The notes beneath the pieces were generated by a model. It searched no databases. It was not told where the DNA came from and worked only from the letters and a program-made list of their open reading frames with translations. The translations under genes and the position numbers were made by a program. Shown piece by piece: positions 1-64,000 of a stretch of DNA of 64,000 bases; the first letter of the stretch is position 1, and each line of letters begins with the position of its first letter. The stretch is from Halanaerobiales bacterium (GTDB lineage Bacteria; Bacillota; Halanaerobiia; Halanaerobiales; DTU029). Location: contig JAKSCG010000044.1 of NCBI GenBank assembly GCA_022360715.1, positions 1 through 64,000 of the forward strand, in the 5' to 3' direction.

Positions 1-483
1 CGGGGTTTTAAATAAAGCAGCTACCTTCATATTAGCCAGATCCTGTTCTTTGACATTAAGCTCAACCGGACTTCCTGCACCTTCGATCACTACCAGGTCA
101 TATTCTGTTCGCAGTTTTTCTAATGATTCCCTGATCTTTAGCAAGGCCCAATTGATGTATTTCTTATCTTTATGATGCCCCCGATCGCCAATCGCTTTAC
201 CCCGGATGATAATCTGGCTCAAGCCTTTCCCCCGCGGCTTAACCAGAATCGGTTGCATCTCAACAGTCGGACTAATCCCGGCTGCCTGGGCCTGGATCGC
301 CTGAGCAATTCCGATTTCTCCCCCGTCTGCGGTCACATAGGAATTAAGGGACATATTCCAGGATTTGAAAGGAGCGACTTTAAGATTCTTCCGGGCGAAG
401 ATCCGGCATAAAGCAGTAGCGAGTATGCTTTTACCGACATCTGAGCCGGTTCCCTGAATCATCACTGTTCTATTATCAATCAC
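1..483 (-). CDS. cobQ: cobyric acid synthase CobQ/CbiP, N-terminal part (cut by window edge)
   Basis: Glutamine-dependent amidation of the b, d, e and g side chains of adenosylcobyrinic a,c-diamide, giving cobyric acid. Only the first 161 codons are in the window. The start is taken as GTG at 483, with a GGGGGG-rich ribosome site just upstream and 19 bases after the cbiA stop. Visible features are the dethiobiotin-synthetase-like P-loop (QGTGSDVGKS, residues about 9-18), KSWNMSLNSYVT, and the conserved EGAGSPVELN block near residue 137, all typical of CobQ. The C-terminal glutamine amidotransferase half lies outside. It is the last visible gene of the riboswitch-controlled operon, and more B12 genes may follow to the left. 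Confidence 0.93.
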   Translation of the reverse strand, partial: MIDNRTVMIQGTGSDVGKSILATALCRIFARKNLKVAPFKSWNMSLNSYVTADGGEIGIAQAIQAQAAGISPTVEMQPILVKPRGKGLSQIIIRGKAIGDRGHHKDKKYINWALLKIRESLEKLRTEYDLVVIEGAGSPVELNVKEQDLANMKVAALFKTP

Positions 484-502
484 TAACTTCCCCCCTGTTT
501 TC

Positions 503-1876
503 TCATCGGGAACACTGCTCAATAAAGCGCTGGGCTAAAAAGGGATTACTGCCAAAATGGAGATGGACATAACTGGCCAGCAAATTACCCTGGAGATAAC
601 CGGCAGTTCTCACCCCTTCTCCCCTTCCCCGCTCAAGGCGGTAGGCCGGTCTATCGTCCGCAAGCCCGTCCAGACGGGAATAATGGAATTGATGGCCCCT
701 GGCTACGTTGCCTTGCTGAAATAAAATATTATCCCGGATTGCTTCAACCCTGACATATCCCATTCCCTGTAGTCTGCTGGTCATCACTGCCCGGGCCGGG
801 ATCACCCCGACCATTGAAAAGCAGTTCCCATTTAGATCACTGAGCTCTTGACATAAATAGAGCAGCCCGCCACACTCAGCATAAGTCGGTAGCCCGGCTT
901 TGATTGCCCGGGCAATATCCTTTTTGAGCGAATTATTCGTAGCCAGTTGGACTAAAAAACTCTCCGGAAAACCCCCGCCCAAGTATAAGCCGTCAACATC
1001 CGGCAACTTCCGGTCCTTAATCGGACTAAAAGTTTTAAGCACTGCCCCCAGTTCCTTTAATAATTCCAGATTATATTGATAATAAAAATTAAAAGCCTGA
1101 TCATAGGCAACTCCTATTTTAACCGAAAACTGCTGCTTAGGCAATAATAGATTGTGATTATTGGTTGGAGCAGGTAGGTCCAGCTCCGGAGCTTGGATAG
1201 CAATCTCCATTAGCTGTTCAAGGTCAATATGTTGTTCGATCGCGCTGACCAGTTGTTCCAGGTAAGCTCCCAATTTCTTACTCTCGGCAATTGGAACTAA
1301 ACCCAGGTGTCTTTCCGGCAAACTTAGTTCCGGCTGGGCCGGCAAATAACCTAATACCTTAACCCCGGCCTTTTTTTCCAACGGGTATTTGATCAACTGA
1401 TAATGATTTTCGCTGGCTAGATTATTAATGATAACCGCACTGACCAGTAATTCCCGGTCAAAATTCTTGTAACCATAGGCCATGGCAGCAGCACTCTGGG
1501 CCATTTTTTGACCGTCAATAACCAGAATTACCGGGGTTTTTACTATTTTGGCTACCTGGGCGGTACTGCTTTCTCCCGTTCGACCTTTCCCGTCAAAAAG
1601 GCCCATCACCCCCTCAATAATGGCCAGATCAGCCTCCTGGCCGGTCTGTAAAAAAAGCCGGATCAATCCCTCTTCTCCCAGGAAAAAGTTATCCAGGTTT
1701 CGAGATCTCCTGCCGGTAGCCAGCGTATGAAAACCGGGGTCAATATAATCCGGACCGACCTTATAGGGCTGGATCTGGTAACCCCGTCGCTTTAAGGCGG
1801 CCATCAGACCAACGGCCAGGGTAGTTTTACCAACCCCACTCTGAGTACCGGCTAATACGATCCTTGGTATTTCCAT
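503..1876 (-). CDS. cbiA: cobyrinic acid a,c-diamide synthase
   Basis: ATP- and glutamine-dependent amidation of the a and c carboxylates of (Co-)cobyrinic acid. About 457 residues, normal for the family. The N-terminal half has the P-loop GTQSGVGKTT and KVGPDYIDPGFH. The C-terminal half is a triad glutamine amidotransferase, with YAECGGLLYL carrying the nucleophile Cys and FHYS near the end. The ATG at 1876 is preferred over an upstream TTG because GGTGA sits 5-6 bases before it. Even so the gene overlaps the cbiG end by 50 bases, which suggests translational coupling. Confidence 0.95.
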   Translation of the reverse strand: MEIPRIVLAGTQSGVGKTTLAVGLMAALKRRGYQIQPYKVGPDYIDPGFHTLATGRRSRNLDNFFLGEEGLIRLFLQTGQEADLAIIEGVMGLFDGKGRTGESSTAQVAKIVKTPVILVIDGQKMAQSAAAMAYGYKNFDRELLVSAVIINNLASENHYQLIKYPLEKKAGVKVLGYLPAQPELSLPERHLGLVPIAESKKLGAYLEQLVSAIEQHIDLEQLMEIAIQAPELDLPAPTNNHNLLLPKQQFSVKIGVAYDQAFNFYYQYNLELLKELGAVLKTFSPIKDRKLPDVDGLYLGGGFPESFLVQLATNNSLKKDIARAIKAGLPTYAECGGLLYLCQELSDLNGNCFSMVGVIPARAVMTSRLQGMGYVRVEAIRDNILFQQGNVARGHQFHYSRLDGLADDRPAYRLERGRGEGVRTAGYLQGNLLASYVHLHFGSNPFLAQRFIEQCSR

Positions 1877-2972
1877 CAATTTCACCACTCTCTTCAACTA
1901 CTGCTATTGTAATCTGATTAAAGACAGTTTTACCCAACAGTAACCTCCCTTGCTTGGCACTGAGCAGCGCTGCCGGTTCACAAACCCCGCCTACCCCGAT
2001 TGCCTGCTGCACAAAGGGAGAAGTGCGATAAGTAAAATCAGCCGCCCGGATCTCCTCCTGTTTGATCAAATCCACCGGCACTCCTAATTTACCGGCATAC
2101 TCACTGATCGCCCTTTCATCACTCTTTAGCTCAATTGTCGCTAGATTTTTGATTCCTTCCTTTTTCAAGCGGAGCTGGGCTAAGGCATTTGTCACCGCGG
2201 TTTCCACCTGCTTTAACTGTACTCCCCGTCTGCAACCAATTCCAATAACTATGTTGCGGGGGACCAGTTGCAAATAATCTCGGTATATCAAGGGCAATTG
2301 CCGGTTACTAATGATCACCGGAAAACCGTTCTGATGCTTTTCCAGCTCTCCCAGCGGATAAATCTTAATTTTCTGATTAGCTCCCTTTGGTAAAACCTCC
2401 TTAATTAATGAACAATAGTGATCAGTAAAAATATTGACCATACTCTCATTGACAACTGCGGCATTAGCCTGTTTCAAATTGGCAAAAGGGATTAGTCGAC
2501 AATTAAGCATTTGGGCCAGGAGGTCAAAGGCAATCTGTCCCTCCAGTTCACTGGCAGTTGTAATTACCGGATTTCCACCGAGGGCAGCGGCAATCTCAAG
2601 TACCAACCGATTGGCCCCTCCCAGATGACCGGAAAGGGTACTGATAATATTACGCCCGGCTTGATCAATTGTTACCACCGCCGGGTCAGACCGCTTATCC
2701 TTTAAATAAGGGGCAATCACCCGTACCACAATCCCTAAGGCCATAATAAAAACCAGTTGATTATATTCGGGAAAGAGCCGACCAACCTGTTCCCTTAATG
2801 AGCCTTGATAGCTATAGTGGTAATTGTTATTTTCAGACTTTTCCTTACTCCGACTGACGGGGTAATAAATATCGGCCTGTTGAAATGGTTGATAGAGGGC
2901 TCTTAACCGCTCGGCCAGGCTGATTCCTTTTTTGGTTAATACCAATATCCCTTTTTTAATTGTTCTCACCAC
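1827..2972 (-). CDS. cbiG: cobalt-precorrin-5A hydrolase CbiG
   Basis: Opens the ring-A lactone of cobalt-precorrin-5A and releases acetaldehyde in the anaerobic pathway. 381 residues in the usual order: N-terminal domain (about 10-80), central domain with the SGHLGGAN motif (about 113-120), and C-terminal CbiG domain (IGIGCRRG near 245, then the VGGVCEPAAL block near 330). Start is GTG, overlapping the cbiJ end by 17 bases. The last residues after the conserved TIAVVEE block lie in the 50-base overlap with cbiA and look like a family-foreign tail. Confidence 0.95.
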   Translation of the reverse strand: MVRTIKKGILVLTKKGISLAERLRALYQPFQQADIYYPVSRSKEKSENNNYHYSYQGSLREQVGRLFPEYNQLVFIMALGIVVRVIAPYLKDKRSDPAVVTIDQAGRNIISTLSGHLGGANRLVLEIAAALGGNPVITTASELEGQIAFDLLAQMLNCRLIPFANLKQANAAVVNESMVNIFTDHYCSLIKEVLPKGANQKIKIYPLGELEKHQNGFPVIISNRQLPLIYRDYLQLVPRNIVIGIGCRRGVQLKQVETAVTNALAQLRLKKEGIKNLATIELKSDERAISEYAGKLGVPVDLIKQEEIRAADFTYRTSPFVQQAIGVGGVCEPAALLSAKQGRLLLGKTVFNQITIAVVEESGEIDGNTKDRISRYSEWGW

Positions 2973-3765
2973 CAGCCCGAGTTTTTTCAGTTATCACCTT
3001 AATCACCCGGAGTAGTTGGGGGGCTGACCTAACGACCAGCTGATAATCCAATACCGGGCGTTTGATCAAAAGTACCGGTATATTTAATTGCTCCGCTGCG
3101 GCCAATCGGCTATTCAGCCCGCCCCGTTCACCGCTATCCTTGCACACCAGCAAGTTAACCTGATATTCTTTTAAAATTAGCCGGTTCATTTGGCGGCTAA
3201 AAGGACCCTGCATTGCAATAATATTGGCCGGAGAAAAACCCAGCTCCCGGGCCCTTTTTACAAACGGCCAATCCGAGAGAATCCTGATGATCAGGCGCTC
3301 CTGCCAGTTACTGATCTCTTCCGTAAAGTAATGGAGATTTTTACTGCCGATCGTTAACAAGATTTTTTGATAATCGGCGGCGATTCGGGCTGCTTCCCGA
3401 AAATCAGCGGCCAGCAGCAACTTTTTAGGATGATCAGCCTCCACAGCGGCCGGGATTTCCTCGACCCCTTGTCGTTCAAAGCGAATATAACTAATCCCGG
3501 CCTGACGACAGGCCGCCAGGGCATTTAATGATGCCTCCCGGGCAAAGGGATGGGTTGCATCAATTATTATTGTCAGTTTATTTTTTTCGATCTGAGCAAC
3601 CATCATCTCTCGGTCTAATCTCTGTTTAATAACCTTGATCCCCATGCTGTTTAATAAATCATAACCGTAATCAGTCACTACTGAAGCCAACACGGGATAA
3701 GAACATTTCTTCAGTGCACCGATAATTTCCCTGCTTTCTCCGGTACCGGCCAGTACCAGGATCAT
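2956..3765 (-). CDS. cbiJ: cobalt-precorrin-6A reductase CbiJ/CobK
   Basis: NAD(P)H-dependent reduction of (cobalt-)precorrin-6A to dihydroprecorrin-6A. 269 residues, full length. It opens with the nucleotide-binding signature MILVLAGTGESREI. The family blocks DATHPFA (about residue 70), YIRFER and the late CKDSGERGG are all present. The ATG overlaps the cbiH stop by four bases (ATGA), so translation is coupled. Confidence 0.94.
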   Translation of the reverse strand: MILVLAGTGESREIIGALKKCSYPVLASVVTDYGYDLLNSMGIKVIKQRLDREMMVAQIEKNKLTIIIDATHPFAREASLNALAACRQAGISYIRFERQGVEEIPAAVEADHPKKLLLAADFREAARIAADYQKILLTIGSKNLHYFTEEISNWQERLIIRILSDWPFVKRARELGFSPANIIAMQGPFSRQMNRLILKEYQVNLLVCKDSGERGGLNSRLAAAEQLNIPVLLIKRPVLDYQLVVRSAPQLLRVIKVITEKTRAGGENN

Positions 3766-4514
3766 AGCTGATACCCCCTGGGAGTAATCATCAGACCATC
3801 ACAGCTAAAGGTTTGAGAATTACCGATCAAGAGCACCGTGAACATATCGATCGGTCCATCCAACAACCGGTCCAGGGTAGTAATTACTTTTTCTTGCTGA
3901 GCCCTGCTGGCATTTCTAACTATTCCTACCGGAGTATGACCGCTGAAATGTTTTAATAATATCTCCCTGGCTCTTTCCAGTTGGGTTATTCGCTTGCTAC
4001 TCCTCGGATTATAGAGAGCAATGGCCAGATCGGCCCGGGCCGCCAACTCCAGTCTTTGCGCAATGACCGACCAGGGTATTAACAGATCACTTAAACTGAT
4101 CAAAGCACAGTCCTGCATCAAAGGGGCTCCCAGCAAAGCCGCTGCCGCACTGGCGGCGGTTATTCCGGCAACCACTTCAACCTTTAAAGTCAGTCCCTTT
4201 TTTTGCTTTAATTCCAACACCAGACCAGCCATCCCATAAATCCCGGCATCCCCGCTGCTGACAATTGCCACCTCTTTCCCGGAAGCAGCAAGGGCCAGGG
4301 CTTGTTCGGCCCGCTCGCGCTCTCTCTTCATTCCGGTACTGATTACTTCCTGGCCAGGATTCAAAATCTCGGTGAGCAACTCAAGATAGAGTTGATAGCC
4401 GACTACCGCATCAACCTGCCGTAAGACCCGGTAGGCCTTTAAGCTCATTTCCTCAACATTACCGGGTCCCATCCCGATCACCCAGAGTTTAGGATTAGCC
4501 CGACAATCGGTCAT
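3762..4514 (-). CDS. cbiH: cobalt-precorrin-3B C17-methyltransferase CbiH
   Basis: SAM-dependent ring-contracting C17 methylation of cobalt-precorrin-3. Start chosen at ATG 4514 (MTDCRAN...), giving 250 residues. A longer open frame runs up to 4676, but that part lies in another frame of the upstream fusion gene and shows no family similarity. Tetrapyrrole methylase motifs: LWVIGMGPGN (N-terminal SAM loop), VVGYQLYLELL, VSSGDAGIYGMA (about residue 80) and VVAGITAASAAAALLGAPL. It overlaps the cbiF-cbiK fusion end by 20 bases. Confidence 0.93.
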   Translation of the reverse strand: MTDCRANPKLWVIGMGPGNVEEMSLKAYRVLRQVDAVVGYQLYLELLTEILNPGQEVISTGMKRERERAEQALALAASGKEVAIVSSGDAGIYGMAGLVLELKQKKGLTLKVEVVAGITAASAAAALLGAPLMQDCALISLSDLLIPWSVIAQRLELAARADLAIALYNPRSSKRITQLERAREILLKHFSGHTPVGIVRNASRAQQEKVITTLDRLLDGPIDMFTVLLIGNSQTFSCDGLMITPRGYQL

Positions 4515-6048
4515 GATAATCCTCTGCTTCTTTGGCCTTGTGGAGATAGATTGCTCTGATCTGGCTATTTTCTCCCAGTCCGTGTAGATAAGACCGGACA
4601 ATAAAACCTTTTTCTTCCAGAATGGTTTGCCAGGAATCTTCGGCCGGCCCGACCAGATCATGATGGACATGATCACCGGCGACCAACATTAAAGGCACTA
4701 TCGTCACCTTTTTTATCCTTCGCTCAATTAGCCGGTCAATTACCTGCTCAATTTCGGGGAAACCTTCAACATTAGCCACAAAAACCTGAGCCTGCCCTTT
4801 ACCTTTCAAGACATAATCCAGACAGGCATAGCTTGCATTGGCCGGGTGAGAGCTCCCGTGTCCGGCCAAAACAATACCTTCATCTTCCCGTAAAACCGGC
4901 AGTTGGTGGAGTAGCGCCTCAACCAGCCTATCGTAATCTTGCTCGGTATATAATAATGGTTTTCCGACGAGCAGTTTGGTAAAATCAGCTCGATATAAGG
5001 CTACATCTTTTAATAAATCATGATATTCGTGACCGGGTATAATATGCAAAGGTTGGACAATTACTGTTGAAAATCCTTTTCTTTTAAGTTTTTGTAAGGC
5101 CTGGCCCGGGGTATCAACGATCATATTATCTCTGCTTTTCAGCTTATTGATGATCATGCGGGAAGTAAAAGCCCTTCTTAGCTCATAATCCGGAAACGCC
5201 CGACCGATCTCTTCTTCACAGGCCTCAATCGTAAGCTTCCTGGTCTCAGGATAACTTGTTCCGAAACTAACTACCAGGATCGCCTTTTGATCGGCCGACA
5301 CTTGCTTTTGACGATAACTGTGGCTAAAATCCGGATCATACAATTTCGACCGGGAATAATTACTGTGCAAAAAATCGCCAACCAGGATCAGCGCCGTATT
5401 TTTAAGCCCGGCTGTTTTAACCCGCTCAGCGATATTCGCTAAAGAACCGGTGATAATCCGCTGCTCAGGCCAGGAAGCCCGGTAAATAACGGTAGCCGGG
5501 GTGGTTTCTGCATAACCCTGCTGTAGTTCCTGAACCACCTCATCAATTAGCTGCACACTCAAGAAAATCACCATTGAGGCCTGATGTTGGGCCAGGTTGG
5601 CCAGTTTTTCCCTGACGGGGACACCGGTTCGCCCGGCCATTCTGGTTAAAATTACTGTCTGAGAAATATCGGGTAGAGTAAATTCCCTTTTCAAACTGGC
5701 AGCAGCAGCAGAAAAAGAACTGACCCCGGGGATCACTTCAAAGGGAATCCCCCGGGCTGTTAAATAATCAAACTGTTCCTGGGTTGCCCCATAGAGACTG
5801 GGATCACCGGTATGAATCCTGGCCAGATTTTGATCTTCCCGCCAGGCTTTTTCAAACATGGCCAAGACCTCTTCCAGGGTCATCCCGGCACTATTATAAA
5901 CCTCCGCCTGTTCAGCATATTTTAAGATCGCCGGGTTAACAAGAGAACCGGCATAAATAACGATCCGACAATCTTTTAATACTTTCTGGCCTTTAATCGT
6001 TAACAACTCCGGATCACCGGCCCCGGCCCCAATAAAAAAAATCTTCAT
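4495..6048 (-). CDS. fused cobalt-precorrin-4 C11-methyltransferase / cobaltochelatase (CbiF-CbiK)
   Basis: One continuous 517-residue protein with two pathway enzymes. Residues 1-240 are CbiF: IFFIGAGAGDPELLTIKG, IYAGSLVNP, HTGDPSLYGA and IPGVSSFSAAAASL are the tetrapyrrole-methylase SAM motifs. Residues about 253-515 are a complete CbiK-type chelatase, which inserts Co2+ into sirohydrochlorin: ILVVSFGTSYPETR, RRAFTSRMIINKL, DTPGQALQKL. The two metal-site His regions are AGHGSSHPAN and LVAGDHVHHDL. The usual arrangement is two separate genes. A 12-15 residue polar linker joins the halves, with no stop or frameshift between them. Start ATG 6048 follows a GAGGGGG ribosome site. Confidence 0.94.
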   Translation of the reverse strand: MKIFFIGAGAGDPELLTIKGQKVLKDCRIVIYAGSLVNPAILKYAEQAEVYNSAGMTLEEVLAMFEKAWREDQNLARIHTGDPSLYGATQEQFDYLTARGIPFEVIPGVSSFSAAAASLKREFTLPDISQTVILTRMAGRTGVPVREKLANLAQHQASMVIFLSVQLIDEVVQELQQGYAETTPATVIYRASWPEQRIITGSLANIAERVKTAGLKNTALILVGDFLHSNYSRSKLYDPDFSHSYRQKQVSADQKAILVVSFGTSYPETRKLTIEACEEEIGRAFPDYELRRAFTSRMIINKLKSRDNMIVDTPGQALQKLKRKGFSTVIVQPLHIIPGHEYHDLLKDVALYRADFTKLLVGKPLLYTEQDYDRLVEALLHQLPVLREDEGIVLAGHGSSHPANASYACLDYVLKGKGQAQVFVANVEGFPEIEQVIDRLIERRIKKVTIVPLMLVAGDHVHHDLVGPAEDSWQTILEEKGFIVRSYLHGLGENSQIRAIYLHKAKEAEDYHDRLSG

Positions 6049-6071
6049 TGATTAACACCCCCTCTTCCTGT

Positions 6072-6683
6072 TTAACTATATTTTTGAACGGTAATGATAT
6101 AGACGGGATTGGTTGCCTTTAGTAGCTCATATCCGGCCAGCTTACTCCCTTTGGTTATTGCTAACTGGCAGAACTCATATTGATAGTTACTTCTTTTTAA
6201 TAATTGATATACCTCAGTCAGTGTATCGAGGGTAATTGCATTAATAACGACCCGCCCCTGGGGGCAGAGTAAATCTCGGTCCAACAAGGTAAATATCTCT
6301 TTAAACCGACCACCACTTCCGCCGATGATCACACGGTCAGCCGGGGGCAGATCGTTAAGTGCCTCCGGTGCTTCCCCATGGATTAATTCAATATTAGCAA
6401 GCCCAAATTTACTTATATTCCTGGCGATTAACTTAATCCCCTCCAGTTGACGTTCAACCGCATAAACCCGCCCCCCCTGTGCCTGGAGAGCAGCTTCAAT
6501 CGTTAATGAACCGGTGCCGGCCCCAATATCATAGATAATGCTGTCTTTCTTTAACCTCAGTTTGGCGATAGTAACAGCCCTTACCTCTTCCTTACTCATC
6601 GGCACCCGGCCGCGGATGAATTGGTGATCGGGAATCCCGGGTGTTCGATAAGACCAACTATTTTTAGTATGATTGTTATCCAT
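6072..6683 (-). CDS. cbiT: cobalt-precorrin-7 (C15) methyltransferase, decarboxylating, CbiT
   Basis: C15 methylation and C12 decarboxylation of the precorrin ring, working with CbiE. Start ATG 6683 is chosen because it overlaps the cbiE stop by eight bases (ATGGATAA); 203 residues. A class I SAM fold is evident: GIPDHQFIRGRVPMSKEEVRA at the N terminus, YDIGAGTGSLTIEAA (motif I, about residue 53), YAVER (motif II) and RVIIGGSGGRF. All are diagnostic of CbiT. Confidence 0.94.
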   Translation of the reverse strand: MDNNHTKNSWSYRTPGIPDHQFIRGRVPMSKEEVRAVTIAKLRLKKDSIIYDIGAGTGSLTIEAALQAQGGRVYAVERQLEGIKLIARNISKFGLANIELIHGEAPEALNDLPPADRVIIGGSGGRFKEIFTLLDRDLLCPQGRVVINAITLDTLTEVYQLLKRSNYQYEFCQLAITKGSKLAGYELLKATNPVYIITVQKYS

Positions 6684-7320
6684 TGTAATCACTTTGCCCA
6701 CAAATTAGCATTACCGTAAGTGGGGCAAACTCCTTTTTACTGATTTGCTCAGCTTGACCTATAATTAACCGCTCCTCCGGGTAAGAGAGATTTTCACCGA
6801 CAATAATTTTTTTCTGGCCTAAGCCCTCGGCCACTAAAAGTTCAGCGACCAGCTCCGGTGAAAAATTTCGATCGGTTAACACCCCAACTTGTTGATTTCT
6901 TTTAACGGCCTGAATTAACTTGGCTGACTGCTTTCGGCCATGGAGGCTAATAAATTTGGCCTCCTGCCAGCACAGCCCACTCCGGGCAAAAAGCAACTGC
7001 ATTGAACTGATCCCTGGAATAACTTCCAGTTGGTCTTCGCTAAAGTCTTCCCTTAAATATGTCAAAAGACTGTAAAAACAACTATCACCGCTTAGCAATA
7101 CCGCAAGCTTAAGCCGTTGATAATTTGCTTTAATATAGTCTTTAATTTCCGCCAAATTTGCTTTAATTTCAATTTTAGTTTGCATACTCTCCGGAAAAAG
7201 TTTTAATGCGCGCCTACCGCCAATCAGAATATCAGCGTTACTGATCTTTTTTTGGACAATGGGGAGCAGATAATCCGGTCCGCCAGGACCAATCCCCAGA
7301 ATCAATACTTTATTCATCAA
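6676..7320 (-). CDS. cbiE: cobalt-precorrin-7 (C5) methyltransferase CbiE
   Basis: SAM-dependent C5 methylation of the corrin precursor. 214 residues, the length of stand-alone CbiE (CobL in the aerobic pathway is a CbiE-CbiT fusion). Motifs: VLILGIGPGGPDYL at the N terminus, LIGGRRAL, LLSGDSCFYSLL (about residue 78) and VIPGISSMQLLFARSGL. It overlaps cbiD by 11 bases upstream and cbiT by 8 bases downstream. Confidence 0.93.
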   Translation of the reverse strand: MMNKVLILGIGPGGPDYLLPIVQKKISNADILIGGRRALKLFPESMQTKIEIKANLAEIKDYIKANYQRLKLAVLLSGDSCFYSLLTYLREDFSEDQLEVIPGISSMQLLFARSGLCWQEAKFISLHGRKQSAKLIQAVKRNQQVGVLTDRNFSPELVAELLVAEGLGQKKIIVGENLSYPEERLIIGQAEQISKKEFAPLTVMLICGQSDYNG

Positions 7321-8413
7321 TAACCCCCTTAACTTCTCCCGGGCTTAAACCATAACTTCCCAGCACCCCGGCCTCACTCGAAAAGATAATACTTTTCACG
7401 ATCAGGTCTGTCTTTAAGTATTCCTTTACTCGACAGACCACCCTTGCGGCCAGGAGTTGAAAAACCTCGGATCGACCGGCCTTTAAAATCAGTTGTACTG
7501 CTTCTTCTGATGTATTACTGCTAAGGATCTGTTGAACCAGCTCTTTATTACCACCGACAACTGCCGTATAGGCGGCAAGTATTTCACGTCTGGCATCAGC
7601 CACCCTACTGTGGGTGAAAAAAATACCACCGGCCACCTTGGCTAACTTACCTAAATGGCCCAGCATAATAATTTCTCTAACCCCCAACTCAGGGCATTGT
7701 TGCAAAATAAAGCCAACGAAATTACTGATCTTGAACACTTCTTCAGCCGGAAAACCCAGTTTTCCGGCCATTGCTTGGCCATAATTACCGAAAACCAGGA
7801 CCACTCTCCGTTTTCCTAAAGCGACAGCCTGTTTTAATTGTAAGGCCAGTGATTGTTGATAGGCTTTTTCCGACATTGGTTCAACAATTCCGGTAGTCCC
7901 CAAAATTGAGATTCCCCCAGTAATCCCCAACCTGGGATTAAAGGTTTGCCGGGCCACCTCTTCTCCCCGTGGGACCTCAATGATCACTTCTACCCCTTTC
8001 CCGGGGGGAAGAACCGAGCTGACTTCGTTGACAATCATTGACCGGGGGACGGGATTAATTGCCGCTTCACCTACTGCTACTGCTAAGCCGGGCTTAGTGA
8101 CCCGACCCACACCCGGGCCGGCCTCCAGGGTGATTCCACTCTCAATCTCCCTGACCCGGGCCCAAATTTCTAACCCATCGGTCACATCCGGATCATCCCC
8201 GGCATCTTTTTCAACTACTGCCCGGACAAAAGACCCTTTTTGCTCTACCCTTTTGATCGGGATTGTTAAGCTTACTCCTATCGGTGTCCCGATCTTGACC
8301 GTGCTGACAATCTGTTCTCCAAACAGGAAGATCGTTGCAGCCTTAGCAGCCGCTGCGGCTGCACTACCGGAAGTAAAACCACATCGATAGCGCCTTGACT
8401 GCTCTGTCATCAT
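7310..8413 (-). CDS. cbiD: cobalt-precorrin-5B C1-methyltransferase CbiD
   Basis: Methylates C1 of cobalt-precorrin-5B in the anaerobic route. Start ATG 8413, with GAGGGG 6 bases before it, 10 bases after cbiC; 367 residues. The open frame continues upstream into cbiC but without family similarity. The N-terminal CGFTSGSAAAAAAKAA matches the CbiD signature (G-[YF]-T-[ST]-G-x-A-A-x-A). Further blocks are VEKDAGDDPDVTDG, GVGRVTKPGLAV, NPRLGITGGISILGTTGIVEPMS in short segments, and LGHLGKLAKVAGG. Confidence 0.95.
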   Translation of the reverse strand: MMTEQSRRYRCGFTSGSAAAAAAKAATIFLFGEQIVSTVKIGTPIGVSLTIPIKRVEQKGSFVRAVVEKDAGDDPDVTDGLEIWARVREIESGITLEAGPGVGRVTKPGLAVAVGEAAINPVPRSMIVNEVSSVLPPGKGVEVIIEVPRGEEVARQTFNPRLGITGGISILGTTGIVEPMSEKAYQQSLALQLKQAVALGKRRVVLVFGNYGQAMAGKLGFPAEEVFKISNFVGFILQQCPELGVREIIMLGHLGKLAKVAGGIFFTHSRVADARREILAAYTAVVGGNKELVQQILSSNTSEEAVQLILKAGRSEVFQLLAARVVCRVKEYLKTDLIVKSIIFSSEAGVLGSYGLSPGEVKGVIDE

Positions 8414-8423
8414 CACAATCCCC

Positions 8424-9053
8424 TCACGATCGTTGTCCTGCACTCAAGGATAAGATTGCATTCAAAGCTGCTGCGGCCACCGCGCTACCGCCTTTTCTTC
8501 CTTGCACGGTTATAAAGGGAAGATCGCTTTGCAGCAGTTCGGCTTTAGATTCACTGGCCCCGACAAAACCGACCGGGGTTCCGATGATCAAATCAACCCC
8601 AAGCCGATCTGCCCGGATCAGCCTGAGTAATTCAAATAAAGCGGTTGGAGCATTGCCGATTAAGAAGATCTTATTATTTGAATCGCTAACTGCTTTTCTC
8701 ATCGCAGCCATTGCTCTGGTAATTCCATCTATTTTAGCCTGTCGGACCACATCCGGATCAGCAATATGGGTTCTGACCTCTCCGCCATAAGTTGTTAGCA
8801 GCCGCCGGTTAACCCCGGCTTGAACCATGGCGACATCAGTAACCACCTGTGCTCCGTTTTTTAAGGACTTAATTGCTAAATCAATGGCCCCGGGAGCAAT
8901 ACGGATCAAATCAGCTAATTCAAGGTCAGCCGTAGCGTGGATTATCCGTTTGATTACTGTTTGTTCCTCTGGTAAAAAGTTAAGGGGGCCGAGTTCTTCC
9001 GTAATTATCTCCATACTCCTTTGTTCAATTTCAACCGGGTTTTTGATAAACAT
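8424..9053 (-). CDS. cbiC: cobalt-precorrin-8 methylmutase CbiC
   Basis: Moves the C11 methyl group to C12, giving cobyrinic acid. 209 residues. The catalytic His is seen in RIIHATADLE (about residue 39). Other family blocks are VVTDVAMVQAGVN, TIADPDV-like HIADPDVV, and GTPVGFVGASESK. Start ATG 9053 follows a strong GGAGG at the right distance. Confidence 0.95.
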   Translation of the reverse strand: MFIKNPVEIEQRSMEIITEELGPLNFLPEEQTVIKRIIHATADLELADLIRIAPGAIDLAIKSLKNGAQVVTDVAMVQAGVNRRLLTTYGGEVRTHIADPDVVRQAKIDGITRAMAAMRKAVSDSNNKIFLIGNAPTALFELLRLIRADRLGVDLIIGTPVGFVGASESKAELLQSDLPFITVQGRKGGSAVAAAALNAILSLSAGQRS

Positions 9054-9075
9054 TTAATTACCTCCAACCTGCCGC

Positions 9076-9588
9076 TCACTTTTCAATCCCGGTCCGGGCC
9101 ATAATCCCCTGTTGATAATAGTGCTTAATTTCTTCCATCCTGGTGACTAAATCGGCTTGATCAATTAACTTTTGATCGGCCTTTCTCCCAGTAACAACTA
9201 CCTCTACTGCTGCTGCTCTGTTTTCAATCGCCTGTAGCAATTGCTCGCTGGAAAAAAGTTGATAATAGACGGCAATATTAGCCTCATCCAGGATTACCAG
9301 CTGATATTCACCTGATTTCAGAACCTGGCTTACTTCGTTTAAACCCTGTTTGGCCGCCCGGATATCATCCTCGGTCGGTTCTTTTCTGATAAAACAATCC
9401 AGCCCATACTGCTTAACCGTTACATTTTTCAACGAATTTAAAATTTTTATTTCACTATACTCCTGACCTTTAACAAACTGAGCAAAAAAAACCTTAAAAC
9501 CCGCCCCCAACGCCCTGACCGCCAGGCCGATCGCAGCTGTGGTCTTCCCTTTTCCATTACCGGTATAAAGATGAAACATCCCTCTCAC
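9076..9588 (-). CDS. cobO: cob(I)yrinic acid a,c-diamide adenosyltransferase (BtuR/CobO type)
   Basis: Transfers the adenosyl group of ATP to reduced cobalt, making the adenosyl-corrinoid. 170 residues, typical of the compact Firmicute form. P-loop at residues 9-17 (TGNGKGKTT), AQFVKG at about 40-45, LDEANIAV (Walker-B-like region, about 100) and TGRKADQKLI. GTG start at 9588. Its position between the importer genes and the ring-making genes suggests it acts both on imported corrinoids and on de novo intermediates. Confidence 0.94.
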   Translation of the reverse strand: MRGMFHLYTGNGKGKTTAAIGLAVRALGAGFKVFFAQFVKGQEYSEIKILNSLKNVTVKQYGLDCFIRKEPTEDDIRAAKQGLNEVSQVLKSGEYQLVILDEANIAVYYQLFSSEQLLQAIENRAAAVEVVVTGRKADQKLIDQADLVTRMEEIKHYYQQGIMARTGIEK

Positions 9589-9629
9589 AACTAATCACCT
9601 CGCCTTTCTATTATTGTTCTTTAAACAAT

Positions 9630-10421
9630 CTAAGAAATTTCTTTTACTCGTTGAGTTGTCTTTACGATCGGGATCAGATATCGACCCCCTGCCGCATTAA
9701 TAATTTCCACCTCAATCCCGTAGATTTTCTTAATATTTTCCCTGGTGAAGACATCGGCGGGTTTACCTTGGGCGAATAAGCCATTTTGACCTAACAAATA
9801 AACCCGGTCGGAAAAACGGCTGGCCAGATTTAAATCATGCATCACCACTACGATCGCTCTCTGCTCATGATCAGCCAGTTCCCGTAAAAGGGTCATCACC
9901 TCCAACTGATGATTTAGATCAAGGTTTGAGGTAGGCTCATCTAAAAAAAGGATTGTCGGTTCCTGGGCCAGGGCCCGGGCAATAGCTACCTTTTGCCTTT
10001 CCCCGCCACTCAAGGTAGTAATCGGCCGTTCGGCCAGTTCGGTTAATTTTAATCTGTCCAGGATTGATTCAACAATCTCTTGATCCCTTTGCTGCACCTT
10101 CCATTTGAGATAAGGACGACGGCCGAGCAATACTGCTTCATAAACACTAATTGAAAAAACAGTCTCCTCCTTTTGTGGAACATAACCAAGAGTGCGAGCC
10201 AGTTCATCGGGAGCAATAGTAGTAATAGCTTGCCCATCCAGATAAACTATGCCTGCCCGAACCTTGTAGAGATTACAAAAACACTTAACTAGAGTTGATT
10301 TACCGATCCCATTAGGACCGGTGATACTGGTCAACTGTCCTAACTCAATCCCCACACTCAAATCTTCAAAGACTGAGTTATCACCATAGGCAAAACTGAT
10401 CCGGTCACAACTCATTTTCAT
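9630..10421 (-). CDS. btuD: corrinoid ABC transporter ATP-binding protein (BtuD/FecE type)
   Basis: Cytoplasmic ATPase of the importer encoded with the next two genes. Start ATG 10421 overlaps the permease stop by four bases (ATGA); 263 residues. Walker A GPNGIGKSTLVK (about residue 37), Q-loop LGYVPQKEE, signature LSGGERQKVAIARAL, Walker B TILFLDEPTSNLD and switch His VVVMHDLNLA. The C-terminal GIEVEI tail is typical of the FecE/BtuD group. Substrate assignment to corrinoids rests on the B12 riboswitch and neighbours; a siderophore importer is the alternative on sequence alone. Confidence 0.88.
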   Translation of the reverse strand: MKMSCDRISFAYGDNSVFEDLSVGIELGQLTSITGPNGIGKSTLVKCFCNLYKVRAGIVYLDGQAITTIAPDELARTLGYVPQKEETVFSISVYEAVLLGRRPYLKWKVQQRDQEIVESILDRLKLTELAERPITTLSGGERQKVAIARALAQEPTILFLDEPTSNLDLNHQLEVMTLLRELADHEQRAIVVVMHDLNLASRFSDRVYLLGQNGLFAQGKPADVFTRENIKKIYGIEVEIINAAGGRYLIPIVKTTQRVKEIS

Positions 10422-11488
10422 GACCAATATTCCCTCCTCCGCTTTAGCAGCATATATAGAAAAAAAGGGGCACCACAGAGAGCAGTAATAATTCCAACCG
10501 GTAATTCTACCGGATCAATAATTATCCGGGCTGCCGTATCGGCTAACAGCAGAAATATTCCACCGGTTAACCCGGAAGCCAGGATTAAAAACCTGTTATC
10601 ATTTCCGACAATCATCCGTGAAATATGGGGGGCTACCAGACCGATAAAACCAATGATCCCGGTAAAGGCAACCACTACACTGGTTAAAAATGCCGCCACA
10701 ATACTCCCCTGTTTTCTTAAACGCTGCACATTGATTCCCAGGTTTGCCGCTACTTCCTCTCCGGCATTCAGGGCGTTAATATCCCAGGCCCTTCTCAGGA
10801 TATACAATACGGCCAGGCCCATAATTGGTGTTAACAGCAAAACATCAAGCCACTCCGCCCGGTATAAACCACCCATTAACCAGAGTGTTAGCTGCTGCAA
10901 TTGTTCATGGTCAGCGATATACTTAAAAAAGGATATCCCGGCTGAAAAAAGGTAACTTAGTGCTACTCCGGCCAAAATTAAGGTAGAAGCCCCACTCTTT
11001 TTCAGTGAAGCGATGATGTTGATCAGCAAAATAGTAAGCAGGCCCATTGCAAAAGCCCCAATGATCGTTAACCAGGAATCCCAGTGTAACATATTAGTCG
11101 AACCGAACAATGAATTTCCGGCAACAATTGCCACCGCTGCTCCACAAGCAGCGCCGGAGGATATTCCCAGTGTATAGGGGCTGGCCAGTGGGTTTTTTAA
11201 CAATGACTGCATAATCGCCCCATTAGTTCCTAGCGAAATCCCGGCGATAATCGCCAGAAAAACACGGGGTAATCTGATCTGAAGAATTATCCCCGCACTA
11301 AGAATCGAATATTGCCGGTCTCCAATCCCTGTTAATTTTTGCAAGATTAAGCCGTATACATCGGCAATACTAATCTCCGCAAAACCCAGTGTCACCGAGT
11401 AAAGCATCCCTAACACTAAAGTAATTAGCAATCCTACCAGTAACAAAATCCTGCGGGCTACCAACCCGGCATAAATTGACTCTTTCAT
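10418..11488 (-). CDS. btuC: corrinoid ABC transporter permease (BtuC/FecCD family)
   Basis: Inner-membrane permease, 356 residues with about ten hydrophobic segments, the normal FecCD topology. Diagnostic blocks: RLPRVFLAIIAGISLGTNGAI (given here in family terms), LKNPLASPYTLGISSGAA, and GIIGFIGLVAPHISRMIVG near the C terminus, which faces the ATPase. It lies between the binding-protein and ATPase genes, 23 bases after the former. Confidence 0.9.
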   Translation of the reverse strand: MKESIYAGLVARRILLLVGLLITLVLGMLYSVTLGFAEISIADVYGLILQKLTGIGDRQYSILSAGIILQIRLPRVFLAIIAGISLGTNGAIMQSLLKNPLASPYTLGISSGAACGAAVAIVAGNSLFGSTNMLHWDSWLTIIGAFAMGLLTILLINIIASLKKSGASTLILAGVALSYLFSAGISFFKYIADHEQLQQLTLWLMGGLYRAEWLDVLLLTPIMGLAVLYILRRAWDINALNAGEEVAANLGINVQRLRKQGSIVAAFLTSVVVAFTGIIGFIGLVAPHISRMIVGNDNRFLILASGLTGGIFLLLADTAARIIIDPVELPVGIITALCGAPFFLYMLLKRRREYWS

Positions 11489-11511
11489 CCTGCCACTTCC
11501 TAAGTCAGTAT

Positions 11512-12528
11512 TTAATGATTAAAAGGATATACACAAGGGTTAGCCTCTTTGATCTTAAAGAATTTACTTAATAATTCCGCGTAAACGCGAGCCGGTTCTA
11601 TATCCGCAAATAGAGCCGGGTGAAACCATTTGGCATAGTATAAGCTACCGATAACTGAGGGCAGTCCATTGTGTACATCCCAAGTAATGACATAAACCCG
11701 CTGCTCCTTAACCGCAGTAGTTTCTTTCAACCCGGTTCGCTGAACGGCTTTTTCCCGTACTACTTGCATCTCTTCTACACTGGAACCACGACCGGCCATT
11801 AAAATAATAACCTGGGGATTCCTTGCCCAGACATACTCTCTCGATACCACAGGATACCTACCTTCCAGCTCTGCACAGATATTTTTCCCCCCGGCTAAGT
11901 TAATTCTGGGATGAACACTGGAAGCAGCACTAGCGCTTTTATAAGGTTTATTCCATTCCCAATATACTTTAGGACGCTCCCCTTCGTTTAACCCGACTAA
12001 TTTGCTTTTAATCAGTTCTTCATAATTGCTAATAAAAGATATTAACTCCTCGCCCCGTTCCTCTTTCTCAACCAGTAGAGCCAGATTGCGGATCGTCTGA
12101 AAAAGCCGCTCCGGATCGGAAGGCCTTTCTACAACCACTGGAATATTAAATTGATTAAATTTTTTCCGATGGTCATCCCCCAGCATCGTATCGGCAATGA
12201 TTAAATCAGGCTTTAATTCCAGGATCGCTTCAATCTGAGGGCTATGTGAGGATTTAGCCACTACCGGTAAACTGAGCACTTCCAGCGGAAATTGGCTTTT
12301 ACTATCCCGACCGACAATTCGCTCTCCCGCATCCAGGGCATATAAAATCTGGTTTAGGGAAGGACTTAAACAGACGATTCTTTGTATCGGTAAATCTAAC
12401 GCACTCTTAAAACCATCATAATCAATAATTGTAAGCATTCCACCGGCAACTGCCGGTACTGCAAGTAAGCCGGTGAACAAAAATAATCCTACCAGTATTA
12501 AGCACAAACCATTGCTATATCTTACCAT
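11512..12528 (-). CDS. btuF: corrinoid ABC transporter solute-binding protein (BtuF type)
   Basis: Captures corrinoid outside the membrane and delivers it to the BtuC-like permease. 338 residues: signal peptide about 1-28, then a TroA-like binding fold (RIVCLSPSLNQILYALDAGERIVG, LELKPDLIIAD, and a C-terminal lobe with YVITWDVHNGLPS). The signal ends in AVAGG-like small residues and has no lipobox Cys, so it looks secreted and soluble rather than a lipoprotein. It overlaps the cobD end by 14 bases. Confidence 0.87.
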   Translation of the reverse strand: MVRYSNGLCLILVGLFLFTGLLAVPAVAGGMLTIIDYDGFKSALDLPIQRIVCLSPSLNQILYALDAGERIVGRDSKSQFPLEVLSLPVVAKSSHSPQIEAILELKPDLIIADTMLGDDHRKKFNQFNIPVVVERPSDPERLFQTIRNLALLVEKEERGEELISFISNYEELIKSKLVGLNEGERPKVYWEWNKPYKSASAASSVHPRINLAGGKNICAELEGRYPVVSREYVWARNPQVIILMAGRGSSVEEMQVVREKAVQRTGLKETTAVKEQRVYVITWDVHNGLPSVIGSLYYAKWFHPALFADIEPARVYAELLSKFFKIKEANPCVYPFNH

Positions 12529-13627
12529 TATTTTCCCCTTTCTTGAATAAAGTAAGTAGATGCTTGATTAAAATCAAATTCTCCCTTCTGGTCTTGACCG
12601 CTACCCGGATATAGTCTTGCTTTAGTCCCCGGAAGGAACTGCAATCCCTGACGATAATTCCCTTACTGCCCAATTGATCGGTTATTTCGGTAGAAGCAAA
12701 GCCGGTTTCGGCAATATTTACTAAGATAAAATTAACCGGTGATTTTAACGGCTTGAACCCTTTAATTTTCTGTAATTCCCGGTATAAAAACTCCCTCTCC
12801 CGGCTGATCACGTCAAAGGTAAGCTCAGTATATTGCTGACATTGCTCCCGCTCAAAAATTACTTCACCGGCCAGTTGGGCCAGCATATTTACCCTCCAGG
12901 GGTCACCATTTTCTTCAATTGATTTGATTAAGTCGGCTTCTCCGACGCCATAACCTAATCTTAAACCAGGGATCGCATAAAATTTAGTCAGCGACCGTAA
13001 AACAAATAACTTCGGATAGACAGCAGCCAAATCAATCACTGTATATTGATCAAGATCGGCCAGGAATTCAATAAAAGACTCATCAATAACCAGTAAAATA
13101 CCCTGCTCTTGGCAAGCTAAACAGACTTTTTCTAAATCCCTTCTTTGCAACAAACTACCGGTCGGGTTATTGGGATTACATAGAAAAATCATCTTGATAT
13201 GCGCCAATTTAGCAAGTATGTGCTCAATATGATATGTAAAATCATCAGCACGATCCAGCTCGATCCATTGGCTAACCCCACCATTACCTGTCACCGCTGA
13301 GTGATATTCCGAAAAGGTTGGTGCGAACAGCAAAACCTCTTCCGGTTTTAGGGTCTGAACCAACTGATAAATTAAATCAACCGCTCCATTGCCGATTACA
13401 ATATTGGTCTCGGCCATACCAAGTTTGACAGCGATAATTCTTTTTAAATCCCGTGATAAAGGTTGGGGATAATTTTTGATCTGGGCCATCCTGTTAAGTA
13501 AAGCCCGATATACAACAGCCGGAGTACCGAGGGGATTAATATTTGCACTAAAATCAATCAAGTCTTGTTCTGCCAGCTTATATTTTTCCTGATATTTTTT
13601 TAGATCCCCACCGTGTAAAATAGTCAT
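12515..13627 (-). CDS. cobD: L-threonine-O-3-phosphate decarboxylase CobD (class I/II aminotransferase fold)
   Basis: PLP enzyme making (R)-1-amino-2-propanol phosphate, the linker of the nucleotide loop. Start ATG 13627 (GGGGTG six bases before) gives 370 residues; an upstream ATG at 13645 touches the terminator and lacks a good ribosome site. HGGDL near the N terminus and DFSANINPLG separate CobD from its relative HisC. Other blocks are FLCNPNNPTG, DESFIEF and the PLP lysine in SLTKFYAIPGLRLGY (about residue 215). First gene after the riboswitch. Confidence 0.9.
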   Translation of the reverse strand: MTILHGGDLKKYQEKYKLAEQDLIDFSANINPLGTPAVVYRALLNRMAQIKNYPQPLSRDLKRIIAVKLGMAETNIVIGNGAVDLIYQLVQTLKPEEVLLFAPTFSEYHSAVTGNGGVSQWIELDRADDFTYHIEHILAKLAHIKMIFLCNPNNPTGSLLQRRDLEKVCLACQEQGILLVIDESFIEFLADLDQYTVIDLAAVYPKLFVLRSLTKFYAIPGLRLGYGVGEADLIKSIEENGDPWRVNMLAQLAGEVIFEREQCQQYTELTFDVISREREFLYRELQKIKGFKPLKSPVNFILVNIAETGFASTEITDQLGSKGIIVRDCSSFRGLKQDYIRVAVKTRRENLILIKHLLTLFKKGENNGKI

Positions 13628-13649
13628 AACCAACACCCCGCTCATAAAG

Positions 13650-13676
13650 AAAAAACCCTGGCATCAGCACAGGGTT
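13650..13676 (-). terminator. intrinsic terminator in the cobalamin leader
   Basis: Read on the minus strand, a 7-bp stem AACCCTG/CAGGGTT with a 9-base loop runs straight into a T-tract. It lies between the aptamer and the first gene, so it is the expected expression platform: B12 bound would favour termination. Pairing is seen directly; the switching is known for the family. Confidence 0.88.
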
Positions 13677-13689
13677 AGGTTGAGATTAG

Positions 13690-13868
13690 TTTTCCTCCCT
13701 ACATGACTTGCCATCCGAAGCTATGCAGATAACTCAAACAGGCAGGTCTCCTGACTCCCGGATTATCCGGTCACAGTGGCGGGCCCGCTCAGGATTTTCA
13801 CCTGATTCCCTATTCTCTTTCAACTTATTCTTTGAATATAAGCTGAAAGCACCTGTTCGATCACCTTA
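13690..13868 (-). ncRNA. cobalamin (AdoCbl) riboswitch aptamer
   Basis: On the minus strand the core of the B12 riboswitch is plain. It has the AGGTGC start of the P2/P3 region near 13857, GGTGAAAATCCTGAGCGGGC (J3/4-P4 region), CCCGCCACTGTGACCGG, and the B12-box AGTCAGGAGACCTGCCTG near 13740-13757. A long hairpin at about 13815-13850 is the variable P3 arm. The 3' part carries the loop that pairs with L5. Boundaries are approximate. It controls the whole operon from cobD to cobQ. Confidence 0.95.
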
Positions 13869-13894
13869 TATAATTGTTCGTTTAAGATTTATTA

Positions 13895-13923
13895 ACTATA
13901 AAGATTCGGCACCGGAGGGTTAA
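13895..13923 (-). promoter_or_regulatory. putative promoter of the B12 operon
   Basis: TTAACC (13918-13923) and TATAGT (13895-13900) on the minus strand, separated by exactly 17 bases. They sit just ahead of the riboswitch, so transcription would start about 20 bases before the aptamer. The -35 box is weak. Confidence 0.55.
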
Positions 13924-13989
13924 TTCCTGCCTTTAAATTAATTTTTTTTAGTGAACCAAGCTAAACTCCTGTTCCGGGCTCTTAAGCTT

Positions 13990-14023
13990 AAAAAAAGCAG
14001 TGGCTAAAGTTTAAGCCCCTGCT
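13990..14023 (-). terminator. intrinsic terminator after spoVG
   Basis: AGCAGGGGCT/AGCCACTGCT stem with one mismatch, 8-base loop, then seven T on the minus strand, 9 bases after the spoVG stop. Confidence 0.85.
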
Positions 14024-14031
14024 CTTTCCTG

Positions 14032-14289
14032 CTAGGCAATCTCTTGATTATACTTGTCCAGCACAGCATCTTGAATACAATTCCTGGTTTCTGTATTAAT
14101 AGGATGACAAATATCTCTAAATTCTCCACTTTGATCCCGGCGGGACGGCATGGCTACAAATAAGCCATTTTTCCCGTCAACTATTCTTAGGTCCTTTACC
14201 ACAAAGCAGTCGTCAAATGTTACACTTGCAAAGGCTTTTGTCGCCCCGCCCCTTGAAGTTAAAAAAACCCTGACATCAGTAATGTTCAC
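14032..14289 (-). CDS. spoVG: septation/RNA-binding regulator SpoVG
   Basis: Small conserved site-specific nucleic-acid-binding protein, known to affect septation, sporulation and gene expression in Firmicutes. 85 residues: MNITDVRVFL at the start, DDCFVVKDLRIVDGKNGLFVAMPSRR in the centre (family core, described in parts) and FRDICHPINTETR near the end; the usual length is 85-100. GTG start at 14289 behind GGTGG. It has its own sigma-A promoter and terminator, so it is a single-gene unit. Confidence 0.95.
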   Translation of the reverse strand: MNITDVRVFLTSRGGATKAFASVTFDDCFVVKDLRIVDGKNGLFVAMPSRRDQSGEFRDICHPINTETRNCIQDAVLDKYNQEIA

Positions 14290-14332
14290 TAAAAGCCACC
14301 ACCCTTTTAAAGTATGTAATTAATATAATCAT

Positions 14333-14361
14333 ATTATAACCTTTATAAGCCAGTAAGTCAA
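14333..14361 (-). promoter_or_regulatory. sigma-A promoter of spoVG
   Basis: Minus strand: TTGACT (14356-14361), 17-base spacer, TATAAT (14333-14338), about 45 bases before the GTG start. Confidence 0.85.
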
Positions 14362-14375
14362 GAAAATAAAGGAAA

Positions 14376-15359
14376 TTACTCCATCAAGCTCCATAATTCA
14401 TCCTTTTCTCCCCATTTAAACCCCTTTTTTTGTCCATTCGTCAACACAAACCTACCTTGCTCAATAACTCGACCAATTCGGGCAGCCGGAATACCGGCTT
14501 CTCCCAGTCTGTTAATTAAATCTCTGCTCTCGGGAATGGCAATTAACATACTCCCGGAAGAAATAAGTCCGGCCGGGTCAAGTCCCAGAGCGGCACAGAT
14601 CACCTCTGTTTCAAGGCTAATTGGCAGATCATCATTAAAAAGTTCAAAACCTTTCCCGGAAGCAATCGCCATCTCGGTCAAAGCCCCATACAATCCTCCT
14701 TCTGTCACATCGTGCATGGCGTTAGCCCCCAACTTAGCAGCTAAAAGCCCCTCTTCAACTACACTTAATTTACGGTCATATTCCCGGGCAGTTGCAATAA
14801 TTCCTGGCTCAACACCTTTGTCCAGTAACAGCTCTCGATAATCACAGGCCAGAATATAAGTCCCTTCTATTCCTAACCCTTTAGTCAGAACCAGGTCATC
14901 CCCGGGACAGGCATTAGCTGAGCAAACTAGTTGTTCCCGGCTAACCCTTCCAATAGCTGTAACAACAATAATCGGTTTTGTTACATGAGAGAGAATTTCG
15001 GTATGGCCACCCAGTATTTCTACATTAATCGAACAAGCAGTTTGATCTATTTCCTGCATCAAAGAGACTATAAAGGTTTCCGTCACCTGGGCCGGGAGTA
15101 ATAAAACGATCTGAATCCCGACCGGACTCGCTCCCATTGCTGCTAAGTCGTTACAGGCAACATATACCGCCAGTTTACCGGCATTTTGTTCCGCCCCGGT
15201 GATCGGGTCTGAAGAAACAACCAATAGGTCGTTAGCCAGGTCTACCACCGCACTATCTTCGCCGATACCAGCATGGACCAGGACATCATCTCTTCGAAAA
15301 CCAATTTTATTCAGAACAATCTCCTTTAATTTATCGATCGGAATTTTTCCAATCTCCAT
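14376..15359 (-). CDS. AIR-synthase-related (HypE/PurM-superfamily) protein, function unknown
   Basis: 327 residues with the PurM-like ATP-binding fold. It has GIGEDSAVVDL and SSDPITGAEQNAGKLAV (N-terminal domain), CNDLAAMGASPVG, GGHTEIL, then MHDVTEGGLYGAL and GLDPAGLISSGSMLIA (C-terminal domain). It resembles HypE overall, but the C terminus lacks the PRIC-like cysteine motif that carries the thiocarbamate in true HypE, and no other hyp gene is near. The stop of the preceding ECF S-component gene (15366) is 6 bases before this start, so the two form a unit. A kinase or amidoligase-like role in using the imported compound is only a guess. Confidence 0.8.
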   Translation of the reverse strand: MEIGKIPIDKLKEIVLNKIGFRRDDVLVHAGIGEDSAVVDLANDLLVVSSDPITGAEQNAGKLAVYVACNDLAAMGASPVGIQIVLLLPAQVTETFIVSLMQEIDQTACSINVEILGGHTEILSHVTKPIIVVTAIGRVSREQLVCSANACPGDDLVLTKGLGIEGTYILACDYRELLLDKGVEPGIIATAREYDRKLSVVEEGLLAAKLGANAMHDVTEGGLYGALTEMAIASGKGFELFNDDLPISLETEVICAALGLDPAGLISSGSMLIAIPESRDLINRLGEAGIPAARIGRVIEQGRFVLTNGQKKGFKWGEKDELWSLME

Positions 15360-15365
15360 CTTTGC

Positions 15366-15887
15366 TCACTTCCTGAAGTAATTGTTTAAGTTATATGATA
15401 TCAGTAAGGCCACAATACCTCCAATTGTCATCTGGGCATAGTTAATGCCGACTTCAGGCAAAACAGCGGGCCAACTGATTAAAAACCCTTTGGTAATTGC
15501 ATAACCAACCACCATTATATTACCCCCGACAATAATCGCAATCAAGTTTTGTTTCCAGTCATGCTCCCGGGCCAGTCTTCCCACTACCCAACCTTCTACC
15601 CCTTTGATGATAAAAGTAAAGGGTGCCCAGATCGAATAACCCAGAATCACATCCATGAGCGCTGAACCGAAAGAACCGGCCACAAATCCGGCTTTTCGGC
15701 CAAAAGTAAGGGCGATCGTGTAAATAGCAACCTCACCCAAATTAAAATAAGATGAGCTGGGACCGGGGATATGTAAAAAGGTTGCCACCGCAGTAAAGGC
15801 AATAAATAGTGATAAAAATGATAGCTGTCGGGCCGATAGATTTTTCCATTCTAAATTAATCAATTCATCTTTAATATTCTTTCGCAT
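15366..15887 (-). CDS. ECF transporter S-component (substrate unknown)
   Basis: 173 residues with five to six membrane segments after a charged N terminus of about 20 residues. The segment FNLGEVAIYTIALTFGRKAG followed by GSFGSALMDVILGY is typical of S-components that pair with a shared EcfAA'T module. No ATPase or EcfT is next to it, so it would use the energizing module at 29.7-32.3 kb or one elsewhere. Co-transcribed with the AIR-synthase-like gene from a strong promoter. Confidence 0.82.
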   Translation of the reverse strand: MRKNIKDELINLEWKNLSARQLSFLSLFIAFTAVATFLHIPGPSSSYFNLGEVAIYTIALTFGRKAGFVAGSFGSALMDVILGYSIWAPFTFIIKGVEGWVVGRLAREHDWKQNLIAIIVGGNIMVVGYAITKGFLISWPAVLPEVGINYAQMTIGGIVALLISYNLNNYFRK

Positions 15888-15928
15888 GACCTTCCCCCTA
15901 AAAACTCATTACTAAATTATTTGTATAT

Positions 15929-15957
15929 AGTATAACTCTTCATCCGTGATAAGTCAA
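15929..15957 (-). promoter_or_regulatory. sigma-A promoter of the ECF-S / AIR-synthase-like pair
   Basis: Minus strand TTGACT (15952-15957), 17 bases, TATACT (15929-15934), about 40 bases before the ATG at 15887. Confidence 0.85.
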
Positions 15958-15962
15958 GGAAA

Positions 15963-16008
15963 ATGGGGCTATCCGCTCAGTGATTACTCACTTCCGGAAT
16001 AGCCCCAT
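15963..16008 (-). terminator. intrinsic terminator after glnA
   Basis: Stem ATGGGGCTAT/ATAGCCCCAT, extended by CCG/CGG pairs, then TTTT on the minus strand. It lies 20 bases after the glnA stop. Confidence 0.85.
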
Positions 16009-16027
16009 CTGGTTAATTAAAATGATT

Positions 16028-17350
16028 CTATATCGTTAAATACTGCTCAACTTCCCACTGGTGAACCTGAGTTCGATAAACATCCCATTCAATCATTTTA
16101 GCCTCAACAAAGTGTCCAAAAATATGTTCACCCAGGGTCTCCCGGATCACCTGATCCTCATGCAAATTATTAACTGCTTCCATAATATTACCGGGTAAGC
16201 TCTCGATCCCCCTGGCCAGGCGTTCATCTTCATCCATTGAGTAAATATTATCGGTCGTCTGTTCACCAGGTTCAATCCTGTTTTTTATTCCATCCAGACC
16301 GGCTTTCAGCATAACTGCCATCGCCAGATAGGGGTTAGCGGCCGGGTCCGGGTTGCGTAATTCAAGCCGGGTAGCTTTCTCCCGGGCAGAAGGTATCCTG
16401 ACCAGCGCACTCCTGTTCTGAGTCGACCAGGAAATATAAACCGGTGCCTCATAACCAGGGACTAGCCGTTTATAGGAATTAATCGTCGGATTAGTAATGG
16501 CGGTTAAAGCCGGAGCATGTTGTAATAATCCCCCAATATAGTAATAAGCAATTTCACTTAACTGTAATTGATCATCCGGCCGATAAAAAGCATTATCTCC
16601 ATTACGGAACAAGGATTGATGCACATGCATCCCTGAACCATTTTCCCCGAAAATCGGTTTGGGCATAAAAGTAGCATGGAGATTATGCTGCATTGCTACA
16701 GACTTGGTCACAAATTTAAAAGTAGCGATATTATCAGCTGTTTTTAAAACCGGGGTATATTTAAAATCGATCTCATGTTGACCGGGGGCCACTTCATGGT
16801 GTGAAGCCTCCACTTCAAAGCCCATTGCCTCCAAAGCCAGCACAATATCGCGCCGGGCATTTTCTCCCAGATCGACCGGGGAAAGGTCAAAATAACTCCC
16901 TTTATCATGGGTAATCGTAGTCGGATAACCCTGAGCATCCCGTTCAAAAAGGAAAAACTCCGGTTCAGGACCGGCATACATCGTTAAACCCATCTCAGCA
17001 GCTTCGGCAATCACCTTTTTTAATGTATTGCGCGGACAACCGGCAAAGGGTAGCCCTTCCGGTGTGTAAATATCACACATTAGCCTGGCTACAGCCCCCT
17101 CCTGCGGTCGCCAGGGGAATATCGCAAAGGTATCATAATCAGGTCGGAGATACATATCTGATTCCTGAATCCTGGTAAAACCCTCAATCGAAGAACCATC
17201 AAACATGATCTGGCCATCCAGGGCGGCCGGCAATTGCTCAATCGTTATCGCCACATTTTTAATCGTTCCCAAAATATCCACAAACTGAAGCCTGACAAAT
17301 TTCACCCCAAGTTCTTGCGCCTCTTTCAAAACATCTTCTCTTGTCATCAT
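16028..17350 (-). CDS. glnA: glutamine synthetase, type I (GlnA)
   Basis: Makes glutamine from glutamate, ammonia and ATP; the main ammonium-assimilation enzyme. About 440 residues, the length of the Firmicute GSI-alpha form. Visible motifs: [32 protein letters not shown] (metal ligand), [23 protein letters not shown] (His loop), [13 protein letters not shown] and [19 protein letters not shown]. Two adjacent ATGs (17350, 17347) follow AGGAGGAAG. The Tyr adenylylation loop of the beta type is not evident, fitting regulation by GlnR and feedback. Confidence 0.97.
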
Positions 17351-17366
17351 CGCTTTTACTTCCTCC

Positions 17367-17723
17367 TCACTCCTCAATTCCCTTTTTTAAAAGGTTTTTA
17401 TTTTTAACAGGAAAAAAGGCTGAAATTTCACCTTTATTTAACCTGTTATTCCTTAAATTATGATGAAAAGGAATCGGAGCTCGCCCTTTAACCGCCACCG
17501 GCGGCATAATTTTTTTCTTGATCGTTTTAATTGAATATCCATTCTCCAGTAATAACTTAATTTTTTTTAATCGCTCCAGATCATCTGCGGAAAAAAGACG
17601 TTGATTACCCGCAGTTCGATCGGGAAAAATTAATCCCTTCTGGTCATAGTATCTAATCTGTCTGGAGGTCAAGCCGGTTTTCTCTTTAACGATTCGCATC
17701 GGGATATCTTTATTTCCCATCAT
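17367..17723 (-). CDS. glnR: MerR-family glutamine regulator GlnR
   Basis: Represses glnA and its own gene when nitrogen is plentiful, by analogy with Bacillus GlnR. 118 residues from ATG 17723 (GGAGGGG eight bases upstream; a GTG nine bases earlier is less well placed). The MerR winged helix is at about 8-75: [20 protein letters not shown], then [20 protein letters not shown]. The basic C-terminal tail fits GlnR. Next in the operon is glnA, 16 bases on. Confidence 0.88.
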
Positions 17724-17758
17724 GGCAAACACCCCTCCTTCCTATCTTCTTTTTTACG

Positions 17759-17787
17759 AGTATACACCAATTATTTTTTCATGTCAA
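17759..17787 (-). promoter_or_regulatory. sigma-A promoter of glnRA with direct repeat
   Basis: Minus strand TTGACA (17782-17787), 17 bases, TATACT (17759-17764). TGACATGAA occurs twice, 11 bases apart, across and just upstream of the -35 box; this may be a regulator site but is not the classical inverted GlnR/TnrA box. Confidence 0.88.
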
Positions 17788-17869
17788 GTTCATGTCAGCT
17801 TTTTTGTCTGATAATTTTACCTTTGCTGCATATAGTTAAATGTAGGCAAAAATAAAGGAGATGATCTTA

Positions 17870-18955
17870 ATGGCCAAAGGAAAAATCAAGAACTATTTTC
17901 CGGGTGGAAATACTCCGGCCGGCTTTTATTCCTTCTATCAGTATTTACCTTATAAAACCGACCAGGTCTTTATTATAAAAGGGGGACCGGGCACCGGCAA
18001 ATCGACCTTGATGAAAAAAATCGGTTACCTGATGCAGGAAAAAGGTTATGACCTTGAATTCCACTGGTGTTCCTCTGATAATGATTCCCTGGATGGAGTA
18101 GTAATCCCCCGCCTGGGAACAGCCATCTTTGACGGTACCGCCCCCCATTTGATCGACCCGCTCCATCCGGGAGCGGTAGATACTATTATCAACCTGGGTG
18201 ATTACTGGGATAGCAACTATCTGCGCGAACATCGCCAGGAGATAATCTGTTTAAACAAAAGGATCGCCCACCGATTTAACCAGGCTTACAGCTTTTTAAA
18301 AGCAGCCAAACAACTCTACAATCAACGGAAAAACTATTATTCAGTCGGATTACAGATTACTAAAGTAAATAATAAGAGCAGGGAGCTAACTGAGAGCCTG
18401 CTGGCCGATAACCCTGCTCCCCAACCACTTTCTTCCTGTCGCCACCTCTTCGGTAGTGCCATCACACCGGAAGGAGCAGTCAACTATTATGATAACCTGA
18501 CTGCAGATATGAACCGACGCTATATCTTGCAGGGAGAACCAGGCTGTGGGAAGTCGACTTTAATCAAAAGAGTAGCCGATCATCTTTCGGAAAAAGGCTT
18601 TGAAATTATTTACCTGCACCGCCCTCTTGAAGTAGAAAAGCTCGATGCAATTATTATTCCTGATCTAAAAACGGCAATCGTTGTTGATACCCCTCCTCAT
18701 CAATTATTGACGACAAAAGATGGCGATGTAATTATTGATATGTTGAAATGTGTCAACATTGAATCAATTGTTCCAAATACCACCGAAATAAACGAGGTAA
18801 AGAATATATATCAGCAATTAATCAATAAAGTATACTATTATCTGATGGAAGCCAAGACAACCCATGACATACTGGAGGAATTCTATATAAACGCCATGGA
18901 TTTCCTGGCGGTGGAGGATAAGCAGCAAGAAATAATCACCAAACTAACTTCTTAA
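17870..18955 (+). CDS. double P-loop ATPase of unknown function (PRK06851-like)
   Basis: 361 residues from ATG 17870; an ATG nine bases earlier overlaps the AAAGGAG site. Two Walker A loops lie in one chain, GGPGTGKSTLMKK (about residue 40) and GEPGCGKSTLIKR (about 220). Each is followed by a segment of the type 'HWCSSDNDSLDGVVIPRLGTA' or 'YLHRPLEVEKLDAIIIPDLKTA' and then a 'DxxPPH/DGTAPH' block. The protein is therefore an internal duplication of about 180 residues. It resembles an uncharacterised ATPase family of spore-forming Firmicutes. A CATATAGT element 16 bases after ATA upstream could be a sigma-E-like promoter, but this is weak. Confidence 0.85.
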   Translation: MAKGKIKNYFPGGNTPAGFYSFYQYLPYKTDQVFIIKGGPGTGKSTLMKKIGYLMQEKGYDLEFHWCSSDNDSLDGVVIPRLGTAIFDGTAPHLIDPLHPGAVDTIINLGDYWDSNYLREHRQEIICLNKRIAHRFNQAYSFLKAAKQLYNQRKNYYSVGLQITKVNNKSRELTESLLADNPAPQPLSSCRHLFGSAITPEGAVNYYDNLTADMNRRYILQGEPGCGKSTLIKRVADHLSEKGFEIIYLHRPLEVEKLDAIIIPDLKTAIVVDTPPHQLLTTKDGDVIIDMLKCVNIESIVPNTTEINEVKNIYQQLINKVYYYLMEAKTTHDILEEFYINAMDFLAVEDKQQEIITKLTS

Positions 18956-19187
18956 GATTATATGATAAATTAAGAAAGCAATTATCGCTTATATTGTCCG
19001 GTGCGCCCAAACCAAACGACAGACCGGCTCCTGTTTCTGTATTAAGCTCTGTCTAAAACCTTTTTTGGAACTCTTTTGCTACACGCCAATTAAGTTTGTT
19101 CAGGAGCCGGTGTTACCTCCTTTTTGATTATTTTTTTTACATATTCAATATTATGTACCTGCTATAATTTCCTATATAATTAAAAAT
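18956..19187. other. non-coding region with an 11-bp inverted repeat
   Basis: No credible gene is seen here. ACCGGCTCCTG (19023-19033) and CAGGAGCCGGT (19101-19111) are perfect inverted copies 67 bases apart, and T-rich tracts follow on the plus strand. The arrangement could be the closing stem of a small structured RNA. No 6S, SRP, tmRNA or riboswitch consensus was recognised. Confidence 0.4.
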
Positions 19188-19222
19188 AAGCACTATGAAT
19201 TTTAACCCTATTCATAGTGCTT
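19188..19222 (-). terminator. intrinsic terminator after the nucleotidyltransferase gene (usable both ways)
   Basis: Perfect 13-bp stem AAGCACTATGAAT/ATTCATAGTGCTT with a 9-base loop, and short T-tracts on both strands. It lies 46 bases beyond the stop at 19268. Confidence 0.8.
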
Positions 19223-19267
19223 TTCTATTCTATATAAAAAATTAGGTAAATTTTCTTGCAGCCAAAC

Positions 19268-20026
19268 TTAAAGGATATATTTTTCTCTCATTAGTTCCAG
19301 ATCACTAGGTTTATCAACATCAAAACCAATCTCCGGATGTTGGGTAATCATACACTGGCCCCGGTAGCCGGTGATCTTGGTTACTCTTTTTTCAATCTCG
19401 CTGATCGATAAATGACGGATCACGAATTTAAAAATAAACTTGACACCCAACAATCGACTTAGTTTCCAGGGATTTTTTCGCCAGCGAATAGCTTTTTCCA
19501 GAATCTCCATCGCCCCGCTAATAATAAAGGGATTAATCAAGACCATATTCCCTCCGGTAAAAGTACCTTCTTGCAAATGAAAATAAGTCCGTTTAACCGA
19601 AGGATATTTGGCTAGATTTTTCTCCTTGGGGATAATTGGATAATAGATATCAGCTTCATCATCCTGAATACAGGTAATAATAAAATCATCGATTATCCCA
19701 TCGGTAATTAAAGGTATATCAGAAGTTATCAACAAAATATATTTATTTTGGTCAACTGCTTTTACTCCATTAATAATATTGTTAATCAAGGTCTCTTCTG
19801 AATCAATTATTTGATCGACTTCTTCATTCAGGTTTTCTTTTAGTTCATTGCGCGGTCCGACCAGAATGACTTTATCGGTATAACGAGCTTTTTTAACTGC
19901 TTTGATCACATACTCGACCATTGGTATATCGGCAATTTTTATCAATGCCTCATGTTCGGTTAAAGAAACTTCTTTTAAAGGACCTTTATTACGAGCTCCT
20001 GCAAGGATCACTACATCAACAGTCAT
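19268..20026 (-). CDS. MobA-like NTP transferase family protein
   Basis: 252 residues with a nucleotidyltransferase GT-A fold. It has VVILAGARNKGPLKE at the N terminus (nucleotide loop, less glycine-rich than MobA), IPMVEYVIKAVKKA, and LLITSDIPLIT (the metal-binding Asp at about residue 103). It is the second gene after ispE, 48 bases on, and is probably co-transcribed. Activated-sugar or cofactor synthesis is likely from the fold; the substrate cannot be told. Confidence 0.78.
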   Translation of the reverse strand: MTVDVVILAGARNKGPLKEVSLTEHEALIKIADIPMVEYVIKAVKKARYTDKVILVGPRNELKENLNEEVDQIIDSEETLINNIINGVKAVDQNKYILLITSDIPLITDGIIDDFIITCIQDDEADIYYPIIPKEKNLAKYPSVKRTYFHLQEGTFTGGNMVLINPFIISGAMEILEKAIRWRKNPWKLSRLLGVKFIFKFVIRHLSISEIEKRVTKITGYRGQCMITQHPEIGFDVDKPSDLELMREKYIL

Positions 20027-20073
20027 GAATTAAACCCTCCCTTACCTATTAATTATAAATTATCAATTCTACA

Positions 20074-20943
20074 TTACTCCCTAAAATCCTGCTTATAGGT
20101 ATAGACAGGAAAAACAGAATCAGTTGAGCGTGGCCACTTTTGACAGGCCTGCTCCGCCTGTTCACGGTCCGGCATAACCCCGAACACTGTGGGACCACTC
20201 CCCGACATCATGGTAAAGATAGCACCCATCTCCTTGAGCATTTCCTTTATCTCCGTTATATCACCAATTAATCCGGCCGTAACTGGTTCAAGAACATTAT
20301 TCCAGCCTTCATTCCAATATATATTCTGACCATTTTTAATTATCCCTTTTAAATCTTCCATCGGAATAGTCAGTTCCGGCTTAATTAAATCATATTGCTG
20401 GTAAACTACGGCAGTAAGCACCTCTTTCGGCGGAGTAACCAGTACCAACCAGGTTTTTTTTAAGTCGGGCAGTTGAACCAATTGATCCCCGCGACCGTAG
20501 GCAAAGGCTGTCCCGCCTTTCAGACAAAAAGGGACATCAGAGCCAATAGCTCTTGCTAATTCAAGCAACTGGGGGTAATCAAGTCCAAGTCCAAATAAAA
20601 GATTAATACCCTTTATAACAGCCGCTGAATCAGTACTCCCTCCGGCTAATCCGGCGGCAACCGGTATTTTTTTATCAATATGTATTTCAATACTGCCATT
20701 CCGGTAATATTGATTAAAAATCAACTCAGCAGCACGATAGGCCAGATTATGATTATCCTCAGGTAAACCGGGTACTGAGTTGGTCAGTTTAATGCCGCGA
20801 TTAGTTTTTTTTAAATAAATATGATCACAAAGACTGACTGACTGCATGATCGTCTCCAACTGGTGATATCCGTCAGCTTGTAGTCCTTTTATATCTAAAG
20901 CCAGGTTGATCTTAGCCGGAGCCCGTACTGCTATTTGATCCAT
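20074..20943 (-). CDS. ispE: 4-diphosphocytidyl-2-C-methyl-D-erythritol kinase IspE
   Basis: GHMP kinase of the MEP isoprenoid pathway, phosphorylating CDP-methylerythritol. 289 residues, full length. APAKINLALDIKG at the N terminus, the GHMP ATP loop PVAAGLAGGSTDSAA (about 91-105), IGSDVPFCLKGGTAFAYGRG and the C-terminal MSGSGPTVFG are all present. Good GGAGGG site before ATG 20943. Confidence 0.96.
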   Translation of the reverse strand: MDQIAVRAPAKINLALDIKGLQADGYHQLETIMQSVSLCDHIYLKKTNRGIKLTNSVPGLPEDNHNLAYRAAELIFNQYYRNGSIEIHIDKKIPVAAGLAGGSTDSAAVIKGINLLFGLGLDYPQLLELARAIGSDVPFCLKGGTAFAYGRGDQLVQLPDLKKTWLVLVTPPKEVLTAVVYQQYDLIKPELTIPMEDLKGIIKNGQNIYWNEGWNNVLEPVTAGLIGDITEIKEMLKEMGAIFTMMSGSGPTVFGVMPDREQAEQACQKWPRSTDSVFPVYTYKQDFRE

Positions 20944-20969
20944 TATCGGTTACTCCCTCCTTAAATTAT

Positions 20970-20998
20970 ATTATACCATTAGTTAAGGAAAAAGTTAA
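20970..20998 (-). promoter_or_regulatory. putative promoter of ispE
   Basis: Minus strand TTAACT (20993-20998), 17 bases, TATAAT (20970-20975). Confidence 0.7.
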
Positions 20999-21023
20999 TC
21001 GATAACTATAACTAAATTATTAA

Positions 21024-23669
21024 CTAATTATTTTTTTTTGAAACTGCTTCCAGGATTGGTTCTTTACTCTCAAATTCAGTGAGCCCCTGCCGAATTATCC
21101 GGGCCAGATCTTGCGGGTCTTTTTCATAAAAGCAAACAATTACATCACCCCGCCGGGCCTGTTCAAGTGCTTGCCGGAGGGCTTCTTTCTCATTTGCTAT
21201 AAAAGGGCTATTTCCCCGGAAACAAGCCTGGTTTAAACCTTCTCTAATCAGTGAAGCTACTTCACCAGGGGCTCGTCCTCGCCGGGCCTGATCCTCTTTA
21301 ATATATACTTGGTCCAGATATTTGCCGGCAATCGTACCGGCTTTAATCACCCAGCTATCTGGCCGATCGCCGGGAACTCCTATAATGCCAACCATCCTTT
21401 CCCCACCTAGTCTCTGCATAAATTTGAATACTTCCTCAAAGCCGGCCGGGTTATGACCGTAATCAAGAATTACTGTTAGACCGAGGGTTTGATAACAATT
21501 TAATCTACCCAGGTTATCATGCCGATGCTGACCAAATCGAACCAACCCTTTTTTGATATATTCCCTCTCCAAACCAAGGGCCAGCAGGACGGCTGTAGCA
21601 GCAAGTACATTTTGCAGGTTATGGGTAGCCAGGCCGCTAAAGGTAAGCGGGATCTTATTTATTTCCATTATTACCTCTCTATCTTCACCGGTACGAAAAA
21701 CGAGTAATCCATTTTCATTATAAATCGCTTTTCCGCCTTTTTCACAGTGTCTCCTGATTACCAGGTTATTAGAGCGGGAAGAAAAAAAGATAATCGGAGC
21801 GGAGCTTTTCCCGGCCAGCTTTACGACCAGCGGATCATCAGCATTAAGGATACTGTAGCCATTTTTTTTGACTGTTTCAATCACCAGGGATTTTACACTG
21901 GCCAGGTCAGCCAGGGAGTTGATATCGTCAACACCCAGGTGATCCTCGGTTATATTGGTTATTACTCCGATATCACTCTCAACATAACCCAGACCTTCCC
22001 TTAATATACCACCCCGGGCGGTCTCCAACACCCCGATCTCAATGGAGGGATCCATCAGTAGGGTCCTGGCACTACGAGGTCCAGTATTATCCCCCCTCAT
22101 AATACAGCGGTTATTAATAAAAATACCATCACTGGTCGTCATGCCAACCTGCTTATATTTATATTGCAGAATATTCCCCAATAAACGGGTGGTAGTAGTC
22201 TTTCCGTTAGTTCCGGTAATAGCGATAATCGGAATCCGGCCGTTACCTTCCGGAAAAAGGTATTTTAATATATCCAGTGCCACGTTTTTACCTCTGCCTT
22301 CAGTTGGGTAAAGGTGCATTCGAATCCCGGGGGCTGCATTCACTTCTATTATCGCCCCTTTTCCTTCAGTAATAGGTATCCGAATATCAGGGGTGATTAC
22401 ATCAACACCTGCAATATCCAGACCTAACATCCGGACTGCTCTGATCGCCAGTTCCACATTGGCCGGGTGCACTTGATCGCTGACATCTCTTGCCGTCCCG
22501 CCGGTGCTTAAATTACCGTTTCTTCTCAGGACAACTATTTGGCCCTGCTCCGGGATAGCGTCAAGAGCAAAACCCTGTTGATAAAGATAATTAACAACCG
22601 TCGGATCAATCTTGATCCTGGTCAAGGGTTTTTCATGCCCTTTCCCTCTAAACGGATTTTGATTCTCTTGATTAATCAACTCCCGAATAGTACTGTTCCC
22701 GTCTCCTATCACTTGGGGGGGGTTGCGCTCAGCCACTGCCACTACTCTGTCGCCCACCACTAAAAGGCGATAATCCTTGCCTTGAATATACTCTTCAACA
22801 ATCACCCTTCTGCTAAATCTAGCTGCCCGGTAAAAGGCCTTTTTCAGATCATACCAATTAAAAACACCAACACTAACCCCCTTCCCGTGGTTAAGGCTAC
22901 AGGGTTTCACTACCAGCGGTATTTCCAGATCGAAGATCACATTCTTTAATTCGGCCAAAGACTCAATTAAAACACCGACCGGGATAGGTATACCTGATTC
23001 CTGAAGCAAGTGTTTTGTCTGCATTTTATCACCGGCGATGTCTACCCCAATACATGAGGTAGTGGAAGCAATAGTGGCTTCTATTCTCTTTTGATATACT
23101 CCGTAACCCAGCTGATAAAGGCTGTTGCGGGAATCCAGGGTCAGATATGGGATGCCACACTGGTCGGCCTCACGCAGAATAGCTTCCGTGCTGGGTCCAA
23201 TCCCATATAACCTGTTGATTTCTTCCCCTTCCTCAATGATCCCCTTTCGCTCAATCGTTTTACCGGCGACAAGAGCAGTTATGATCTCAATTGCTTTTTT
23301 GAGCGAAAAAAGGGCTACCTCTTTTACTTTATATTCCAGGATAACTTTATAAACAGAATCCTCTACCCAGCTCGTTTTACCAAAGTAGACCTGATGACCT
23401 AAACAGACCTGTAGCTGTAAGGCCAGGTGCTCGGTAACATGCCCCAGATATGTGCCTTCCTTTAGCCGCTCAACCAAACCGCCTCGCTTACCTGTCGAAC
23501 AAGTATGTTCGAACAATCCCGGAAAACAGGAAAGGAGTTGCTGATTAAAACCTGGTATCTCGTTACTCTCCAACTGGTCAAACTCTTCCAGGTCTATTTT
23601 TGCTTCAATCACCGGGGAATAAGCATAAATATTAGGTCCGGTCAATACTTTTATTTTTACTAACTCCAT
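21024..23669 (-). CDS. cphA: cyanophycin synthetase CphA
   Basis: Makes multi-L-arginyl-poly-L-aspartate (cyanophycin), an insoluble nitrogen and carbon reserve, from Asp, Arg and ATP. 881 residues, the normal length, in three parts. The N-terminal domain spans about 1-160. The ATP-grasp domain spans about 205-470 (VVKPCSLNHGKGVSVGV near 253, EVNAAPGIRMHLYPTEG near 440). The Mur-ligase-like domain spans about 485-870 (ITGTNGKTTTTRLLG near 488, LETARGGILREGLGY, LDYGHNPAGFEEV). The second gene after cphB, 37 bases on. Confidence 0.97.
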   Translation of the reverse strand: MELVKIKVLTGPNIYAYSPVIEAKIDLEEFDQLESNEIPGFNQQLLSCFPGLFEHTCSTGKRGGLVERLKEGTYLGHVTEHLALQLQVCLGHQVYFGKTSWVEDSVYKVILEYKVKEVALFSLKKAIEIITALVAGKTIERKGIIEEGEEINRLYGIGPSTEAILREADQCGIPYLTLDSRNSLYQLGYGVYQKRIEATIASTTSCIGVDIAGDKMQTKHLLQESGIPIPVGVLIESLAELKNVIFDLEIPLVVKPCSLNHGKGVSVGVFNWYDLKKAFYRAARFSRRVIVEEYIQGKDYRLLVVGDRVVAVAERNPPQVIGDGNSTIRELINQENQNPFRGKGHEKPLTRIKIDPTVVNYLYQQGFALDAIPEQGQIVVLRRNGNLSTGGTARDVSDQVHPANVELAIRAVRMLGLDIAGVDVITPDIRIPITEGKGAIIEVNAAPGIRMHLYPTEGRGKNVALDILKYLFPEGNGRIPIIAITGTNGKTTTTRLLGNILQYKYKQVGMTTSDGIFINNRCIMRGDNTGPRSARTLLMDPSIEIGVLETARGGILREGLGYVESDIGVITNITEDHLGVDDINSLADLASVKSLVIETVKKNGYSILNADDPLVVKLAGKSSAPIIFFSSRSNNLVIRRHCEKGGKAIYNENGLLVFRTGEDREVIMEINKIPLTFSGLATHNLQNVLAATAVLLALGLEREYIKKGLVRFGQHRHDNLGRLNCYQTLGLTVILDYGHNPAGFEEVFKFMQRLGGERMVGIIGVPGDRPDSWVIKAGTIAGKYLDQVYIKEDQARRGRAPGEVASLIREGLNQACFRGNSPFIANEKEALRQALEQARRGDVIVCFYEKDPQDLARIIRQGLTEFESKEPILEAVSKKNN

Positions 23670-23706
23670 TAAGATCCAACCTCCTCAAATATTAAAAACC
23701 TTAAGC

Positions 23707-24516
23707 TTACTCTGAACATCTTACCTTCCTATTCCGCAGATCAAAGCTGTAACCGGCCGGTAGAACATGTACCTTTACATTTAATAAGGCCAGTGGTTCC
23801 CTCTTGCCCAATCCATAGATATTAGAATGACTAACTTCCTGTCCATCAATAATTGTCACCGTGCGACTCCCTCTGACGATAAAACAGGCTTGATCATTAA
23901 TTTCCACAGCCGTATCCTCATCAATACCTACCCCGATGATATAGGGATTATAGGCTACAACACTTAACAAGCGCCCCAACCTACCCCGTTGGGCAAAATG
24001 CTGGTCAACCACTACTTCTTCCAACAGTCCCAATCCCGGAGCCAGTTGAACACTCTCCGCCTGTGGGGTTTGATCATCCTCCCCGCCGATAATCATAATA
24101 TTACTGACTACTGAAGCCCCGGCACTGGTGCCGGCAATGAGCGCCCCATTTTGATAAGCCTGTTTTAAAGCCCGGTTAACAGCTGACCCGCCTAACAGAC
24201 TGGTAAGCCTGAGTTGATCTCCGCCGGTAAAAAAGATACCCCCGGCTTTTGCCAGCAAAGAAGCATTGTTATCTGCTGCTGCTTCATTGCGATTATTAAT
24301 ATGTAAAAGCTTAATATCTTTTAAACCTAATTGGCCAAAAACACTTTGATACTCTTTCCCTACCGCTCCGGGAGCAGAAGTCGCCGTTGTTAAAATTACC
24401 AGATATGATTCCCTCTGTTTCAACAATTCAACCAGGCGTCGCAGGATCACCCGGTCACCCTCTTTGCGCTCAGCCCCTCCGATTAATAGTAAATAACCCT
24501 TGACTTTTTCCCCCAA
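23707..24516 (-). CDS. cphB: cyanophycinase CphB
   Basis: Serine-type exopeptidase of the S51 family that releases beta-Asp-Arg dipeptides from cyanophycin. 269 residues. LLIGGAERKEG at the start, FFTGGDQLRL (about 96-105), nucleophile Ser about 131 in AGTSAGAS, and DQHFAQRGRLGRLL carrying the His region. TTG start at 24516 behind GAGGGGG with seven-base spacing. It precedes cphA, so synthesis and breakdown enzymes come from one transcript. Confidence 0.95.
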   Translation of the reverse strand: MGEKVKGYLLLIGGAERKEGDRVILRRLVELLKQRESYLVILTTATSAPGAVGKEYQSVFGQLGLKDIKLLHINNRNEAAADNNASLLAKAGGIFFTGGDQLRLTSLLGGSAVNRALKQAYQNGALIAGTSAGASVVSNIMIIGGEDDQTPQAESVQLAPGLGLLEEVVVDQHFAQRGRLGRLLSVVAYNPYIIGVGIDEDTAVEINDQACFIVRGSRTVTIIDGQEVSHSNIYGLGKREPLALLNVKVHVLPAGYSFDLRNRKVRCSE

Positions 24517-24572
24517 TAAAATACCCCCTCTAAAGCTAAGACTCCACTATAATATTATTCACCGAAATCAGG

Positions 24573-24607
24573 AAAAAAAAACAGGAAACCCGACTTAAGG
24601 GTTTCCC
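24573..24607 (-). terminator. terminator-like hairpin in front of cphB
   Basis: Minus strand GGAAACCC/GGGTTTCC stem, 7-base loop, then TGTTTTTTTTT. No minus-strand gene lies upstream, so either it is a leader attenuator for cphBA or it blocks antisense transcription from the plus-strand side. On the plus strand it lacks a T-tract. Confidence 0.65.
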
Positions 24608-24741
24608 GTCAAAATATATTTGATTTAATTTTTAAAATTAGATAGCAAGAAATAATAAGTAAGAAAACTCAGAAAATAAAAACTTTAGCAAAATTTGAAT
24701 GAAAAAAAGGATACGGAGAATAAATGTCGAATAATTTAAAA

Positions 24742-24774
24742 TATAATGTGTCTATTGTCTGCAGACACCAGACA
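24742..24774 (+). promoter_or_regulatory. promoter -10 box with 26-bp palindromic operator
   Basis: TATAAT at 24742-24747 is followed at 24749-24774 by a palindrome centred on TGTCTGCAGACA (24756-24767, perfect), with outer TGTCT/AGACA arms; 11 of 13 positions pair. It covers the expected transcription start, so binding would block the gene just downstream. The likely ligand is the GntR protein encoded next. No convincing -35 box is seen. Confidence 0.75.
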
Positions 24775-24798
24775 AATATACAGGAGGTATGGGTGGGA

Positions 24799-25704
24799 AT
24801 GAAAACTACGTCGGGGAAGACTGATGTCAATTCAATTAAGGATATTATTCAACAGATGATTACACACCAGGGACAGAAAACGGGGACAAAATTACCAAGT
24901 GTCCGGGAATTATCTGCAAAACTCGGAGTGAACAGAAATACGGTTTATAGTGCTTATAAAAAACTAGAAGCTAGTGGAATAATTTCAATTCGCCGGGGAA
25001 GCGGTGTTTATATTACTAACGTGGAGACTAAGGTAGCCGACCCTAAACAATTAAAGGCTGAGCTGAGTAAATATCTTACTGCCGCAAGGTTATCTGGCCT
25101 GGAAAAAGAAGATGCACAGGTTATGATTTTAAACATTCTGCATGAAGTATACCAGGCTCAATACCAAAAGATATTGTTTGTCGAGTGTAATATGTACGAC
25201 TCGGAGACAATCCGGAGGGAATTAATGATTTCACTGCCGATAGAGGTAGTACCGGTTACATTAACTGATGTTTTTGAAAGGCCTGAGATGCTTGCCGCAT
25301 ACCAAATTGTTTGCACTACTTATTACCATATTAAAGAGCTAGAACGGTTGGATTTTAAGGGCAAACTGATTGCTCTACATCATTCCCCCAGTCCCAAATC
25401 CGTCCACCTAATTGCCACAATACCCAGAGAGAATAAACTTGGTATTATTGCAAGCAATGCACGTACATTGTCTCTGATCAAGGGTTTTGTTATGATGTTT
25501 AATCACACTCAGATAAACGAATGTCTATCAGAAGATCAGGAAGCATTGCAGCATACTATTGACGGCAGTGATATCATCATAACCCATTATAACGCCGTTT
25601 CAGCGATCAAAAAAATCAAAGATAAACTTTCCTTAATTATGGTTCAATTCCATATTGAGCCCGATTCAATTAAATATCTGCAGGAAGCATTAATGCCTTT
25701 ATAA
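24799..25704 (+). CDS. GntR-family transcriptional regulator of the ECF/amidohydrolase locus
   Basis: 301 residues from ATG 24799; a GTG at 24793 is also possible (AGGAGG at 24782-24787 serves both). The open frame reaches upstream to 24724, but that stretch is the promoter and operator. The GntR winged helix is at about 10-78 (KLPSVRELSAKLGVNRNTVYSAYKKLEASG, then IRRGSGVYI). A roughly 220-residue C-terminal domain of no recognised type follows; it lacks the PLP aminotransferase fold of MocR proteins. First gene of a plus-strand series, likely autoregulated. Confidence 0.86.
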   Translation: MKTTSGKTDVNSIKDIIQQMITHQGQKTGTKLPSVRELSAKLGVNRNTVYSAYKKLEASGIISIRRGSGVYITNVETKVADPKQLKAELSKYLTAARLSGLEKEDAQVMILNILHEVYQAQYQKILFVECNMYDSETIRRELMISLPIEVVPVTLTDVFERPEMLAAYQIVCTTYYHIKELERLDFKGKLIALHHSPSPKSVHLIATIPRENKLGIIASNARTLSLIKGFVMMFNHTQINECLSEDQEALQHTIDGSDIIITHYNAVSAIKKIKDKLSLIMVQFHIEPDSIKYLQEALMPL

Positions 25705-25724
25705 TTGAACAGGAGGGTACACGA

Positions 25725-26984
25725 ATGAAGGATATTTATCTCCCCGTTGCGGAAAAAGCAATCGAAGGGTCATTAAAGGTTCAACAAGGTGAAGTAATAT
25801 TAGTAATCACCGATCAGCCGTCTTATGCTTTTGGTGAGGCTTTTCGGAAGGCTGCAGAAAAGATGGGCCATCATGTCCTCAGTATCATAACTCCATTAAC
25901 AGAAACCGATGGGGCGGAGCCACTTAAAGCAGTAGGAGAAGCCATGAAAAATGTTGATGTCGCTATCGCAATAACTCGTAATTCACTTACCCATTGTATT
26001 GCCATTAAAGAAGCAAGGGCATTAGGTGTGCGTTTGCTGTCTATGCCCAATGTCAATGAACGGTTATTCCTATCTCCTGCCCTGCTGCTCAATCAGGAAA
26101 TGATGGAAAGGACAATCCGGGCGGCAGAACTATTCACAATAGCACGAAAACTCAGGGTTAAAACAGAGTTAGGTACTGATATGACGATGGAACTTGGTGG
26201 CTGGACTCGACCGGCTGGTGTAGATAACGGCTTGATTGACAAGCCGGGATTAGTCGGTAATTTGCCGGCAGGGGAAGCCCTGATCTCTCCTCTTGAGCAT
26301 ACCGGAAACGGTGTTATCGTAGCAGATTGTTCAGCTTCCGGAGGGAGTGGCCTACTTACAGAACCAATTAAACTATTTTTTAAGAATGGACAACTAGTTG
26401 ACTTAACAGGCGGTCCAAAGGCGGAAGCACTTAAGTTAGTTTTTGATCAATCTGGACCTGGGGCACGAAACCTAGCCGAGTTTGCAATCGGCCTCAATGC
26501 CCGGGCTGAGATAATTGGAAACATCCTGCTGGACGAAAAAAAGTTGGGTACTGCCCACGTCGGGATAGGTAATTCAGAGTGTATTGGCGGAAATGTTTAT
26601 TCCAATAGTCATATTGATGCTATATTTTCCCGGCCTACAATCTACCTGGACGGTGAGGAACTATCTGTCGCGGGGAATTTGAAACTAGGAGATAAAGGAT
26701 TTGAGAATTATCAAAGCTATTCTGGTCAAGAGTTCTCAGGCAATATAAAGGCACGTGCCGATTTAGCCCAAATTAAAGGTGATGTCCTCTACCGGACCTG
26801 GCGTGATGTCTGGGGCAAAAATTATCTTACCCGGGTAGGCACGGCTAAGACAAACAAACTGGTCTGTAGATTTTTCCAAATATTACTTAATACAAACTGC
26901 AACTTAAAAATCCTTCATGAGCAGTTTGGCCAACAGGATAAATGGAAATTGTTAAGATTGCTAAGATATTATGAGCTAGTTTAA
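25725..26984 (+). CDS. aminopeptidase T (M29)/NicX-like metalloenzyme, long form
   Basis: 419 residues. The N-terminal half has an aminopeptidase-T-like Rossmann-type region (VLIITDQPSYAFGEAFRKAA-like start). The second half has GNLPAGEALISPLEHTGNG and then the metal-ligand pattern AHVGIG (His about 285) and SHIDAIF (His and Asp about 305-307). This matches the His...HxD arrangement known for NicX-type 2,5-dihydroxypyridine dioxygenase. A C-terminal extension of about 75 residues is absent from the two shorter relatives downstream. Peptidase or ring-opening activity cannot be decided from sequence. 20 bases after the regulator. Confidence 0.8.
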   Translation: MKDIYLPVAEKAIEGSLKVQQGEVILVITDQPSYAFGEAFRKAAEKMGHHVLSIITPLTETDGAEPLKAVGEAMKNVDVAIAITRNSLTHCIAIKEARALGVRLLSMPNVNERLFLSPALLLNQEMMERTIRAAELFTIARKLRVKTELGTDMTMELGGWTRPAGVDNGLIDKPGLVGNLPAGEALISPLEHTGNGVIVADCSASGGSGLLTEPIKLFFKNGQLVDLTGGPKAEALKLVFDQSGPGARNLAEFAIGLNARAEIIGNILLDEKKLGTAHVGIGNSECIGGNVYSNSHIDAIFSRPTIYLDGEELSVAGNLKLGDKGFENYQSYSGQEFSGNIKARADLAQIKGDVLYRTWRDVWGKNYLTRVGTAKTNKLVCRFFQILLNTNCNLKILHEQFGQQDKWKLLRLLRYYELV

Positions 26985-27062
26985 TCTTAATTACTCAGCG
27001 ACAAGGGATGATAATGATGTAATTTCTGGATTAAAAGTAAAAAATTTAAAGGAGGTATAAAA

Positions 27063-28067
27063 ATGGAGCAAAGCTATATTGAATTGTACAAATCGGCTCA
27101 GAAAACTTGTGAAGCCTGTAAGATTAAGCCCGAGGAAAAGGTGGTAATTTACACCGACACTATGAAATCCACCGCCTTGATCGATGCTTTTTTTACAGCG
27201 GCAGTTGCCTGTGGGGCGGAGGTACTGATTGTAAAGGCTGAAGGTCGTCCACCGATGGTTGAACCGCCAAAAGCAGCAGTGGAGGCGATGGCACAGGCTG
27301 ATATGATTTTTGATCTAGCAACCGAGTCATGGTTATTTACCGATGCTACCCAAAAAATTATTAAAACAGGGACAAGGATGTTGCAAGTGTTGGTTACCGA
27401 AAAGGCGGTCAGGGACCGCCCTCCTATTGCAGCAGTTAAAGACCGTGTTGAGAAAGGTTACCAAATTTTTGACGGTTGTCAGGAAATCAGAATTACATCA
27501 GATTTAGGGACAGATTTGACCGTTCGGCGAGGAGGGAGGAAAGTTGTCCCACAGGCCGGCTGCGTCCACACCCCAGGTGATTGGGATAGTCTGGGCCTGG
27601 CAATGGTTAACTTTTCGCCACCCGAAACTGAAGCCGAGGGGACAGTTGTTTTTAACGGTTCACTCTATCTGATTCCTGATCATAAACTTCTCGTTTCCAC
27701 TCCCATCCACGCTGAAGTAAACAAAGGACGTGTTACTAACATTCGTGCTGATCATACTGAAGCAAAACTATTAGATGACTGGTTTCGAGCTTGGAATGAC
27801 CCAAATTCATATGTTATTGCCCATGTAGGCTTTGGGGTTGACCCACGAGCGGATATTTATTCCTATGACATCGGTGCCTGGGAAAGCCTTGACGGAGGAA
27901 TCATAGTTGCCTTTGGCTCAAATTACTGGGTTGAATCAGGCGGACAGAACAAAAGCCTATCCCATATGGACGCAGTCCTTTTCAATGCTAACCTGCAGGT
28001 CGACGGTAAGTTAATTATTGATCGGGGAAAATTTGTAGTTCCGGAACTGACTCATTGTAACAAATAG
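27063..28067 (+). CDS. NicX/aminopeptidase-T-like metalloenzyme, paralogue 1
   Basis: 334 residues. Clear relative of the next gene (near-identical blocks KIKPEEKVV, GTRMLQVL, PGDWDSL and PPETEAEG). Likely metal ligands are His in IAHVGFGVDPRADI (about residue 258) and HxD in LSHMDAVL. The family is often named 2,5-dihydroxypyridine 5,6-dioxygenase, but an O2-dependent reaction is unlikely in an anaerobe, so a hydrolytic role is more plausible. Good AAAGGAGG before the ATG. Confidence 0.8.
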   Translation: MEQSYIELYKSAQKTCEACKIKPEEKVVIYTDTMKSTALIDAFFTAAVACGAEVLIVKAEGRPPMVEPPKAAVEAMAQADMIFDLATESWLFTDATQKIIKTGTRMLQVLVTEKAVRDRPPIAAVKDRVEKGYQIFDGCQEIRITSDLGTDLTVRRGGRKVVPQAGCVHTPGDWDSLGLAMVNFSPPETEAEGTVVFNGSLYLIPDHKLLVSTPIHAEVNKGRVTNIRADHTEAKLLDDWFRAWNDPNSYVIAHVGFGVDPRADIYSYDIGAWESLDGGIIVAFGSNYWVESGGQNKSLSHMDAVLFNANLQVDGKLIIDRGKFVVPELTHCNK

Positions 28068-28102
28068 TAATTCATCTTTGGAGGAATTGAGGAGGTAGTG
28101 AG

Positions 28103-29077
28103 ATGAAAAGCCATTATATTGAACTTTTTACAGCCGCTGTTCAGACTTGTCGCGCTTGTAAAATTAAGCCTGAGGAAAAAGTTGTAGTCTATTCTGACAC
28201 AAGCAAGAACGAGACATTGGTCGATGCGTTTTATAATGCCTCGGTGGCCACCGGTGCTGAAACCACCCTAGTTATTAGTAAAGCATACAAAGTCCCACTA
28301 CAAGATCCACCGCCAGTGGCAGTTGCGGCTATGGAAAGCGCAGATATTGTATTTGATCTGGCAACTCAACCCTGGCTATATACCGAATCCACCAACCGGA
28401 TTACTGGTAGTGGAACACGGATGTTGCAGGTGCTAGCCGATGAAAACTCTGTAATTCATCGCCCTCCCACCGAAGAAATTTCTTCCCGTGCAGACATCCT
28501 AGCCCCAAAGCTGAGCGGCGAAACAATTCATATTTTTTCTGATCTTGGGACAGATTTCACTGTTAAAAGAGGTGAGCGACCAGTTCACTGGCAGGATGGT
28601 CGGGTGATTAATCCGGGGGACTGGGACAGTTTGGCGGTTGTTGTTGCTGCTTTTGCCCCTCCTGAAACAGAGGCTGAAGGTGTAATAATGCTAAACGGGC
28701 CAATCTATTTAGGACCCAACCTGAACTTCCATGTTGACAATCCAGTTCGCTTTGTTGTGAAAAAAGGACGGATTGTTGAGATTACCGGGGGTAAAGAAGC
28801 AAAGATCATCAACCACTATTTCGATGACTTTGGTGACCCAAATGCCAAAGTTATCGCCCATACAGGTTTTGGCATGGATCCGCGGGCAGATATATGGGCA
28901 GCAGATATTGGTAACTGGGAGAGTTATGATGGCGGGATCAATGTCGCTTTCGGGGGTAACAACGTAAGTCAACTCCAGGGTAAAACCGCCTGCCGAAGCC
29001 ACATTGACATGATTTTGCTGGAAAGTAGTATCACTGTTGACGGTACCTTGATCTTGGAAAACGGTAAATTTATTTAG
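28103..29077 (+). CDS. NicX/aminopeptidase-T-like metalloenzyme, paralogue 2
   Basis: 324 residues, a tandem copy of the preceding gene that has diverged by roughly half. The conserved core is kept: KIKPEEKVVVYSDT, GTRMLQVLADE, DLGTDFTVKRGER, PPETEAEGV, IAHTGFGMDPRADI (His) and RSHIDMIL (His, Asp). Divergence is greatest in 165-180 and in the loop before SHID, which could line the substrate pocket. The two may form a heteromer or act on related substrates. Confidence 0.8.
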   Translation: MKSHYIELFTAAVQTCRACKIKPEEKVVVYSDTSKNETLVDAFYNASVATGAETTLVISKAYKVPLQDPPPVAVAAMESADIVFDLATQPWLYTESTNRITGSGTRMLQVLADENSVIHRPPTEEISSRADILAPKLSGETIHIFSDLGTDFTVKRGERPVHWQDGRVINPGDWDSLAVVVAAFAPPETEAEGVIMLNGPIYLGPNLNFHVDNPVRFVVKKGRIVEITGGKEAKIINHYFDDFGDPNAKVIAHTGFGMDPRADIWAADIGNWESYDGGINVAFGGNNVSQLQGKTACRSHIDMILLESSITVDGTLILENGKFI

Positions 29078-29107
29078 CTGAGCATTAATCACTAAGGAGG
29101 ATAAGCG

Positions 29108-29626
29108 ATGAAAAAACAATTAACTTCTGTTAAAGCAGCATTGTATTCTGCTGTTATGGGTGCTTTAGGGTGTATCCTAACTCTGTTTGCGATTCCGATC
29201 GGTCCGAATACACATATCAATCTTTATGTATTACCGGCAGTTCTTGTAGGAACAACTAATGGTTGGTTTCTTGGCGCATTGGCCGGCGCAATTGGGAGTA
29301 TCTATACAATTGTCCTGTGGGGACATCCGGGATCAATTGTATATGGAGCAATACTGGGCGGGTTAACTGGTTTATTCAAAGAAAAACTAAAACTTCGTAC
29401 GACATTTGCTGCATTTATTGCCCATGTTATAACATTACCGTGGCTGTATTGGTCACTTCATGTTTGGCTAGGAACCCCACTCCCAGTCTTCTGGCTGGGC
29501 ATGGGTACAATGGTAATCCAACTGCTTGTTGCCTGCCTGATTACTGAAGGTATTATTTCTGTGCCGGCAATAAGGCGGCGTATACCCAACACTATTGAGA
29601 TTGAGCCAAAGAAAAAAGTAACCTAG
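29108..29626 (+). CDS. ECF transporter S-component, dedicated to this locus
   Basis: 172 residues with about five membrane segments and a basic C-terminal tail (PNTIEIEPKKKVT). The opening KAALYSAVMGALGCILTLFAIPIGPNTHINLY is typical of S-components, and the full energizing module follows. Its substrate is presumably what the flanking hydrolases process. AAGGAGG lies ahead of the ATG. Confidence 0.85.
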   Translation: MKKQLTSVKAALYSAVMGALGCILTLFAIPIGPNTHINLYVLPAVLVGTTNGWFLGALAGAIGSIYTIVLWGHPGSIVYGAILGGLTGLFKEKLKLRTTFAAFIAHVITLPWLYWSLHVWLGTPLPVFWLGMGTMVIQLLVACLITEGIISVPAIRRRIPNTIEIEPKKKVT

Positions 29627-29632
29627 CATACC

Positions 29633-29666
29633 AATCTCCGGTGTTGAATTGCCGGTACCGGAGATT
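29633..29666 (+). repeat. intergenic stem-loop between ecfS and ecfA
   Basis: Perfect 10-bp stem AATCTCCGGT/ACCGGAGATT with a 14-base loop, starting 7 bases after the S-component stop. No T-tract follows, so it is more likely an mRNA-stability or processing element than a terminator. Confidence 0.65.
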
Positions 29667-29700
29667 GAATTTAATTTAGGAGGAGCAGGAGGTCAAGACA

Positions 29701-31416
29701 ATGGAAAAAGCAGTTATCTCGATTAAAAACATGAGCTTTACCTACAAAGAGACTGAAACTCCGGCAGTCCAGGATATTAATCTTGAGATATATAAGGGTC
29801 AGATAGTTCTTCTCCTGGGTAAATCGGGTTGTGGTAAAAGCACACTTTCTTTGGCTATAAATGGTCTGATCCCCCATCTAATCGAGGGAGAAATACGCGG
29901 GAGCGTAGAAACTTGCGGTATAAATATTTCTGAACAAAACAGTGCTGAAATGTCAAAAAAAACAGGTTTTGTATTCCAGGATCCGGAAGTACAACTATTC
30001 TCGATGACCGTGGAGGATGAAGTGGCCATGTCGTTGAGCAATATGGCTGTTCCGCTCGATGAAATGCGTTCTCAAGTAGACTGGGCCTTAGAAACTGTAG
30101 GTATGCGTGGTTTTGAGTTACAGGACCCGGCCAGTTTAAGCGGTGGTGAAAAACAGCGGGTTGCAATTGCTTCAGTGCTGGCCCGCAACCCTGAACTATT
30201 AATTTTTGATGAGCCTACTGGAAATCTCGATCCGGTTGCATCCAGAAAAGTTTACCAAACGATTAAGGATATATGCAGTTCAGGTAATCACACTGTTATC
30301 ATTGCCGAGAAAGACCTGGGGGCTCTGATCGATTTTGTTGATTATGTGGTTTTATTAGATAAAGGCAAGATTGTCAGCACCGGGACACCTAGAGAAATAC
30401 TCCAACAAGTTGAGCTGTTAAAGAAATGTGGTGTGCGGGTACCGGCGTGTGTCCAGCTAGGCTTGGAGTTACAGGCTAAAGGTTTTTCCTATCCTAAATT
30501 ACCAATTACTGCGGAAGAATTAGTTAAACCTTTAGGTGTGTTCAAAACAGCATATCAATCAGATAAGCCAAATCTTGACTCAACCGCTCAAAAAGGAGTT
30601 GTTATTGAGTTTGACCAGGTCACTCACCAATTTAAAAACGGGTATAAAGGACTTGATAATATCTCAATTAAAATAAATAAAGGAGAATTTATCAGTATTC
30701 TTGGTATGAATGGTGCCGGCAAGAGCACTTTAGTCAGCCATATTATCGGCTTATTACGTCCTACCAAAGGCACCGTCCTGGTAAATAACGAAGCATCAGT
30801 CAAGTTTACTGTAGCAGAGATGGCCCGAAGAGTCGGTTTTATCTTTCAAAATCCTAATCACCAAATCTTTAATGATACTGTCCACAAAGAAATAACCTTT
30901 GGTCCAAAGAACTTAGGCTGGGCGGAAGAAGAGATTGAAAGAGCCGCCATCCAAATAACCAGAGTAGCGTCACTTGAAGGGATGGAAAACAAAGACCCGG
31001 AAGGTTTAAGTATCGGAGAAAAACAACGGGTTGCTTTGGCTTCAATCCTGGTAATGGATCCCGATATCTTGATTTTAGATGAACCCACAACCGGTCAGGA
31101 TCAAAATTCCCTGGATGATATGATGGCCATTGTGGCGGAACTGCACCGACGGGGCAAAACAATTATTATGATAACTCATGATATGGATGTAGCTCTTCAG
31201 TATTCAAATCGGGTCGCCCTAATGCATAAAGGCAAGATTCTCTGGCAGGGTCCGGTTCAAGAGGCCTTTTTTCAAAAACAGGTATTAGAGCAAGCAAGGC
31301 TCAATCAGCCCGAGGTCTTAAAGATCGCTAATTTGATTCTTAAAGAAAATACTTTTATTCGTGATTTAAATCAATTGCGCTATAGACTTTTCGGTGAGGA
31401 GGAGAGTGTGATATGA
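29701..31416 (+). CDS. ecfA: ECF transporter energizing ATPase, fused A-A' (two ABC domains)
   Basis: 571 residues with two ABC ATPase domains. Domain 1: Walker A LLGKSGCGKSTLS (about 37), signature LSGGEKQRVAI (about 145), Walker B LLIFDEPTGNLDP. Domain 2: Walker A LGMNGAGKSTLV (about 335), FIFQNPNHQIF Q-loop, signature LSIGEKQRVAL (about 436; the second Gly is replaced by Ile), Walker B ILILDEPTTGQD. Most Firmicutes encode EcfA and EcfA' as separate genes; fused forms occur with dedicated group-I systems. It overlaps ecfT by four bases. Confidence 0.93.
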   Translation: MEKAVISIKNMSFTYKETETPAVQDINLEIYKGQIVLLLGKSGCGKSTLSLAINGLIPHLIEGEIRGSVETCGINISEQNSAEMSKKTGFVFQDPEVQLFSMTVEDEVAMSLSNMAVPLDEMRSQVDWALETVGMRGFELQDPASLSGGEKQRVAIASVLARNPELLIFDEPTGNLDPVASRKVYQTIKDICSSGNHTVIIAEKDLGALIDFVDYVVLLDKGKIVSTGTPREILQQVELLKKCGVRVPACVQLGLELQAKGFSYPKLPITAEELVKPLGVFKTAYQSDKPNLDSTAQKGVVIEFDQVTHQFKNGYKGLDNISIKINKGEFISILGMNGAGKSTLVSHIIGLLRPTKGTVLVNNEASVKFTVAEMARRVGFIFQNPNHQIFNDTVHKEITFGPKNLGWAEEEIERAAIQITRVASLEGMENKDPEGLSIGEKQRVALASILVMDPDILILDEPTTGQDQNSLDDMMAIVAELHRRGKTIIMITHDMDVALQYSNRVALMHKGKILWQGPVQEAFFQKQVLEQARLNQPEVLKIANLILKENTFIRDLNQLRYRLFGEEESVI

Positions 31417-32264
31417 TTCTCTTTGAAGTTTTAGGTATTGCTGAAACACTTGTTAAATACGAACCCGGCAAAGGCTATCTGCACACGATGAATCCACTGT
31501 CAAAACTCGCTTTGGTGATTTCTGTATTTGGTTTAGGGATCTTCGCGGCAGCGCCCGGGGTACCCTGGTTTTGGGGATTAAGTCTGTTTCTCGTTACCTG
31601 TCTAATTACCAGCACTGGCGGTGTCCATTTATATCAAGAGTTCAAAGACCGCAAACCATACATTATTTTCATCGTATTAATATTTGGTGTGATGAATCTG
31701 TTTACCGGTCGTGGTTATGAGGCAGAAAATATATTATTCCATATCCCGCCCTGGTTTACCGTGACTGATGTTAGTGTTCAGTTCGCTGTCACCAAAACAT
31801 TATTTTTGTTAACTTCGATCGTAGTGTTCACCTTGCTTTTAAAATCCACCCATTTATCTGATCTAACCTATTCAATTTCTAAGGTGGGTATGCCTTACGC
31901 GGTTGCTATGATTACGGCTACATCGGTTCGCTGTGTGCCAATGGTAACTAACAGTCTAAAGGTTACCTATAATGCGCAACGTGCCCGGGGACTCGATCTG
32001 GACAAAGGAAATATAAAAGAACGTATCAAGCACATGGGCTCGTTAATGGCCCCATTAATTTTAGTATTAATTAAAACTATTGATCTAATGGCAATTGTTT
32101 TTCACTCCAGAGGACTGGATCTATCGAACAAACGCAGAACACATATCAGGGAGATGAAGTTATCTGCAGTAGATCTTTTAACCATATTTATATCGCTAGG
32201 CGGATTAATAACTTTAATCATTCTGACAGCTACTGGTATTATTGAATGGCAATTTGCTGGTTAG
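31413..32264 (+). CDS. ecfT: ECF transporter transmembrane component EcfT
   Basis: 283 residues with about six membrane segments. The coupling-helix motif of the EcfT family is visible as AQRARGLDLDKG (about 188-199), followed later by HSRGLDL, the second Ala/Ser-Arg-Gly motif that contacts the ATPase. ATG overlaps the ecfA stop (ATGA). Confidence 0.92.
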   Translation: MILFEVLGIAETLVKYEPGKGYLHTMNPLSKLALVISVFGLGIFAAAPGVPWFWGLSLFLVTCLITSTGGVHLYQEFKDRKPYIIFIVLIFGVMNLFTGRGYEAENILFHIPPWFTVTDVSVQFAVTKTLFLLTSIVVFTLLLKSTHLSDLTYSISKVGMPYAVAMITATSVRCVPMVTNSLKVTYNAQRARGLDLDKGNIKERIKHMGSLMAPLILVLIKTIDLMAIVFHSRGLDLSNKRRTHIREMKLSAVDLLTIFISLGGLITLIILTATGIIEWQFAG

Positions 32265-32276
32265 GAGGTATTAAAA

Positions 32277-33080
32277 ATGACTATTTTTAACAAGACTTTA
32301 TTGATCAACAACATGACCTGGCCCGAAATACAGGCCAACATTAACTCTGGTAAAACAACGATTATTGTTAGTGTCGGGTCAACCGAGCAGCATGGGCCTC
32401 ATCTTCCCATTGCCACTGATGAACTTTTGGGGACAGCACTTGCCTGCTATGTGGCAGAATTATTAGGAAATGCTTTGGTAGCGCCAACAATAAGACCTGG
32501 TTTTTCTCCTCACCATATGGGTTTTCCCGGCACAATTACCTTCAGTGCTGAAACCTTATCAATGGTCATCCGGGATTATATTGAGTCTTTGGGCAGGCAT
32601 GGTTTTGAAAACATAGTTGTCTTATGCTCTCACGGTGGCAATAGCCCGACAATTCGGCTCACCTGTCAGGCTCTTCAGGCCAAAAATCCGGCTTATCAGA
32701 TCATCCCGATCTATAACATGATGCAATATGCATGCATTTCTCAAAAATATTTTGGTATCGAGGAGGGTTTCCACGCTAATAAAATTGAAACCGCCTGGAT
32801 GTTATATCTATATCCCGAGTTAGTTCAGATGGATAAAGCAGTCGCAGACGGTAGTATCAAAGATACTGAGATTCGGGATGCAGGCATTTTGCTGTTCCAC
32901 GGCACCGTAAAGGATATTTCTGAAACAGGGGTTTTGGGGAATCCCTGTAGTGCCAGCGCTAAACTCGGCAAAGAGTCTTTTAACGAATTAACTAAGGCCT
33001 TAGCAGAAGAAATTCGTAATCTAACTAAAGCATTTAGAAACAGCCAAAAAAATAAAGATAGCTCAGGGAAACATCACTAA
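32277..33080 (+). CDS. creatininase-family amidohydrolase
   Basis: 267 residues. Zinc-ligand pattern of the family: GSTEQHGPHLPIATDE (Glu and His of EQHG, then Asp, about residues 36-47), FSPHHMGFPGTIT, and VVLCSHGGNSPT (His, about 120). Members open cyclic amides or hydrolyse formamides (creatininase, ArfB, MftE). As the last gene of the GntR-NicX-ECF locus it probably acts on the imported compound or an intermediate. GGAGG nine bases before the ATG. Confidence 0.88.
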   Translation: MTIFNKTLLINNMTWPEIQANINSGKTTIIVSVGSTEQHGPHLPIATDELLGTALACYVAELLGNALVAPTIRPGFSPHHMGFPGTITFSAETLSMVIRDYIESLGRHGFENIVVLCSHGGNSPTIRLTCQALQAKNPAYQIIPIYNMMQYACISQKYFGIEEGFHANKIETAWMLYLYPELVQMDKAVADGSIKDTEIRDAGILLFHGTVKDISETGVLGNPCSASAKLGKESFNELTKALAEEIRNLTKAFRNSQKNKDSSGKHH

Positions 33081-33146
33081 GCAAAGTCCAGTAAATAAGC
33101 CAGGGCCAGTAAAGCGGGATTATCGCTGCCACTAAGATTTAATGCT

Positions 33147-33281
33147 TTATTTCCCCATCAGTTTATTTAGTGTTTCAAGATGTCCCCGATCATTATCTAA
33201 AATATTTCTGATCATTGCCTCGCTCTCATGATCAAGATCACCCTTGACAATCTCTTCTGCCATCTCGATCCCTTTATTCAT
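33147..33281 (-). CDS. 44-residue small protein, acidic and helical
   Basis: ATG 33281 follows AAGGAGTAGGAGC, a strong ribosome site. A plausible promoter (TTTACA 33332-33337, 18 bases, TTATAT 33308-33313, minus strand) lies just upstream. The product is rich in Glu, Asp and Met and looks like two short amphipathic helices (MAEEIVKGDLDHESEAM..., then DNDRGHLETLNKLMGK). The EE...DxxHE and DRGHLETL pattern is reminiscent of a ferritin-like or rubrerythrin helix pair, but it is too short to assign. Function unknown. Confidence 0.6.
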   Translation of the reverse strand: MNKGIEMAEEIVKGDLDHESEAMIRNILDNDRGHLETLNKLMGK

Positions 33282-33446
33282 TGCTCCTACTCCTTATTTT
33301 TTTCTTAATATAACCTTATATAAAATAATTATGTAAAATTTTATACTATAAAGTTACCAAAAAATATGGTAGAATAAATAAGATGTACAAGTTTTGATCA
33401 AACAAAAAAGGAGGGGTATGTTACCTTTTATTAGGTAATCAAAGAT
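33282..33446. promoter_or_regulatory. divergent AT-rich promoter region and short leader reading frame
   Basis: Holds the putative promoter of the small minus-strand gene and, on the plus strand, a TAGAAT box (33370-33375). After a very strong AAGGAGGGG comes the six-codon frame ATG...TAA at 33418-33438 (MLPFIR), ending eight bases before the SPFH gene start. TTACC/GGTAA can form a small hairpin inside this leader. The SPFH start itself has only AGGT as a ribosome site. Confidence 0.5.
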
Positions 33447-34403
33447 ATGGAGAGAAAAATAATTAAGTATGCGCTCTTGCTAATTATTGTACTGGTTGTC
33501 ATCGCATTTGCCACCAACGGGTTTTACATCATAAGATCGGGAGAACAGGCGGTTTTGGAAAGATTCGGAGAAAAGATCAAGGTGGTAACAAGTGACGGAA
33601 TTAACTTTAAGATACCATTGATCGATCAAGCTCGAATTGTTAATACGGAAGAACTCCATACGATCCAGTATGGATATCAGGTAGTTAACCAGGGTGGGAT
33701 TAGCCGGCCGATTAAAACTATTGATAATGCGGAAGAAAGTACTGTGCTAACTAAAGGTAGTTACCTGGTTGACATGGATATTATGATCCAGTATAAAATA
33801 AATGATATCGCCAATTTCCTCTATAAGGTAGATGACCCAATCGGGACATTAAGACTAGCCTTTGAGAGTGTCCTCAGAAGGAATGTACAAAATAAACTTT
33901 TAGATGATGCCTTAATTAATAAAGACGTCATTTCCATGGAAATATTACCGGAACTACGCAAAAAAATCAATAACTATGAATTAGGAATCAAGATCCAGAC
34001 ATTAGAGATTCAGAATATAACTGTTCCTTCGGAAGTAAGGGCTGACTATGATGATGTTATTAATGCCGGAAATGAAAAAATAAAACTAGAAGAAGAAGGA
34101 AAAAAATACCGTAATGAAGTTATTCCGAAAGCACGGGCCGAGGCATATGGCATGATTCAAGAAGCAGAAGCATATAAAGCCAAAAAAATATCACAGTCCA
34201 AAGGTGATGTTGAGCGCTTTAAACAGGTTTATGAAAAATATAGAGTAGCCAAAGACATTACTAAAACCAGACTGAGATTAGAAGCAGTGGAAGAGGTACT
34301 CAGTAAAACTTCCTATAAGTGGATTTTTGACCTGGATGACTCCGGTACCATCAAATATTTACCTTTAGAACCATCGCAAATTAATCCTAAAGGAGGCAAA
34401 TAA
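33447..34403 (+). CDS. hflK: SPFH/band-7 membrane protein, HflK-like
   Basis: 318 residues: one N-terminal membrane anchor (about 7-28), SPFH domain (about 24-215; YIIRSGEQAVLERFGEKIKVVTSDG), then a Glu/Lys/Ala-rich helical region (KIKLEEEGKKYRNEVIPKARAEAYGMIQEAEAYKAKK in parts) typical of oligomer-forming HflK/HflC. Such pairs form membrane cages that modulate FtsH protease. No ftsH is present nearby, so the assignment to HflKC rather than another band-7 pair is provisional. Confidence 0.82.
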   Translation: MERKIIKYALLLIIVLVVIAFATNGFYIIRSGEQAVLERFGEKIKVVTSDGINFKIPLIDQARIVNTEELHTIQYGYQVVNQGGISRPIKTIDNAEESTVLTKGSYLVDMDIMIQYKINDIANFLYKVDDPIGTLRLAFESVLRRNVQNKLLDDALINKDVISMEILPELRKKINNYELGIKIQTLEIQNITVPSEVRADYDDVINAGNEKIKLEEEGKKYRNEVIPKARAEAYGMIQEAEAYKAKKISQSKGDVERFKQVYEKYRVAKDITKTRLRLEAVEEVLSKTSYKWIFDLDDSGTIKYLPLEPSQINPKGGK

Positions 34404-34404
34404 C

Positions 34405-35385
34405 ATGAGCGATCCAGTTGATATCACTCCTCAGAAATCAAGCGGTTTTAAAGTTAGTTCCAGCTTAATTATATCAGGGATAGTGGCCATTTTAATCCTG
34501 ATCGTCCTCTCATCTTCTATTTATACGATCAGAGAGGACGAAGTTGCTGTAGTAAGAAGCCTGGGTAAAATTACTAAAATTATCGTCGGTAGGGATAATC
34601 ACCATGCCGAAGAACAAAATCAATTAATGGAGCAATTTAAAAATGTCAATATAGTTAAAAGGAAGGGTTTATTTTTTAAAGTTCCGATAATTACCAGTGT
34701 AGAAAAAGTAACCAGTAAATTATTGACCTATACATCTAATGCCGAAAAGATTAATACCAGGGAAAAGAAACAATTTATTATGTCAATGTATGCTCAATAC
34801 GAGATTACTCACCCGGGTCTATTCCAGATTTCGATGGGCACCAAGTCGAAAGCCAATGCTATCCTCGATGACCTGGTCTATCCGGTGGTAATTAAAAGAA
34901 TTAACCGGATCTATAGCGAAACATTTTTGACCGATAAAGAAGCCCTTTATAATACACTGCATGAAGGTTTAATTGAGTTAAATCAAAAAGTAAAAGAATA
35001 CGGGATCGTTATTAAAGACATTGAAATCTTTCGAACATTATTACCACCCGCCAATATTAAATCTACTTTTAACAAAATGAGTGCGGAAAGACAGGCTATT
35101 GCTAAAAAAATTCGCTCAGAAGGTAAAGAACAGTATGATATGACCGTTGCTTTAGTTGATAAAGAAGAAGCCCAACTCATTGCTGAGGCGATCGAAACAG
35201 CGGAAAAAGTTCGGGGAGAAGCTGATGCCGAAGCCTTACAGATCTATGCCGACGGCTATAGTGTTGACCCTGAATTTTATGAGTTCATGCGGAGCCTGGA
35301 TGCCTTAAAAAACGGGGTAGATGAAAATACCAAGATCTATATTGACCGGAACAATCCGGTATTAAAATATTTTTCCAATGAATAA
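34405..35385 (+). CDS. hflC: SPFH/band-7 membrane protein, HflC-like
   Basis: 326 residues; begins one base after the preceding stop, so the two are translated together. N-terminal anchor at about 22-43, SPFH domain to about 235 with an insert of about 25 polar residues (GRDNHHAEEQNQLMEQFKN region) early in the domain, then ERQAIAKKIRSEGKE and EEAQLIAEAIETAEKVRGEADAEA, the hallmark HflC helix, ending near the typical YEFMRSLDAL and a C-terminal YF. Confidence 0.83.
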   Translation: MSDPVDITPQKSSGFKVSSSLIISGIVAILILIVLSSSIYTIREDEVAVVRSLGKITKIIVGRDNHHAEEQNQLMEQFKNVNIVKRKGLFFKVPIITSVEKVTSKLLTYTSNAEKINTREKKQFIMSMYAQYEITHPGLFQISMGTKSKANAILDDLVYPVVIKRINRIYSETFLTDKEALYNTLHEGLIELNQKVKEYGIVIKDIEIFRTLLPPANIKSTFNKMSAERQAIAKKIRSEGKEQYDMTVALVDKEEAQLIAEAIETAEKVRGEADAEALQIYADGYSVDPEFYEFMRSLDALKNGVDENTKIYIDRNNPVLKYFSNE

Positions 35386-35390
35386 GGACC

Positions 35391-35420
35391 AAAAAGCCCC
35401 TTTAATTTAAGGGGCTTTTT
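35391..35420. terminator. bidirectional intrinsic terminator
   Basis: AAAAAGCCCC/GGGGCTTTTT, 10-bp stem with a 10-base loop and T-tracts on both strands. It ends hflKC (plus) and the serine-hydrolase gene (minus), which converge here. Confidence 0.92.
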
Positions 35421-35468
35421 CATTTCCATATACCGGTCTTAACTATTTTGACATTGTTCGCTCTTCCC

Positions 35469-36680
35469 CTATAGTTTTCCCTGCTCAATTAAGGAGATTA
35501 ATCGTATGGTCAATTCTGTTACTAGGGCCGAATCTACCAAATCAGCAGGATTATTTACCGTAACCGCAATTGCATAAACAGGGTCATCTTGGCCTTTTTG
35601 CAGCAGATGGGTATATTGGAGGACCCCGGGCTCTGACCCGCCCTTATATCCTGCAATATGCCATTTCGCCGCTTCGACTAAACCCGGATTGATTCTTAAT
35701 TCCTCAGCTGCTCGGAGGGCATAAATCACCTTACATAATTCTTTAGTAGTAAAAAACCATTCTACTTCTTCGATTAAAGTAGGAGAATCATGCACCAGCT
35801 GGTTTATATCCAGTTCATAATCTTTCAGTTCATTCAGCATATCCTTTTTTTCAGCCAGATCTCCCCGGATATATTTTCCCTGCCGCTCCGGCTCCAGACT
35901 ATATTTTATCTTAAAGGCCTCAACTGTCTTTAAAAACGGCTTAGTTACTGCCGGTACATACTCTTCGATCTTTTCTCGCCCTATATAATCGAGCAAATGA
36001 TCAGTCGCTGTATTATCACTAATTGAGATCATCAAATTAGTGAGGGTCTTAACCGTAAGCGGTGTTTGAACCGGCCAATCCTGTAATATTCCGCTAGGAA
36101 AGGATTTATTCTCTTGATTGATTAAGAGCAGGCTATCCCATGAAATGTTGCCCGCCCGGACCTGATCATAGACTGCCTGTAAAATATATAATTTAAAGGC
36201 AGAACCGACTGCCAGCGGTTGATCGGCATTATAGTCCAATAATATCTCCTGATTGTCCTTGATAACACAAACTGAGACAGCACCTGCCATTTCCTCAAAT
36301 TGTGCTAAAATGCGATCGGCTGAATCCTCAGTTAAAGTCCACATCCCAAACTGTAGTCCGGTAATCTGATTATCTTTATTCAACACTATTGTAGCCGGGG
36401 CGTTTCCTTTTTCAAAGACAAGGGTATAACCCCCCTCGGTAGTAGTTACCTCTTTTAAACTACCCAGTGTACTTTTATACATATCCAGTATTTCAATTAC
36501 TTTTCCGGCCGGAACCTGTTCCAGGAATGAAGAGTCAAATAAATCTGTCACCAGATTATCTTCCAGATTAAATAAGTCAACAAGTAGCTTTTCCTTGATA
36601 TCGCGGTCAGCCGCCAGCACGATTCCTGACAATATAATTATTAAAATTAATGGTGTTAAAAATATTATTTTTTTAATCAT
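35469..36680 (-). CDS. secreted beta-lactamase-fold serine hydrolase (Cpe/LpqF, ORF12-like)
   Basis: 403 residues from ATG 36680 (GAAGGGG six bases before; a TTG six bases upstream is less likely). Signal peptide about 1-24 ending VLAA, no lipobox. An N-terminal alpha/beta domain (about 30-118) is followed by a class-A-like transpeptidase/lactamase domain: SxxK as GSAFK (Ser about 160), SDN as ISDNTATDHLL (about 221), and KGG in place of the usual KTG (about 346). The two-domain layout is that of LpqF and clavulanate-cluster ORF12. Beta-lactam resistance should not be assumed. Confidence 0.85.
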   Translation of the reverse strand: MIKKIIFLTPLILIIILSGIVLAADRDIKEKLLVDLFNLEDNLVTDLFDSSFLEQVPAGKVIEILDMYKSTLGSLKEVTTTEGGYTLVFEKGNAPATIVLNKDNQITGLQFGMWTLTEDSADRILAQFEEMAGAVSVCVIKDNQEILLDYNADQPLAVGSAFKLYILQAVYDQVRAGNISWDSLLLINQENKSFPSGILQDWPVQTPLTVKTLTNLMISISDNTATDHLLDYIGREKIEEYVPAVTKPFLKTVEAFKIKYSLEPERQGKYIRGDLAEKKDMLNELKDYELDINQLVHDSPTLIEEVEWFFTTKELCKVIYALRAAEELRINPGLVEAAKWHIAGYKGGSEPGVLQYTHLLQKGQDDPVYAIAVTVNNPADLVDSALVTELTIRLISLIEQGKL

Positions 36681-36708
36681 TACCAACCCCTTCTTATCCA
36701 GTCAAAAA

Positions 36709-37257
36709 TTAACAACCTGATTTCCGTTTAAACTCTTGCTCTCCAATTTCAAAATACCGGCATTCTATGCCAAAAACCCGCTTATTACCCTGATAACTTA
36801 ACCCGAGCTTTTCTAACACCTTGATTGATGCTTCATTTTCCAATTTAGTCAGCCCAATAATTTTATCAAGTTTTAACAGATCAAAGCCGAACTTTATTGA
36901 AGCATGAGCTCCCTCTGTCGCATAACCTTTTCCCCAGTAATCTGGCGAAAGCGCATAGAGAATCTCTACCTGGTTTAATTCATTAACATGATTTAAACCA
37001 CAATGCCCAATCAATTGTCCTGATCTTTTCTCTACAACTGCCCAGATCCCAAAACCGTTTTTCTGCCAGAATTTAATAATATTATTAAAAAGCTGCTCTG
37101 TCTCATCAGGGCTAAATCCCCGACCTTTCGGCAGTTGTTTACCAACCAAATCCTGGCCCATAATAACTTTGTAATCAGCCAAATAGCTTTGCTCAAATTG
37201 TTTTAACAATAATCTTTCGGTTGCAAGTTCAGGTCGTTGTACCGAGATCAGCACCAC
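36709..37257 (-). CDS. GNAT-family N-acetyltransferase (RimJ/RimL type)
   Basis: 182 residues if started at GTG 37257 (a second GTG is at 37254). The open frame extends to 37320, but its first codon is the TTG of a TTGACA -35 box, so that part cannot be translated from this promoter. Acetyl-CoA fold motifs: LATERLLLKQF at the N terminus, GHCGLNHV, YALSPDYWGKGYATEGAHA (motif A, about 105-123) and NEASIKVLEKLGL. Acetylates an unknown amino group. 28 bases before the serine hydrolase, so one unit. Confidence 0.83.
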   Translation of the reverse strand: MVLISVQRPELATERLLLKQFEQSYLADYKVIMGQDLVGKQLPKGRGFSPDETEQLFNNIIKFWQKNGFGIWAVVEKRSGQLIGHCGLNHVNELNQVEILYALSPDYWGKGYATEGAHASIKFGFDLLKLDKIIGLTKLENEASIKVLEKLGLSYQGNKRVFGIECRYFEIGEQEFKRKSGC

Positions 37258-37291
37258 CCCCTCATCCAGGAAATATTTGCGTACTAATGAT

Positions 37292-37320
37292 AATATATAA
37301 TACCAAGTGGAAGCTGTCAA
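37292..37320 (-). promoter_or_regulatory. sigma-A promoter of the GNAT / serine hydrolase unit
   Basis: Minus strand TTGACA (37315-37320), 17 bases, TATATT (37292-37297). Transcription would begin near 37285. Confidence 0.85.
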
Positions 37321-37331
37321 TTTAATTAAAA

Positions 37332-37360
37332 TAGACCCCGAACCAAATTCAGGGTCTATG
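37332..37360 (-). terminator. intrinsic terminator of the glycan operon
   Basis: ATAGACCC/GGGTCTAT stem with further TGAA/TTCG pairing, then TTTT on the minus strand, 26 bases after the GH85 stop. Confidence 0.8.
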
Positions 37361-37385
37361 ATCTAAGTAACTTGTTTTAAAGTGA

Positions 37386-40085
37386 TTACCGATAGCCATA
37401 TACCTCAAATTCATAGATTCGAGCAGCCGTATCTCCGCCCTGGGTAGGGACAAGGATCGATAATCGAACATATCTGGCGGTCGTCACCTTGACCGGATCG
37501 GTACTGACGCCAGCAGAATTATCGAGCACATTAACTACTTCTAACCAGTTACTTCCGTTTTGGCTTACTTCAATCCGATAGGCCCTGGTATTATAATGGG
37601 ACGATTCATTACCGGCTTCGGCATGGCTTATCTTAAATCCGGCCAGATGATAGAGTTCCCCCAGATCAAGTAATAACCAGTGGGGAGGCTCACCTACCGC
37701 ACACCATTTGTCACTAAGCTTACCGTTAACAGCGAAACTGGGATTCTCTTGGTTATTAACAAAAGAACTGGCACTTACCTGGGCCTGAAGGGCTACATTT
37801 TCCAGCAAATTGGCCTTAGTACTAACTGTAATCAAACTTTCTTTCGTCAGAAGATCCTGTCCTTCAGTATTTTGGGCAATTAAAGTAACGGCATAAACAC
37901 CTTCTTGCGGATAGCGCACTACCGGATTCCTCTCCGTACTGGTCCCGGGAATTCCCCCCTCAAATTCCCACTGCCAGCTTTCAGTCACCTCTGAGGAAAG
38001 GTCAAAAAAAGCTACTTGCTGGTCAGGGGCAATTAAAGTATGATCAACGCTAAAATTTGCTTGAGGCGCAGGATATTCCGGCCAAGCAAAACTCACCTTG
38101 ACCCCTTTTCCATGGATATTATTCGGCGAGAGGGCAACTACCTCCAGTTCAGTTATATCTTCTTTGTTCAAGCGTTTTAGTTCGGGAATATAATAAACTG
38201 TATTAGGGGTTGCTCCTAAAAACTCCCTGCTCTGATCCGGCCTAATCCGATATATTTCATACTGTTTAGCCGTTCTGCCCCTTTTTCTCCATTCCAGTCT
38301 GAGATCGGTATAAATCCCGTCCCGGAAATCAGTTGCTAAAATCCGGGGACGATGGATATGCCTTCTTTTACTAAAGCGATTAAATTGCCGGTCAGCATTG
38401 ATGGATATCTCCCCAATGTTAAGCGAATAATCTTCGATCGTGTGATCACTTTCAATTTTTAAGGAAATGGCCGCGATCTCTTGGCCGCGATATTTATGTA
38501 AAGAAACAGATTGCTTAGTCCATCCGTTTGGATTGATCTCTCCTACACCAAAGAAGGTAAAAGCTTGGGGATTTTCGGCAAAAGCAATCCCGACCTGTAA
38601 ATATGGATAGGGTAAAGGAGTTTGATAGACAATCTCTAACTTTGTATTTCTTTTTACCGGTATTTTTGTTTTGTAAAGCTTAATATGATTAGCGCTATTG
38701 CGCTCAGCTCTACCGGCAATCTTGAGCGAACTACCTCCATAATAGGCATTATCCCAGTCAAACTCAGGTTTCAAAGACCCTTCCCCGGTGGATTCGACAA
38801 TCCACCGCCAGGTCGGCAAAACATCCTGAAGACTCCTATTATGCCAATCCTGCCCGGACATTACCTCCCCCTTAACAGCATATATTTTTCCATGACCGGT
38901 ATTAAAATTGGTTAAAAACCTTTTGCCGATAATTGGTGACTTAGCAGTAATAAAACGGGCAATCCCGGGCCACTGGCCTGATTGATTGGAATCATCAATC
39001 TCAAGCAAGGGCTGAGCCGGATTTCGATTGATCCCGGACCAGAATAATTCCTCTTTTTGATAAAATTCGGTCATATCTTTCGAACTACTAAAGGTCCAAT
39101 TGGGGCAGTATAAACCCAAGGAAACTATTGCCGGTGAATCGGGCGGGAATATTTTGGACCAATACGGATAGCGACTTTGAGTCCCCTGGGCTTGAACATC
39201 CAGACCGGCATACAAGTCATAAGGACTCCTCTCCATAGCAATGGCCCGCTCACTAGAATCCCCTAAAACATCTTTCCCCCTGAAATAAGCAGACCGCCAA
39301 CGAAAATCAATAAATAAGCCATCAGCTTCCTGGAAAAACATAGCGTTTCGATCATTTAATGCACCCTGCCACCTGATTCTCCCCGATACATCCATCGCAT
39401 CATACCAGATCACCTGCATTTCTTCCGATTTTTCATCCTGGAAATAGGCGAGGAATTGCTGCATTTTCTGGGCATAGTAGTAATCCCCACCGCCCGTCTC
39501 CTGATTAATAAACCAGCCGTCAAACCCATAATAGTCGGCCACTTCGATTAATTTATCGGCCACGGGAAAAGAGCCGTCTGCCCTTTGTTGCAAGAATTGT
39601 TCGACCCATTCAAATTTTCCCCCGTAAACACTAGGTGGAAAGAAGACCGTCCCTAGAACACTAACCCCATTTTTATGGGCGGCATCAATCACATCGGCAC
39701 TGGGCGATAAGATTAAACCCTCACCGGCCGATCCCCCCCACATAATTAGCGTATCAATGTATTGCCAGTAACTAAAGGCATAGATATCAAAAGTATTTCC
39801 GCCCTGAGAAGGGGCACCACTGGTACTGGGATACATAATCGATATCGCCATCACTTTAGCCTGATCACTGGTTGCCGGATTTACCCGCTGACCAATCAAG
39901 CGCTCTTGTAATGGGATACTCCCTCGATTAAATTTGGCATCAGGGTCATTTTCCGGATTCCAGTTTAGTAATCCTGCCGGATACCAATAAGAAGAATATG
40001 GTTGTTTAGCCTGTACCTCTATCCCGATAGTTATTAGCATCAAAAAACAGAGAAATACAACCATTACCTGCCAACATATTCTCAT
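37386..40085 (-). CDS. secreted GH85 endo-beta-N-acetylglucosaminidase with PKD and F5/8C modules
   Basis: 899 residues. Signal peptide about 1-26 (EVQA). GH85 catalytic barrel about 70-400: YPSTSGAPSQGG, LGTVFFPP, and FDGWFINQETGGG with the catalytic pair Asn194 and Glu196. Beta-sandwich region about 410-660. PKD domain about 670-750 (SWQWEFEGG...YPQEGVYAVTLIAQN). F5/8 type C (CBM32-like) domain about 765-899. The family cuts the GlcNAc-GlcNAc core of N-glycans and frees the oligosaccharide. Last gene of the operon. Confidence 0.93.
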   Translation of the reverse strand: MRICWQVMVVFLCFLMLITIGIEVQAKQPYSSYWYPAGLLNWNPENDPDAKFNRGSIPLQERLIGQRVNPATSDQAKVMAISIMYPSTSGAPSQGGNTFDIYAFSYWQYIDTLIMWGGSAGEGLILSPSADVIDAAHKNGVSVLGTVFFPPSVYGGKFEWVEQFLQQRADGSFPVADKLIEVADYYGFDGWFINQETGGGDYYYAQKMQQFLAYFQDEKSEEMQVIWYDAMDVSGRIRWQGALNDRNAMFFQEADGLFIDFRWRSAYFRGKDVLGDSSERAIAMERSPYDLYAGLDVQAQGTQSRYPYWSKIFPPDSPAIVSLGLYCPNWTFSSSKDMTEFYQKEELFWSGINRNPAQPLLEIDDSNQSGQWPGIARFITAKSPIIGKRFLTNFNTGHGKIYAVKGEVMSGQDWHNRSLQDVLPTWRWIVESTGEGSLKPEFDWDNAYYGGSSLKIAGRAERNSANHIKLYKTKIPVKRNTKLEIVYQTPLPYPYLQVGIAFAENPQAFTFFGVGEINPNGWTKQSVSLHKYRGQEIAAISLKIESDHTIEDYSLNIGEISINADRQFNRFSKRRHIHRPRILATDFRDGIYTDLRLEWRKRGRTAKQYEIYRIRPDQSREFLGATPNTVYYIPELKRLNKEDITELEVVALSPNNIHGKGVKVSFAWPEYPAPQANFSVDHTLIAPDQQVAFFDLSSEVTESWQWEFEGGIPGTSTERNPVVRYPQEGVYAVTLIAQNTEGQDLLTKESLITVSTKANLLENVALQAQVSASSFVNNQENPSFAVNGKLSDKWCAVGEPPHWLLLDLGELYHLAGFKISHAEAGNESSHYNTRAYRIEVSQNGSNWLEVVNVLDNSAGVSTDPVKVTTARYVRLSILVPTQGGDTAARIYEFEVYGYR

Positions 40086-40121
40086 ATTATTTATCCCTCC
40101 ATTGTTAGCCTTTTTTAAGGG

Positions 40122-40161
40122 GGTACTCCATTGGCCCCCCGGAAGGGGTCAATGGAGTACC
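40122..40161 (-). repeat. strong intergenic stem-loop before the GH85 gene
   Basis: 12-bp perfect arms GGTACTCCATTG/CAATGGAGTACC, extended by CCCC/GGGG, no T-tract. The 5' arm (minus strand) also contains CTCCATTG, which is fully complementary to CAATGGAG overlapping the GH85 ribosome site (40097-40104). Confidence 0.75.
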
Positions 40162-40216
40162 AAAACTGCCAATCAGCACAATATATTTAACCGTTAAGTT
40201 ACCTGCTCGAGCTTAC

Positions 40217-41569
40217 TCAGTTTAGCTGATTGAAATCCCAATAGGCCAGCAGACCACTTTCATTCCCGCTTAATTCCTGATTCATTGTTGCTTTAATCTC
40301 TGCGGACGAACGGGCCAGCTTCCAGATCCTGACTTCGTCAATTATACCATTAAAAATCCTTCCCTGCCAGGCGGCACAATCACCAATAAATAAATCAAAG
40401 TCAGAGAAGTTTAATGGTTGGGTTACTTCGGTAGTCGCCTGTAGTTCCCCGTTAATATAGATTTTAATCGTCTTACTGTCAAAAACCCCGGCGACATGGT
40501 ACCATTTCCCGGTCTCCATTATCGGCTCAGAGGTTGCGGCGGTCCAACCAGGAGTGGTCACTACAAACTCAACCGTGCCGTTTTTACCGGTACGAAGAGT
40601 ATAACCCCTATTTCCTCCCCGGTCACCGTCTTTGCCCACAATTACCCCTTCCCAGGTATTATTTTTCCACTGGTCGGCTTTAATCCAGGCTTCAACGGTA
40701 ATTTGATCCGTCGGACTAAGATAATCCCGGTGTGATACAATTAAACGATCATTACGACCGTCCAATTTAAGGGCATTACCTAATTTACCCTTGACCCAAA
40801 GCGGACTACCGGCATCTACGACCGCATTAGCCCCCTGTTCTGTTTGATCGGCAAAAAATAGTTGATCAACTAAGGAATCTTCCAACTCCCGCCTGGCTCG
40901 GTTCATGTAAGCCACTGTATTAATCTCAGTCGACGGCGCAAGCTCACTCACGTTATTGACCTGTCCTGCTGTTTGCAGTACTATTTTAGCTTCCTCAACC
41001 GCTTTAAGGGGATAATAAACACTTAGTTTTTCGCCGGGTACCGGTGCACCAATCACCGACCGATTAATAATATCCTCGGTCAGTCTGATCGCATCACTGA
41101 GGGTAGGCAGATAGGAAAAGGCATCTACCATTACAAAACTGCTCAGTGCCGCCGTATTTTTCCGACCGGTAACAACGACTTTAATCGTATGTTGTCCTTT
41201 AGTTAGCCCATCTTTACGGTAAAGAACCTGCTGGGCTGTTCGGTCACTACTATAGCAATCTATTGTCGCCTCAAGCTTACCGTCCAGATATATCTCGGCC
41301 AGACCATTTCTGTTGCCGATTGAACCGAGCAAGCGGACCGCCGTCCCTTCAAAGGTAAATTCAGCATAAGCCCGGTGGTGGGCAGCAGCTTCGGTCTGAG
41401 CATACGAATCTCTAAAAATCAGTGAATTCCACATCCCCCGGTAGTCAATCCGTTCACTGGTATTATCAATATTAACCCAGGCACTATCAGGAATACTAGC
41501 CATACTACCGGAACTGATCCCAAGCAATAGGATCGTCAACAAAAATACCTTAAATAATTTATTTAACAT
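40217..41569 (-). CDS. secreted LamG/concanavalin-like carbohydrate-binding protein
   Basis: 450 residues. Signal peptide about 1-25 without lipobox. An N-terminal beta-sandwich (about 30-150; AEFTFEGTAVRLLGSIGNRNG, LDGKLEATID) resembles a carbohydrate-binding module. A helical FIVAR-like linker runs about 155-235. The LamG-like domain spans about 255-425 (NALKLDGRNDRLIV, VEAWIKADQW, YHVAGVFDSKTIKIYINGE, IDEVRIWKLARS). No glycosidase domain is visible, so a glycan-tethering role beside the GH85 enzyme is likely. Confidence 0.85.
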   Translation of the reverse strand: MLNKLFKVFLLTILLLGISSGSMASIPDSAWVNIDNTSERIDYRGMWNSLIFRDSYAQTEAAAHHRAYAEFTFEGTAVRLLGSIGNRNGLAEIYLDGKLEATIDCYSSDRTAQQVLYRKDGLTKGQHTIKVVVTGRKNTAALSSFVMVDAFSYLPTLSDAIRLTEDIINRSVIGAPVPGEKLSVYYPLKAVEEAKIVLQTAGQVNNVSELAPSTEINTVAYMNRARRELEDSLVDQLFFADQTEQGANAVVDAGSPLWVKGKLGNALKLDGRNDRLIVSHRDYLSPTDQITVEAWIKADQWKNNTWEGVIVGKDGDRGGNRGYTLRTGKNGTVEFVVTTPGWTAATSEPIMETGKWYHVAGVFDSKTIKIYINGELQATTEVTQPLNFSDFDLFIGDCAAWQGRIFNGIIDEVRIWKLARSSAEIKATMNQELSGNESGLLAYWDFNQLN

Positions 41570-41593
41570 AGAAATACCTCCTAGGTTTTAATC

Positions 41594-42868
41594 CTAATAG
41601 TTAAAGAGGTCATTGATGCTGGCCTGCACCTTGCCTTTGACCTCAGCAATGGCCGCAGCCGGTGTTTTATCTGCATTTTCAATCGCCTCCATCGCTTCCT
41701 CCCACTCATCAGGTAAGATCGAGCTTAACATCAGGATATCGCCGTCCCAGGTCTGTAGCCCTTCCCACCAAATACTGGCACTCAATCGATCCGGGGCATT
41801 TTCAACAATATAGTCCTGGGTGTCATAATCGTCCGGTTGCCAGAGGAAATCAGCCACGGCAATTAAAGCCTTTTTTTCCTGAGCATTGGCCGGCAGAACA
41901 AAGGTCTCCATTGATAACTGGGGATAAGCATAGCGCTCAGCTTTTGGTCCCAGCGGCAAAGGAACAATCCCAAATTCAAAGTTAAAGCCACCTCTGATCC
42001 AGTGAATCCGCCACACTTCAATCGGCTGCATCGCATAACGACCGTCCCTGAAATTATCACCGCTATTATCACCCAGCTCCGCAATACCTTCTACACTGGA
42101 CCAGCGGTAATAAGTTTCAAAAGCCTCCAGTGCAGCCGGCTCATCCATACTAAAAATCCTTTGCTGGTCCTTTTCCCGGGTCAACCGACTGCCATTAGCC
42201 AGTACTAAATCATACCGCCAGATATGACCGAAACCATACTGATCAATCTCCCCGTCCCCATTGTTATCTTTGGTTAAGGCTTTAGCCAGTTCAGCCGCCT
42301 TTTCCCAGGTCCATTCACCCTGTTGGTAATAATAATGTGGATTTTGAAGACCGGCATTCTCAAACATATCTTTATTAAAAATCACGAACCTCATCGCCCC
42401 AAAAAGAGTCCCAAAGGTACTAAAGCCATATTTCTTACCCTGATAGGAAAGGACATTCATCGTGTTCTGGTGTTCCTGGGGCAGTCTTTGGTAATACTGC
42501 TCATTCAGCACATCATTTACCGGGGCAAAGACATTTTGCGGTAATAGTTTCCAGAATATTTCATGATTAATATTCCAGATATCAAGGGTCGATTCCCCGG
42601 CCAACAGCCTGTTCATCAAACCTTCGTTCATTTTATCATAAGGTAGTCCCTGATAGACAATTTTACAGTTAAACCTCTTTTCGGCCTCTTCGATCCGGCC
42701 GGGTATTTTATCCCGAATTTCCTGTAAGCGGTCAGTCCAGGAGATAACGTTAACTGTCTGCCCTTGCAGGTCAATCTTACCAAAGTCGTAAGCCTTAATC
42801 CCACCTACTGTGCTCAACATGAACAACAATAAAACTATCCCGATGCTAAATACCTTTTTCTTATTCAT
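41594..42868 (-). CDS. ABC sugar transporter solute-binding protein
   Basis: 424 residues from ATG 42868 (CGGAGGGAAG before it; a longer frame to 42901 runs through the ribosome site). Signal peptide about 1-26 (IKA), no lipobox. Bacterial SBP type 1 fold: VNVISWTDRLQEIRDKIPGRI, ERFNCKIVYQGLPYDKM, PHYYYQQGEWTWEKAAELAKALTKDNNGDGEIDQYGFGH (in parts). It follows its permease pair, an unusual order, and lies upstream of the two secreted glycan proteins. Complex oligosaccharide, probably N-glycan derived, is the inferred ligand. Confidence 0.9.
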   Translation of the reverse strand: MNKKKVFSIGIVLLLFMLSTVGGIKAYDFGKIDLQGQTVNVISWTDRLQEIRDKIPGRIEEAEKRFNCKIVYQGLPYDKMNEGLMNRLLAGESTLDIWNINHEIFWKLLPQNVFAPVNDVLNEQYYQRLPQEHQNTMNVLSYQGKKYGFSTFGTLFGAMRFVIFNKDMFENAGLQNPHYYYQQGEWTWEKAAELAKALTKDNNGDGEIDQYGFGHIWRYDLVLANGSRLTREKDQQRIFSMDEPAALEAFETYYRWSSVEGIAELGDNSGDNFRDGRYAMQPIEVWRIHWIRGGFNFEFGIVPLPLGPKAERYAYPQLSMETFVLPANAQEKKALIAVADFLWQPDDYDTQDYIVENAPDRLSASIWWEGLQTWDGDILMLSSILPDEWEEAMEAIENADKTPAAAIAEVKGKVQASINDLFNY

Positions 42869-42918
42869 TTTCTTCCCTCCGTTATGATTTTTTACAAGCA
42901 AACCAACTTTAACTTAAG

Positions 42919-42961
42919 CCGAGCTAATCACCCCCTTGTTAAAATGATTAACTAACCTCGG
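42919..42961 (-). repeat. weak intergenic stem-loop before the solute-binding-protein gene
   Basis: CCGAG/CTCGG and TAATCA/TGATTA pair around a 14-base loop, with an asymmetric internal bulge (1 versus 6 bases). No T-tract. Confidence 0.35.
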
Positions 42962-42967
42962 TTTTCA

Positions 42968-43891
42968 TTAACCTACCAGACCGGTACGCTCGATACTCTC
43001 TACAAAATACCGCTGGAGAACGGCATAAAGAAGCAGTAACGGGGCCATAAACAACAGGCTCCCGGTATTATTAATAATAGAGGCATAGGCAGTTGTCCGC
43101 AAAGAAGGATCAATCTGATAAATTAGATCATTGAGCATAATCGGTAAAAGTTGGGAACCACTACCCATAAAGATATTAGTGAAGAAATAATCATTCCACT
43201 GCCAGACAAAGGAAAAAAGAAATACAATGATTAGGGCCGGAGTAGCCCCGGGCAACATGATCTGAAAAAAAGTCCTTAAAGGACCGGCCCCGTCCACATA
43301 GGCCGCTTCCTCCAAACTACGGGACATCCCTTTGAAAAATTGACGCATAATATAGATAAAGAGACCATTCCTCAGGCCGGTTCCGCTGAGCGCAGTCAAA
43401 ATAAAGGGCCAGAAAGAACCTAACAGATTGATCCCCCCTCCCGGGAGTAAACCCAGCGGGTTAAAATTCTTAAAGTTCAGGTAAAGGGGAATCATGATCA
43501 TCTGCGGGGGCACAATCAAGGTAAAAATAACCAAAGCAAAAAATAACTGTTTACCCCAAAAATTAAACCGACCAAAACCATAACCGATCAAAGTGCAGGC
43601 CAAAAGCTGGAATATACTGATTGTTAATGTTAAAACTAAAGTATTAATAAAGGCCTGGGGATACTCCATTTCAGCAAAGGCGAAACGGTAATTATCCAGG
43701 GTAAGGTTACGGGGAATCCACATAACTGTTTTATCAAAAATATCGGGAATAGTCATAAATGATGATGACAATTTACTTAAGACCGGAAAAATAATGATAT
43801 AACAGATCCCGCCGATTAATACCCAACGGAGCAAGCCCAGTCCGAGCGCTTGCATTTTGTAAACTTTAATTGATTTAAATAGCTTTAACAT
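42968..43891 (-). CDS. ABC sugar transporter permease, MalG type
   Basis: 307 residues from ATG 43891 (AGGAGGGAGGAAG upstream). Six membrane segments. The EAA loop is EEAAYVDGAG...FQIMLPG (about 190-215), which docks the ATPase. Partner of the next upstream gene, whose end it overlaps only in the rejected longer frame. Confidence 0.9.
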   Translation of the reverse strand: MLKLFKSIKVYKMQALGLGLLRWVLIGGICYIIIFPVLSKLSSSFMTIPDIFDKTVMWIPRNLTLDNYRFAFAEMEYPQAFINTLVLTLTISIFQLLACTLIGYGFGRFNFWGKQLFFALVIFTLIVPPQMIMIPLYLNFKNFNPLGLLPGGGINLLGSFWPFILTALSGTGLRNGLFIYIMRQFFKGMSRSLEEAAYVDGAGPLRTFFQIMLPGATPALIIVFLFSFVWQWNDYFFTNIFMGSGSQLLPIMLNDLIYQIDPSLRTTAYASIINNTGSLLFMAPLLLLYAVLQRYFVESIERTGLVG

Positions 43892-43905
43892 AGTCTTCCT
43901 CCCTC

Positions 43906-44805
43906 CTAATCTTCCTGATAAAAGACCCATCTGGCGCTAATGACAACGGTGATTGCCAGGAGCAAGGCAATTGTAAAAAAGTACAGATTGGCCATAGCGG
44001 TAGAGACCCCATAACCGGCTCCCCCAAAGGCAGTATCCCTGATCAGTTTTACTAAGTCATTACTCCCGGCAGTAAAAGAATCAATTACTGTATAAACAAT
44101 ATTTGTCACAATCAGCGGGCTAATTAAGGGCAGGGTGATAAACCAGAAATCTTCCCAACCGGTAGCCCCTTCAACCTTGGAAGCTTCGTACAAAGACGAA
44201 GGAATTGCTTTCAAACCGGCCAGAAAAATTAAGATCTGGATACCGGAAGCCCGGATAATGATCGGCACCTTGTCGACAATATTGAGGATATACTTCAGGC
44301 CAAGCTCCGGCAGCTTCAATTGTAATAGAAAAGCCTTCAAAGAAGAGCCACTGAGAAAACCGCCCGGGAGATCTTGACCGGTCTGTAACAACTCGGTCAT
44401 AAAATCAGTCCTTTCCAGGGCAAGGATAATTCCTGCTCCCATAATCACCGGCAGAAAGAAGATCGTCCTGACCAGGAGTCGCCCTTTAAATCTTTGATTA
44501 AGCAGAAGGGCGGCAAAGATACTAAAGAAAATAATTAAGGGGACATCGGCCAGGATATTACTAATTGTTGTTAGAAAGACCCGCAAAAAATCGGGATGGA
44601 CCAAAAGGGCTTTGCGGTAGTTTTCCCAACGGACAAAAGCTAGACTATAACCATCAGGATTGATCACCAATCGGCTCATACTAAAGACGATTGACTGGAT
44701 AAAGGGATAAAGAAAAAAGAAAAGAAAGCCGAAAATAAAGGGCAGAATGAAATAAAAGCCCAGCCAACTCTTTTTGGCACTAAGTGATCTTTTTTTAAAT
44801 ATCAT
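43906..44805 (-). CDS. ABC sugar transporter permease, MalF type
   Basis: 299 residues, six membrane segments. EAA loop YEASKVEGATGWEDFW...LPLISP (about 215-240). The segment around 125-165 (DFMTELLQTGQDLPGGFL) is an enlarged periplasmic loop. ATG overlaps the DUF5696 gene stop by four bases, so transport and that protein are translationally coupled. Confidence 0.9.
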   Translation of the reverse strand: MIFKKRSLSAKKSWLGFYFILPFIFGFLFFFLYPFIQSIVFSMSRLVINPDGYSLAFVRWENYRKALLVHPDFLRVFLTTISNILADVPLIIFFSIFAALLLNQRFKGRLLVRTIFFLPVIMGAGIILALERTDFMTELLQTGQDLPGGFLSGSSLKAFLLQLKLPELGLKYILNIVDKVPIIIRASGIQILIFLAGLKAIPSSLYEASKVEGATGWEDFWFITLPLISPLIVTNIVYTVIDSFTAGSNDLVKLIRDTAFGGAGYGVSTAMANLYFFTIALLLAITVVISARWVFYQED

Positions 44806-47570
44806 CGTAAGCTCCCTTCCTCTAAAACCTGATAACCTTCGGCCGCAACCGTTATGCCGTTTACTGTTACTGCTTGTTGATTATAATTAACCACAATTGA
44901 ACAGCTGTTTTCATAGCTAGTTAAATAAACATTTTCCGCCAACTGCCGGTGCCCGATAATCCGCTTATCCTGTAAGCCATGTAGGACTTGATTTACCTCC
45001 CGGTATAACTCACCGGCCTCGCTAAGCCAATCCCGATAATAACTGGCCAAAAGATCGTGGGCATAACTCGTCCCTTTGAGCAAAGATGAAGGCTGATAGG
45101 TCCATTTATAATAAGGGCTGGCACCGGTCTCCAGCGCCTTGAGTAAACCCCGGCGGGACTCTTCCCCCAGATTTAAAGGAGGAGTGGCATAGTTAACATA
45201 TCCGTGCAGAGAGATCTGAAAAAAGGGGACTTCCTGATCAATAATATTAAAATTATTACCGGTAAAAGGCATATTAACAATATGGTCGACCAGTGGTAAA
45301 AGAAATCCGTTACCCCCGTTCACCATTATGCTGAATTTATGTTGCTTTAATTTTTCCAGCTGTCTTTGAATCAGCACCAGGGATTGTTGGCGATCCACTA
45401 ATGCCGTCGGGTCTTTCCGAAAGTCTGAATTCAACTGTCGCCCCATCTCCCGCAGGGAAATACCGGTCAGTTGATCACCAGTAAAATCACTGAGGAATTG
45501 GGAAAGCAAACTATCCAGGCGGTGTGGGGACAGAATCGTCACATGCTCATCCGGTTGGTACTGATAGGTAGCCAGATTATAATCATAAATTCTGGCTACC
45601 CCATAATCGAGGAAACGGGCAGCATCAGACCCGGCCCGGAAATGATCAAAAAGACTGTCCCGGTAAACATTTAAAAAACAGACTTCGGGATAAAAAGAAA
45701 TCTGATGAGCAGATAAAAAAGAAGTTAGTCTTTGAAAATCCCTTTGTTGACCTAAAACCTTTTCCGGTCTGAAACGGGAAGGAAATTGCTGTGCTAAGCC
45801 ACCGGCCAGCATCCCGTTATATTTTAACTTGATATTGGAAACACCGCCGTCGATCAACTCCTGTAAAATCTCCTCGGCCTGCCGGTAGGTGGTTAAGGGC
45901 TTTACCACCTGTCTGGGGGCCCCCAACACAACCTCTTTTTGATCAAAGGCCCCGATCAACTCCAGATAAAAGGGGATATCATCTGCGGGAGTTAGCCGGC
46001 TTAACCCCTTTTGTTGCAAATATTCCTGATAGCTCAAAGCCATCCCGGTATAATTGGCTGCCGTTCCACTCAAAAAACGATAGCGGAGTCTAATATTACC
46101 CTGATAGATCCGGGATTGATAAATATTGATTAATCGTTCCCGCCCCTGCTCATTTTCATTCTCCGTCTCCATCTGTAAAGTAACTGTTCCTTTGGGAATA
46201 GTGGTGAATTTTGTCCAGACAGAATTATAGGAATTATTCCTTCCGGCAATATCGGCTTTAATACTGGCCAGGGCATCCCCTTCTTCAATAATTGCCAACC
46301 AGGCTTGACTTCCCTCTTTCAGGGCAAAAACCGGGAGGTAATTCTGCTGAAGGTTATTTAGTTTTTCCTTTTGGGGCATAGTAGTATAGTTAAGTCCATA
46401 GAGGGGCTGGATATAGGGAAGGGCATTAATCTTGCCGTTATTAAGTCTGATCAAAGCCCCCGGTCCGTCCGGGACGAAAATATAGCCCGCTTGTTCGCTG
46501 TCTGCCGCCCCAAAGTACTCCAATAGCTCAATGGCATGTAAGGGAAAATCGGTTTTATTACCCTGCTCATTAATGATATCCTGGGGATAGCTAATCTCGT
46601 CGACCGGGATATTGACCAGCAGGTCCGGACCGTCCAGGCGATATTCAACCGGGATCGCAAAGACCATATTATTGGGTCGAGGTTGATCGAGGTTATTGAT
46701 CCGATGGTCATGCTGGATATCTTCCGGTTGGTAACCACTCTCTTGAACAATTCTAATTATCTCCGGCAAATCCCACTTGGGGACATCATTTCTGAGGATA
46801 TAGGTGGGATTGCCCCGCAATTGGGCAACATGCTCTCCCGTCACGTCTAAATTAAGCTGGAATTTGTTATTATATTCAACCAACTGAGTAACTAACATTT
46901 CAATCAGTTCAACCTGATTGAGTTTATTCGGGCTATAATCCAGGAAGGTAGCCGCTACTTCCTCCTCCCGGTTACTATGAGAATAAAGTCGATAATCACC
47001 GAACAGCCTTTGGGCATCTTTATTTTCCACCGGCTCAGGCCTTTTTTCCAGTGAAATAAGTTCATAGCGTTTTTTAATAAATTCCCGGTCGGCGGGACGA
47101 ACGAGCCGGGCTAAGATTAACTGTTCAAAACGCTCTTGACTAACCATGATCGGAAGGTAATCCTCTTCCAACCACTTTTTCCCTAACAGATAATCAATCC
47201 TGACCCCATTTTTAAGCGGTTTTATTTCAAATTGTTGATATTTAATGCTCTGATTATAGTTATCCATTGTCAACCGTTTATCACCGGTAATAAAATAAGT
47301 AATCGATAACTGGGAACGGAGTTTGTCGCGCGCACTCCCATAAGCAATCCGCTCCGTCTGCTCAAGATTCCGGGGATTGGAATACCAGATCTGCCTGGTA
47401 TCTTTCCTATAAACAGCAAATTCTGTTGTTTCCTGATCGAGATAGAAACGGAGGGCCTGATTTTCCGCTACCAGGGTAAACCCGGCCAGCTCTCCGTTAT
47501 TTGCTGCCTTTATCGTAAAACAACTTGCTATTATCAGGAAAAAAATTAAATAAATTGCTCGATCTTTCAT
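44802..47570 (-). CDS. DUF5696-type exported protein of glycan transporter loci
   Basis: 922 residues. N-terminal hydrophobic segment about 4-22. It contains IASC, a possible lipobox, but also a signal-peptidase-I site (IKAAN), so lipidation is uncertain. The body starts with a beta-rich part (LRFYLDQETTEFAVYRKDTRQIWYSNP). A barrel-like C-terminal half follows (LKYNGMLAGG, SFYPEVCFLNVYRDS, TGISLREMGRQLNSDF, FSIMVNGGNGFLLPLVDH) that resembles a retaining-glycosidase-like TIM barrel. No catalytic residues can be named with confidence. Such proteins recur next to sugar ABC permeases in Firmicutes; the biochemical role is not established. Confidence 0.75.
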   Translation of the reverse strand: MKDRAIYLIFFLIIASCFTIKAANNGELAGFTLVAENQALRFYLDQETTEFAVYRKDTRQIWYSNPRNLEQTERIAYGSARDKLRSQLSITYFITGDKRLTMDNYNQSIKYQQFEIKPLKNGVRIDYLLGKKWLEEDYLPIMVSQERFEQLILARLVRPADREFIKKRYELISLEKRPEPVENKDAQRLFGDYRLYSHSNREEEVAATFLDYSPNKLNQVELIEMLVTQLVEYNNKFQLNLDVTGEHVAQLRGNPTYILRNDVPKWDLPEIIRIVQESGYQPEDIQHDHRINNLDQPRPNNMVFAIPVEYRLDGPDLLVNIPVDEISYPQDIINEQGNKTDFPLHAIELLEYFGAADSEQAGYIFVPDGPGALIRLNNGKINALPYIQPLYGLNYTTMPQKEKLNNLQQNYLPVFALKEGSQAWLAIIEEGDALASIKADIAGRNNSYNSVWTKFTTIPKGTVTLQMETENENEQGRERLINIYQSRIYQGNIRLRYRFLSGTAANYTGMALSYQEYLQQKGLSRLTPADDIPFYLELIGAFDQKEVVLGAPRQVVKPLTTYRQAEEILQELIDGGVSNIKLKYNGMLAGGLAQQFPSRFRPEKVLGQQRDFQRLTSFLSAHQISFYPEVCFLNVYRDSLFDHFRAGSDAARFLDYGVARIYDYNLATYQYQPDEHVTILSPHRLDSLLSQFLSDFTGDQLTGISLREMGRQLNSDFRKDPTALVDRQQSLVLIQRQLEKLKQHKFSIMVNGGNGFLLPLVDHIVNMPFTGNNFNIIDQEVPFFQISLHGYVNYATPPLNLGEESRRGLLKALETGASPYYKWTYQPSSLLKGTSYAHDLLASYYRDWLSEAGELYREVNQVLHGLQDKRIIGHRQLAENVYLTSYENSCSIVVNYNQQAVTVNGITVAAEGYQVLEEGSLR

Positions 47571-47591
47571 TAACGCTAACCCCCTTGATCA

Positions 47592-49739
47592 CTATAGCCG
47601 GTAAATCAGCTCTGTCCTTAAGTTATTAAAGAATCCGACCATCTGAGAAATTACACTGAAAAATAAGAGGCCGATAAAAAGCACCACACCCATCCCGACA
47701 ATAATAAAAATTGATATAAAAAATGTTTTTTTGAGTTCAAAATGGTGGGTAACCATTGTCGCAAAAAAGACCAACATAATTGACCAGAGTAAAGCCACTA
47801 CCAGAAAAAAATAGTAAAAAGCCCCCTCACTACTTGTAATCAAATTACTGATCATGGTCAAAGGTATATTAATCAGAATGAGCGGGGTCAGGGCATAGGC
47901 CGTATAAATATAGATATCCCGGAAAGTACCTTTGCCCTGCCAGAGGGTGGTTAAAGCCCAATTGACGATACACCATAAAAAAAACGGTACAAGGACACTG
48001 ATCAACTCCAGATAGATGTTTAAATCATTTAAATCCCGGGTATTAAAAATAAATCCGGTATATTGCCGCATCAAGATATATGTAAGGTTTACCAACAACA
48101 GCAGGACTGAAGCCGCTAAGACATTCCCCCGTTTCTCATACTTTAAATCCCAGAAACCGTCAAAGGGATGAATGATCACATAAAGGGCATACTTTAAACT
48201 ATCAAACAAATTAAGATACCACTTTTGGTCTGGGCTTGTTTTCCTGAGGCTTAGCGCTGCCTTGATCTGACCGAACAATCCCATTTTTTTGAACAGCAAC
48301 ACCAGTAAAATCAATAGCACCAATCCGGTCATAAGCATCCCAAAGCGCTGACTAATATACTGACGCCGATAAAGACCAAAAGCCTTGGAATAACCTACCC
48401 GGTCATTACCCAGGCGGTAGGTAGCCATCGCCTCCTTAAACTTACGCTGACGGAGCAAAGAACGACCAATCCCGCTGTAAGCCAATTCCATATTACTATT
48501 ATGTTTTAAAACCTCTTGCCACATCCTGGTTGCCTGGTCATATTGCCCGGACTGATAATATTTTTTAGCGCTCTGAATTAAACGGGCATACCTGGTTGGC
48601 TCAAAGACGACAACCTTGTTGGCCGCACTATCCAGGATCAATAATTGTTCACCGATATTCTCCAGGGCGACCGGGACCCGAAAATGCTTTTTTTGCCGAC
48701 CGCTCCCCCCAAAAACATAGAGTAAATTGCCGTTATCATCATAGGTAAAAATTCGACCCCGTTTGCGGTCCAGCACACTATAGAGCCCGTAACTCTGAGC
48801 ACAGATATCCACCAAGAGAGACGGTCCGGCGACCTTAAGCTCCGGATAAATCTCCGGATCAGGATAATCTATATCACCGACCGGCGGAAAAAAACCGTTT
48901 CTGCGCAACACATCACCACCTGACGGGTTTAGTCGCTTGATTACTTCTTCCTCACCAATCCCTCTCCCCGCTGCCACTGCCAAAATAAAGCCCTTGTGGT
49001 CCAGGTCAAAATTACTGTATTCAGTGGGCAGAAAAAGGGCCAAACGCTCTCGCTGTTCCCTGGTGACAATTCTCCGCCATATATAATCGACCAGGTTTGG
49101 TGAAACCCGGGGTGCCCCGATAAAACCTTTAAAAATACCTTTTTCATCAAACTCAACCAAACCGTCATAAATTCCCTGGGCAATTACATAAATCCTCTCC
49201 GCCCGGTCAACAATTACCTTACGGGGGTGAAAAGAAAAACTTTTGGCCCCGCTTTCATCAATACTCAAGGTTGCCGGCTGGATCACCCGTAGGTAATTCC
49301 AGTGTTGGTCAAAGATCACAATCCTCCGGTTACCCAGATCGGCAAGATAGATTTTCCCGGAATTACTGACAAAAATACCGGTGGGGTTGTTAAAGGAATC
49401 GGCCTGGCCAGCCCGACTAAACTGGCTGATAATATCAAGTACTTCCCAATCTTGATTAAAACAAATAATCCGGTTATTCCCTGAATCAACCAGGTAGATC
49501 CGATTATGACGGACAAATAGATCCTGTGGGGACTTAAAATTCCCTAGACCCAGCTCAACATCAGTTATTACCTTTTTTACGCGGTAGACAGCCGGGCCGG
49601 CGATCGCTTCCCCGTGAAAATTATAAAGATAACTGTCCGGATTTTGATAAATTGGAGCTGAAGAGGCATTAATTCCTAAATTTAATAAAAAAACCAAGCC
49701 AGCTACGAGTATTGTTAAACCGTTCTTAATCGACTTCAA
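47592..49739 (-). CDS. NHL-repeat / TPR / Yip1 membrane protein
   Basis: 715 residues with an unusual module order. Signal peptide about 1-27. NHL beta-propeller repeats about 60-380 (FKSPQDLFVRHNRIYLVDSGNNRI, NPTGIFVSNSGKIYLADLGNRRI, VFGGSGRQKKHFRVPVAL). Two TPR units about 385-445 (AKKYYQSGQYDQATRMWQEVLKHN). One membrane segment about 460-480, then a Yip1-like domain of five segments (about 510-710). It may be a large extracytoplasmic sensor or scaffold for the transporter genes on both sides; function unproven. Confidence 0.8.
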   Translation of the reverse strand: MKSIKNGLTILVAGLVFLLNLGINASSAPIYQNPDSYLYNFHGEAIAGPAVYRVKKVITDVELGLGNFKSPQDLFVRHNRIYLVDSGNNRIICFNQDWEVLDIISQFSRAGQADSFNNPTGIFVSNSGKIYLADLGNRRIVIFDQHWNYLRVIQPATLSIDESGAKSFSFHPRKVIVDRAERIYVIAQGIYDGLVEFDEKGIFKGFIGAPRVSPNLVDYIWRRIVTREQRERLALFLPTEYSNFDLDHKGFILAVAAGRGIGEEEVIKRLNPSGGDVLRRNGFFPPVGDIDYPDPEIYPELKVAGPSLLVDICAQSYGLYSVLDRKRGRIFTYDDNGNLLYVFGGSGRQKKHFRVPVALENIGEQLLILDSAANKVVVFEPTRYARLIQSAKKYYQSGQYDQATRMWQEVLKHNSNMELAYSGIGRSLLRQRKFKEAMATYRLGNDRVGYSKAFGLYRRQYISQRFGMLMTGLVLLILLVLLFKKMGLFGQIKAALSLRKTSPDQKWYLNLFDSLKYALYVIIHPFDGFWDLKYEKRGNVLAASVLLLLVNLTYILMRQYTGFIFNTRDLNDLNIYLELISVLVPFFLWCIVNWALTTLWQGKGTFRDIYIYTAYALTPLILINIPLTMISNLITSSEGAFYYFFLVVALLWSIMLVFFATMVTHHFELKKTFFISIFIIVGMGVVLFIGLLFFSVISQMVGFFNNLRTELIYRL

Positions 49740-49763
49740 GCCCTTCCCTCCTTATAAATGGCC

Positions 49764-50624
49764 TTAATCCAGACCGGATGTCGCCATCGTTTCAACTACT
49801 TTACTCTGGTTGATAATAAAGATAATAATCGGCACCCCCATCATAACCAGGGCAACGGCAGAGCTTACCCCGGCCCAGGCAATACCACCGGAAATGATCT
49901 GATTAAAGGCATAAGGTAGTGTCTTTAACTGTTCGCTATAGATAAACTCGCCACCGAAACGACGCCACAATTCCTGAAAAGAATAAATGGTCAGGGTTAG
50001 CCAGGCCGGCTTAACAATCGGCATTACAATCTGCCAAAAAATTCTGAGCTCACTGGCTCCGTCAAGACGGGCCGCTTCCAGTAAAGTATCCGGGATCATC
50101 GCATCAATAAACTGTTTCATCAAAAACAAACCTAAACTCATCGCCCAGGCCGGCAGAATAATTGCAGCATAATGATCAATCCAGCCCAGATAGGTCATCG
50201 TCAGATACTTCGGGATGGCAACAACCTCCTGCGAAAACATCAGTGAAAAGACCACCAGCGTAAAGAAGAGCTTACGTCCCCGAAATTGATGCTTGGACAG
50301 GACGAAAGCCGCCATTGAGGCAAAAATAACATGCCCACCTGTCCCGACAATCGTTATAAAGATCGTATTAAACAGATAGCGAGAAAAAGGTATCCAGGAA
50401 TCAGCCATAATAATTAACAGGTCTTTAAAATTATCCAGGGTCGGGTTACGCACAAAGAACTGAGGCGGAAACAAAAACAGTTCATTTAAAGGCTTGAAGG
50501 CATTAGAAACTATATAGATTAAAGGCAGGGCAGAAAAAGCGGCACCCGCTAACAATACCACAAATATTACCATATCACCGCCGAATGAACGAGTAACCCT
50601 TTTCCGGTGGATTCTAAAATTCAT
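49764..50624 (-). CDS. ABC sugar transporter permease, MalG type (second set)
   Basis: 286 residues, six membrane segments. EAA loop LEAARLDGASELRIFW...MPIVKPAW (about 180-205). It is not a recent copy of the MalG protein at 42.97-43.89 kb. 13 bases after its MalF partner. Confidence 0.91.
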   Translation of the reverse strand: MNFRIHRKRVTRSFGGDMVIFVVLLAGAAFSALPLIYIVSNAFKPLNELFLFPPQFFVRNPTLDNFKDLLIIMADSWIPFSRYLFNTIFITIVGTGGHVIFASMAAFVLSKHQFRGRKLFFTLVVFSLMFSQEVVAIPKYLTMTYLGWIDHYAAIILPAWAMSLGLFLMKQFIDAMIPDTLLEAARLDGASELRIFWQIVMPIVKPAWLTLTIYSFQELWRRFGGEFIYSEQLKTLPYAFNQIISGGIAWAGVSSAVALVMMGVPIIIFIINQSKVVETMATSGLD

Positions 50625-50637
50625 TTAAGTCCCTCCC

Positions 50638-51588
50638 TCAACTGCCTAAATTACGTAGTAAGCGCTGCACCAACTGCTGGGTAAGGATCATCACTACAAA
50701 AAGGACCACAGCAATCGTTGAAGCATAGCCCATTTCAAAACGGACATTACCATAATCAAGCAAGTGTGTAACTACTGTTCTACCGGCATAATCAGTACTG
50801 GGAAACCCGACCAGCGGAATAATATACCCGGCAGCAGCAAAGGATTGCGTGATCGACATGATCGCTCCAAACATCAGATATCCTTTCATTGCCGGCAGAG
50901 TAATATAGAAGAGTTCCTGCCAACGGTTTTTAATCCCATCGACCGCAGCCGCCTCATAAAGCTTGGGGTCAATCCCCTGTAAACCGGCAATAAAAACCAG
51001 GAAACTGGTCCCCATGCTCATCCAGAGAACGACCACAATTACTACCGGCATCATCCATTGGGGATCAAGCAGCCACTGAATTGGCTCATCAATCAGACCC
51101 CAGTAAAGGAGAAATCCATTAATATAACCATAGGAATCACCACTAAACATAATTTGCCAGATCATAAAAGCATAACCGGAGATCGAAGGGGCATAAAAAA
51201 TAGCCGATAGGATCGTCCTGATCCGGGGTTGGAGTTCGTTGATCAACCAGGCAAAGAAAAAACAAAGAAAATAACTAATTGGCCCGGTGATCGCCGCAAA
51301 AATAAAGGTATTTTTAACGGCGATCAAAAAAATATCATCAGCCAGGAATAAACGAAAGTAGTTCTGCCAACCAACCCACTGCGGGGGTTGCAGCATATTA
51401 TGATAGTTAAAACTGAAAAAAATAGCGATTAAAACCGGTAGTACGGTAAACCCCAAAAAAAGGATACCATAAGGGGCGAGAAAAAAATATGAGATGCGGT
51501 CACGCCACAGATCTTGCAGAAACAGGCTAAATCTATTTTGGTAGCTGCTTGGTAAGTTTATTTTGCCTTTACTTGGAATTGCGCGCAT
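50638..51588 (-). CDS. ABC sugar transporter permease, MalF type (second set)
   Basis: 316 residues: a basic N terminus of about 30 residues, then six membrane segments (FFLAPYGILFLGFTVLPVLIAIFF first). EAA loop YEAAAVDGIKNRWQELF...LPAMKGY (about 215-240). Begins 16 bases after the giant solute-binding protein gene, so these three genes form one importer. Confidence 0.91.
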   Translation of the reverse strand: MRAIPSKGKINLPSSYQNRFSLFLQDLWRDRISYFFLAPYGILFLGFTVLPVLIAIFFSFNYHNMLQPPQWVGWQNYFRLFLADDIFLIAVKNTFIFAAITGPISYFLCFFFAWLINELQPRIRTILSAIFYAPSISGYAFMIWQIMFSGDSYGYINGFLLYWGLIDEPIQWLLDPQWMMPVVIVVVLWMSMGTSFLVFIAGLQGIDPKLYEAAAVDGIKNRWQELFYITLPAMKGYLMFGAIMSITQSFAAAGYIIPLVGFPSTDYAGRTVVTHLLDYGNVRFEMGYASTIAVVLFVVMILTQQLVQRLLRNLGS

Positions 51589-51604
51589 TTTATCCCTCCC
51601 TCGG

Positions 51605-54600
51605 CTAGAAACCTTGTTGCCAGTATAGCTTATGCCATTTTTCTTCTAATTCGGCCAGACTGACCGGTAGACCAAATTCTTTGCGTTTGCGGGTAATCTC
51701 TTCATTAATTAAGTAATTATAGTCAAGTAGTGTATCCCGGGCCGGTTTATTATAATAAACTACCTGCCGAAAAGCATTATCTAGATACCGACCGATCAAA
51801 TAACCTCCGGGAATTTCCGGTACCCCTTTCACCCACTCCAACTGCTCCGATAACTTCTGGTAATCTCTCGCTGACCAGGGTAGGAGGCTGAGTGCTTCTA
51901 GATTAGCGGTCGGATAGCGGGCGGCAGGCCCCATTAAACTCTCCAGTTGTCGGCCAAAGCTGACCTGAGTCGCGGCACTGGTCCACCACTTTAAAAACTC
52001 CCAGGCCGCCGTCTTATCCTGAGCAAGCTCCATAATCACCGTTCCCGGACCGGAGGCTGGGGGCAGCGGCCGACCGGAAGCATCGGCCATCCCGGCCGCT
52101 CCGGCCGGAATCGAACGATCAATTACCCGATCGGTGCGCACGGTCCCCGGGACCAGCGTAAAATCCCATTTCCCTCTTAACTCCGGAGCAAAGACCGTTA
52201 AAAGATTATAGAAGGTATACCCGGTGATCAGGATCGGCATCTCACCGGTTCTGAAGCGATTAGCCGGGTTATACAGTAAAGGGAGATTATATAGCTCATA
52301 TAATTCGGTCCAACGAGTGAAGGCCGCAATCGCCCTTTCATCATCAAAATTGGTTGCCAAGCCGTCTTCAATGAAGAGTTCTTCACCACTTTGATTCAGA
52401 AAGGTAACCAAAGTCAACACCCCGCCACTGGAAGAAAGGCTACCGACTGCGCCACTAATATTTCCAATACTAAGGCTGGTTACCCGGGGAGGTGCGGAGA
52501 AAGGAAAACCAAATTCCATATTATTCTTCTGGAGTTCGGGAATAATCTCCATCACATCATCCCAGGTTTCTGGTACAGTCAGACCATTTTCCTGTAAAAC
52601 ATCCTTTCGATAAAAAAGCATGGGAAAGGGTTGTTGTTCGGGGAGGGCATAAACACTATCCCGAAACATAAAGGGGACCAGGGCACTGGCCTTGAAGCGC
52701 CTGGCAACCTCGGCAAAATCGGCAAACTGGCTTAAATCGGCTACCGCCCCCCTTAAGGCAAAATTCAATGGTTGCCCCGGGGGCAAGCCAATTGCCACAT
52801 CGGGATTTTTACCGGCCAGGGTTGCCGGTAAAAGGGTTCCGATATCAATGATCTCCAGATTAACCGGTATCCCGGTCTCCGGTGTAAATTTATTTTCAAT
52901 CAAGCGCTTTAAGATCTGGGCTTTAGAACGATCAAAACCGGCCCAGACCCGCAAGGGTTCCCGCACTATTGTCCCTTCCGGCTGATATACATTACCGACC
53001 AGATTGTAATTATGGGTAAAAGAGGCCACAAAAGCCTTTGATTCATGGTTTAATAGCTGTTGTGCCGTCGGGGTGACTTCCGGTAGTTTTACTTCCGGAG
53101 AGGCAATAATCAGATAGTCGATCGCTAAGGGTTGGCGCCTTACTCCCAGCAACCAACTCCCCAAAGAGGCAAGATTATCGCGAAATTGTCCTAACCGGCC
53201 GGGAATACTTTCCGGTTGCGCAGCCAGTCCCTGTAATTGCCGGGAAAAATCCAGTAAAAGCACCGTATTACCACCCTTTTGTCCGGTATAATCTTCTAAC
53301 TCCCGGGCAATTCCCGCTAATACCCTACTTTGCTCTACTAAATTTTCCAGTAGTCCCGGAATCCTTTGTGCCAACTGGTAGGTCCGTAGCGGATCCGGAA
53401 CCGTTGAAGTAATCATAATGATCTGTCGGTAGAGATTATTTAATTGATATAAACTATCCTCCACTTTCCGAATCACATCAACCAGATCACCAAGAACAAC
53501 CTGGAGCGTTATGCGGTGATTACCCTTAGTTAAATAAAAGAGGTAAGGGTCATCTGTCCCTTCCGCTCCCAGCACAGACAACCGGTAATATCTACTATAG
53601 GGAAAACGAACTGCTTCCAGCTCCCGGAAGGGGAGCTGACCGTTAAGCAGTATTTGGCGATTCACATAACTGCCCCGCTGAAAAGCCTGTTTCCCTTTAA
53701 TCGCAATCTTATAAAAACCATCGGCCGGCACCTGAAAGTCCCAGCTGATCCACTGGCCTAACTGATCCCAACTCCCTCCGCCGATCGAGTTTAACCTGAT
53801 CAGAACCGGATGGTAAGGTTCCATTGTCGGGTCACCCTGATCAAACTGGGGATAGAGGACTGAACTTGACCGATAGCTGGAATCCCTCTCCTGTAGTTTA
53901 ATCATAACTCCGCTGTGCTGCTGAGTATCGTACTCCCGGTATTGGCGGCTAACCTCTTGATAGGTAGGAGCCAGCGGCAGTTGAAAGATCTTCAGCTCGG
54001 CAAGGGCCAGCGGTTCCTGACGGGAAACCAATCTGATTGTATTTAGTCCTTGCCTAAAGTAAAATTTAAAGGGTTCCCGATAATAACCGAGTGTGTCTGC
54101 TAAAACTGCCTCCTGCCAGAAAGGAAACTCCTGCTGGAGGGGATATAGTTCATTGCCCTGATTATCTACCTTTATCTCCTCGGCATCTCCCCAGATCCGC
54201 TGAAATGCCAGGTATTTAGCCTCTTCAAAGGGTAAAATACCATTAATCAACAACTCCCGCTCGATCGGATTTCCTTTACCGGCAATCGGATAATAGTTAA
54301 GGGCAATGTTATATAGTCCGGCTTCAGCTACTTCGACCTCCCATTCAATATAACCCTCTTCTTCCGTTAAAACTACTTTATTAACCCCTTGCAGTTGCTC
54401 TAATACCTGAATCTCCATATCAGTTGCACGATAAGTTAGGGCCGGGATAATTAACTCCTTTTCCGGTCGGACCGCCCCGGAATAATTTGCTAAATATTGA
54501 TTATAACTGATCTCCGGTTTAAAGAGATGATCAGCCAAAACGTTTGGTCGAATAACCCCAGCTAATAAGACAAATAAAATAAGCAAAACAAATGTATTTT

Positions 54601-54616
54601 TTTTAAACCGACCCAT
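51605..54616 (-). CDS. giant solute-binding protein fused to duplicated carbohydrate-binding-like domains
   Basis: 1003 residues from ATG 54616 (GGAGGGAAGC upstream; a longer frame to 54664 has no ribosome site). Signal peptide about 1-27, no lipobox. Two similar beta domains span about 75-215 and 275-380, each with an 'LLxNGxLPFxE' turn. A helical, Gln/Leu-rich connector runs to about 500. From about 555 to the end comes a type-1 solute-binding fold (LRVWAGFDRSKAQILKRLIE, NPDVAIGLPPGQPLNF, FYRKDVLQENGLTVPETWDDV, EFLKWWTSAATQ). Standard binding proteins are 400-450 residues, so the N-terminal half is an added glycan-recognition module. Confidence 0.88.
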   Translation of the reverse strand: MGRFKKNTFVLLILFVLLAGVIRPNVLADHLFKPEISYNQYLANYSGAVRPEKELIIPALTYRATDMEIQVLEQLQGVNKVVLTEEEGYIEWEVEVAEAGLYNIALNYYPIAGKGNPIERELLINGILPFEEAKYLAFQRIWGDAEEIKVDNQGNELYPLQQEFPFWQEAVLADTLGYYREPFKFYFRQGLNTIRLVSRQEPLALAELKIFQLPLAPTYQEVSRQYREYDTQQHSGVMIKLQERDSSYRSSSVLYPQFDQGDPTMEPYHPVLIRLNSIGGGSWDQLGQWISWDFQVPADGFYKIAIKGKQAFQRGSYVNRQILLNGQLPFRELEAVRFPYSRYYRLSVLGAEGTDDPYLFYLTKGNHRITLQVVLGDLVDVIRKVEDSLYQLNNLYRQIIMITSTVPDPLRTYQLAQRIPGLLENLVEQSRVLAGIARELEDYTGQKGGNTVLLLDFSRQLQGLAAQPESIPGRLGQFRDNLASLGSWLLGVRRQPLAIDYLIIASPEVKLPEVTPTAQQLLNHESKAFVASFTHNYNLVGNVYQPEGTIVREPLRVWAGFDRSKAQILKRLIENKFTPETGIPVNLEIIDIGTLLPATLAGKNPDVAIGLPPGQPLNFALRGAVADLSQFADFAEVARRFKASALVPFMFRDSVYALPEQQPFPMLFYRKDVLQENGLTVPETWDDVMEIIPELQKNNMEFGFPFSAPPRVTSLSIGNISGAVGSLSSSGGVLTLVTFLNQSGEELFIEDGLATNFDDERAIAAFTRWTELYELYNLPLLYNPANRFRTGEMPILITGYTFYNLLTVFAPELRGKWDFTLVPGTVRTDRVIDRSIPAGAAGMADASGRPLPPASGPGTVIMELAQDKTAAWEFLKWWTSAATQVSFGRQLESLMGPAARYPTANLEALSLLPWSARDYQKLSEQLEWVKGVPEIPGGYLIGRYLDNAFRQVVYYNKPARDTLLDYNYLINEEITRKRKEFGLPVSLAELEEKWHKLYWQQGF

Positions 54617-54690
54617 TTGCTTCCCTCCCGGACAAGCTCCTGCTTTAGGCCAGAGGGTTGCCACCCCCTGACCATTCTTAGAGCAGTACC

Positions 54691-57600
54691 CTAGTTCAAC
54701 TCTACTTTAAAGGTTTTGAGCTGATATGGTTTAATCGAAAAAACAAATCCCTGAGCAGTTGTTTCCAGTGGAGCGATCTCTTCTTCCATTAAATTGCACT
54801 CACTCACTCTTTTTATTTTTCCGGCCAACTTTACTTCAACCCGATCGCGCTGATTACCGTATTCATAAAACCTTAAGATTAATTGCTCACTATCTTCTGC
54901 TTTTTTAACAGTATCAAGAATAACACTGTTGCTATTAACGTCAATAAAGGAACAACTCTCGGCCAGTTCACCCTTTTTACTATTAACTAAAACCGCCGAG
55001 AGCGGATAATTTAAGGCAAAGGCTTCATCTGTCGTCCCTCCGCTAAACCATCCCCCCTGATGCGGGTACAGGCTGTAGGTAAAGCTGTGCCGACCCTGGT
55101 CTGCCTCCGGATCGGGATCGATCCCCGATTTGATTAAAGTTAGCCGGAGCAGATTGTCCTTGATATCATAGCCGTATTTACAATCATTTAAGAGGCTAAC
55201 CCCATAGTTTTGCTCAGAAAGGTCGGCCCATTTCTGGGCAACCGTCTCAAATTTAGCGTAATCCCAACTGGTGTTCCAGTGGGTTGGCCGTTCAACATTA
55301 CCAAACTGAATCTCATATCTTGCTTTAGTTACTCTAAGGTCGACCGGAAATGCTACTTTCAACAAGATTTGATGTTGCTGCCAGTCCAGCTCAGTCTTAA
55401 AATCAATTCGCCGGCTGTTACTGTAAACAATCATCCGCTGTTCAATCAGTGAAGCAAGAAACTTCCACTTAAATCTAATTACTACCCGGTCCGGGCCATT
55501 TTCTTCAATCTCCCTCTCCACAAGCTCCTCAACCGGGTATTCCTTTTCCCGGTAATAGAGGTCGATATCCCAGGCATCATAAGTCATCGGCCGATCTTCA
55601 AAGGCCTGGAAGAGATTAGCCTGCCTCCCTGCCGGCAGGATTTCCCGGTCTGCTTCTTTATCAAATAAAGAGCTGATCTGCCCCTGCCGGTTTAAGACAA
55701 TCCGGAAGTATTTATTTTCGATCAGATCATCGGCAACAGTCACCTTATTCTCTTCAGCAATTAGCGGACCCGGGTTCTGTTCAACAATTTGAAAAGCTCG
55801 GTAACCCAGGGCCGGCACCTCCGGTATATAAAGCAAAATCTCTTTTTCCGCCCCGTTATTAATTACTTTACTCCGTAATCTGGTCTTTGCACCGCTGATA
55901 AAATATTTGTCGGCCAACTCCTTTTGATAAGGAATAGTGACTGTACCTTCCCGCGGCCAGGAAAGGGGATTAAAGACGACCAGTTTTTTACCGGCAACCG
56001 CTACTTTACCGGCAATTGCTTGCAGTGAGTCGCTTAATAAAGTATGGCCCTCTTCCAGTACTTGCTTAAACTCCTTTTCACTATCTTGATAAACTTCCCG
56101 GATCGAAGAACCGGGTAAAATATCATGAAACTGGTTTTTCAAAATTGTTTTCCAGTTGCGATTAATTTCCTGCCGGGGATAACGATAATCAGCCAGCATC
56201 TGTTCAGCCATACTGTTAAAAAGCTCCACATTATGATATAAAATCTCACTTAAGCGATTATTCCGTTTGGTCCTGGCCTGTGAGGTATATGTACCGCGGT
56301 GATATTCCAAATAAAGTTCACCGTCGACGACCGGTAATCTGGGATTATCCTTTACTTTTTCCGCCAACCGGGCAAAAAATGGTTCGGCCTGACCAAACCT
56401 GAGTTCAGGTAGTCCTGGCAAGTCCTGTATAATTCTGCCGCTTTCCAGCATATCCTTGGTCGGTCCACCACCCCCATCACCCCAGCCATAAGCAAGTAAT
56501 AACTGATCATTAATATCTTTTTGTTGGTAGTGATTCCAGACCCCCTGTACACTGGCCGGATTTAACATGCCATTATATGTATAAAAACCAGGATTATTTC
56601 CTTCGGCAGTTGTAATAAAATGGGTTAAGACCTCGGTCCCATCAATTCCCCGCCATAAAAAGGTATCATACTCCGGCCGGTTATACTGGCTCCAACTGAT
56701 CTTGGTTGTCATAAAATACTCGAGACCACTCTGGGCGATAATCTGCGGTAAAGCCCAGGAATAACCAAAAACATCCGGCAACCATAGGATCTTGCAGTCT
56801 CGACCAAATTCCTCTTTGATAAAACGCACCCCGTAGAGGAACTGTCGGACCAACGACTCCCCGGAAGGGACATTACAGTCGGCCTCAACCCACATTCCCC
56901 CGGTAACTTCCCATTCCCCCGATTTTATCCGTGTTTTGATTTTTTCAAAAATAGCCGGATAATCATCTTTAATAAATTGATAGAGTTGGGGACTACTTTG
57001 CAGGAACTGGTATTCCGGATACTGGTCCATTAAATGCAGCACCGTGGAAAAAGTCCGGGAACACTTTTCCCGGGTATGGTCAAGCCGCCATAACCAGGCC
57101 ACATCAATATGAGAATGACCAACAGCGGTAATTACCGGTCTATTCCCGTCCGTTGGTTTAGATTGGCTTAGTCCTTCCCGCAAAAAGTTATTGGCCTGTT
57201 GGAGCGAAAGGTAAAAGTCCGCTGAACCGGCTTCTCGAAAATCAATCAGATTAATCGCTTGATTTAACAGATTAGTCAGTCTTTGCCGAACAAGACTCTT
57301 TTCCGGTAACACTTTGACCGTTTCCAGGACAGTCCTGGCCCTGAAATAAAAGTCATCGGTATTTTGATTAATTTTAACCAGGTTGGCCTTTTCAAAGAGC
57401 CTCATTTCATTCTGTAGTCCACTAAAAGCCTTGATCGCGATATGCAAAATACCGTCCTGATACCATTCCGGTTTTAAATAAACCTCCTGATGATTTTGAT
57501 CCAGGCCCTGAACCGGTTGACCATTAATATAGACCAATGACTCGGCACCACTTAACCCACTTTTTTGACCTTTACCCAACACCAAGTCCAGGGCAATTGT

Positions 57601-57840
57601 ACCGGATTGGAACTCAGCCGGCAACTTACAAGCTATCCTAAACCAGGCGGTAACATCCTTTCCTCCCCAGTAATCCCCAGGTTGAATCACTGGCCATTCC
57701 CGATCATCAAAAGTTGGTTTTTCCGCACCGCTGACGTTTTCGACGTGATATTTAAACGACTTCAGCGGCAATTCCCTTTCAAAAATATGTTTTTTCAGGT
57801 CCTTGATATATCTGGCTGCCTTTTCATTAGTAAAATACAT
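54691..57840 (-). CDS. cytoplasmic GH38 alpha-mannosidase
   Basis: 1049 residues, no signal peptide. An N-terminal beta domain (about 1-160) precedes the catalytic domain. The zinc-site motif GHSHIDVAWLW has His244 and Asp246. GGMWVEADCNVPSGESLVRQ follows, and WLPDVFGYS has the nucleophile Asp356. Long C-terminal beta-sandwich domains are present. Trims alpha-linked mannose from imported oligosaccharides, most likely high-mannose glycans freed by the GH85 enzyme of the same operon. AGGGGGC before ATG; 36 bases after the regulator gene with no terminator between. Confidence 0.94.
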   Translation of the reverse strand: MYFTNEKAARYIKDLKKHIFERELPLKSFKYHVENVSGAEKPTFDDREWPVIQPGDYWGGKDVTAWFRIACKLPAEFQSGTIALDLVLGKGQKSGLSGAESLVYINGQPVQGLDQNHQEVYLKPEWYQDGILHIAIKAFSGLQNEMRLFEKANLVKINQNTDDFYFRARTVLETVKVLPEKSLVRQRLTNLLNQAINLIDFREAGSADFYLSLQQANNFLREGLSQSKPTDGNRPVITAVGHSHIDVAWLWRLDHTREKCSRTFSTVLHLMDQYPEYQFLQSSPQLYQFIKDDYPAIFEKIKTRIKSGEWEVTGGMWVEADCNVPSGESLVRQFLYGVRFIKEEFGRDCKILWLPDVFGYSWALPQIIAQSGLEYFMTTKISWSQYNRPEYDTFLWRGIDGTEVLTHFITTAEGNNPGFYTYNGMLNPASVQGVWNHYQQKDINDQLLLAYGWGDGGGGPTKDMLESGRIIQDLPGLPELRFGQAEPFFARLAEKVKDNPRLPVVDGELYLEYHRGTYTSQARTKRNNRLSEILYHNVELFNSMAEQMLADYRYPRQEINRNWKTILKNQFHDILPGSSIREVYQDSEKEFKQVLEEGHTLLSDSLQAIAGKVAVAGKKLVVFNPLSWPREGTVTIPYQKELADKYFISGAKTRLRSKVINNGAEKEILLYIPEVPALGYRAFQIVEQNPGPLIAEENKVTVADDLIENKYFRIVLNRQGQISSLFDKEADREILPAGRQANLFQAFEDRPMTYDAWDIDLYYREKEYPVEELVEREIEENGPDRVVIRFKWKFLASLIEQRMIVYSNSRRIDFKTELDWQQHQILLKVAFPVDLRVTKARYEIQFGNVERPTHWNTSWDYAKFETVAQKWADLSEQNYGVSLLNDCKYGYDIKDNLLRLTLIKSGIDPDPEADQGRHSFTYSLYPHQGGWFSGGTTDEAFALNYPLSAVLVNSKKGELAESCSFIDVNSNSVILDTVKKAEDSEQLILRFYEYGNQRDRVEVKLAGKIKRVSECNLMEEEIAPLETTAQGFVFSIKPYQLKTFKVELN

Positions 57841-57876
57841 CTGATGCCCCCTTAATTATATTATCTTGAAGGATAA

Positions 57877-58992
57877 TTAATCCAGCGGTAAACAGGAATC
57901 TCTTTCGATTAGTTCAGTTGGGTAATACAGCTGTTGGCTCACCTGGAATTCCCCATAATCACCTTCCTCCTTTAGTCTAATTTTATCAAGCAATAACCGG
58001 GCAGCTCGCTGACCGATTTTTTTTGATTGCTGCGCAATTGAGGTCAGCGGAACCTCAAGGTGTTTTACCACATCCAGGTTATCAAAACTAACCAAGGAAA
58101 GCTCCCGGGGGAGCAGGATTCCCTTTTCTCGACACATTTTCACAATATCAAGCGCGATATAATCATTAACTGCTACTACCGCCGTTGGTTTATGTTCTTT
58201 TAAAAAATGATAGACCTGTAAGATATCTTTATCCTGGTGATGGATGCGGTTAAAAGAAAAGACCCAGTTATATTCCAGGCCATATTCGACCATGGCCTTC
58301 TGATAACCGATTATTCGGTCTTCTACACTACTGGTTTTATTAGATTCATGCTTAATAAAGGCAATTTTTTCGTGACCGAGCTTAATCAAATACTCGGTTG
58401 CTTTATATCCGCCGTCGATGTTATCGGACATAATACAGTCGGTCTCACAATCCTGGAGACGACGGTCGATTAAAACAAAGGGAAACGCCTCTTCTTTTAA
58501 GTCAGAGATGGCCGTACTATCCTTCTGGTCTTCGGCCGGCATGATAATCAGCCCGGCAACTCCTTCGTTTTTTAGGAATTGGATATTTTCTGCTTCTGTT
58601 TTATAATCATCCTTGGAATCCATAAAAGTCATTTTATACTGGACATCTTGCAAACCACGTTGAATACCGTTCAAGAGCTTCATTTCCATCTCCGTATCAC
58701 ATGATGGTAAACTAACCCCCACAAAATCACTTTTTTTATGGTAGATCTCCTTTTTATCAAAAACAAAGGTACCATTACCCTGAACCCGATATAAAAAGCC
58801 GGCCTGTACTAATTGTTGAATCGCTTTTCTGACTGTATATCTGCTTACCTCCAGGCTTTTACATAATTCCCGCTCCGGCGGAATTAACTCCCCGGGTTGA
58901 TAGATACCTTCATTAATCTTTTGTAAAATAAAATCAGCGACCCGCTGGTACAATAATTTATTTACATGGGGATTTAATTGATCAGTTGTCAT
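57877..58992 (-). CDS. GntR-LacI chimeric regulator of the glycan operon (AraR type)
   Basis: About 371 residues from ATG 58992 (GGTGAG before it; an ATG at 59004 is also possible). The GntR winged helix is at about 10-75 (LIPPERELCKSLEVSRYTVRKAIQQLV, FLYRVQGNGTFVF). A LacI/periplasmic-binding effector domain follows (about 90-368; FVGVSLPSCDTEMEMKLLNGIQ, DRIIGYQKAM, TAVVAVNDYIALDIV, LSLVSFDNLDVVKHLEVPLTSIAQQSKKIG). First gene of the 21.6-kb operon; probably binds the direct repeat just after its own -10 box and is released by a sugar. Confidence 0.9.
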   Translation of the reverse strand: MTTDQLNPHVNKLLYQRVADFILQKINEGIYQPGELIPPERELCKSLEVSRYTVRKAIQQLVQAGFLYRVQGNGTFVFDKKEIYHKKSDFVGVSLPSCDTEMEMKLLNGIQRGLQDVQYKMTFMDSKDDYKTEAENIQFLKNEGVAGLIIMPAEDQKDSTAISDLKEEAFPFVLIDRRLQDCETDCIMSDNIDGGYKATEYLIKLGHEKIAFIKHESNKTSSVEDRIIGYQKAMVEYGLEYNWVFSFNRIHHQDKDILQVYHFLKEHKPTAVVAVNDYIALDIVKMCREKGILLPRELSLVSFDNLDVVKHLEVPLTSIAQQSKKIGQRAARLLLDKIRLKEEGDYGEFQVSQQLYYPTELIERDSCLPLD

Positions 58993-59017
58993 CAGTCTCA
59001 CCATTCCTCTTATCGCT

Positions 59018-59045
59018 ATTGGTCTGTTATTGGTATGTTATTATA
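59018..59045 (-). promoter_or_regulatory. promoter -10 box and tandem 11-bp operator repeat
   Basis: On the minus strand TATAAT (59040-59045) is followed at once by two adjacent 11-bp repeats, AACATACCAAT and AACAGACCAAT (59018-59039). They cover the start of transcription of the regulator-led glycan operon. One-turn spacing suits a dimeric repressor. The -35 region is weak. Confidence 0.68.
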
Positions 59046-59176
59046 CTGGACTTATATTAATACATATTCGCAATAATTTAAAAAAATCCTTCTTTTTCGC
59101 AAAAAAATAAAAAAACACTACAAAAGATTATTTTAATGGTATGCAAGTGGTTGTTAATGCCAGACCAATTAAACCG

Positions 59177-59208
59177 AAAAAAATGACCCTGCAAAAAATT
59201 GAGGGCCA
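59177..59208 (-). terminator. intrinsic terminator of the second sugar-transport operon
   Basis: Minus strand TGGCCCT/AGGGTCA stem (one G-U pair), 11-base loop, then TTTTTTT; 25 bases after the permease stop at 59233. Confidence 0.75.
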
Positions 59209-59232
59209 AGGCATTTTCGATCTTATTTTTAC

Positions 59233-60066
59233 CTATCCTTTTAATCCTGAAAGGGAGATGTTGCCAACAAACTGTTTCGAAAAGATAACAAAAAAGATAA
59301 TTAAGGGTAAACTGATCAGGATATTTGCGGCATTATTGATAACTAAGTCCCTTGATCCTATATTGTAGAATTGGTCAAAGGCTTTTAGCGCTAATTGTAC
59401 AGTATTTAAGCGGGCTTCATTAATGTAAATATAGGGCCAGAAAAAATCATTATAAGAGGTCTGAAAGGTTAAGATAGCCAGAGTAGCCAGGGCTGGTTTA
59501 GCAATCGGCAAGATAATTTTTAAAAAAATACCTAGTTCCGAACAACCATCGATCCGGGCTGCCTCAATTAATGAATCAGGAATTGTTTCCATAAATTGCT
59601 TTAATAAAAATATACCCAGGGCATCACCGATCCGGGGAATAATTAAGGGTAAAAAGCTATTGAGCCAACCAAAGTAATTCATCATTAAAAAGGAAGGAAC
59701 TATCGTGATTCGCGGTGGAATCATGACTGTTAAAAATAAAACAGTAAAAATAACATTCTTACCGGGAAAACTCTTTTTAGCAAAGGCATAACCACACATA
59801 GCAGCAGCAAACAAATGTAAAAAGGTTACACTGAACCCGATTAAAAGGGAGTTAAATAATGCTCGGCTAAAGTTACCTTTTTCCCAAGCTGTCCAGTAAT
59901 TACTAATGCTAAAAGAATCCGGCCACAAATCCGGAATCAACCCCTCCTGCCAATCCACCGGTTGTAAGGAAGTGACAATTGAAAGATAAAAAGGCAGTAG
60001 ACTGAGCAGCACAAAAATAATTAAGGACACATGGGCAACATATTTATAGGAAAGGGTTTTATTCAT
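59233..60066 (-). CDS. ABC sugar transporter permease, MalG type (second operon)
   Basis: 277 residues, six membrane segments. EAA loop IEAARIDGCSELGIFL...LPIAKPAL (about 172-197). Ends in the KQFVGNISLSGLKG tail typical of MalG/UgpE proteins. It overlaps the MalF gene end by eight bases. Confidence 0.92.
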   Translation of the reverse strand: MNKTLSYKYVAHVSLIIFVLLSLLPFYLSIVTSLQPVDWQEGLIPDLWPDSFSISNYWTAWEKGNFSRALFNSLLIGFSVTFLHLFAAAMCGYAFAKKSFPGKNVIFTVLFLTVMIPPRITIVPSFLMMNYFGWLNSFLPLIIPRIGDALGIFLLKQFMETIPDSLIEAARIDGCSELGIFLKIILPIAKPALATLAILTFQTSYNDFFWPYIYINEARLNTVQLALKAFDQFYNIGSRDLVINNAANILISLPLIIFFVIFSKQFVGNISLSGLKG

Positions 60067-60955
60067 AGCTAACCAGTTCCCCCCTGGTCAAAAATTTTCG
60101 CTGGACTACGGTAATCAATATGATTATTACAGCCAGAAAAACCGATTCTGCCGCCGCATAACCCGTTTCAAAACTATTAAAGATATTGCGGTAAATATCC
60201 AGAACGATTGTTCTGGTAGCATAGATCGGACCACCATTAGTTAAGAGTAAGACCTGGTCGAAAATTTTAAAACCATTGATCGTCCCAATAATAATTACAA
60301 AAGTAATTACCGGCTTCAAAAGGGGTAATGTTATATGCCTGAATCTCTGTCCGGCGTTGGCACCGTCCAGGAGGGCCACTTCATAAAAAACATCAGGGAT
60401 ACCCCTTAATCCGACCAGGAAGATAATCATATCCCAACCCACTCCCTGCCAAATCATCATAATAGCTACGCTGTAAATAGCCAATCTCGGCGAATCTAAC
60501 CAGGCCTGTGGGGGAAGCTGTAAAAAGCTCAAAATATAATTGAATAAGCCACGTGGGGTGGATTCTAAAACATATTCCCAGATTCTACTGCTGGCCACTA
60601 CCGGGGTTATTACCGGAATATAAAGCAGGGTCTTATATAAATTAGAAAACCGAAGCTTTTTACTTAGTAAATAGGCTAAAAATAGCGAAATAACTGCTGC
60701 CCCGATCGTTGTGAGTACTGTTAATACAACTGTATTTTTTAGTGAGATGATAAACCTTTGATCAGTCAATAATCTTTGAAAATTTTCCAGTCCGATTAAT
60801 GCGGCCGGCGGACCAATTAAACGGGAGTCGGTAAAGCTTAACCAGGTTAAATAAAAGATCGGGTAAATAAAAAAAACAACGAATATTATTAAAGCCGGTG
60901 ATATAAAAAAATATGAGCTTCGCTCTCTCCATATTTCTTTAAAGAGCTTAAACAA
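60059..60955 (-). CDS. ABC sugar transporter permease, MalF/UgpA type (second operon)
   Basis: 298 residues from TTG 60955, which has GGGAGGTG six bases before it. An ATG-started frame to 61018 would overlap the intergenic stem-loop and lacks a ribosome site. Six membrane segments. EAA loop YEVALLDGANAGQRFR...LPLLKPV (about 195-220). The product then starts MFKLFKEIWRERSSYFFISPALI, as usual for this family. Confidence 0.9.
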   Translation of the reverse strand: MFKLFKEIWRERSSYFFISPALIIFVVFFIYPIFYLTWLSFTDSRLIGPPAALIGLENFQRLLTDQRFIISLKNTVVLTVLTTIGAAVISLFLAYLLSKKLRFSNLYKTLLYIPVITPVVASSRIWEYVLESTPRGLFNYILSFLQLPPQAWLDSPRLAIYSVAIMMIWQGVGWDMIIFLVGLRGIPDVFYEVALLDGANAGQRFRHITLPLLKPVITFVIIIGTINGFKIFDQVLLLTNGGPIYATRTIVLDIYRNIFNSFETGYAAAESVFLAVIIILITVVQRKFLTRGELVSYE

Positions 60956-60997
60956 ATTGAACACCTCCCTATCCATCCCCCCAAATGAGCCTGATAG

Positions 60998-61036
60998 GGT
61001 TATCCAGATCAAAGGCATGCCCTGATCTGGATAACC
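60998..61036 (-). repeat. perfect 14-bp stem-loop between SBP and permease genes
   Basis: GGTTATCCAGATCA/TGATCTGGATAACC around an 11-base loop holding GGCATGCC. It begins 7 bases after the solute-binding-protein stop and has no T-tract. Confidence 0.8.
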
Positions 61037-61043
61037 ATTTGCT

Positions 61044-62291
61044 TTATTTGTATTTAGCTAAGGACTTATTGCTTTTCGCCACTGCTTCGTCGAGCGCTTC
61101 CTGGGGAGTAGCTTTGTTTAATAATACCTTTTGTATAGCAACTGACATATGTTCTTGAATTTCCGGCCAAGCCGGTGTGCCGGGTCTGGTTTTAACATGT
61201 TCGATCTGTTCTTTAAAGACCTGCCAGTCTTTGGTCTGGAAATAATGATGATCAAACCCGTCTTTCAGACTGGGAAGCAGATTAGTTTTATGGGCCCACA
61301 TGATCTGATACTTTTTGCTAGCACTTAAGAATTTAATGAAATGATAAGCTGCTTCAGGATTTTTCGAGGCGGAATTGATGGCGAGACTATAAAGACCAAG
61401 ACCGGAAACAGAGCCAATCTCCGGTTTTAATTCCGGCAATAAGGCATAAGCAAAGGGACGACCTTCTTCGGTGATCTTACCCATATGCCAGCAGCCCATA
61501 TCCAGAAAGGCTACTCCTCCATTATAGAAATCATCTTCATAATAAGCCGATACCGGGGCAACCTTGTGTTTATATCCAATGTCTTTCAATAGCTGCAAGG
61601 CTTCAACCGCTTCCTTACTATTATAGACCGCTTCTGTCCAGTCTTGATTTAACACCTCTCCCCCGTTACGCCATACCCAGAATAAGAACTGAAACTGCAT
61701 CCAACCACTATTTTTAGGTGCATTAGGAATAGTATATCCCCAAAGATCAATCTGGCCGTCACCGTCAGTATCACGGGTATTTTGCTTGGCGGCCGCAATC
61801 AACTCTTCCAGATTAGTCGGCACCTCTGTTGCTGTTTCATTTAATAATTCTTGATTATACATCAACGCTATGGTATTGGCATCAAAGGGAAGAGCAAATA
61901 CTTGATCCTGGTAAAGATTAGCTTGCCAAGCCCCTTGAAAGTATTTATCTTTAATTTCGTTTACCCCAAATTGATTTAAGTCTAATAACATCTTTTTGTA
62001 ACCAAAGGATTGCACCCAGATATGATCTAATCTGACAATATCAGGTCCTTTTCCCCCGACAAAAGAAATTTGAAACTTATCCTGGTAATTTGCTTGCCCC
62101 TGCCATTCCGGAACTATTTCGATCTCCGGATACTCTTTGCTGAAATCTTCGATCGCACTCTTTAGAACAGCACTCTCATTTTCCCCCTGTGGCCACCAAA
62201 TCGTAATCCTGGTTTTAGCTAAAACAACCGGACTTAAAACCAGGGTAATTACCATCAATACCACCAAAATACTGATTAATGATTTTTTCAT
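61044..62291 (-). CDS. ABC sugar transporter solute-binding protein (second operon)
   Basis: 415 residues. Signal peptide about 1-25 (VVLAK), no lipobox. SBP type 1 fold: RITIWWPQGENESAVLKSAIEDFSKEYPEIEIVPEWQGQANY (in parts), GKGPDIVRLDHIWVQSF, LPFDANTIALMYNQELLNE, DTDGDGQIDLWGYTIP (Ca-loop-like) and NPEAAYHFIKFLSASKKYQ. GGGGAGG before the ATG. Ligand unknown; clustering with the N-glycan operon suggests a related sugar. Confidence 0.93.
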   Translation of the reverse strand: MKKSLISILVVLMVITLVLSPVVLAKTRITIWWPQGENESAVLKSAIEDFSKEYPEIEIVPEWQGQANYQDKFQISFVGGKGPDIVRLDHIWVQSFGYKKMLLDLNQFGVNEIKDKYFQGAWQANLYQDQVFALPFDANTIALMYNQELLNETATEVPTNLEELIAAAKQNTRDTDGDGQIDLWGYTIPNAPKNSGWMQFQFLFWVWRNGGEVLNQDWTEAVYNSKEAVEALQLLKDIGYKHKVAPVSAYYEDDFYNGGVAFLDMGCWHMGKITEEGRPFAYALLPELKPEIGSVSGLGLYSLAINSASKNPEAAYHFIKFLSASKKYQIMWAHKTNLLPSLKDGFDHHYFQTKDWQVFKEQIEHVKTRPGTPAWPEIQEHMSVAIQKVLLNKATPQEALDEAVAKSNKSLAKYK

Positions 62292-62381
62292 ACTGTTCCT
62301 CCCCGATTTAATAGATAAATAAAACTATTCAAAAATTTTTCTTCTTAATTCTACCACCTCCGGAAAATAATCTGATATTAT

Positions 62382-63503
62382 TCAGCTAAAATATGTCTCT
62401 TTACACTTATTGGGTTGTTTTTTATTCAAAATATCACAACTTTTTCTGATAATTAATTTTGTCGGCAAGACCAATCGTTCTCTCGGACTATTATTCTCGA
62501 CTTGCTCAATTAAGAGCTGGGCTGCTTTTACTCCTATCTCTTCCTTAGGCTGGGCAATAGTGGTTAAAGGGATATTTAACCGGGTTAGCAGCTCACTATT
62601 ATCAAACCCTATAATTGATAAATCATCCGGGATCCTGATCGCTAATCGCCGGCAAATGTTAATTAGATCAATGGCAATCAAATCATTTACCGCAAAAAGA
62701 GCAGTTGGCCGATCGTTTTTGGTTAAATACCTTGAAATCATGTCAATGGTCGCTTTTTTATTAATATCATACGGATTATATGATAAGATGTTTTTTTCTT
62801 CGAGTGGGAGCTGATACTCTTTTAGCGCCTTCTTATACCCGGCAAATCTGTCTTTGACTGAACTGGTCTTCCAAAAACAATGTGAGACAAAACCAATATG
62901 GCGATGATTCAAATTGATTAAATAATCGACGGCCTTGTATCCCCCCCCGGTATTATTTACCGTAACATAATTGGCGTCGACATTTTCCAGGATTCGGTCG
63001 ATTATCACCAATGGAAACCCTTCTGCCTCCAACTCCTTGATCTGCTCATCAACATTCTTATCTTCGGCCGGAAAGACAATCATCCCACTGACCTCTTCAT
63101 CTTTGAGTTCTTTAATATATTTTTTTTGTAGCTCCAGGTCACTATCTGTATTAGCAAATAATAGTTTATAATTATACTTACTCAGCACCTTTTCAACCCC
63201 AACAACAATTTTGGAGATGAAAAGGTCGAGACCGGGGACAATTATACCTGTCATATACCTGTTCCTGGCAACGGGTCCCCTCGCTTTAACAATTGTTCCT
63301 TTGCCCTGGACCCTTTCAACTAACCCCTCATTAACTAGCTCTGTTATTGCTTCTCTAACCGTTTGTCTACTGATCGCAAACTCTTCACAAAAGTCTTGTT
63401 CGGTCGGAATAATTTGGCCGATTTGATAGAAACTATCCTGAATATCTTTTTTTATTTTTTGCTTTAATTGTTTATATAAAGGGACCTTACTACTTCTATT
63501 CAA
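62382..63503 (-). CDS. GntR-LacI chimeric regulator of the second sugar operon
   Basis: 373 residues from TTG 63503 (AAGGGG nine bases upstream), giving MNRSSKVPLYKQLKQKIKKDI, the standard GntR opening. The ATG at 63545 lacks a ribosome site and adds a non-family head. Winged helix about 5-72 (IIPTEQDFCEEFAISRQTVREAITELV, ERVQGKGTIV). LacI-type effector domain about 85-355 (MTGIIVPGLDLFISKIVVGVE, DRFAGYKKAL, TALFAVNDLIAIDLI, LSIIGFDNSELLTRLNIPLTTIAQPKEEIG). It parallels the regulator at 57.9-59.0 kb in build and place, but is a diverged relative, not a copy. Confidence 0.9.
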   Translation of the reverse strand: MNRSSKVPLYKQLKQKIKKDIQDSFYQIGQIIPTEQDFCEEFAISRQTVREAITELVNEGLVERVQGKGTIVKARGPVARNRYMTGIIVPGLDLFISKIVVGVEKVLSKYNYKLLFANTDSDLELQKKYIKELKDEEVSGMIVFPAEDKNVDEQIKELEAEGFPLVIIDRILENVDANYVTVNNTGGGYKAVDYLINLNHRHIGFVSHCFWKTSSVKDRFAGYKKALKEYQLPLEEKNILSYNPYDINKKATIDMISRYLTKNDRPTALFAVNDLIAIDLINICRRLAIRIPDDLSIIGFDNSELLTRLNIPLTTIAQPKEEIGVKAAQLLIEQVENNSPRERLVLPTKLIIRKSCDILNKKQPNKCKETYFS

Positions 63504-63569
63504 CTTTTGCCACCCCTTTTCCGTTTGCTTCGAATAATTGATCATGATGTTTTTTTAGAATATCTGTCT

Positions 63570-63598
63570 AATATATAAATTGATCGGTATCTTTTAAA
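63570..63598 (-). promoter_or_regulatory. putative promoter of the second sugar operon
   Basis: Minus strand TTTAAA (63593-63598), 17 bases, TATATT (63570-63575); start of transcription would fall about 60 bases before the TTG start. Confidence 0.5.
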
Positions 63599-63763
63599 GC
63601 TGAAAATAAAAAAAATCAACAAACCACTTCTAAAACCTTTATATTGGGTTGAAAAAACCCTTTTAAAAGTTAAATTAAAGAAAAATAGCAGTTTATTGAT
63701 CATTATATATTAATGTTAATTATTCATTAATCTTAAAATTCCTCCTTACCTTTTAATGTTTTT

Positions 63764-64000
63764 TTATTTAGAATTTTCTGCATTATCGCCCTTTTCCCGC
63801 AAGATCCTGTGATAGAGCCAGTTTTCAATCTTCTGATGATATTTTATTACCAGAACAAGCAGCAGAGCAAAAAAGACTCCAATCATGACCCAGGCAGCAG
63901 GAGTAAGACTAATTAACTTGGCACCGACCAGGGTAGCAATCAACACCCCGGGAAATCGACCCAGCATAATCAATAATAAAAAAATAGAAAAGGGGAGAGT
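63764..64000 (-). CDS. TVP38/TMEM64 (VTT/SNARE-associated) membrane protein, C-terminal part
   Basis: The last 78 residues of a protein that runs off the right edge. The opening ...FSIFLLLIMLGRFPGVLIATLVGAKL matches the conserved end of the VTT domain (GRxPG followed by a small-residue-rich segment), then a last membrane helix (AWVMIGVFFALLLVLVIKY) and a charged cytoplasmic tail. The family acts in membrane lipid and ion handling; the exact role is not known. Confidence 0.75.
   Translation of the reverse strand, partial: TLPFSIFLLLIMLGRFPGVLIATLVGAKLISLTPAAWVMIGVFFALLLVLVIKYHQKIENWLYHRILREKGDNAENSK

Follow-up and report, generated by a model that had tools for sequence, protein, structure and literature searches.

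The window (the whole 64,000-nucleotide stretch analyzed, from a Halanaerobiales bacterium) encodes on its minus strand, at 51605-54616, a solute-binding protein (SBP) of 1003 residues, here called the giant SBP. The original prediction had these coordinates and this length right and left the strand unstated; a plus-strand reading of 51605-54616 was rejected because the frame is not open. The genes of the set, its neighbors and the parts of the giant SBP are listed below from high to low coordinates, with the evidence for each in parentheses.

57877-59004, minus: GntR-type regulator with a LacI-like sugar-binding domain (Pfam)
54691-57840, minus: GH38 alpha-mannosidase, no signal peptide, predicted cytoplasmic (Pfam, sequence)
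51605-54616, minus: giant CUT1 solute-binding protein, 1003 aa (SBP_bac_1 match, alignment, AlphaFold2 model)
54533-54616, minus: signal peptide, aa 1-28, no lipobox cysteine (hydrophobic 9-27, then VLADH)
53981-54469, minus: D1, predicted CBM6/35-type beta-sandwich, about aa 50-212 (hhalign, models, profile search, Foldseek)
54221-54253, minus: shared turn in D1, LLINGILPFEE, aa 122-132 (sequence, alignment, hhalign)
53489-53905, minus: D2, predicted CBM6/35-type beta-sandwich, about aa 238-376 (hhalign, models, CBM35 of CITase at E 1.6e-8, Foldseek)
53621-53653, minus: shared turn in D2, ILLNGQLPFRE, aa 322-332 (sequence, alignment, hhalign)
53012-53485, minus: helical-bundle connector, about aa 378-535 (AlphaFold2 models)
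51677-52954, minus: Venus-flytrap solute-binding domain, about aa 555-980 (Pfam, model, Foldseek; nearest solved structures 5ci5 and 5ysb-5ysf)
50638-51588, minus: permease A, EAA loop intact (gene context, sequence)
49764-50624, minus: permease B, EAA loop intact (gene context, sequence)
47592-49739, minus: NHL beta-propeller and TPR outside, with a Yip1 membrane domain (Pfam, context, sequence)
44802-47570, minus: DUF5696 protein, 'GH129' in the C. bescii xylan locus (Pfam, literature, PF18952 search)
43906-44805, minus: permease D, second pair (gene context, sequence)
42968-43930, minus: permease C, second pair (gene context, sequence)
41594-42901, minus: ordinary-size solute-binding protein, the variable partner (Pfam, conservation comparison)
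37386-40085, minus: GH85 endo-beta-N-acetylglucosaminidase with PKD and F5/8 type C domains and a signal peptide, predicted secreted (Pfam, sequence)

The giant SBP gene starts with ATG, has a GGGAGG ribosome site and encodes a clean signal peptide (residues 9-27 hydrophobic); an alternative GTG start is possible at 54664. In a Pfam scan PF01547 (SBP_bac_1) matched residues 567-884 (E 4.6e-22), and an AlphaFold2 model of the full protein, built from 62 sequences (mean pLDDT 89.6, pTM 0.88), orders the domains as beta (about 50-212), beta (about 238-376), helical bundle (378-535) and flytrap (555-980). Both a normal binding fold in the C-terminal half and a helical connector ahead of it had been predicted, and both are there, the connector with helices at 378-534 of the model. 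The protein thus combines the significant SBP_bac_1 match and the flytrap fold by which CUT1 SBPs are recognized. Foldseek searches with the full model returned sugar SBPs as best matches, namely the CUT1 proteins Tlet_1705 (5ci5) and Lin1841 (beta-1,2-glucooligosaccharide-binding, 5ysb-5ysf), which resemble the giant SBP in the fold of its C-terminal flytrap (TM about 0.7-0.8 over the target) but are only some 390-400 residues long, with no D1, D2 or helical bundle.

SBPs in general are under half the size of the giant SBP, as the original prediction stated, but the large form is no oddity: it constitutes a widespread family found in about 10% of the genomes sampled across the phylum (the N-terminal half was detected in 47 of 398 genomes of an even sample). 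The whole architecture is kept in 62 aligned relatives of about 930-1080 aa, and a fusion or frameshift artefact was rejected on this basis as the cause of the size.

The two N-terminal beta domains are duplicates, as had been proposed: hhalign of the D1 and D2 family profiles gave a probability of 99.6% (E 6e-24), and neither profile matched the helical connector. The duplication is real and old, since it is found in all aligned members. The proposed shared turn aligns in register between D1 and D2, with D1 alone matching the exact pattern LLxNGxLPFxE. D1 also holds an insertion of about 40 residues with invariant residues, whereas D2 is without this conserved insertion.

By Pfam, residues 1-550 match nothing above cut-off, and CBM_35 appears only below it (in the window protein it scores 15.8 bits, the cut-off being 28). 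When each member was searched against Pfam, CBM_35 was found at E 0.1 or better in 37 of 62, at best 9.8e-7; since the matches of the window protein fall below the gathering score, D1 and D2 may be structural. Against PDB sequences, a profile of the N-terminal half matched the CBM35 region of cycloisomaltooligosaccharide glucanotransferase with D2 (E 1.6e-8) and, weakly, C. thermocellum CBM35 2w47 with D1 (E 0.027). A separate model of this half (pLDDT 93.2, pTM 0.90) matched CBM6 2cdp and CBM35 2w1w and 2vzp in Foldseek (TM about 0.65-0.73 over the module). The top Foldseek rows were insecticidal toxins, a glucosyltransferase and EngBF, all multi-domain chains with low TM-scores, and are read as matches to those chains' own beta-sandwich parts. 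The modeled fold of both domains is that of a CBM6/CBM35-type beta-sandwich, so the earlier label "glycan-recognition-like" was apt as far as the fold is concerned, and an enzyme module at the N-terminus was rejected because sequence profile and fold searches both led to CBM6/35. The likeness to the known modules (2w1w, 2vzp, 2cdp, CITase 5x7g) lies in the beta-sandwich, significant by sequence profile for D2; D1 and D2 differ from these modules in scoring below the gathering threshold, in sitting on an SBP rather than an enzyme and, for D1, in the conserved insertion.

Three loci of one other family of the phylum (L093:9177-10811; L094:5151-6743, minus; L107:977 onward, minus) encode secreted proteins of about 530-544 aa that consist of D1, D2 and helices with no SBP domain, away from transporters.

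The original prediction overlooked the second importer and second SBP of the same gene set. EAA loops are present in all four window permeases. The window gene set includes no ATPase; a single UgpC/MsmX-type ATPase above cut-off is encoded in the source genome, on another contig. The NHL/TPR and Yip1 parts are two separate genes in many relatives. A single-sequence search of the DUF5696 protein (44802-47570) against solved structures gave nothing significant, and no paper on DUF5696 by name was found in the open-licence literature. The operon ends (37386-42901) with the GH85 endoglycosidase, a LamG/CE2_N-like secreted protein and the ordinary SBP, which suggests glycoprotein glycan use. Directly upstream (59233-63545) lies a third sugar importer, comprising two permeases and a 415 aa SBP, with its own GntR/LacI-type regulator.

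Relatives of the giant SBP are encoded on more than 400 stretches. Among the 80 loci with DNA context, 49 carry the complete set of eight genes (giant SBP, permease A, permease B, NHL/TPR-Yip1, DUF5696, permease D, permease C and ordinary SBP), usually on one strand, though arrangements differ. Permease A was found in 78 of the 80 and permease B in 76, the remainder being short contigs or missed ORF calls, and the two lie directly 3' of the giant SBP in nearly every locus with a long enough contig. Handover of a ligand to the adjacent permease, as originally suggested, is therefore plausible. The giant SBP and DUF5696 co-occur in 26 genomes, the SBP alone in 2 (G104 and G154) and DUF5696 alone, over the cut-off, in 0; these counts cover the handles common to the N-terminal-half search and an independent PF18952 search (about 299 genomes), the two tables being compared by reading. 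All 8 tested genomes that lack DUF5696 beside the giant SBP encode it elsewhere, and in most single-copy genomes the two genes share a contig within roughly 10 kb. The set can break up, some genomes having the SBP and its two permeases apart from the rest. It is widespread and mostly unstudied, and in different species its two sugar importers would serve different glycans of plant or animal origin.

Glycosidases beside the set vary: GH38 and GH85 in the window; GH38 in L009, L010 and beside the window protein's own paralogue on contig C244; GH10 in L023, L040 and L031; GH43 in L024, L035, L070, L048 and L041; GH9-CBM35-GH26 in L013; GH5 in the Treponema loci L082 and L083; GH130 in L088; and a rhamnosidase in L071. 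The enzymes examined next to the window set are GH38 and GH85, with no xylanase among them. A xylan-only system as a general statement was rejected, as the neighbors include GH38/GH85, GH9-GH26, GH130 and GH78.

Across the 49 complete loci, 70 of 389 columns of the giant binding domain are at least 95% identical, vs 5 of 401 for the ordinary SBP. When paired loci differ in glycosidase context, the median identity is 53% for the giant binding domain, 45% for the giant N-terminal half and 32% for the ordinary SBP; when they are alike in context, a small group of 10 pairs of close relatives, the values are 78%, 60% and 66%, respectively. Because the giant SBP was the query by which the 80 loci were gathered, its conservation is overstated, but the contrast inside matched pairs remains. 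The window and L013 (GH9-GH26) share 65% identity in the giant SBP vs 36% in the ordinary SBP. A further caveat is that the window and L009 both have GH38, yet their ordinary SBPs are only 31% alike.

In two loci (L022:8399-12970 and L028:8345-12970) a GH10 xylanase with an F5/8 type C domain is fused in frame to the giant SBP, giving proteins of 1524 and 1542 aa, respectively. The fusions are 80% identical, have no internal stops and retain the catalytic motifs WDVVNE and TEMD, while the SBP's own signal peptide is missing where the two parts join. In L031 separate overlapping genes encode the same GH10 and SBP, and other genomes encode GH10 just upstream of the giant SBP. The fusion places the SBP outside the cell with a depolymerizing enzyme and supports a place for it in glycan capture.

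The same gene order is known from the xylan degradation locus of C. bescii, which Rodionov et al. (PMC8579813) write as xloEFG-X-GH129-axoFGE-xyn genes. It encodes two CUT1 transporters and is induced on xylan, about 10- to 100-fold for proximal genes. A later paper (PMC12285236) reports ACTAGTAAACGCTTACGATA as the XynR operator preceding Athe_0174. The gene order of the xylan locus is present in seven genomes of one genus, three of which have a perfect copy of the 20-base operator upstream of the giant SBP gene, at a distance of about 90 to 150 bases. Judging by operator and gene order, these genomes are probably those of C. bescii and relatives. In the Caldicellulosiruptor-like genomes a second operator pattern yielded nothing beyond scattered matches and was set aside. 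Because of the shared gene order and the exact operator, the giant SBP is equated with XloE, X with NHL/TPR-Yip1 and 'GH129' with DUF5696. The window has the identical order of giant SBP, two permeases, X, DUF5696 ('GH129'), two permeases and SBP. The homologue that corresponds to XloE (Athe_0174) of Caldicellulosiruptor/Anaerocellum bescii, with the operator upstream, has 954 aa and is 42% identical overall. The XloE locus carries xylanases and the LacI-type XynR, whereas the window set carries GH38/GH85 and a GntR-type regulator.

The accessible portions of PMC8579813 and PMC12285236 assign XloE to one of the locus's two CUT1 transporters, and no domain analysis of XloE was found in those portions. 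The shared ATPase MsmK of C. bescii (PMC12096829) is comparable to the lone UgpC/MsmX-type ATPase here, and the XDL transporters of C. saccharolyticus also respond to biomass xylan content (PMC5658599). Searches of the open-licence literature turned up no paper that deals with the giant SBP's size or its N-terminal domains, with Yip1 in combination with ABC transporters or with CBM-bearing SBPs; on fusions, the pneumococcal N-glycan paper was the one useful result. The giant SBP is a member of a known, barely examined type, and the point of interest is the wider pattern of a constant giant SBP in a two-importer set across several glycans.

For the window itself, the gene content, and only the gene content, includes the secreted GH85, importer and alpha-mannosidase by which an N-glycan locus is recognized. 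The same logic of N-glycan use is found in pneumococcal EndoD (GH85) with the NgtS-P1-P2 importer and GH38 (PMC5215778); NgtS, however, is an SBP of ordinary type that has a single permease pair, and the gene table of that paper lists no DUF5696 or NHL-Yip1 partner. By this analogy, and on the single basis of the GH38 and GH85 adjacency, the substrate of the window set is likely an N-glycan. Secreted GH85 would free the glycan, the importers would take it up and the cytoplasmic GH38 would trim it.

As usually described, a carbohydrate importer has one binding protein, two permeases and an ATPase, and the binding protein sets the substrate. The conserved set described here has a pair of binding proteins and two pairs of permeases. 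Of the binding proteins the larger, which bears the CBM-type domains, varies less, in contexts that span xylan, beta-mannan/glucan and probable N-glycan. We consider it somewhat more probable than its negation that the giant SBP is the constant receptor of a two-importer module in which the ordinary SBP and the neighboring glycosidases set the substrate. The giant SBP would be secreted and would serve permeases A and B as the receptor of a CUT1 sugar importer, which a shared MsmX/UgpC-type ATPase encoded elsewhere would energize; the second importer (permeases C and D with the ordinary SBP), the NHL/TPR-Yip1 membrane protein and the DUF5696 protein would complete the module. The C-terminal flytrap would pass oligosaccharide to permeases A and B, the two CBM6/35-type domains and helical bundle may keep glycan chains, partner proteins or both beside the flytrap, and the ordinary SBP with permeases C and D would supply specificity. 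Both sugar binding by any of these domains and the division of labor between the SBPs are what we infer. Should the giant SBP be a constant receptor, a substrate inferred from it would be misleading for many loci of Bacillota and Treponema. C. bescii, which has the same set and genetics (knockouts reported), allows a direct test.

The N-terminal arm invites two other readings. D1, D2 and the bundle could form a protein-docking arm to DUF5696, NHL/TPR-Yip1 or the second importer instead of a sugar-binding arm, which the near-perfect co-occurrence with DUF5696, the invariant residues across D1, D2 and bundle, the D1 insertion that D2 lacks and the D1-D2-helix proteins without an SBP in some genomes would fit; the fold, however, is that of sugar-binding modules, and some secreted D1-D2 proteins stand alone, far from transporters. 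Docking falls short of an even chance in our judgment but comes close behind the best explanation, and both can hold together. The original idea, that the giant SBP is a substrate-specific receptor of an ordinary CUT1 importer whose CBM-type domains both grip the same glycan and raise its local concentration, agrees with the CBM6/35 fold of D1 and D2, with the fusion of a secreted GH10 xylanase and F5/8 type C domain to the giant SBP and with the C. bescii annotation as one of two xylan oligosaccharide transporters (PMC8579813). It is at odds with the identity that the binding domain (53%) and N-terminal half (45%) retain across differing glycosidases vs the ordinary SBP (32%), and we regard it as rather unlikely. 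The original prediction also offered a sensor that signals to a regulator in place of a transport receptor. Regulators do lie near many loci (GntR/LacI type, AraC-type response regulators), but they differ in kind and place, two permeases with intact EAA loops lie 3' of the gene, and neither a signaling domain nor a membrane anchor was found in the giant SBP sequence beyond its signal peptide; such a role is highly improbable.

Extending the preferred reading of a constant receptor, one may speculate that all eight proteins assemble into a single physical machine for glycan intake. The giant SBP with permeases A and B would be its substrate-independent engine, fed by an exchangeable ordinary SBP and glycosidases, and the CBM-type arms and NHL/TPR-Yip1 would be its scaffold. 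This would be, in logic, a Bacillota/Treponema counterpart of Bacteroides Sus-type systems, and we think it doubtful, a touch more so than the grip on a single glycan.

Other versions of the system were also seen. The source genome encodes four giant SBPs and four DUF5696 genes; the further SBP copies, on contigs C244, C24 and C165, are 59%, about 52% and 33% identical to the window protein, respectively, and the C244 copy also adjoins GH38. Two loci (L096 and L102) encode relatives of permeases A and B, two MalK-type ATPases, a D1/D2-like protein of 377-380 aa, small membrane proteins and a radical SAM protein, with a TPR protein in L096, and may represent a remote variant whose parts are encoded by separate genes.
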